DNA of 20,977 nucleotides, from positions 1 to 20,977 of the IMG/VR virus record IMGVR_UViG_3300042898_006611; one strand, written 5' to 3'. Made by a program: the position numbers and the translations under genes. The stretch is from a virus. Shown here piece after piece: positions 1 through 20,977 of the stretch (position 1 is the first letter of the stretch; every line of letters begins with the position of its first letter). The notes below the pieces were generated by a model, which searched no databases, had not been told where the DNA came from, and worked only from the letters and a program-made list of their open reading frames with translations.

Positions 1-78
1 AGTCAATTACTCAACAAACCTGAAATCACTTTAGGTTTATCACCATTTACTTACATTTACACTTGGGCAGGTATATAA
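1..78 (+). CDS. 3' end of an unidentified protein (partial)
   Basis: Frame 1 is open from the first base and ends at TAA 76-78; the last residues read PFTYIYTWAGI. The stop overlaps the next gene's ATG as TAATG (76-80), the junction style used repeatedly in this plus-strand block, which supports a real gene end. Only 25 codons are visible, so no family can be named. Its position just before probable virion-associated genes suggests, without proving it, a structural protein. Confidence 0.6.
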   Translation, partial: SQLLNKPEITLGLSPFTYIYTWAGI

Positions 79-656
79 TGAATAATTTTATTGATGTTTT
101 AGTAGATTTAGCTAATGAACTTGACAACAATCAAGCACATAGATTAGCTGACACAATTACCAATCATATCAAGACCGCTTCTGATGATTATGACCACGAA
201 TACGATATGGTCAGAAATCAAATGGAAACTGCTGAAAGAGCTATTGAAGGTATTGAAGATGTTATTGGTGAGGATGGAGAAGGTAATTTAATGGCTTGGG
301 TACAGTCTAAAATTACTAATGCTGTCGAAATGCTAGATGGAGTTTCTGATTATTTACAAAGTCATCACAAGACTGCTTCTGACAAAAATAAGGGTAAGAA
401 ACTTAACAAGCCTTTCCGTACTCCAGGTGGTCCAAAGAAATTTTCTGTTTATGTTAAGAATGATAGTGGCAATGTAGTGAAAGTTAACTTCGGAGATCCT
501 GACAGAAGTATTAAAAGAGACAATCCTGAACGTAGAAAAAACTTTAGAGCAAGACATAATTGTGATTCTCCGGGGCCAAAGTGGAAAGCGAAGTGGTGGT
601 CTTGTCGCAATTGGGAGGCTGGTAGAACAGTTTCTGACAACCTAAAAGGCAAGTAA
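78..656 (+). CDS. Phage protein with helical N-terminal tag and conserved C-terminal FGDP/RARHNCD domain
   Basis: 192 residues from ATG 78; an in-frame TTG at 63 lies inside the upstream gene and is less likely, because ATG 78 has AGG seven bases upstream and the TAATG junction. Residues 1-35 form an amphipathic helical segment (LVDLANELDNNQ, ending HIKTAS) that resembles the N-termini of several other proteins here. The middle is acidic and helical, and a second KTASD occurs at 98-102. Residues 120-180 form a Cys/Trp-rich domain with FGDP, RRKNFRARHNCD and PGPKWKAKWWSC, a pattern I recall from many tailed-phage proteins, often fused to or near prohead core/protease genes (memory, not searched). 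Function unknown; a virion or assembly role is inferred. The stop overlaps the next start (TAATG). Confidence 0.85.
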   Translation: MNNFIDVLVDLANELDNNQAHRLADTITNHIKTASDDYDHEYDMVRNQMETAERAIEGIEDVIGEDGEGNLMAWVQSKITNAVEMLDGVSDYLQSHHKTASDKNKGKKLNKPFRTPGGPKKFSVYVKNDSGNVVKVNFGDPDRSIKRDNPERRKNFRARHNCDSPGPKWKAKWWSCRNWEAGRTVSDNLKGK

Positions 657-1459
657 TGAGAAAGTTTCATTATTTATATAAAATTACTAACAATATAAAT
701 GGTAAATATTATATTGGTAGGCATTCCACAGATAATCTTGATGATAATTATTATGGAAGTGGTGTTGGAATTGTTAATGCTATCGAGAAATATGGCAAGG
801 AAAATTTTAGTAAAGAAATTTTACATCATTGTGAAACAACAGAAGAACTTTGGGAACTTGAGCAAAAAATTGTCAATGCTGAAGTTGTAAATGATAAAAA
901 ATCTTACAATATGGCTTACGGTGGCGGAAATCACTTAAAAGAAATGAAGCAAAATGATTATGAATCATTTATAAGTCACCAAAGTAAAGCTGGAAAACTG
1001 GGTGGCCAAGCTATGTTAAAGAAGCTTGATAAAGACTGGCATGCAAAAGGTGGAGCTAAATCTAGAAGTATTCTCAATGCTCAATTTATATACCAACTAA
1101 TTACTCCTGAAAACGAAACCATAGAATTGTCTGCTTTGGAAATCAAGAATTATTGTATAGAACATAATTTAAATTATCAATCCTTAATAAGCAACCAAAA
1201 TAAAAAATTATCAAAAGGTGCTTCTGTTGGATATACACTCATAAATATTTCACGTCCATACGAAGTGAATATTGATAGAAAAATATTTACTCAAAACGCT
1301 CTTAATAGACCAAGATATATTTGTCCTATTTGTGAAAAAGATAATTTAGATGGTGGAAATTTGTCTCAACATATGAACAAAAAGCATCAATGGACTAAAG
1401 AACAAGTTATTGAATACAAAAACAATTTTACTTTGAAAACTGACGAGACCAACAAATAA
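656..1459 (+). CDS. GIY-YIG homing endonuclease (Seg-like) with C2H2 zinc finger
   Basis: 267 residues. The N-terminal GIY-YIG nuclease domain (about 1-92) shows YLYKITNNINGKYYIG with the expected Arg following (GRH, 22), then YYGSG, the glutamate region ELWELEQKIV and YNMAYGGG. The middle (about 108-140) has Gly/Lys-rich GGQAM and KGGAKSR stretches like the small DNA-binding modules of phage homing enzymes. Near the C-terminus CPIC (223-226) and H239/H244 form a C2H2-type finger. Such enzymes make a site-specific double-strand cut in DNA lacking their gene, so that repair copies the gene in. It is joined by TAATG overlaps on both sides, so it is translated within the operon. Probably a mobile passenger rather than a functional member of the block. 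Confidence 0.93.
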   Translation: MRKFHYLYKITNNINGKYYIGRHSTDNLDDNYYGSGVGIVNAIEKYGKENFSKEILHHCETTEELWELEQKIVNAEVVNDKKSYNMAYGGGNHLKEMKQNDYESFISHQSKAGKLGGQAMLKKLDKDWHAKGGAKSRSILNAQFIYQLITPENETIELSALEIKNYCIEHNLNYQSLISNQNKKLSKGASVGYTLINISRPYEVNIDRKIFTQNALNRPRYICPICEKDNLDGGNLSQHMNKKHQWTKEQVIEYKNNFTLKTDETNK

Positions 1460-2292
1460 TGAATAGTAAGAAATTTCTCAAACTTGCATCAATTTTTGAC
1501 AAGCAAGGCAATTATAAAACTTCAGATCTTGTTTACAAATTTGTTGAAGCACAAACTGATAATCTTGATGAAGATCCATTAGGCATTAGTGACATACAAC
1601 CAACAAGAATGAAAGATGATCCAATGGTTGATAAATTGAGAAAAATGGTTGCTGGTGGAGAAATTTCTGAAGTTCAATTTTGGGCAGCTTTGGAAAAATA
1701 TAAGCCCGGAACTTTTCAAAATATGTTGAGCAATGTAGGCAGAGCTGGAGAAAGTGATGTTGACAAGATTCAAAGTAATATTTCTGCTCAAGGTGTAAGG
1801 GTTAATCCAAAAGAGAGAGATATTCTTGCTCAATTTTATGAACTTTCCAATGATGTATTTGTAGATTTTATAGATTCATTGCAATCTAATTTTGCATCTG
1901 TTTTAAGAACAATGTCAAGAAAAGATGAATTGCCAGAGATGTTCCAAGAAATAAAAGACCACAGAGCTGGAAATCTTATAATGGAACTTCAAGAACCATC
2001 AACCAAAGAAGAATTCCTTACTAGAGAATATCTTGAATTAAGAGCAAAGGGAATTGGTCTTCAAGATGCAATTGAAATGGGCACAAATGGTGAATATTCT
2101 AATGTTGATGAATATTTGAAAACATTTGTTATGAGTCAGGTTCCTACAATCACTGCTAAAGCATCGAGAATTACAGGTTTAAGATATCAAGAAGATGATG
2201 TTGCTAGAAAATTATCTGATGTCACTATGAACACTTTGAATGAAACTATAGATAATTCTCTCACCGAATTGTACTACATCTATAAGGGATAA
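1459..2292 (+). CDS. Unknown 277-residue phage protein, tag-like N-terminus
   Basis: I do not recognise the family. The start ATG overlaps the endonuclease stop (TAATG). The N-terminus contains FLKLASIFDKQGNYKTSD, which follows the same 'LxxxAxxxDxxGNxxxAD' layout as other probable virion proteins in this window, although here the KLA motif comes early. The rest is predicted to be soluble and mainly helical: acidic and lysine-rich, no cysteine clusters, signal peptide or membrane segment. Residues 40-75 have a PMVDKLRKMVAGGEIS stretch, and the C-terminal third is rich in Glu, Leu and Asn. Five bases separate it from the next gene, whose ribosome site (AGGG) overlaps its last codons. A structural or accessory virion role is inferred from context only. 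Confidence 0.8.
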   Translation: MNSKKFLKLASIFDKQGNYKTSDLVYKFVEAQTDNLDEDPLGISDIQPTRMKDDPMVDKLRKMVAGGEISEVQFWAALEKYKPGTFQNMLSNVGRAGESDVDKIQSNISAQGVRVNPKERDILAQFYELSNDVFVDFIDSLQSNFASVLRTMSRKDELPEMFQEIKDHRAGNLIMELQEPSTKEEFLTREYLELRAKGIGLQDAIEMGTNGEYSNVDEYLKTFVMSQVPTITAKASRITGLRYQEDDVARKLSDVTMNTLNETIDNSLTELYYIYKG

Positions 2293-2297
2293 AAATA

Positions 2298-3782
2298 ATG
2301 TGGTATAGATTAGCTTACGGCAAGCCTAAATTATTAATTAATCCTATTGTAGGTGGATTTTGGGTAGGAGATAGGCCTATTCATTATGGTGAACAATTTG
2401 GTGTAATTGAATTAAGAAAACTATTACAAACAGGTCCTTCTAATATCAACACCCAAGAAAAATTAAATTCCTTTTTATCTAATCCTAATCGGTTTGAAAT
2501 AATAGATGGAAAGAGAATATATCTTAGAGATGTGAGTTCACAAGCCAAGAGTTTGGTAATTCCTTTTGATTTTTATGTTAATAATCTAGAGATTAGAAAA
2601 GATGAAGTCTTTAGTTTTAAAGAATTAAAAAAACTTTTACAAACATTTGGTCCAAATATAAATACCCAAGAAAAATTAGATTCTTTTTTATCTGACCCTA
2701 ATCGGTTTAAAACAATAGATGGTAAGAAAATATACATAAGAACTCCAGTAGGTCAAAGTAGAAATTTAATAATTCCTTTTGATTTTTATATTGGTGAAGA
2801 GAAAATTCAAAAAGATCAAGTTTTTGGTGTAAAAAAATTAGAAAAATTATTACAAACAAGACGTAAGAATATAAATACTCAAGAAAAATTAAATTCTTTT
2901 TTACTTAATGCTGAATTCCGAATTAATGAAAATGGCAATAATCAATATTTACCATTTAAAGGATCATTAAGAGAAAAATATATAAATAAAAATTTAAATA
3001 TTACAAATGAACATCATATAAAAATTGAAATCCAAAAACCAATTACGGTGTCAAATCCTGGAAAATCGATTAGAATTTTAAAATTAGATTTGGCTTTCGT
3101 AGAAGATGGAAATATATTATTGGCTACTGAAATAAATGGTGGACAACATTATGGGTTTGTGCCATTTGCATCAACAACAACATATGAGTATTGGCAAACT
3201 ACTTTAAAAAGAGATGTAGAAAAAATAAACTATTGTCATAATAATAATATTCCATTGTTAATTTTCAATCATTTGTTACCTGAAAAATATTTTAGAACAA
3301 TAATTGATAATCTGAATAAAAATCCACATATGTATGATAGTTATATTCCTCAATCTGTTATAGTTAATAATGAAGTTAATGATGTAGCCGACATGTCATT
3401 AGAATTTATTAGGAGACAGATTTATTCTCATTTGTATCCTGTGTTTAAAGGGATAATTAGTTTTGATGATGATATATCCAAGAAGAGATATATTAAAGAT
3501 ACATTGATATTAATTGCTAAGTTGTTAGGTATATACAATGGTGGAATTGATAAAACAGATTATATCAGAGCTTTTGATGCTAATGTAGATCTCACTGAAA
3601 ATTATAATATTTGTTTAAATATATATAATAGTTTATATCCTGATTATCCATTAGATTCTGAAAATAAAATTACATATAATGATTTATCTGTGAAACAACA
3701 AATTAGTAAAATTAAAACAAAACAAATAGAAGAAAACTTAATTCCCTCAGAAGAATTTAAGGATAAAAATTATGTGGTATAG
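2298..3782 (+). CDS. PD-(D/E)XK-type endonuclease with three tandem N-terminal repeats
   Basis: 494 residues, start MWYRLA with AGGG upstream. Residues about 20-210 are three copies of a roughly 71-residue unit (landmarks ELxKLLQT, NINTQEKLNSFL, NPNRF, IDGKxIY, IPFDFY); the third copy is cut short. Residues 255-325 look like a restriction-endonuclease fold: LDLAF (Asp 264), then EINGGQHY (Glu 278, His 284), KRDVEKINYC and NNIPLLIFNH. This follows the 'D...ExxGxQHY...RDxxKxxYCxxNxIxLL' pattern of phage and bacterial PD-(D/E)XK enzymes, with Asn where E-x-K normally has Lys. The C-terminal 170 residues are unassigned. It is visibly more A+T-rich than its neighbours, consistent with transfer. 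The repeats may recognise DNA; a free-standing homing endonuclease is the likeliest role. Its last codons overlap the next start by 11 bases. Confidence 0.75.
   Translation: MWYRLAYGKPKLLINPIVGGFWVGDRPIHYGEQFGVIELRKLLQTGPSNINTQEKLNSFLSNPNRFEIIDGKRIYLRDVSSQAKSLVIPFDFYVNNLEIRKDEVFSFKELKKLLQTFGPNINTQEKLDSFLSDPNRFKTIDGKKIYIRTPVGQSRNLIIPFDFYIGEEKIQKDQVFGVKKLEKLLQTRRKNINTQEKLNSFLLNAEFRINENGNNQYLPFKGSLREKYINKNLNITNEHHIKIEIQKPITVSNPGKSIRILKLDLAFVEDGNILLATEINGGQHYGFVPFASTTTYEYWQTTLKRDVEKINYCHNNNIPLLIFNHLLPEKYFRTIIDNLNKNPHMYDSYIPQSVIVNNEVNDVADMSLEFIRRQIYSHLYPVFKGIISFDDDISKKRYIKDTLILIAKLLGIYNGGIDKTDYIRAFDANVDLTENYNICLNIYNSLYPDYPLDSENKITYNDLSVKQQISKIKTKQIEENLIPSEEFKDKNYVV
2355..2927 (+). repeat. Three tandem coding repeats of about 213 bases
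   Basis: Within the nuclease gene, three diverged copies follow each other at a period of about 71 codons (protein residues about 20-90, 91-161 and 162-210, the last partial). The best conserved part codes for NINTQEKLNSFL, present three times with one substitution. Copies differ mainly at third codon positions, so the amplification is not very recent and the repeats are under protein-level selection. They are directly adjacent protein repeats without spacers, so this is not a CRISPR array. Confidence 0.85.
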
Positions 3783-4542
3783 AGAAGCAGCTACAAGAGT
3801 TGATCCTAGTGGTCAAATAAATATGGATTTTCCTGGTATCAAACCTAAGCCATTTGACTTAAAAAATGTCAAGTTTGAAATTAACGAACCATACCCTGAT
3901 ACTTATTCTATAACTGCTAATATTTATGGGAAAAATATAGGTTACATAGATTTTGATGCTAGTGACCTTTCAGATACTGCTAAGATTCTATTAGTATCTT
4001 TAAATGAATATCCATCTTATTCTCCAAGAGAAGAATGGGAAAAACCTATCAATTCGTCAGATAGAACAAAAATGGATATGAATGTTGAATTAAGAGATGC
4101 TGGATATGATGTTGATGAATCTTCAATATCCAGAACAAAATGGGGTTTGGGTAAGAGATTGTATCAAGAAATGAAAAAATTTCTGCAAAAATATAAACCA
4201 TCAATTAGATTCATATCTGGAGATGTTCATTCTAGAGATGCTTTTCAAGTAAGAAATTCAGTATTTGGTCTGCCTGTAGAATCTTACGACCCTGCAGAAT
4301 CTTATGGATACAAAATAGAAGAAAAAACTCCAAAACAAGAAAGAAAAGATTTGGCCAGAAAGATGCCTTATGAACTTTTGCCAGCAAGATTTGATGCTAT
4401 GGGAATAGGTGATATTCCTCCAGATAGTTTTATGGTCAAACATCGTCTAAAAAGAATTCCATATAATAAAACACAGAAATATATGGATTCTACAAAAATA
4501 TCTAAACCAGATTCTTCGGAGGACAATTCAGATGTGGTATAA
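3772..4542 (+). CDS. MWY-tagged protein, possible GNAT-like acetyltransferase fold
   Basis: 256 residues, start MWYREA with AAGGA eight bases upstream; ATG lies 11 bases inside the previous gene. Residues 44-75 (YSITANIYGKNIGYIDFD, then ILLVSLNEY) and 122-165 (TKWGLGKRLYQEMKKFLQKY followed by IRFISGDVHSRDAFQVRN) have the order of a GNAT fold: central strands, a Gly-rich loop (W-G-L-G-K) before a helix, a strand, then an S-R-x-A-F helix like the 'N..A...y...GF' end of acetyltransferases. The loop lacks the full R/Q-x-x-G-x-G/A acetyl-CoA signature, so the call is tentative. The C-terminal 80 residues are basic and unassigned. It ends DVV-stop, overlapping the next gene's ATGTGGTAT start by 11 bases. 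Confidence 0.7.
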   Translation: MWYREAATRVDPSGQINMDFPGIKPKPFDLKNVKFEINEPYPDTYSITANIYGKNIGYIDFDASDLSDTAKILLVSLNEYPSYSPREEWEKPINSSDRTKMDMNVELRDAGYDVDESSISRTKWGLGKRLYQEMKKFLQKYKPSIRFISGDVHSRDAFQVRNSVFGLPVESYDPAESYGYKIEEKTPKQERKDLARKMPYELLPARFDAMGIGDIPPDSFMVKHRLKRIPYNKTQKYMDSTKISKPDSSEDNSDVV

Positions 4543-5572
4543 ATTTGCTGCTTTTGGCACTATAGATTTACAAAAGTATATTTCTGAAAATGAAGGCGAA
4601 GATTATAACTTTGAAGCTGAACTTGAAGCCCTATTGCAATCTGGTGTAAGCCCTAATTTTGGAGTTATCTATTTTCATAAACTAAATGAAAATTTAGCAA
4701 AATCAAAATTACAAAACTATATTTCTTCATTTGTACGAATTAGGACTGATAAAGCTTTAGCAACATTTGATCCAGTTACTAAAGAAGTTGGATTAAGAGA
4801 TTTACAACGTGGCGATACTATTGATGATATGGCTCAATCAATTAAACACGAATTGAGACATTCAGTAGATAAAGGACGAACTTACAGAAAACCTTATATA
4901 AGTAATCTTGCACTTGATATGGCTGTCGATTATTTTAGTAAATACAAAGATCAATTAGTAGATCCTGCCACTAAACAACTTAAAGATGATCAAGACAAAT
5001 TAATGCTTATGATGATATATGATTATTTGTCAACTAAAATGACAGATTTATTTATGAAATTGCCTTCAGATAGAAAGGCACAACAAGTAGCAAAATTTGT
5101 TGATAAATTAATCAAGAGACCTGATCAAGTTTATGAGGTATTTCAAAGATTAGCCTCTGGTGAAGATGAAAAGAGCGTTATATCTTATTTTAACGTCAAT
5201 CATCCTCAAGAATATACCACGCTTCTTTCTGATATAAATGATTTTTTTAGTCCAGCTGTATTTAATAAGTTTGCTGAAAAATATTCTTTCTTAGATAAGC
5301 AATCCATAGTAAAAGCTTTAAAATTTGTTATTCAAGATCCGATGAGTTTAAATGCATCAAATGTTCTTAAAGATATAAGTTGGCAAGGTGAATATTTAAT
5401 ATCACAAATTTTACAACACACTGAAAATGAACAAATGAGAAGAAATGTTTACAAAATTATTTATGATAATTTTCAAAAATTTCTTGAAGAGTTTATGAAA
5501 GAACCCGCAGAAACAAAAGAGCCAGATCAATTCAAAGAAGCTAAGAAAGGCTACAAAATCACAAGACAATAA
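4532..5572 (+). CDS. MWY-tagged putative zinc metallopeptidase (HELRH)
   Basis: 346 residues, start MWYKFA with GGAGG nine bases upstream. Residues 106-110 are HELRH, matching HExxH, in the context SIKHELRHSVDKG: a helix with two zinc-binding His and a catalytic Glu, as in peptidases with 'HElxHaxD' motifs. A strand-like stretch before it (RIRTDKALATFD, VGLRDL) fits the edge strand of a zincin fold. The third zinc ligand is not obvious. The remaining 220 residues are helical, Lys/Asp-rich and unassigned. No signal peptide or membrane segment. It could be a virion-borne or maturation protease, or an inactive relative. It is the last gene of the plus-strand block and is followed directly by a strong terminator. 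Confidence 0.75.
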   Translation: MWYKFAAFGTIDLQKYISENEGEDYNFEAELEALLQSGVSPNFGVIYFHKLNENLAKSKLQNYISSFVRIRTDKALATFDPVTKEVGLRDLQRGDTIDDMAQSIKHELRHSVDKGRTYRKPYISNLALDMAVDYFSKYKDQLVDPATKQLKDDQDKLMLMMIYDYLSTKMTDLFMKLPSDRKAQQVAKFVDKLIKRPDQVYEVFQRLASGEDEKSVISYFNVNHPQEYTTLLSDINDFFSPAVFNKFAEKYSFLDKQSIVKALKFVIQDPMSLNASNVLKDISWQGEYLISQILQHTENEQMRRNVYKIIYDNFQKFLEEFMKEPAETKEPDQFKEAKKGYKITRQ

Positions 5573-5599
5573 AAAAGAGGGATAAAATCCCTCTTTTTT
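5571..5599. terminator. Bidirectional rho-independent terminator
   Basis: A perfect 12-bp stem (AAAAAAGAGGGA paired with TCCCTCTTTTTT) around a five-base loop TAAAA, with a T run on the plus strand and the complementary T run on the minus strand. It lies between convergent genes and overlaps both stop codons, so it can end transcripts from both sides. Confidence 0.9.
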
Positions 5600-6110
5600 A
5601 GTATGTCATAAGATAGTAAGACCAATACTCATCTTCTTTATCAATTGGCCTATTTAAAAGATAATTGAAGGTATATCTTGGCACTTTAGGTTTGCTCAAT
5701 AATTTCATTCCAGATAGTTCTAATTTCTTACCACCTTTCTTATGGTTACAATCAGAACAACAAGTAACAAGATTTTCCCAAATATGTAAACCACCCATAT
5801 GTCTAGGATGTACGTGGTCAAGAGTTAAGTTTTGTTTTCTACTTCCGCAATATTGACAAGTAAAGTTATCTCTGCTAAAAATTCCCATCCTGCTGACTTT
5901 GTAAACAGGATTACCCTTTTTCTTTATGTTATATTTTAAACGGATGACAGATGGAACTTGAAATTGTTGACCAGCTCCTGTAAAAAAATAACTGTCGTCT
6001 TTGAAATGTAGAGTTTCAGCTTTGTTCATTATTAAAAGCTTCATTGCTCTAGATAAGGAACATACATATAATGGTTCGTAGTTTAAATTTAGCAGTAAGA
6101 TTCTGTTCAT
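5598..6110 (-). CDS. HNH endonuclease
   Basis: 170 residues. N-terminal part (LLLNLNYEPLYVCSLSRAMK and VIRLKY) matches the common bacterial and phage HNH family whose members begin 'VLxLNxxYEPLxVxSxxRA'. The HNH core has zinc pair CQYCG (85, 88), LTLDHVHPRHMGG (His 99), WENLVTCCSDCNHKKG (Asn 113, Asn 122, second zinc pair 118 and 121) and the usual 'M.LL..PKVPR' tail. All catalytic and zinc positions are present. The gene runs opposite to its surroundings, is closed by the shared terminator and has its own promoter-like sequence. The start ATG has no clear Shine-Dalgarno. It could be a homing-type or packaging-associated nuclease; this family also occurs as ordinary chromosomal genes. Confidence 0.93.
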   Translation of the reverse strand: MNRILLLNLNYEPLYVCSLSRAMKLLIMNKAETLHFKDDSYFFTGAGQQFQVPSVIRLKYNIKKKGNPVYKVSRMGIFSRDNFTCQYCGSRKQNLTLDHVHPRHMGGLHIWENLVTCCSDCNHKKGGKKLELSGMKLLSKPKVPRYTFNYLLNRPIDKEDEYWSYYLMTY

Positions 6111-6120
6111 TTCAAGATAA

Positions 6121-6149
6121 ATTATACCGTATGCAGATTAGGCTGCAAA
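6121..6149 (-). promoter_or_regulatory. Sigma-70-like promoter for the HNH gene
   Basis: On the minus strand TTTGCA (6149-6144) is followed after 17 bases by a perfect TATAAT (6126-6121), 11 bases before the HNH start codon. The -35 matches consensus at four of six positions. The leader would be very short, which fits the lack of a ribosome site. Confidence 0.5.
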
Positions 6150-6167
6150 GATTTTAGGATAAAAAAA

Positions 6168-6470
6168 ATGAAGTTAGATTCAACAAATTTTTATGACAAT
6201 ATTAGTGATGGCAAAGTATTAGTTAAGTTTGAAGCAACTTGGTGCGGACCTTGTAAAGCTTATGCTCCAACATTCAAGCAATTTTCAGAAGAGAATAGAA
6301 GTGTAAAATGTTTTTCTTTAGATTGCCAAGTTGCTCCAGAGATTGCAGAAGATTTTGATGTTAAATCTATCCCAGTCACTATTCTTTTTAACAATGGCGA
6401 AGAAATTGCAAGAAAACCTGGGAAGTTAAGTAAAGAAGAACTCTCTGATTTTATTGATCAAGATTTCTAA
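6168..6470 (+). CDS. Thioredoxin
   Basis: 100 residues, close to the usual 105. It has the thioredoxin-fold order: strand VLVKFEATW, active site CGPC (26-29), helix KAYAPTFKQFSEE, strand VKCFSLDC, then SIPVTILFNNG with the cis-proline at 69, and a C-terminal helix. The Trp before CGPC is kept. It reduces protein disulfides in the cytoplasm; in phages such proteins can supply electrons for ribonucleotide reduction or act as polymerase cofactors (no such partner is visible here). Start ATG has AGGA eight bases upstream. It is divergent from the HNH gene and ends in its own terminator, so it appears to be a separate one-gene unit. Confidence 0.95.
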   Translation: MKLDSTNFYDNISDGKVLVKFEATWCGPCKAYAPTFKQFSEENRSVKCFSLDCQVAPEIAEDFDVKSIPVTILFNNGEEIARKPGKLSKEELSDFIDQDF

Positions 6471-6504
6471 ACAAAAAGCTTCTGTAAAGGAAGCTTTTTG
6501 TTTT
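6471..6504 (+). terminator. Rho-independent terminator after thioredoxin
   Basis: A perfect 12-bp stem ACAAAAAGCTTC / GAAGCTTTTTGT with seven-base loop TGTAAAG, followed by TTT, beginning at the first base after the thioredoxin stop. The stem is flanked by A's and T's on both sides, so it may also work on the minus strand. Confidence 0.9.
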
Positions 6505-6526
6505 CAAGGTTTTATTGAGTCTAGTT

Positions 6527-6532
6527 TATAAT
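6527..6532 (+). promoter_or_regulatory. Possible -10 element (TATAAT)
   Basis: A perfect TATAAT 34 bases before the ATG at 6567, just after a terminator, where a new promoter is expected. No convincing -35 hexamer lies 16-18 bases upstream (TTCAAG or TCAAGG), so it may use another sigma factor or an activator. Confidence 0.4.
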
Positions 6533-6566
6533 ACTTAAAATAATAGTTTTGTTTTAAGGTGAAAAA

Positions 6567-6842
6567 ATGAACGACGAAATTTTAAATAAATTGCATAAAA
6601 TTGCAATGGCTTTTGAAGACAATGGTAATGAAGAATTAGCAAATGAGCTTCACGATGTATTCTTAAAATTATCTGCTAAGAAAAAGAAGAAATCTGGCAA
6701 GAATGTACCAAACGATCCTGCTTTATATTCAAGATGCAAAAGTGAAATAAAGAAGAAATTTAAAATTTATCCAAGTGCCTACGCAAATTTAAGCCTAGTT
6801 AAGCTTTACAAGTCTCGTGGTGGAACATATAGGAAAAATTAA
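6567..6842 (+). CDS. Small phage protein, tag plus YPSAYAN domain; 3' end altered by insertion
   Basis: 91 residues, AAGGTG before the ATG. Residues 1-36 are the helical tag (IAMAFEDNGNEELANELHD, then FLKLSA), followed by a lysine-rich linker. Residues 50-90 form a compact basic domain (ALYSRCKSEIKKKFKIYPSA, AYANLSLVKLYKSRGGTYR) that I recall as a recurrent domain in tailed-phage proteins (memory only); function unknown. The last codons are unusual: the stretch coding for SRGGTY is repeated in frame at 7582 after an inserted HNH gene, where it continues as SSK-stop. The present RKN-stop ending is therefore probably a replacement created by the insertion. Probably a virion-associated or DNA-binding protein. 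Confidence 0.85.
   Translation: MNDEILNKLHKIAMAFEDNGNEELANELHDVFLKLSAKKKKKSGKNVPNDPALYSRCKSEIKKKFKIYPSAYANLSLVKLYKSRGGTYRKN
6815..6832 (+). repeat. Left copy of 18-base direct repeat flanking the HNH insertion
   Basis: TCGTGGTGGAACATAtAG; it recurs at 7581-7598 with one difference (t/c). Both copies are in the same reading frame relative to the interrupted gene and code for RGGTY. Confidence 0.85.
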
Positions 6843-6882
6843 TCAAAAAGGGATAAACATCCAATTTCCGTAATAATATACT

Positions 6883-7578
6883 ATGGAAAAAATATGCTTA
6901 ATTTGCAAAGAAAAATTAGATCATTCGTGTTTTCATAAAAACAAAACTAAAAAAGATGGTTTATGTACTTGGTGTAAAACTTGTGTTCTTGAAAATAGAA
7001 GAAAAATTAGACGTGAGAATGGTATAGAATCTAGAAGAATAGGTCCTGATCCTGAAAAGCGTAAAATTAGTCAAGAGAATTTCAAGGCTAGAAAAGAAGA
7101 AACTTTTGTTTACACTAAAACCGAAAAAGAATGTTCTACTTGTGGAATTGTAAAAACTGTTTGTGAATTTAAGAAACGAATTTTATTTATAGATGGTTAT
7201 TCTTCAAAATGCAAAAAATGTGAATATGAAATAACTACAAATTCACGAAAAGCATATGAATTGAAGCATTGGATTAAAAAATTATTTCATAGTGCTAAAA
7301 AACACGCTAAATCTGAAGTGGAAATTGATGAAAATTTTATTTTAGAATTATTTGAAAAACAAAATGGTAAATGTTATTGGTTTAAAGTAGATTTAAAACC
7401 ATCAAATATTGCTAAATATCCTTGGCAGCCTTCTTTGGATAGACTGGATAGAGATAAAGGATATACAAAAGATAATGTAGTTTTAGCTTGTTATTCTGCA
7501 AATATAGGTAGAAATACGGCTTCAGCAGAAATATTTAATATGTTTGTGATTGATTTAAAGATGGCACTCAAAGATTAA
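6883..7578 (+). CDS. HNH homing endonuclease with two zinc ribbons, inserted in the 3' end of the preceding gene
   Basis: 231 residues. Two Cys4 zinc-ribbon modules come first: CLIC (5, 8) with CTWCKTC (28-34), and CSTC (84, 87) with CKKC (110, 113). The C-terminal nuclease core reads QNGKCYWFKVDL, then PSLDRLDRDKGYTKDNVVLA and CYSANIGRNTAS, the pattern of HNH/His-Me enzymes that use 'SLDRID...GYxxxNVxxxC..xN.xR'; catalytic positions are Asp 186/189, Asn 198 and Asn 207. No strong ribosome site precedes the ATG, and an A+T-rich stretch just upstream may hold its own promoter. The repeats at 6815 and 7581 and the leftover in-frame tail after it show that it entered an existing gene. Confidence 0.9.
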   Translation: MEKICLICKEKLDHSCFHKNKTKKDGLCTWCKTCVLENRRKIRRENGIESRRIGPDPEKRKISQENFKARKEETFVYTKTEKECSTCGIVKTVCEFKKRILFIDGYSSKCKKCEYEITTNSRKAYELKHWIKKLFHSAKKHAKSEVEIDENFILELFEKQNGKCYWFKVDLKPSNIAKYPWQPSLDRLDRDKGYTKDNVVLACYSANIGRNTASAEIFNMFVIDLKMALKD

Positions 7579-7580
7579 CT

Positions 7581-7608
7581 TCGTGGTGGAACATACAGTT
7601 CAAAATAG
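7581..7608 (+). pseudogene. Remnant C-terminus of the interrupted 91-residue protein gene
   Basis: CGT at 7582 begins codons for R-G-G-T-Y-S-S-K and TAG (7606-7608). The first 18 bases (7581-7598) repeat 6815-6832 with one mismatch. Removing the intervening segment rejoins the gene in frame as ...KSRGGTYSSK-stop, nine bases before the next ATG, and the stop then overlaps that gene's AGGA ribosome site. This looks like the ancestral 3' end. Confidence 0.8.
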
Positions 7609-7617
7609 GAAAATAAA

Positions 7618-8742
7618 ATGGCATTTGAATTAGAAACTACTTTACCTTCAGGGGTAACAGGTAATTATTGGTATTTAGGTTTTGTTCAAGTTATCACAAA
7701 CGATCAACCATATTGTATCGTTTCAATGGACCTTTATTTGAACAGACAAGCAAAATTAGATGGCAAATCAATTATGGAAAGAAGAAATACAAATATGCTT
7801 CTTTCTGAGATTGATGCAAGTGTATCTTACGACTTCAGAGTTTGTATTTATCATGCATTACAACAAAGAGCAGAATGGCAATCCTCTGTTTATGTTTATG
7901 ATGATCCAGAACCAAACCCTAAATGCCAAGATGCAACTGTCACTACTCAAATGGAAACATCTGTAGACATTTCCATTAGTGCTTATGATCCATACAATGT
8001 TCCATTTGCAATTTCTGTTATTGACCAACCTACTAATGGAACAATTCAACAAAACTTAACAGAAATTCAATTTGGTGGCGGAACTTTATCAATTCCAGTA
8101 TTTACCTACACACCTAACGCTGGATATGCTGGCTCCGATTCATTTACATACACTGCAACAAATGATAATGATGTCGTAGGTAATACTTCAACAATTTCTG
8201 TTACAATTCCAAGCTTGTACCCTGTTGTAGTTGACGTATCATCAGAAACATTTATGAACAATTCTGTTGATATTGAACTTGAAGCAACAGACCCACAAGA
8301 TTTACCTTTAACATTCAATTTAGATAATCCAACACACGGTACTGTTTCTATTGTAGACAACACAGTTACATATGTTCCAACCACCGATTACATTGGTTCT
8401 GATTCTTTTGAATTTACAGCTGATAATGGCACTTATATGAGTCAAACAGCCACAGTTAATGTAACTGTAAACACCACAGTTCCAGTAGCAAGTGATGTGT
8501 CTTCATTCACTACTAAAGATGTGTCAGTTGATATAACTGGTAGTGCAACAGATCCTCAAGGTTTACCTTTAACTTATTCTGTTGACACTCCACCTGCAAA
8601 CGGAATTGTTCTAGTAAATAATGGTATTTTCAACTACACTCCAAATACAGATTATATTGGTTCAGATAGCTTTACATACAAAGTAAATAACGGTACTCAA
8701 GAAAGTTTACCAGCTAATGTAAGCATTGTTGTAGGTCAATAA
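7618..8742 (+). CDS. Virion protein with three Ig/cadherin-like repeats
   Basis: 374 residues. Residues 1-100 form an N-terminal domain with no match I can name (contains SMDLYLNRQAKLDGKSIMER). Residues about 103-198, 203-285 and 288-372 are three beta-sandwich repeats, each with a 'TDPQxLPLTF/Y' strand and a closing motif: YTPNAGYAGSDSFTY (164-178), YVPTTDYIGSDSFEF (252-266), YTPNTDYIGSDSFTY (340-354). These are Big/cadherin-like tandem domains common in bacterial surface proteins and in phage tail, fibre and capsid-decoration proteins, where they bind carbohydrate or cells weakly. No signal peptide, which fits a virion component. Strong ribosome site AGGA. It starts a compact four-gene run. 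Confidence 0.88.
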   Translation: MAFELETTLPSGVTGNYWYLGFVQVITNDQPYCIVSMDLYLNRQAKLDGKSIMERRNTNMLLSEIDASVSYDFRVCIYHALQQRAEWQSSVYVYDDPEPNPKCQDATVTTQMETSVDISISAYDPYNVPFAISVIDQPTNGTIQQNLTEIQFGGGTLSIPVFTYTPNAGYAGSDSFTYTATNDNDVVGNTSTISVTIPSLYPVVVDVSSETFMNNSVDIELEATDPQDLPLTFNLDNPTHGTVSIVDNTVTYVPTTDYIGSDSFEFTADNGTYMSQTATVNVTVNTTVPVASDVSSFTTKDVSVDITGSATDPQGLPLTYSVDTPPANGIVLVNNGIFNYTPNTDYIGSDSFTYKVNNGTQESLPANVSIVVGQ

Positions 8743-8743
8743 A

Positions 8744-8893
8744 ATGGAAAAGAAAGAAGAAAAAGTAGCAGATAATTTACTTCAAGATATCAATACAGTC
8801 ATTTCAGAATTAGAAGAAGCTGAATTGGAAAAAGAAGCTTCAATCTTACATAAAATTTTTATCAAACTTTCAAAATCATTAAAAAAGAGATAA
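8744..8893 (+). CDS. Small 49-residue helical protein
   Basis: ATG 8744 lies just after the stop of the repeat protein, with AGGT seven bases upstream; the frame runs to TAA 8891-8893, four bases before the next ATG. The product is charged and helical. Its second half (ELEKEASILHKIFIKLSKSL) resembles the second half of the helical tag in neighbouring proteins (A-x-x-L-H-x-x-F-x-K-L-S), as though the protein were mostly tag. Function unknown. Filling the gap exactly, with a ribosome site, is the main support. Confidence 0.7.
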   Translation: MEKKEEKVADNLLQDINTVISELEEAELEKEASILHKIFIKLSKSLKKR

Positions 8894-8897
8894 TAAA

Positions 8898-9320
8898 ATG
8901 CAATCAGATAAATTAAGATCATTAGCTGAACTTGCTGAAATATTAGAATCACAAGGCAATATTGTTGAAGCTAATAGAGTACACAGTATGTTTGTCAAAG
9001 AAGCTGCAGAATTCAAGAAAAAATATAATGTTCCTTTTCCTATGAATCTTGATGACGCTTTAAACAATTATGATTCTGAAAATTATCAAATTGATTCTGA
9101 TGGAAGCTGGGAAAATGCTGAACCAATTTCTGATTTTAGAGAAGAAATGTCAGATGCTGATTTACATCAACCAGCTTCAGTAGATGAAAATCATATAGTT
9201 TTTTACAATGAAGACGAAGATCACATTGAAGTTATGAATGTAATTCCTGAACATCATCTTGATTCTTTGCATAAAAACCCTAGTGAACAAACCAGATTTA
9301 TCAAAAGAGCAAAAGACTAA
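8898..9320 (+). CDS. Unknown acidic phage protein with helical tag
   Basis: 140 residues. Residues 1-37 are one of the clearest helical tags (LAELAEILESQGNIVEANRV, then MFVKEAA). The rest is strongly acidic (IDSDGSWENAEPISDF, NEDEDHIEVMNVIPEHH), probably soluble, and has no family I recognise. The start follows the 49-residue protein by four bases with a weak GAGA ribosome site, and its stop overlaps the next start as TAATG, so the genes are translationally coupled. A virion or scaffold-type role is inferred from context. Confidence 0.8.
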   Translation: MQSDKLRSLAELAEILESQGNIVEANRVHSMFVKEAAEFKKKYNVPFPMNLDDALNNYDSENYQIDSDGSWENAEPISDFREEMSDADLHQPASVDENHIVFYNEDEDHIEVMNVIPEHHLDSLHKNPSEQTRFIKRAKD

Positions 9321-10129
9321 TGGAAAGATTTAGAAAAATTGAAGCTAAATCTAAAATGCATCCTGGAGGGCTCAAGGATTGGGTTGAGAAAGAGCGCTGG
9401 GTTGATGTTAGAAGACCTAAAGAAGATGGTGGATATGAACCTTGTGGAAGAAATGATACTTCCAAAGGTTCTAAGCCTGTCTGTGTTCCTACTAATAAAG
9501 CTAAAAGTTTAGATAAGAAAGAATTAAAAAACAGAAAAAGACAAAAAGCTAAGAAAGAAAAAGAACCTAATCCTGGCAAAAAACCAAATACCACTACCTA
9601 TACTGAAGAAGCTGGTGGAAAATCAAAAGAGTCTAATAATAACAATATAAGATTCATTGGTAGTATGATTCCTCTATCAGAATTACGACCAATTGAACCA
9701 AGATTTGTAAAGATTGCTTTGATGGGTGAAGAAGACGAAATTCCCTCAACAGATATATCTAATTTATTTTCAGAATCAGACAAAGAAGTTGATGAAGTTG
9801 TAGAAAAAGTAATTAAATCTGCAACAAGAGTTTTAGGTGGTATGTTTGAGGGTGGACTTACTGGACCTGGAGATGTTGGATCTACTAAATCTTCATCGCT
9901 TTCAAATTTTTTGACAGAAATTAGGGATGCTGATGTAAGTCAAATGGATGAAAAAGAATATTTGAGATTTGTTAAAATAACTGGTCAAATTAAACGTGTT
10001 ATTTACAAGCAAGCAGTTGATAACAATGATTCCAGAATGCACGAAATTGCCCATAAAATGCTACTAAATGGAACAAATCCTTTTAGTCATTCAGATATAG
10101 CAGAAATCGTAAGAGAAGTGTTAAAATAA
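9320..10129 (+). CDS. Unknown protein with a Cys/Lys-rich N-terminal domain (possibly DUF5872-like)
   Basis: 269 residues. Residues 14-80 contain PGGLKDWVEKERWVDVRRP, then GGYEPCGR and KPVCVPTNKAKSL, followed by a long lysine/arginine-rich helix. This resembles a small domain found in phages, large DNA viruses and bacteria that I believe is catalogued as DUF5872 (from memory, unverified); its function is unknown. Residues 80-110 are a disordered Asn/Pro/Lys linker. At 128-134 it has RFVKIAL, similar to the K-x-A end of the tags in neighbouring genes, and an acidic helical C-terminus follows. TAATG coupling to the upstream gene. It is the last plus-strand gene here; three bases separate its stop from that of the convergent glycosyltransferase. 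Confidence 0.8.
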   Translation: MERFRKIEAKSKMHPGGLKDWVEKERWVDVRRPKEDGGYEPCGRNDTSKGSKPVCVPTNKAKSLDKKELKNRKRQKAKKEKEPNPGKKPNTTTYTEEAGGKSKESNNNNIRFIGSMIPLSELRPIEPRFVKIALMGEEDEIPSTDISNLFSESDKEVDEVVEKVIKSATRVLGGMFEGGLTGPGDVGSTKSSSLSNFLTEIRDADVSQMDEKEYLRFVKITGQIKRVIYKQAVDNNDSRMHEIAHKMLLNGTNPFSHSDIAEIVREVLK

Positions 10130-10132
10130 TTT

Positions 10133-10849
10133 TTACAAGTTCATAAAACTCGTATCATAACCATTCCACTTTTTATTAAATAACTTTTTTGAAGCAATAA
10201 GATTTCTTTTGTGACCTTCAGTTAATAAAGCTGAAGATTTATTTCCGTAGTGGTGCATCTTACTTCCAGCTACAAACCCGTGCTTAATATTTTTCTCATT
10301 GAATCTCATCATAATGTCCATATCTTGATGATAATGAATAAATTGTTCATCTAATGGGAATAACCAGTCTCTAGTTTCAGCTGTTAGAGTTAAACACCAC
10401 CCAGCAAAAGAATAGGCTTTTAGTTCAATTTTCACAAGATTATCTGGGGTGTAATAATGTTTAAAATAATCAGATTGATTATTATGTGATTGAACTGGCA
10501 TTGTAGACTTAGGAGAAGCTGCATCTAAATTATATTTTTCAAATGCATTCTTCATTTTAGTCCACCAAGTTTTTGAAAAAACTATATCGTTATTAGATAT
10601 ACAAGTATATTTTCCACTGCAATAACTATAGCCCAAATTCAAAAAAGCATTGTAATTAAAATCAATATCAGGGATCAAATATTTGTCAACATCAAATTTA
10701 TATTTTGAGTTTTTATTTGATTCTATAAGAATGATATTTACATCTTCTAAGCCATCTGATAGTCTCAAAGAATTTACTGCTTCTGAAGTCATCTTGTACA
10801 TATCATCATTGGCAGTGTTGGTAAGTATAATTATATCTAAATCGTGCAT
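10133..10849 (-). CDS. GT2-like (GT-A fold) glycosyltransferase
   Basis: 238 residues. N-terminal Rossmann-like start LDIIILTNTANDDMYKMTSE, strand VNIILIESN, then CISNNDIVFSKTWW (86-88 NND at the DxD position), SFAGWCLTLTAETRDWLF, the acidic motif HQDMDIMMRF (174-183) and the GFVAGSKMHHYGNKS end. This order is that of GT2 family enzymes, with the second acidic motif (usually E-D-x-D) as QDMD. It would transfer a sugar from an activated nucleotide donor. In phages such enzymes decorate DNA bases, virion proteins or host surface glycans; nothing nearby decides which. It follows the upstream gene by seven bases and is last in the minus-strand run. Confidence 0.85.
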   Translation of the reverse strand: MHDLDIIILTNTANDDMYKMTSEAVNSLRLSDGLEDVNIILIESNKNSKYKFDVDKYLIPDIDFNYNAFLNLGYSYCSGKYTCISNNDIVFSKTWWTKMKNAFEKYNLDAASPKSTMPVQSHNNQSDYFKHYYTPDNLVKIELKAYSFAGWCLTLTAETRDWLFPLDEQFIHYHQDMDIMMRFNEKNIKHGFVAGSKMHHYGNKSSALLTEGHKRNLIASKKLFNKKWNGYDTSFMNL

Positions 10850-10856
10850 AGTTCTT

Positions 10857-11270
10857 TCAATTATACTTAAAAATATTGATTTTCTTAGCTAAAATCAAAT
10901 CCCAAATCAGCCTCAATCTTCCCATAAAAGAGAGGCTGATTTCTTTTTCAATAAATTCTTCTGCAGTTTCAATCAACACTTCATCAAGATTATTTGTATT
11001 AGGTGAATAATCTGAATTTATAGAGTCAATAACAAACTCTAAATAATTGCTTGCTACTTTATCTTCTGGAACGAAAATCTTTAAAAATTCTTCGTGATGA
11101 AAAAGGGCTAAGTTATCATTTTCACAAGTAGCCCAATCTCCAGCGTCAACTTCCAAACTCATATCTGTGCCTGGAATATTGATAAATTCAGATTCAAAGA
11201 AATATCTTGCTAATACTTCTCTTCCATAAGCATCCACAAAAGAAGAATATAAATAACGATTTTCTAACAT
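10857..11270 (-). CDS. Unknown 137-residue acidic protein
   Basis: I do not recognise it. The first two thirds are acidic with aromatic residues (YLYSSFVDAYGREVLARYFF, LEVDAGDWATCENDNLALFH), followed by a helical EVLIETAEEFIEKEIS segment and a C-terminal stretch FMGRLRLIWDLILAKKINIF that could be an amphipathic or membrane-touching helix. AGGA lies six bases before the ATG. It is seven bases downstream of the sigma factor stop and seven bases upstream of the glycosyltransferase, so it is cotranscribed with them. Confidence 0.75.
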   Translation of the reverse strand: MLENRYLYSSFVDAYGREVLARYFFESEFINIPGTDMSLEVDAGDWATCENDNLALFHHEEFLKIFVPEDKVASNYLEFVIDSINSDYSPNTNNLDEVLIETAEEFIEKEISLSFMGRLRLIWDLILAKKINIFKYN

Positions 11271-11277
11271 ATGATTC

Positions 11278-11856
11278 CTAAAGTGAGTTTTCAGCTAAAT
11301 TCTTTTCACGAAGTTTTTTGATTGACTTATTAGCAGTGTTGTTGATTGCTTGCCTACTTACATTGTACATAATTGCCACTTCATCATATGTGTAGCCCTC
11401 AATATAAATTAAATTAATTATTTCTTTTTCTTTAGGAGATAAAGAATTTAATATTTCATCTAATTGTATTTTTTTGTCTACAGAAGAATTGTCTGAAAAT
11501 GGATGTTCGTGATCTGATCCATTGTCATATAAGAAATCATTATGTACGAGTTCAGGCTTTTGTTTAGTTTCATCTCTCAGAGCTTTGTTTGGAATTTTGA
11601 TCAATCCAGTGTCAGCTCTAAAATAATGGCTTAAATAAAAATTTATATAATTGTGAAGATGTGTGATAAGTTTTGTATTTCTGCTCGGATCATAATTTCT
11701 ATAAGCTCTAATTGCACTAACTTTAGCTTCTTGCAATATATCTTCTAAAGAATACTTCCTATTATATCGAATATAACTTTTGTTTGCCAATTTGTAAATT
11801 AGCTTTTCATAATCACGAAGTACTTTTTCTTCTTTACGCTTATCAATAGTTGTCAT
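11278..11856 (-). CDS. Sigma-70-family RNA polymerase sigma factor
   Basis: 192 residues from ATG 11856, chosen because GAGGG sits five bases upstream and it avoids overlapping the preceding gene; an in-frame ATG at 11916 would add 20 residues. Region 2 spans about 14-80 (YEKLIYKLANKSYI, SLEDILQEAKVSAIRAYRNY, then HNYINFYLSHYFR), region 4 about 134-185 (LNSLSPKEKEIINLIYIEGY, then TYDEVAIMYNVSRQAINNT, a helix-turn-helix for the -35 element). Regions 1 and most of 3 are missing, as in compact alternative sigma factors. It would direct host RNA polymerase to a subset of phage promoters. An acidic linker (95-130) separates the two domains. Confidence 0.9.
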   Translation of the reverse strand: MTTIDKRKEEKVLRDYEKLIYKLANKSYIRYNRKYSLEDILQEAKVSAIRAYRNYDPSRNTKLITHLHNYINFYLSHYFRADTGLIKIPNKALRDETKQKPELVHNDFLYDNGSDHEHPFSDNSSVDKKIQLDEILNSLSPKEKEIINLIYIEGYTYDEVAIMYNVSRQAINNTANKSIKKLREKNLAENSL

Positions 11857-11885
11857 ATAACCCTCACACTTATAGACCTTAACTA

Positions 11886-12506
11886 TTAACTTTTTGTTCT
11901 CGCATAACTCTTCCAAACTTCTAAATCAAAATCTGCAACATTTTTATTATTCTTTTCGCACCATTTCAAAAACATATCTTCCCAAAATCTATAAGTTAAA
12001 GGAATGACAGGTGTAGATTTAGGTGCTCTTTCATCAATATTTTCTTTGATAAATTTTAAAATATGAGTGTCCAAGATTGCAATTTTGTCTTTGTAAAATG
12101 TGTCAGAATGTAAAAGAAAAAATCTACTAGTTTTCATTCCAACGCCAGGAATTTCTTCTAATATTTTTGGTGTCATTCTGTTCAAATTATATTCACGTTC
12201 AGAAATATATTTGAATCCAGAAAAGATTTTCTTATATTGACCTAGTTTCGCTAATTTGATTTCTTCAAACAAAATACCGTGTTGTTCTGCGCTTTTAATT
12301 GTTTGAAATGGCTTTACATTTTCTGGCATCATCAATCTTTTATTAACAGAACACAAAAATTGTTCAAGTTTTTCAGCTTGTATGTATGCAGTTTTTCCAG
12401 CCACTACAATGCAAAACAAGAGGAAAAGCTGAAGCTCTTCCTCTGTTCTGGAATAATTAGTAATGTTGTAAGGATCAATCTTCTTCGTCGTCATCATCGT
12501 CTTCAT
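11886..12506 (-). CDS. HhH-GPD DNA glycosylase / AP lyase-like protein
   Basis: 206 residues. The helix-hairpin-helix is ILEEIPGVGMKTSRFFL (115-131) with Lys 125 at the position of the catalytic lysine of bifunctional enzymes (endonuclease III, Ogg), and the catalytic aspartate is in AILDTHILKF (Asp 146). The C-terminus lacks the four cysteines of the endonuclease III iron-sulfur cluster. These enzymes remove damaged bases and cut the abasic site in base excision repair; the base specificity cannot be read. The start overlaps the end of the upstream gene by 32 bases (through its acidic tail codons) with no ribosome site, suggesting translational coupling; ATGs a few codons in are alternatives. 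Confidence 0.85.
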   Translation of the reverse strand: MKTMMTTKKIDPYNITNYSRTEEELQLFLLFCIVVAGKTAYIQAEKLEQFLCSVNKRLMMPENVKPFQTIKSAEQHGILFEEIKLAKLGQYKKIFSGFKYISEREYNLNRMTPKILEEIPGVGMKTSRFFLLHSDTFYKDKIAILDTHILKFIKENIDERAPKSTPVIPLTYRFWEDMFLKWCEKNNKNVADFDLEVWKSYARTKS

Positions 12507-13122
12507 TTGATAGTATCATATCACCTTTTGATATGAAATCAAATATAGAGAGTTGTCTTTCCCATTCAACAACCTTTTTTGTTGCTTTTACGAAATTCTT
12601 ATTCCTAGTGCTTTCTTGCCTATCTGATTTTACATATTCAGCATAAGGAGATAATTGTTCCCAAGTAAGATTTTCATTGATCCAATCTAGCATCAATTGA
12701 GGATCTTGTAATGCTGGGTCTTGATCATCAATATCATTTTCATCAAAATCAAGCATTGCATTACGTAAAGACAATACATCTAAAAACTTAATGGAAAATT
12801 GTGCTTTGTCTGGAAATGTAATTATCAAATCTTTACAAAACAATTTATTTTTATTGATTTGATACTCATCAAATTCTAACATCCAACTGTCAAAAAAATC
12901 AAATGCTTCAAAATCTTGTGATATTTTTTTCTTTAAAAAATTTGTTATTTCAATTTTTGTTACATCAAAAACCATTCCAAAATCATCTGAATTGTAAAGA
13001 AGATTATTTTTATGAATAGTTTGATGCACCAAAGAAGCAATTAAACTTTCCGATTCCATTTGAAAAACATTCTTACCAATTATTACTGGTATTCTTTCAG
13101 GAATCTCGATATCAGTCGTCAT
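12475..13122 (-). CDS. Unknown protein with acidic C-terminal tail
   Basis: 215 residues, not recognised. It has alternating strands and helices (IPVIIGKNVFQMESESLIAS, KIEITNFLKKK, KDLIITFPDKAQFSIKFLD) and ends in NEDDDDDEED. Acidic C-terminal tails occur in single-stranded-DNA-binding and other replication proteins, where they recruit partners, but nothing else here supports that role. ATG has AAGG six bases upstream and lies 11 bases inside the preceding gene (ATGACGACTGA). The codons of the acidic tail also carry the start of the glycosylase gene in another frame, so part of the tail may reflect that constraint. Confidence 0.75.
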   Translation of the reverse strand: MTTDIEIPERIPVIIGKNVFQMESESLIASLVHQTIHKNNLLYNSDDFGMVFDVTKIEITNFLKKKISQDFEAFDFFDSWMLEFDEYQINKNKLFCKDLIITFPDKAQFSIKFLDVLSLRNAMLDFDENDIDDQDPALQDPQLMLDWINENLTWEQLSPYAEYVKSDRQESTRNKNFVKATKKVVEWERQLSIFDFISKGDMILSNEDDDDDEED

Positions 13123-13414
13123 TTAACGCCTTAGCGACTCTTTCGTAGTCTAACAAATACATATCGTCTTCAACATCGCCATTGTCAGTTACGAACTTAA
13201 CCTTGCCAACACGAAGCCCGATGTCTTTCATAAAACGCTTTGGATCTTCACCATTAATTTTGACTACAGGCTTGAAATCAATAGCAGTATCAGCAAAGAA
13301 TCCAGTCCACATACTCATTTGCTTTTCTTTCAAGAACATCCATACTGCAAAGAACTCTTCTAATGCTACTGCTTGAGCTTCAGACAAGTTGTCAAATTCA
13401 ACATTAATTTTCAT
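13112..13414 (-). CDS. Conserved small phage protein of unknown function
   Basis: 100 residues with an excellent ribosome site (CAGGAG) before the ATG. It starts INVEFDNLSEAQAVALEEFF, a pattern I recall in small hypothetical proteins of many phages ('FDNxTExQAxALxxMF', then 'FFxD...FxPxVxxNG'); the match continues here with GFFADTAIDFKPVVKINGED. No function is known to me. Probably an alpha/beta protein of about 11 kDa. Its last codons overlap the next start by 11 bases. A TATAAT at 13437-13432, inside the end of the polymerase gene, could serve as a -10 element but lacks a clear -35. Confidence 0.8.
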   Translation of the reverse strand: MKINVEFDNLSEAQAVALEEFFAVWMFLKEKQMSMWTGFFADTAIDFKPVVKINGEDPKRFMKDIGLRVGKVKFVTDNGDVEDDMYLLDYERVAKALNDD

Positions 13415-13432
13415 AACGATCTCCTGTTTTTA

Positions 13433-14617
13433 TTATACATCGTCAAAAAGTCTTCCAGGATCCCCAAAAGAAATTCTATCTGGGACTTCATACATTTCTT
13501 TCACCTCATATTGTGGAAAGAAATCTAAATCAAAAAGCTGTAAGTTTATATCTTCTTGTTTCATTGTTCTTGTAAAGCGAATTCCCACTAATAATGGTAT
13601 GGCTTCTAAATCTAATGAAGGAAGCTGTTTCCATAATTCATTAGCAATCATAGACCAGTATGTGTAATCCATAGATGCAATTGCTATAGGAGACGATTTC
13701 TTGTATGTGCCTCTTCTCTTGGTCTTTGTATTGCGCCAAGACAAGTAAATTGATACTCTTTTAGCCCCTATTCTGTGCTTATTTAGTCTTTCTAAACCTT
13801 TGAATAGCAGAGCTTCAAAAACTTCAAAACTACCAGCATCATCTCGTTTGTTTGGTGGTAATACATGAGTGTGTCCAAATGATTTAGGAATTTCATTATT
13901 AGAAAGTCCATAATCACATTGCAGACTTCCACGAATCATATGATACCAACGACCACCAATAACACTACCCCAAGCTTTTTTCAATTTCAATTCTTCAGTG
14001 TTAAATAAATCTTCCACAGTTTTGATTCTTGATTTATTCAACCGGGCTTCCATCTTTTCAGCAATACCAGGAAGATCAGTCAATCCCAAAGTCTCCAACT
14101 GCTCCTGGGCTTTTTGGCCCAGGGCAGTGAATCCATTGGGCTTGTCCATATCAGCAGCAACCTTTGACAAGAATACATTTTTAGCTACACCAATTGAACA
14201 AGTGATGTGTTCGCCCAATTTTTCTTGAATGTCTAACTTCAATAAAGCAGCAATCATCTCACAATCAAAATCATCGTCTTCATCAATTTCGCAAGCCATT
14301 TCATCAATCGAAAGCACTTGTATCTTTTTAAAATGCTGGGACAATATTTCAACAATTTGATTGTGCACCTCTACATATCTTTTAGGTCTAGCTCCACAAA
14401 CAAAAAGACCTGGAATTTTCTCCTTCGCCGTTTTTACACGGGTTCCAGTTTTAACTCCAAGTCTTTTTGCTTGATATGACGCAGCAATTGCACACGTATG
14501 ATCAGAAACTACAGGAACTACAATTATAGGCTTGCCACGATATTCAAGATTGTCTTGTTGCTCTATACTAGCATAAAACGAATCGAAATCAATAAATAAT
14601 CGCCTGAAGAAAGCCAT
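13433..14617 (-). CDS. Y-family translesion DNA polymerase (DinB/UmuC-like)
   Basis: 394 residues from ATG 14617, where the family's conserved start begins (FFRRLFIDFDSFYASIEQ); an upstream ATG at 14647 overlaps the nuclease gene and adds ten unconserved residues. Metal ligands: Asp 10 and the pair Asp 105-Glu 106 in VLSIDEMACEI. Tyr 15 takes the steric-gate position that excludes ribonucleotides. CAIAASYQAKRLGVKTG is the UmuC/DinB fingers motif; SIGVAKNVFLSKVAADMDKP and an HhH-like segment TDLPGIAEKM follow, then the little-finger domain. NLQLFDL near residue 360 resembles a beta-clamp-binding motif (UmuC has QLNLFD). It copies past lesions with low fidelity. Ribosome site weak; seven bases after the nuclease stop. 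Confidence 0.95.
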   Translation of the reverse strand: MAFFRRLFIDFDSFYASIEQQDNLEYRGKPIIVVPVVSDHTCAIAASYQAKRLGVKTGTRVKTAKEKIPGLFVCGARPKRYVEVHNQIVEILSQHFKKIQVLSIDEMACEIDEDDDFDCEMIAALLKLDIQEKLGEHITCSIGVAKNVFLSKVAADMDKPNGFTALGQKAQEQLETLGLTDLPGIAEKMEARLNKSRIKTVEDLFNTEELKLKKAWGSVIGGRWYHMIRGSLQCDYGLSNNEIPKSFGHTHVLPPNKRDDAGSFEVFEALLFKGLERLNKHRIGAKRVSIYLSWRNTKTKRRGTYKKSSPIAIASMDYTYWSMIANELWKQLPSLDLEAIPLLVGIRFTRTMKQEDINLQLFDLDFFPQYEVKEMYEVPDRISFGDPGRLFDDV

Positions 14618-14624
14618 GTAATCA

Positions 14625-14981
14625 CTATACCATAAATGGCACAGCAAGATTCAACTCAACTAACTTTTTATTTAAACAAATCCAAAGATTGTCTGCTTCT
14701 TTGTAATATACCCAAGCCAAATATCTACCATATTTTTCTTTGCTATCTTTTTTAGTTAAGATACAAACTTCTTTATTCAAAAGAACATCTTCAACAAACT
14801 TTTTACTAGCCAATCCTGCAGTTCTATTTTCGCCTTTGATTTCAGGAGTATTTACTTCTGCAAGCCTAAATTCCATCTTTTTTGCACTGACATTGAAACC
14901 TAGATCTACGTCACCATAAATTGTATCTCCATCGACAATTTTGGTCACTGTAATCTTATAATGATATAAAAATTCTGTCAT
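14625..14981 (-). CDS. Staphylococcal-nuclease-like (thermonuclease) protein
   Basis: 118 residues, a minimal OB-fold SNase domain. KIVDGDTIYGDVDLGF carries the first calcium-site aspartate, FRLAEVNTPEIKG gives the catalytic Arg and Glu (R..V.TPE), and KYGRYLAWVYY supplies the second catalytic Arg; LVELNLAVPF is the family's closing helix. The second aspartate of 'VDTPE' is Asn here, a change also seen in other members, so activity is plausible but not certain. No signal peptide, so it acts inside the cell or in the virion. It starts two bases after the small membrane protein's stop and ends seven bases before the polymerase start. Confidence 0.88.
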   Translation of the reverse strand: MTEFLYHYKITVTKIVDGDTIYGDVDLGFNVSAKKMEFRLAEVNTPEIKGENRTAGLASKKFVEDVLLNKEVCILTKKDSKEKYGRYLAWVYYKEADNLWICLNKKLVELNLAVPFMV

Positions 14982-14983
14982 AT

Positions 14984-15148
14984 TTAATCTTCGGGATAAA
15001 CAAACAATGCTTCTCCCATTTCCTCTTTTTTATTATTCTTGCGCATCAAATAAAGCTGATAAGAAACAGAAGTCAGCGCAACCAAAATTGCGCTGACTGT
15101 AAGAATTTGACCCTTTGTGAGTCTTAATTTTAAGAATTTATTTTCCAC
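14984..15148 (-). CDS. Small single-pass membrane protein (54 residues)
   Basis: Read from GTG 15148 with AAGGGG about eight bases upstream; an in-frame TTG two codons earlier is too close to that ribosome site. The product starts with a basic segment (ENKFLKLRLTKGQ), then one hydrophobic helix about 18-35 (TVSAILVALTSVSYQLYLM), then a basic/acidic tail (RKNNKKEEMGEALFV), so its C-terminus is likely cytoplasmic or the protein is a short anchor. Its stop lies two bases before the nuclease ATG. Function unknown; a holin-like or membrane-accessory role cannot be judged from one helix. The membrane segment is coded by a perfect 11-bp inverted repeat. Confidence 0.6.
   Translation of the reverse strand: MENKFLKLRLTKGQILTVSAILVALTSVSYQLYLMRKNNKKEEMGEALFVYPED
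15071..15098. repeat. Perfect 11-bp hairpin inside the small membrane-protein gene
   Basis: AGTCAGCGCAA and its exact complement TTGCGCTGACT surround a six-base loop CCAAAA. On the minus strand it is followed by TCTGTTTCTT, a partly T-rich stretch, so it could attenuate transcription between groEL and the nuclease/polymerase genes. It is far richer in G+C than its surroundings. Confidence 0.8.
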
Positions 15149-15160
15149 TTCCAATACCCC

Positions 15161-15206
15161 TTAACACATACTGATATTATACTTAAAATATATACTGGTG
15201 TGTTAA
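15161..15206 (-). promoter_or_regulatory. Promoter-like element within an inverted repeat, downstream of groEL
   Basis: On the minus strand TTAACA is followed after 19 bases by a perfect TATAAT (15181-15176), about 28 bases before the GTG start of the membrane-protein gene. The element is bracketed by an exact 8-bp inverted repeat, TTAACACA (15161-15168) and TGTGTTAA (15199-15206), which could be an operator. The spacer is longer than the ideal 17. Confidence 0.4.
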
Positions 15207-15221
15207 ATATATTGGCAAAAA

Positions 15222-16835
15222 TTAGAAACTTCCCTCTTGGATTAAGACCTTTTCATTTGCAATTGGCTTGTCTACAATCAATGCTTCGGTGGTCAATACT
15301 AGAACAGCAATTGACACTGCATTTTGAACTGCAGAACGAGTGACTTTAGCTGGATCAATGATACCTTCTGCGATCATATCAACATACTTATTAGTCCTAG
15401 CATTCAAGCCAATACCATTATCTTTTGAGCAAACTGTATCAACTACAACATCAGGACTAATACCAGCATTAAAAGCAATTTGTCTGATAGGTTCCATTAG
15501 AGCTTTTCTTACAATTTCAAAGCCAACTTTTTCATCTTGGTCGGTAAGATCATTCATAGATTCAAGTTGCTGAGAAATACGTAAGAGAGTAGTACCACCG
15601 CCAGGGACAATGCCTTCTTCAACAGCAGCACGAGTGGCAGCCAAAGCATCCTCATAACGATACTTCTTTTCCATCAATTCTGCTTCAGTGCTGGCGCCGA
15701 CCTTAATAATAGCAACTCCACCAGAAAGCTTTGCAATTCTTTCATTGAGAATTCTTGCTTCATAATCACTTTCAACTTGAGAAAGAGTAACCTTTAATTG
15801 AGAAATACGATCATCAATTTTAACATCATCGCCTTCTCCACCAATAATCGTAGTAGATTCTTTATTGATGATTACACTCTTTGCTCTACCTAGATTGCTG
15901 ATAGTAGCGTTTTCAAGATTAGTTCCCATCTCTGAGGAAATAACATCGGCGCCAGTTAAAGCAGCAATGTCGTAAAGATATTCTTTCTTCTGTCCAGCAA
16001 ATCCAGGAGTCTTTACAGCAACCCAAGGCATAGCACCCTTATGAACATTGATAACAAGCATCTGAAGCGCTGGACCATCAACATTATCAGCAACAATTAC
16101 AATGGGTTTCTTCTGTTCATTAACTTTGGTCAAGATAGGAAGAATCTCTGCTGAATCTGAAATCTTTCCATCATAAAGAAGAATGAAAGGATCTGTATGA
16201 CGGCATTCCATCTTCTCAGCATTGTTTACAAAGAATGCTGAAACATAGCCCTTGTCGAATTTCATACCTTCAACAAGAGATAAAGATGTTTCTCGCCCTC
16301 TTGACTCTTCAATTGTAATGACACCATCTTTGCCAACAGCTTCCATAGCGTCAGCAACAATCTGACCTACTTCAGATTCATTGCCAGAAATAGTAGCAAC
16401 AAAAGTAATTTGCTCTTTACTTTCAATTGGCTTTGCTAATTCTTCAATAATTTCAACAGCTTTATTTGCAGCATATTCCATTCCTACCTTGACACTGATA
16501 GGATTGCCACCTGAAGAAATATACTTAAGTCCACCATTGACTAAAGCTTGAGCAAGAACAGTAGCAGTTGTTGTTCCATCACCAGCAACATCATTAGTCT
16601 TACTTGATACTTGCTTACATAATTGAGCACCAAGATCTTCATAAGGGCATTCAAGTTCAACGTGTTTCGCTACTGTAACCCCATCTTTGGTAACGATAGG
16701 TCCTGAAGGAGACTGAATCACTACATTTCGACCCTTTGGGCCTAATGTTGTCTTAACTGCATTACTTACGATATCTACACCACGACCCATAGCCTGTCGT
16801 GCATCATCATTAAAAGATAATTGTTTTGCTGGCAT
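15222..16835 (-). CDS. groEL: GroEL-type (group I) chaperonin
   Basis: 537 residues, nearly full length (E. coli 548). The equatorial domain has [10 protein letters not shown] and the ATPase motif [10 protein letters not shown] (Asp 86 equals E. coli Asp 87), plus [15 protein letters not shown] (the Asp 398 region) and [12 protein letters not shown]. The apical domain keeps [14 protein letters not shown] and [11 protein letters not shown], the hydrophobic substrate and GroES-binding residues. It lacks the flexible GGM-rich tail, ending KVLIQEGSF. It would form a folding chamber for phage or host proteins, with host GroES or a phage co-chaperonin not present in this window. GGAG sits five bases before the ATG; two bases separate it from the ruvB stop, so the two are one transcript. 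Confidence 0.98.
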
Positions 16836-16837
16836 AA

Positions 16838-17938
16838 TTACTCCGGTTTGACATTAAGGGATTCATTGTTGAACCATCCATGTTTTTGTAAAGAATGGCA
16901 AAGCTTGATGTAGTGATAAGCAGCTACAGAAGCGATGCGTCCTTTTTTTGTTATACGTACAAAAGGTCCTTTTTGAACATTTAAGGTCCCATTATCAACA
17001 GATTCCAATTCAATTTCAGAGAACAGGAACGGCTCAATCATTCCGGTCACTGTACTCTCTTGCTCATTAATGTAATTTGCAATAGTTTTGCTACCAAGTG
17101 CACCACTCTCTCGGAGCAAAGCAACAATGTACTTGCGACTTGCATAATCTAATCCAATGATAGGGTCAATTTGCTCATAACGAAGCATTTTATTCATCAA
17201 GGGTTTTGTTAGCATATCTGGAGTAACTTTGCCAGTAGTTTGAGCTTCAGCAACATCCATCAAACTACGCAGTAAGCTATATGCAATACGAGCCGTCCTA
17301 CGTGAAAGCTGAGCAAGTCTATTAGCAACATCGTAAGGAACACTGATGTCATAAATTCTTTCACCAGCAGTAGTAATCATTGTAGTCAAGTCTTCTGTAG
17401 AGTACGGGAGAAGATTTGCCTTGTATTGGAAACGTGAAAGCAAAGGTGGATTTAGGTCTCCAGAGTGCGTAGTAGCCCCAATAAGAGTAAATCTAGGTAA
17501 ACGCCGTAGTATTTGCCTATTGAGATTTTTGTCGTGGATAGTACAAGTGAAATCTTCCATTACCCCATACAAATGCTCTTGAATTTTAGGAGCTAGGGCG
17601 TGGATTTCATCAATGAAAAGAATGTCGTTTTCTTCAATATTCTTTATGATGTTGTAAAAATCATCCCAAGTTTTAATGCGTGTAGCCATTACTTGGTGGC
17701 AGGTAACTCCCATTTCATTTGCTACTACATTGGCTAGAGTTGTCTTACCTACGCCAGAAAAACCTAAGAACAATGTATGAACAAGGCTTACTCTGGTTTT
17801 TTTGAAGGCAGCAATCTTTAGCTTTAAAAATTCTTTGATTTCAGTTTGACCAATCACTTGATCAAATGTCTGCGGTCGAAAATCAATTTGCTTCATAGTC
17901 TTTGCCGTTTCTTGAATTGCCTGTGTATCTTTTACCAT
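16838..17938 (-). CDS. ruvB: RuvB-like Holliday junction branch-migration ATPase
   Basis: 366 residues from ATG 17938, chosen because AAGGG lies six bases upstream, because it gives the usual 20 or so residues before the family's RPxxFDxxIGQ start, and because it does not overlap the divergent gene. An upstream ATG at 18031 also has GAGG before it and would add 31 residues. AAA+ motifs: Walker A GFSGVGKTT (59-67), Walker B DILFIDEIHAL (about 105-115), sensor 1 GATTHSGDLNPPL and arginine finger LLSRF (Arg 169). The C-terminal winged helix has LLRESGALGSKTIANYI. The normal partners RuvA and RuvC are absent from the window, so it may use host RuvA or act in phage recombination or replication restart. 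Confidence 0.93.
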   Translation of the reverse strand: MVKDTQAIQETAKTMKQIDFRPQTFDQVIGQTEIKEFLKLKIAAFKKTRVSLVHTLFLGFSGVGKTTLANVVANEMGVTCHQVMATRIKTWDDFYNIIKNIEENDILFIDEIHALAPKIQEHLYGVMEDFTCTIHDKNLNRQILRRLPRFTLIGATTHSGDLNPPLLSRFQYKANLLPYSTEDLTTMITTAGERIYDISVPYDVANRLAQLSRRTARIAYSLLRSLMDVAEAQTTGKVTPDMLTKPLMNKMLRYEQIDPIIGLDYASRKYIVALLRESGALGSKTIANYINEQESTVTGMIEPFLFSEIELESVDNGTLNVQKGPFVRITKKGRIASVAAYHYIKLCHSLQKHGWFNNESLNVKPE

Positions 17939-18011
17939 CTTGATCCCTTGAATTTCATTATCAACTTCTTTCATCTCGTTTGAACCTGACCCCATATTGT
18001 ACAAAGTATCA

Positions 18012-18728
18012 ATGGAACTTACAGCATTCATAACAGCCTCGCAAGAAGAACTCGAAAAAGTAGCCTACCAAACATCAGCACTTAATTATCATAGGTATTT
18101 TATCATTGTGGGGTTTGATGTCAACAGAAATAATCGTTTTTTCAAGGAAACAGATTCATTTTTAGAAATTCAATCTTTAGACAAATCTAATATTGAAATT
18201 TTAAAAAGATTGGTACTCGTCTATTCCCCACCAGACTATGAAAATATCGCTTTATATATATCTAATAATATCATCAGTTTACCTGAGTTGCAAAATTTAT
18301 TTCACGATTTATTGAATGGTAAGCATACAAAGACAGATTACTTGCTCTCAATATCAAGGATGAATTTTGTTTTTGAAAATTACATTCCAGAATCTTCAGC
18401 TGTTAGTACATTAGATCTTTCAGAAATTATTGACAATGCTATGATGGAAAAACCAATTTCGTTTGACCATTTCAAGGTTGCTTTGAAAGAATTACTACCA
18501 GAATACACTTTTGGTTTAGATCAAAGCTGTATGTCAATGCATAATGACATAAAGAATTTAATCATTGAACACAACAAAGCTAATTATGTTCCTAAAATTA
18601 CAGCATATTATAATGAAATCAAAGAACATGAAAAATGTGTCATGTTCTTTGATTTAGATCCTGGTGTTGAAAATTATTCAAGCAAAATAATTTCAATTGA
18701 AGGCTATGTAGTTTATTTCAGATTCTAA
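18012..18728 (+). CDS. Unknown 238-residue protein
   Basis: I do not recognise it. ATG 18012 is preferred; a TTG at 17997 extends it by five residues. Neither has a clear ribosome site. The product is soluble, mixed alpha/beta: ALNYHRYFIIVGFDVNRNN, IEILKRLVLVYSPPDYENIA, a helical PELQNLFHDLLNGKHTKTDY segment, DHFKVALKELLPEYTF and a C-terminal ISIEGYVVYFRF strand. No cysteine cluster or known catalytic motif. It is the only plus-strand gene between two minus-strand genes, divergent from ruvB (73 bases between the chosen starts) and with its stop directly abutting the thyX stop. Base composition and codon use resemble the neighbours. Confidence 0.75.
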   Translation: MELTAFITASQEELEKVAYQTSALNYHRYFIIVGFDVNRNNRFFKETDSFLEIQSLDKSNIEILKRLVLVYSPPDYENIALYISNNIISLPELQNLFHDLLNGKHTKTDYLLSISRMNFVFENYIPESSAVSTLDLSEIIDNAMMEKPISFDHFKVALKELLPEYTFGLDQSCMSMHNDIKNLIIEHNKANYVPKITAYYNEIKEHEKCVMFFDLDPGVENYSSKIISIEGYVVYFRF

Positions 18729-20081
18729 CTACTCAGGTTCAGCGCTTCCTTCAAAAATAATTCCCTTTGTAATAGGATGTTTTTGATACCACAACTCTAG
18801 AGCTTTATGACAATGTTCAGCATACTTGTAATGAGCGCCAACACCAGTGCGTAATTCCATTTCATATAAGAACTTATCAGCAGTGGTAGTATGCTCAAAT
18901 AAATATTGGTGTCCTAAGCTTGTGAAATAAACGTATTCTGAATTTGATTTCATAATATTTTGAGAATCCCAAGTGGTGGATTCAAATCTTTTATGCATAT
19001 TGATAAGATTATTGCATTCTTCAAGATCTGAATTAGGAAGCTCATCAATTGCTCCATAAAATCCCTTAGGTATAAATGGACAGTATTTGTTTCCAGTACG
19101 ATGCCTATTCAAATCTCTAATCTCACCAAAGCTCATATCGCTCCAAGAAACCTTTACTGGAATTCTTGAAAGATTACTTGAGAATGGAGAATAACGATTT
19201 GTTCTAAAATCCAAATCATTCTTAGCTACAGTCATAGGAGGAGCATAAAGATTAGTACCGTGAAACAAGTCATAATCTGAAAGCCAAAGCTCAAATTCTC
19301 TATCGTAATATGACTTTATTGCATCTGTTGATTTACAATGCTTTACTAATCTAGGAGCGCCAAGCTTTAATTTCTCTTCAATTTCTTTTCCAATAAGATT
19401 TAATTCTTTTAGGTTATGTGATTGAAGATGAGCTGAAAGATTTGCCCAAGCCCTAGCAGATTGGATCATCATAACACCAGTAAGAGTTGATACTGGAAGA
19501 TATACCCTAGCACGGTCAAAAGCAAAATTACGCATCATTCTTGCAACTTGCTTTTTATCTTTGTCAGATTCAGAATTCAATAGACTAGATGGAATTTTAG
19601 TAAGCTCAGGATAAATCTCACCAATTTTTGTCCAAAGCTTTAATGCTTCTTCATAATAATTAAATGATTTGGCAACATAAAGATCATATTGTTGTTCATA
19701 CTGGTCATAAATTCCAAGATCATCAGTACTGGCAACATTTGAGCTATCCATCTTAATGTATCTGGTAGAACATTCTTGACCACCAGCAGTAGGAGAAAGA
19801 GTCCAAAGGAAGTAGGCAGCATAAAGAGTGATATCATCAATAAATAAGGCAATTGGGGCCATATCTGCTATCGAAGCATGACCGAAGTCTGTGTACTTAA
19901 AAATATTATCAATTGACTTTTCTTGATTATTTGGGTCCAATTTAGCTACTATAGCATCAAGTCCCTCATTGTTTCTAGAATATCTTGCGCCTACTGAAGC
20001 TAGCATTTCTGGAATAAAAGAATAACATCCTGATTCTTCTGCTTTTTGTGTGGGTTTGATTGATACATATTGAATTTTCAT
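18729..20081 (-). CDS. thyX: Long ThyX-like flavin-dependent thymidylate synthase
   Basis: 450 residues, about twice a normal ThyX. The start ATG 20081 overlaps the stop of the upstream HNH gene (ATGA); an in-frame ATG at 20117 lies inside that gene. The first half has FGHASIADMAPIALFIDDIT and GGQECSTRYIKMD, ThyX-like, but the RHR that should precede 'S.NE.S.RY' is missing (LWTLSPTAGG). RARVYLPVSTLTGVMMI and SARAWANLSAHLQSHNLKE match the C-terminal FAD/dUMP helices. The second half has LNRHRTGNKYCPFIPKG, with RHR at 326-328 but an atypical remainder, and GVGAHYKYAEHCHKALEL. It seems to be a duplicated ThyX with active-site parts divided between halves. ThyX makes dTMP from dUMP with FAD, NADPH and methylene-tetrahydrofolate; activity here needs testing. 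Confidence 0.85.
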   Translation of the reverse strand: MKIQYVSIKPTQKAEESGCYSFIPEMLASVGARYSRNNEGLDAIVAKLDPNNQEKSIDNIFKYTDFGHASIADMAPIALFIDDITLYAAYFLWTLSPTAGGQECSTRYIKMDSSNVASTDDLGIYDQYEQQYDLYVAKSFNYYEEALKLWTKIGEIYPELTKIPSSLLNSESDKDKKQVARMMRNFAFDRARVYLPVSTLTGVMMIQSARAWANLSAHLQSHNLKELNLIGKEIEEKLKLGAPRLVKHCKSTDAIKSYYDREFELWLSDYDLFHGTNLYAPPMTVAKNDLDFRTNRYSPFSSNLSRIPVKVSWSDMSFGEIRDLNRHRTGNKYCPFIPKGFYGAIDELPNSDLEECNNLINMHKRFESTTWDSQNIMKSNSEYVYFTSLGHQYLFEHTTTADKFLYEMELRTGVGAHYKYAEHCHKALELWYQKHPITKGIIFEGSAEPE

Positions 20082-20689
20082 CTTGGTTTTCTCGTTAGCG
20101 CTTCTTCTATTGACCATCCGTATTTATCAATTCTTTTACTTATAGTGGATGGCTTGATACCAGTGATATCAGACCATTCTGCTAGATTCAAGTTTTGATT
20201 ATTAAAATTTATTTTACGATTATTGGTTCTGTTATTTGCTTGGGTCTTCGCACTTGCCCATCTACAATTATTAGGCTCATAATTTCCATAAACATCAATT
20301 CTGTCTATGGAAAAACCTTCTGGTCTTTCTCCCATATCTTTCAAAAATTCTTCAAAAGATTCTCTCCATTTTTGGCACATAGTTATTCCTTTTGCACCGT
20401 AAGATTGGTAATTAAAACTGTTAATATTGCAGCATCTTTCAATAATACTAGCCCAAGATTCGTATGTGGGTGTACCAAAATATCCGTGTTTTGAATTTGA
20501 TTTATTTCTCTCTACAAGCTGTTTTTTAAGCAAACAGCCACAAGAATTTATTTTGCCATTTTTAACATCATACAGTCTAGATATTTTTTTATTGCCACAA
20601 TCGCATTCAAACAACCAAAATTGATTTGATTTTTTATTTTTGCTATAAGAATATTCTATAGGTGTAAGCAAACCATATTTTTCTTTCAT
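20078..20689 (-). CDS. HNH homing endonuclease coupled to thyX
   Basis: 203 residues from ATG 20689; an ATG at 20728 would add 13 unconserved residues. Neither start has a good ribosome site. The order is typical of phage HNH enzymes: KYGLLTPIEY, a Cys4 knuckle CDCGN (29, 31) and SCGCL (50, 52), HGYFGTPTYESW, YQSYGAKGITMCQKW, then the nuclease core SIDRIDVYGNYEPNNCRWA, followed by TQANNRTNN. The C-terminal 35 residues (NLAEWSDITGIKPSTISKRI, WSIEEALTRKP) are a helix-turn-helix module of the sort that positions such enzymes on DNA. The stop overlaps the thyX start (ATGA), so the pair is co-translated. Nucleotide-metabolism genes are frequent targets of phage homing endonucleases. Confidence 0.92.
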   Translation of the reverse strand: MKEKYGLLTPIEYSYSKNKKSNQFWLFECDCGNKKISRLYDVKNGKINSCGCLLKKQLVERNKSNSKHGYFGTPTYESWASIIERCCNINSFNYQSYGAKGITMCQKWRESFEEFLKDMGERPEGFSIDRIDVYGNYEPNNCRWASAKTQANNRTNNRKINFNNQNLNLAEWSDITGIKPSTISKRIDKYGWSIEEALTRKPR

Positions 20690-20728
20690 AATATAAGTTT
20701 TAAGGTGAGAAACAGAGCGCCCTCCCAT

Positions 20729-20857
20729 TTATTAATAGACGATGTTTCCCACAATCTATTTTACATCGTCATTAACTGAGTAACAACAATAGAGGAGATT
20801 ATTTTTCTTGATCAGAAAAATATTCATTAAGAAGTCTGCTAAAACGGAGCGTCATTT
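20729..20857. promoter_or_regulatory. Divergent intergenic region with inverted repeats
   Basis: The longest gene-free stretch of the window. GACGATGT (20738-20745) pairs with ACATCGTC (20763-20770), an 8-bp stem with a 17-base loop. ATTTTTC / GAAAAAT (20801-20807, 20815-20821) form a second, A+T-only repeat around TTGATCA. A strong AGGAG (20793-20797) lies ten bases before a TTG that opens a 17-codon frame ending at the next gene's start. No clear -10/-35 pair is visible. Confidence 0.45.
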
Positions 20858-20977
20858 ATGAGTGTCATTAATGGTTTATATAATCAACATTTAAGATCAT
20901 CAGTAGGATTTACAGTTACAGGAACAACAGTTTATGCTACATTACCTTGGCATCCGCAATCTACCATTGATGAAATT
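20858..20977 (+). CDS. 5' end of an unidentified gene (partial)
   Basis: ATG 20858 with GGAG eight bases upstream; the frame stays open for 40 codons to the window edge. The product begins SVINGLYNQHLRSSVGFTVT and continues with GTTVYATLPWHP, beta-strand-rich with many Thr and Val, as often seen in phage tail or capsid-associated proteins, but too short to assign. Confidence 0.65.
   Translation, partial: MSVINGLYNQHLRSSVGFTVTGTTVYATLPWHPQSTIDEI

Follow-up and report, generated by a model that had tools for sequence, protein, structure and literature searches.

Modular tags that may target unrelated proteins of huge phages to the capsid, with a predicted [KR]-x-A cleavage motif

Introduction

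In huge phages, most genes have no assigned function, and the proteins injected at the start of infection are largely unknown. A readable tag on such proteins would yield a list of injected-protein candidates from sequence alone. The window analysed here, which is an entire virus fragment of 20,977 bases, raises the question of why five of its proteins open with a similar pair of helices and then continue into different domains. The sequence-only reading of this DNA proposed that the shared opening ends in K-x-(A/S), that it may be a sorting tag, and that a prohead protease could cut near its end. On the strength of sequence comparison with related genomes, we consider it probable that this helical hairpin, together with a six-residue form MWY[KR]xA, serves as a capsid-targeting tag in a clade of huge phages akin to Bacillus phage G in their head genes.

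Results

All five proteins named in that reading (beginning at positions 78, 1459, 6567, 8744 and 8898) are present in the left half of the window. Three MWY[KR]xA starts, at 2298, 3772 and 4532, were missing from its list and are included below. Bit scores are from the hairpin HMM, with the second value obtained without orthologues in training.

78..179, plus strand: N-terminal hairpin tag of a 192-aa protein (78-656); MNNFIDVLVDLANELDNNQAHRLADTITNHIKTA, then S; 20.2 bits, 17.0 without orthologues
1459..1551, plus strand: N-terminal hairpin tag of a 277-aa protein (1459-2292); ends FVEA, then Q; 13.4 bits, 11.4 without orthologues
2298..2315, plus strand: minimal tag MWYRLA, read from the sequence, at the start of a 494-aa protein (2298-3782)
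3772..3789, plus strand: minimal tag MWYREA at the start of a 256-aa protein (3772-4542); the G002 orthologue also has MWYREA
4532..4549, plus strand: minimal tag MWYKFA at the start of a 346-aa protein (4532-5572); the G002 orthologue also has MWYKFA
6567..6674, plus strand: N-terminal hairpin tag of a 91-aa protein (6567-6842); ends FLKLS, then A; 11.9 bits, 13.9 without orthologues
8744..8872, plus strand: hairpin module forming nearly the whole of a 49-aa protein (8744-8893); ends FIKLS, then K; 24.7 bits, 18.8 without orthologues
8898..9005, plus strand: N-terminal hairpin tag of a 140-aa protein (8898-9320); ends FVKEA, then A; 18.6 bits, 16.2 without orthologues

The hairpin HMM was trained on a single related genome, G001, and then scored against the 28 window proteins. 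The five named proteins took the top five places at 24.7–11.9 bits, and the sixth protein scored 2.9. When three orthologues were dropped from training, the same five remained on top (18.8, 17.0, 16.2, 13.9 and 11.4 bits; next, 5.0). Shuffled N-termini exceeded the weakest of the five (11.9 bits) in 2 of 14,000 cases, and N-termini from other phages reached at most 7.3 bits. An iterated profile found 62 domains of at least 14 bits among the 1,089 proteins encoded by the window together with three relatives, for which gene starts in the metagenomic genomes are calls from a simple script. Because this profile contains these very sequences, the argument is carried not by its raw scores but by its controls, wherein reversed proteins reached at most 6.3 bits and ten shuffled proteomes gave one match of at least 10. 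The proposal of a module shared by five proteins is therefore borne out by a profile that random N-termini do not match equally well. AlphaFold2 models the tag of protein 8898 as a helical hairpin, with helices at residues 2-18 and 22-43 (pLDDT 93).

The proposed K-x-(A/S) ending survives in part. The hairpins end in K-x-A in proteins 78 (KTA-S) and 8898 (KEA-A), in K-x-S in 6567 (KLS-A) and 8744 (KLS-K), and in VEA-Q, with no K, in 1459. Thus, [KR]-x-A directly after helix 2 is missing in three of the five. Two of these three have K-x-A in helix 1; protein 1459 carries K-L-A inside that helix, and KVA lies close to the start of 8744. The motif K-x-[AS] by itself is too common to count as evidence.

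The downstream parts are unrelated, as had been claimed, and belong to distinct recognised families. The cargo of protein 78 includes a phrog_7595 basic domain (residues 96-179, by PHROG match), and its homologues in other phages align only from residue 74 onward. Protein 6567 carries DUF5872; DUF5872 proteins of other phages start just ahead of this domain and lack the hairpin. In protein 1459, the tag is 58% identical to that of its G002 orthologue and the cargo 30%. Among the relatives, hairpins are followed by GH108, LysM, DUF5872 and other domains that are mutually unrelated, and MWY tags by DnaJ, NUDIX, NUDIX-HAD and PcfJ domains. One short sequence is therefore found on several unrelated proteins, as is the case for capsid-targeting sequences (CTS) of the T4 type.

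The minimal form MWY[KR]x[AS] begins 33 proteins in G001-G003 in addition to the three in the window, and Gln is the next residue in 11 of the 33. This six-residue form has no hairpin, yet it keeps [KR]-x-A. Across the three genomes we list 93 tagged proteins. The hairpin of relatives can also lie internally (four modules) or at the C-terminus (nine modules).

Neither tag occurs on the other window proteins recognised by Pfam, which comprise HNH, thioredoxin, glycosyltransferase, sigma factor, Ogg-type glycosylase, Y-family polymerase, SNase, RuvB-like, Thy1 and chaperonin proteins. The last of these (15222-16835) is a phage-encoded chaperonin of the GroEL type (Cpn60_TCP1, 3.6e-73).

Capsid and protease genes are absent from the window, and the link to head genes goes via relatives. 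The closest relative of protein 6567 is encoded in the 300-kb contig G001, whose MCP is 50% identical to gp27 of Bacillus phage G and whose portal is 30% identical to gp14. We fetched 80 related capsid loci; in one of these capsid contigs, G003, window protein 8898 also has a 64% homologue, the one relative given by a search for related loci with this protein. The corresponding search with window protein 1459 gave none. The tagged block of the window is conserved in G002, where the orthologue of 8744 retains FIKVSK. The number of hairpin copies per genome is 26 in G002, 17 in G003, seven in G004, six in G005, and five each in G006 and G009; a profile search found none in G007, G008 or Bacillus phage G. 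Separately, G001 holds large arrays of related tail-fibre-like genes at 1-18242 and 36000-56000, with repeated MATYYVRPDG and MAIF/MAIY starts.

Near the capsid gene of these relatives, a protease domain is followed by a scaffold-like region in one protein of 1,350-2,390 aa. This fusion is represented by 73 sequences (L051:3272-7462 and 72 relatives) across a large clade of huge phages, and mycobacteriophages of cluster C seem to have the same arrangement (Wally gp96, 1,370 aa). The protease domain matches the head maturation protease family phrog_18299 (E 5e-18), and its homologues are annotated as prohead protease. His126 and Ser177 are invariant in 22 protease sequences and, judging from their position, are presumably catalytic. 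A PDB sequence search with the protease profile returned nothing relevant. When the AlphaFold2 model was submitted to Foldseek, T4 gp21 chains (5jbl) were the top three PDB matches (prob 1.00, E 9e-4 to 2e-3), and the closest predicted fold was that of phage G gp19 (5e-21). These models indicate that relatives of the window encode a prohead protease with the T4 gp21 fold. Several protease-scaffold genes (L087, L089, L081, L088, L093, L100 and L130) also contain insertions whose starts look intein-like (CF.PGT.VLT.., CFPPDAPVL..) and which split the prohead protease at or beside the catalytic SMGC motif or the later Cys, apparently in three different positions.

The search for a cut motif compared each of the 400 a-x-b patterns in scaffolds with block shuffles. 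In a control scan of T4 gp22, L-x-E and I-x-E ranked first and second, which is the known gp21 site, so a scaffold scanned in this way can reveal a cut motif. The huge-phage scaffolds did not return x-x-E; [KR]-x-A appeared instead. K-x-A ranked first of 400 in the distant group (862 vs 445) and R-x-A first of 400 in the close group (186 vs 94), where the z-scores are pooled over related scaffold sequences and so overstate independence. The signal is weaker in single proteins, as in the G001 fusion alone (26 vs 18.7, p 0.05). K-x-A was also ranked first in the scaffolds of mycobacteriophage Wally gp96 and Tunturi_5 gp332. Scaffold sites have hydrophobic residues before them and Ser, Tyr or Gln after.

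The same motif emerges from whole proteomes. Among N-terminal residues 2-46, K-x-A ranked 1, 1 and 3 in G001-G003, with no enrichment internally. The [KR]-x-A excess in each genome is centred on the head cluster (p 0.003, 0.004 and 0.0004) and is absent from the capsid protein itself. At the third position, enrichment was seen for A only and not for S, G, C or T. [KR]-x-A is thus common to tags and scaffold, and some tags end instead in K-x-S or V-E-A, neither of which is backed by the scaffold statistics. The suggestion of cleavage near K-x-A/S can be retained in a narrower form, as a predicted cut at [KR]-x-A that, by analogy, is taken to fall after Ala. K-x-S was considered as a second cut motif and found no support, as it is not enriched in scaffolds.

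We reasoned that a site serving cargo release should separate the module from its cargo. With sites placed by HMM columns, [KR]-x-[AS] follows helix 2 in 47 of 52 N-terminal modules and in 2 of 9 C-terminal ones (p 5.5e-5), and 8 of 9 C-terminal modules and 23 of 52 N-terminal ones have the helix 1 site (p 0.026), both p-values being optimistic because the nine C-terminal modules derive from about three families. A C-terminal module that ends its protein also leaves little room for a site past helix 2. In C-terminal modules, the site has shifted to the side that faces the cargo.

Distant relatives carry the hairpin at the C-terminus of a protein whose gene lies immediately upstream of the protease-scaffold. 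We considered whether these proteins are portals and ruled this out, since the gene sits between portal and protease; it belongs to no recognised family.

Discussion

The best reading of these data is a set of modular tags with a predicted [KR]-x-A cut in place of x-x-E. Because the tags each carry a motif that resembles a prohead-protease cut site, the label probably marks proteins for packing inside the virus particle. The evidence comes from sequence and structure prediction, and consists of the recurrence of the module, its unrelated cargo, the protease fold, the enrichment of [KR]-x-A and a site whose place depends on module orientation. All of the evidence from sequence agrees with the original idea of a sorting tag with release by a protease, in which packaging and cleavage are the inferred parts. 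During prohead formation, the hairpin would dock the tagged protein on an internal scaffold core that is fused to the prohead protease. The mature protease would then cut at [KR]-x-A beside the module, with further cuts at many scaffold sites, within the N-terminal segment of the protease itself and in other head proteins. Set free inside the shell, the cargo would be packed alongside the DNA and carried into the next host. To a more specific proposition we give slightly better than even credence, namely that a position-independent hairpin "zip code", functional at either end of a protein or inside it and releasable by a gp21-fold protease switched from Glu to [KR]-x-A, marks 20-40 proteins per genome for the virion, with a J-domain protein, enzymes such as NUDIX hydrolases and perhaps a superoxide dismutase among the cargo.

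An alternative that we regard as unlikely, though not negligibly so, is that the hairpin is an uncut docking or assembly module of another phage structure, such as a nucleus-like shell or a complex for replication or tail assembly, and that K-x-A at its end is merely part of a helix. Internal and C-terminal positions are consistent with this proposal, as is an AlphaFold2 model of the isolated peptide in which the site lies inside a continuous helix, which is unusual for a cut site. Against it, no residue class is more enriched in the protease-scaffold than the one at the hairpin end, the site changes side with module orientation, the MWY tags keep the motif without any hairpin, and distant relatives place the module on the protein just upstream of the protease-scaffold.

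It is very improbable that a host protease, and not the prohead protease, reads the K-x-A tags as signals for degradation or processing. Degrons can likewise be short and N-terminal, but this explanation accounts neither for the concentration of [KR]-x-A in head-cluster proteins and scaffold nor for its presence in the scaffolds of both Mycobacterium and Acidobacteriota phages. We attach equally little weight to the view that the tagged proteins are old paralogues with a common ancestral N-terminal domain and diverged downstream parts. Some copies are plainly paralogous (the MNKRQI... group), but the downstream parts fall into distinct recognised families, the module varies in position, and homologues of the cargo occur elsewhere without it. 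Chance likeness of amphipathic helical N-termini, which the low pairwise identity among tags (11-28% to the first sequence) might suggest, can be dismissed given that a profile from an independent genome cleanly sets the five proteins apart and that shuffled, reversed and other-phage controls fail.

The simplest account is that capsid targeting in this clade may work like the T4 CTS, but that both the tag and the predicted cut differ. In T4, the internal proteins IPI-III carry a CTS that gp21 cuts (Mullaney and Black 1996, cited in PMC9024508 and PMC5694885). It is likewise a short N-terminal sequence on unrelated packaged proteins, and its prohead protease shares the fold and has a three-residue cut motif repeated along the scaffold. 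However, T4 cuts C-terminal to glutamic acid, as do phiKZ, 201phi2-1 and SPN3US (PMC5694885), where we predict [KR]-x-A; its CTS spans 10-20 residues, rather than a 35-residue hairpin or MWY[KR]xA that may also be internal or C-terminal; and here the protease is fused to the scaffold.

The jumbo phages SPN3US and phiKZ (gp245, A-X-E) resemble our clade in that many head proteins shed N-terminal propeptides, of 20-254 residues (PMC10052503). The paralogues gp53 and gp54 have identical first 15 residues (PMC5694885), and in SPN3US Ser is preferred at P1' (PMC10052503), much as Ser is enriched after K-x-A in the present scaffolds. They differ in the cut after Glu, and neither a protease-scaffold fusion nor, in PMC10052503 and PMC5694885, a hairpin module has been reported for them. 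The CTS of P1 DarB (PMC9024508), likened here by description, is also a head-protein signal able to target a foreign protein to the capsid, but it is a single reported signal and not a module repeated on dozens of proteins. Bacillus phage G shares the MCP and portal similarity noted above, and its gp19 protease is rich in K-x-A. In contrast to our clade, no hairpin copies were found in it, gp19 is not fused to a scaffold, and the N-terminal K-x-A signal is weak.

We found no virion proteomics for this clade in the open literature, and the text of the Tunturi 5 paper mentions none; the portions of the literature available on the cluster C phage Myrna gave no N-terminal data for its MCP. Phage G and relatives in mycobacteriophage cluster C, which are already in culture, would allow the prediction to be tested. 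It assigns a putative new specificity to a well-studied protease fold, and the module could have use as a packaging tag.

Three minor observations concern other candidate signals. Phage G proteins gp13, gp20, gp38 and gp57 (L049) have MKRLIKKAS-like starts, possibly that phage's own short tag; genome-wide, K-x-A is outside its top N-terminal patterns. An Fe/Mn superoxide dismutase of G001 (30478-31170; L034:11481-12170, minus strand) has a 27-residue N-terminal extension with LLKLAG, and the G002 copy is without LLKLAG. Finally, the window protein at 9320-10129, which has a phrog_23735 basic domain, contains an internal PRFVKIAL, scores 5.5 bits with the hairpin profile and may include an internal module in degenerate form.
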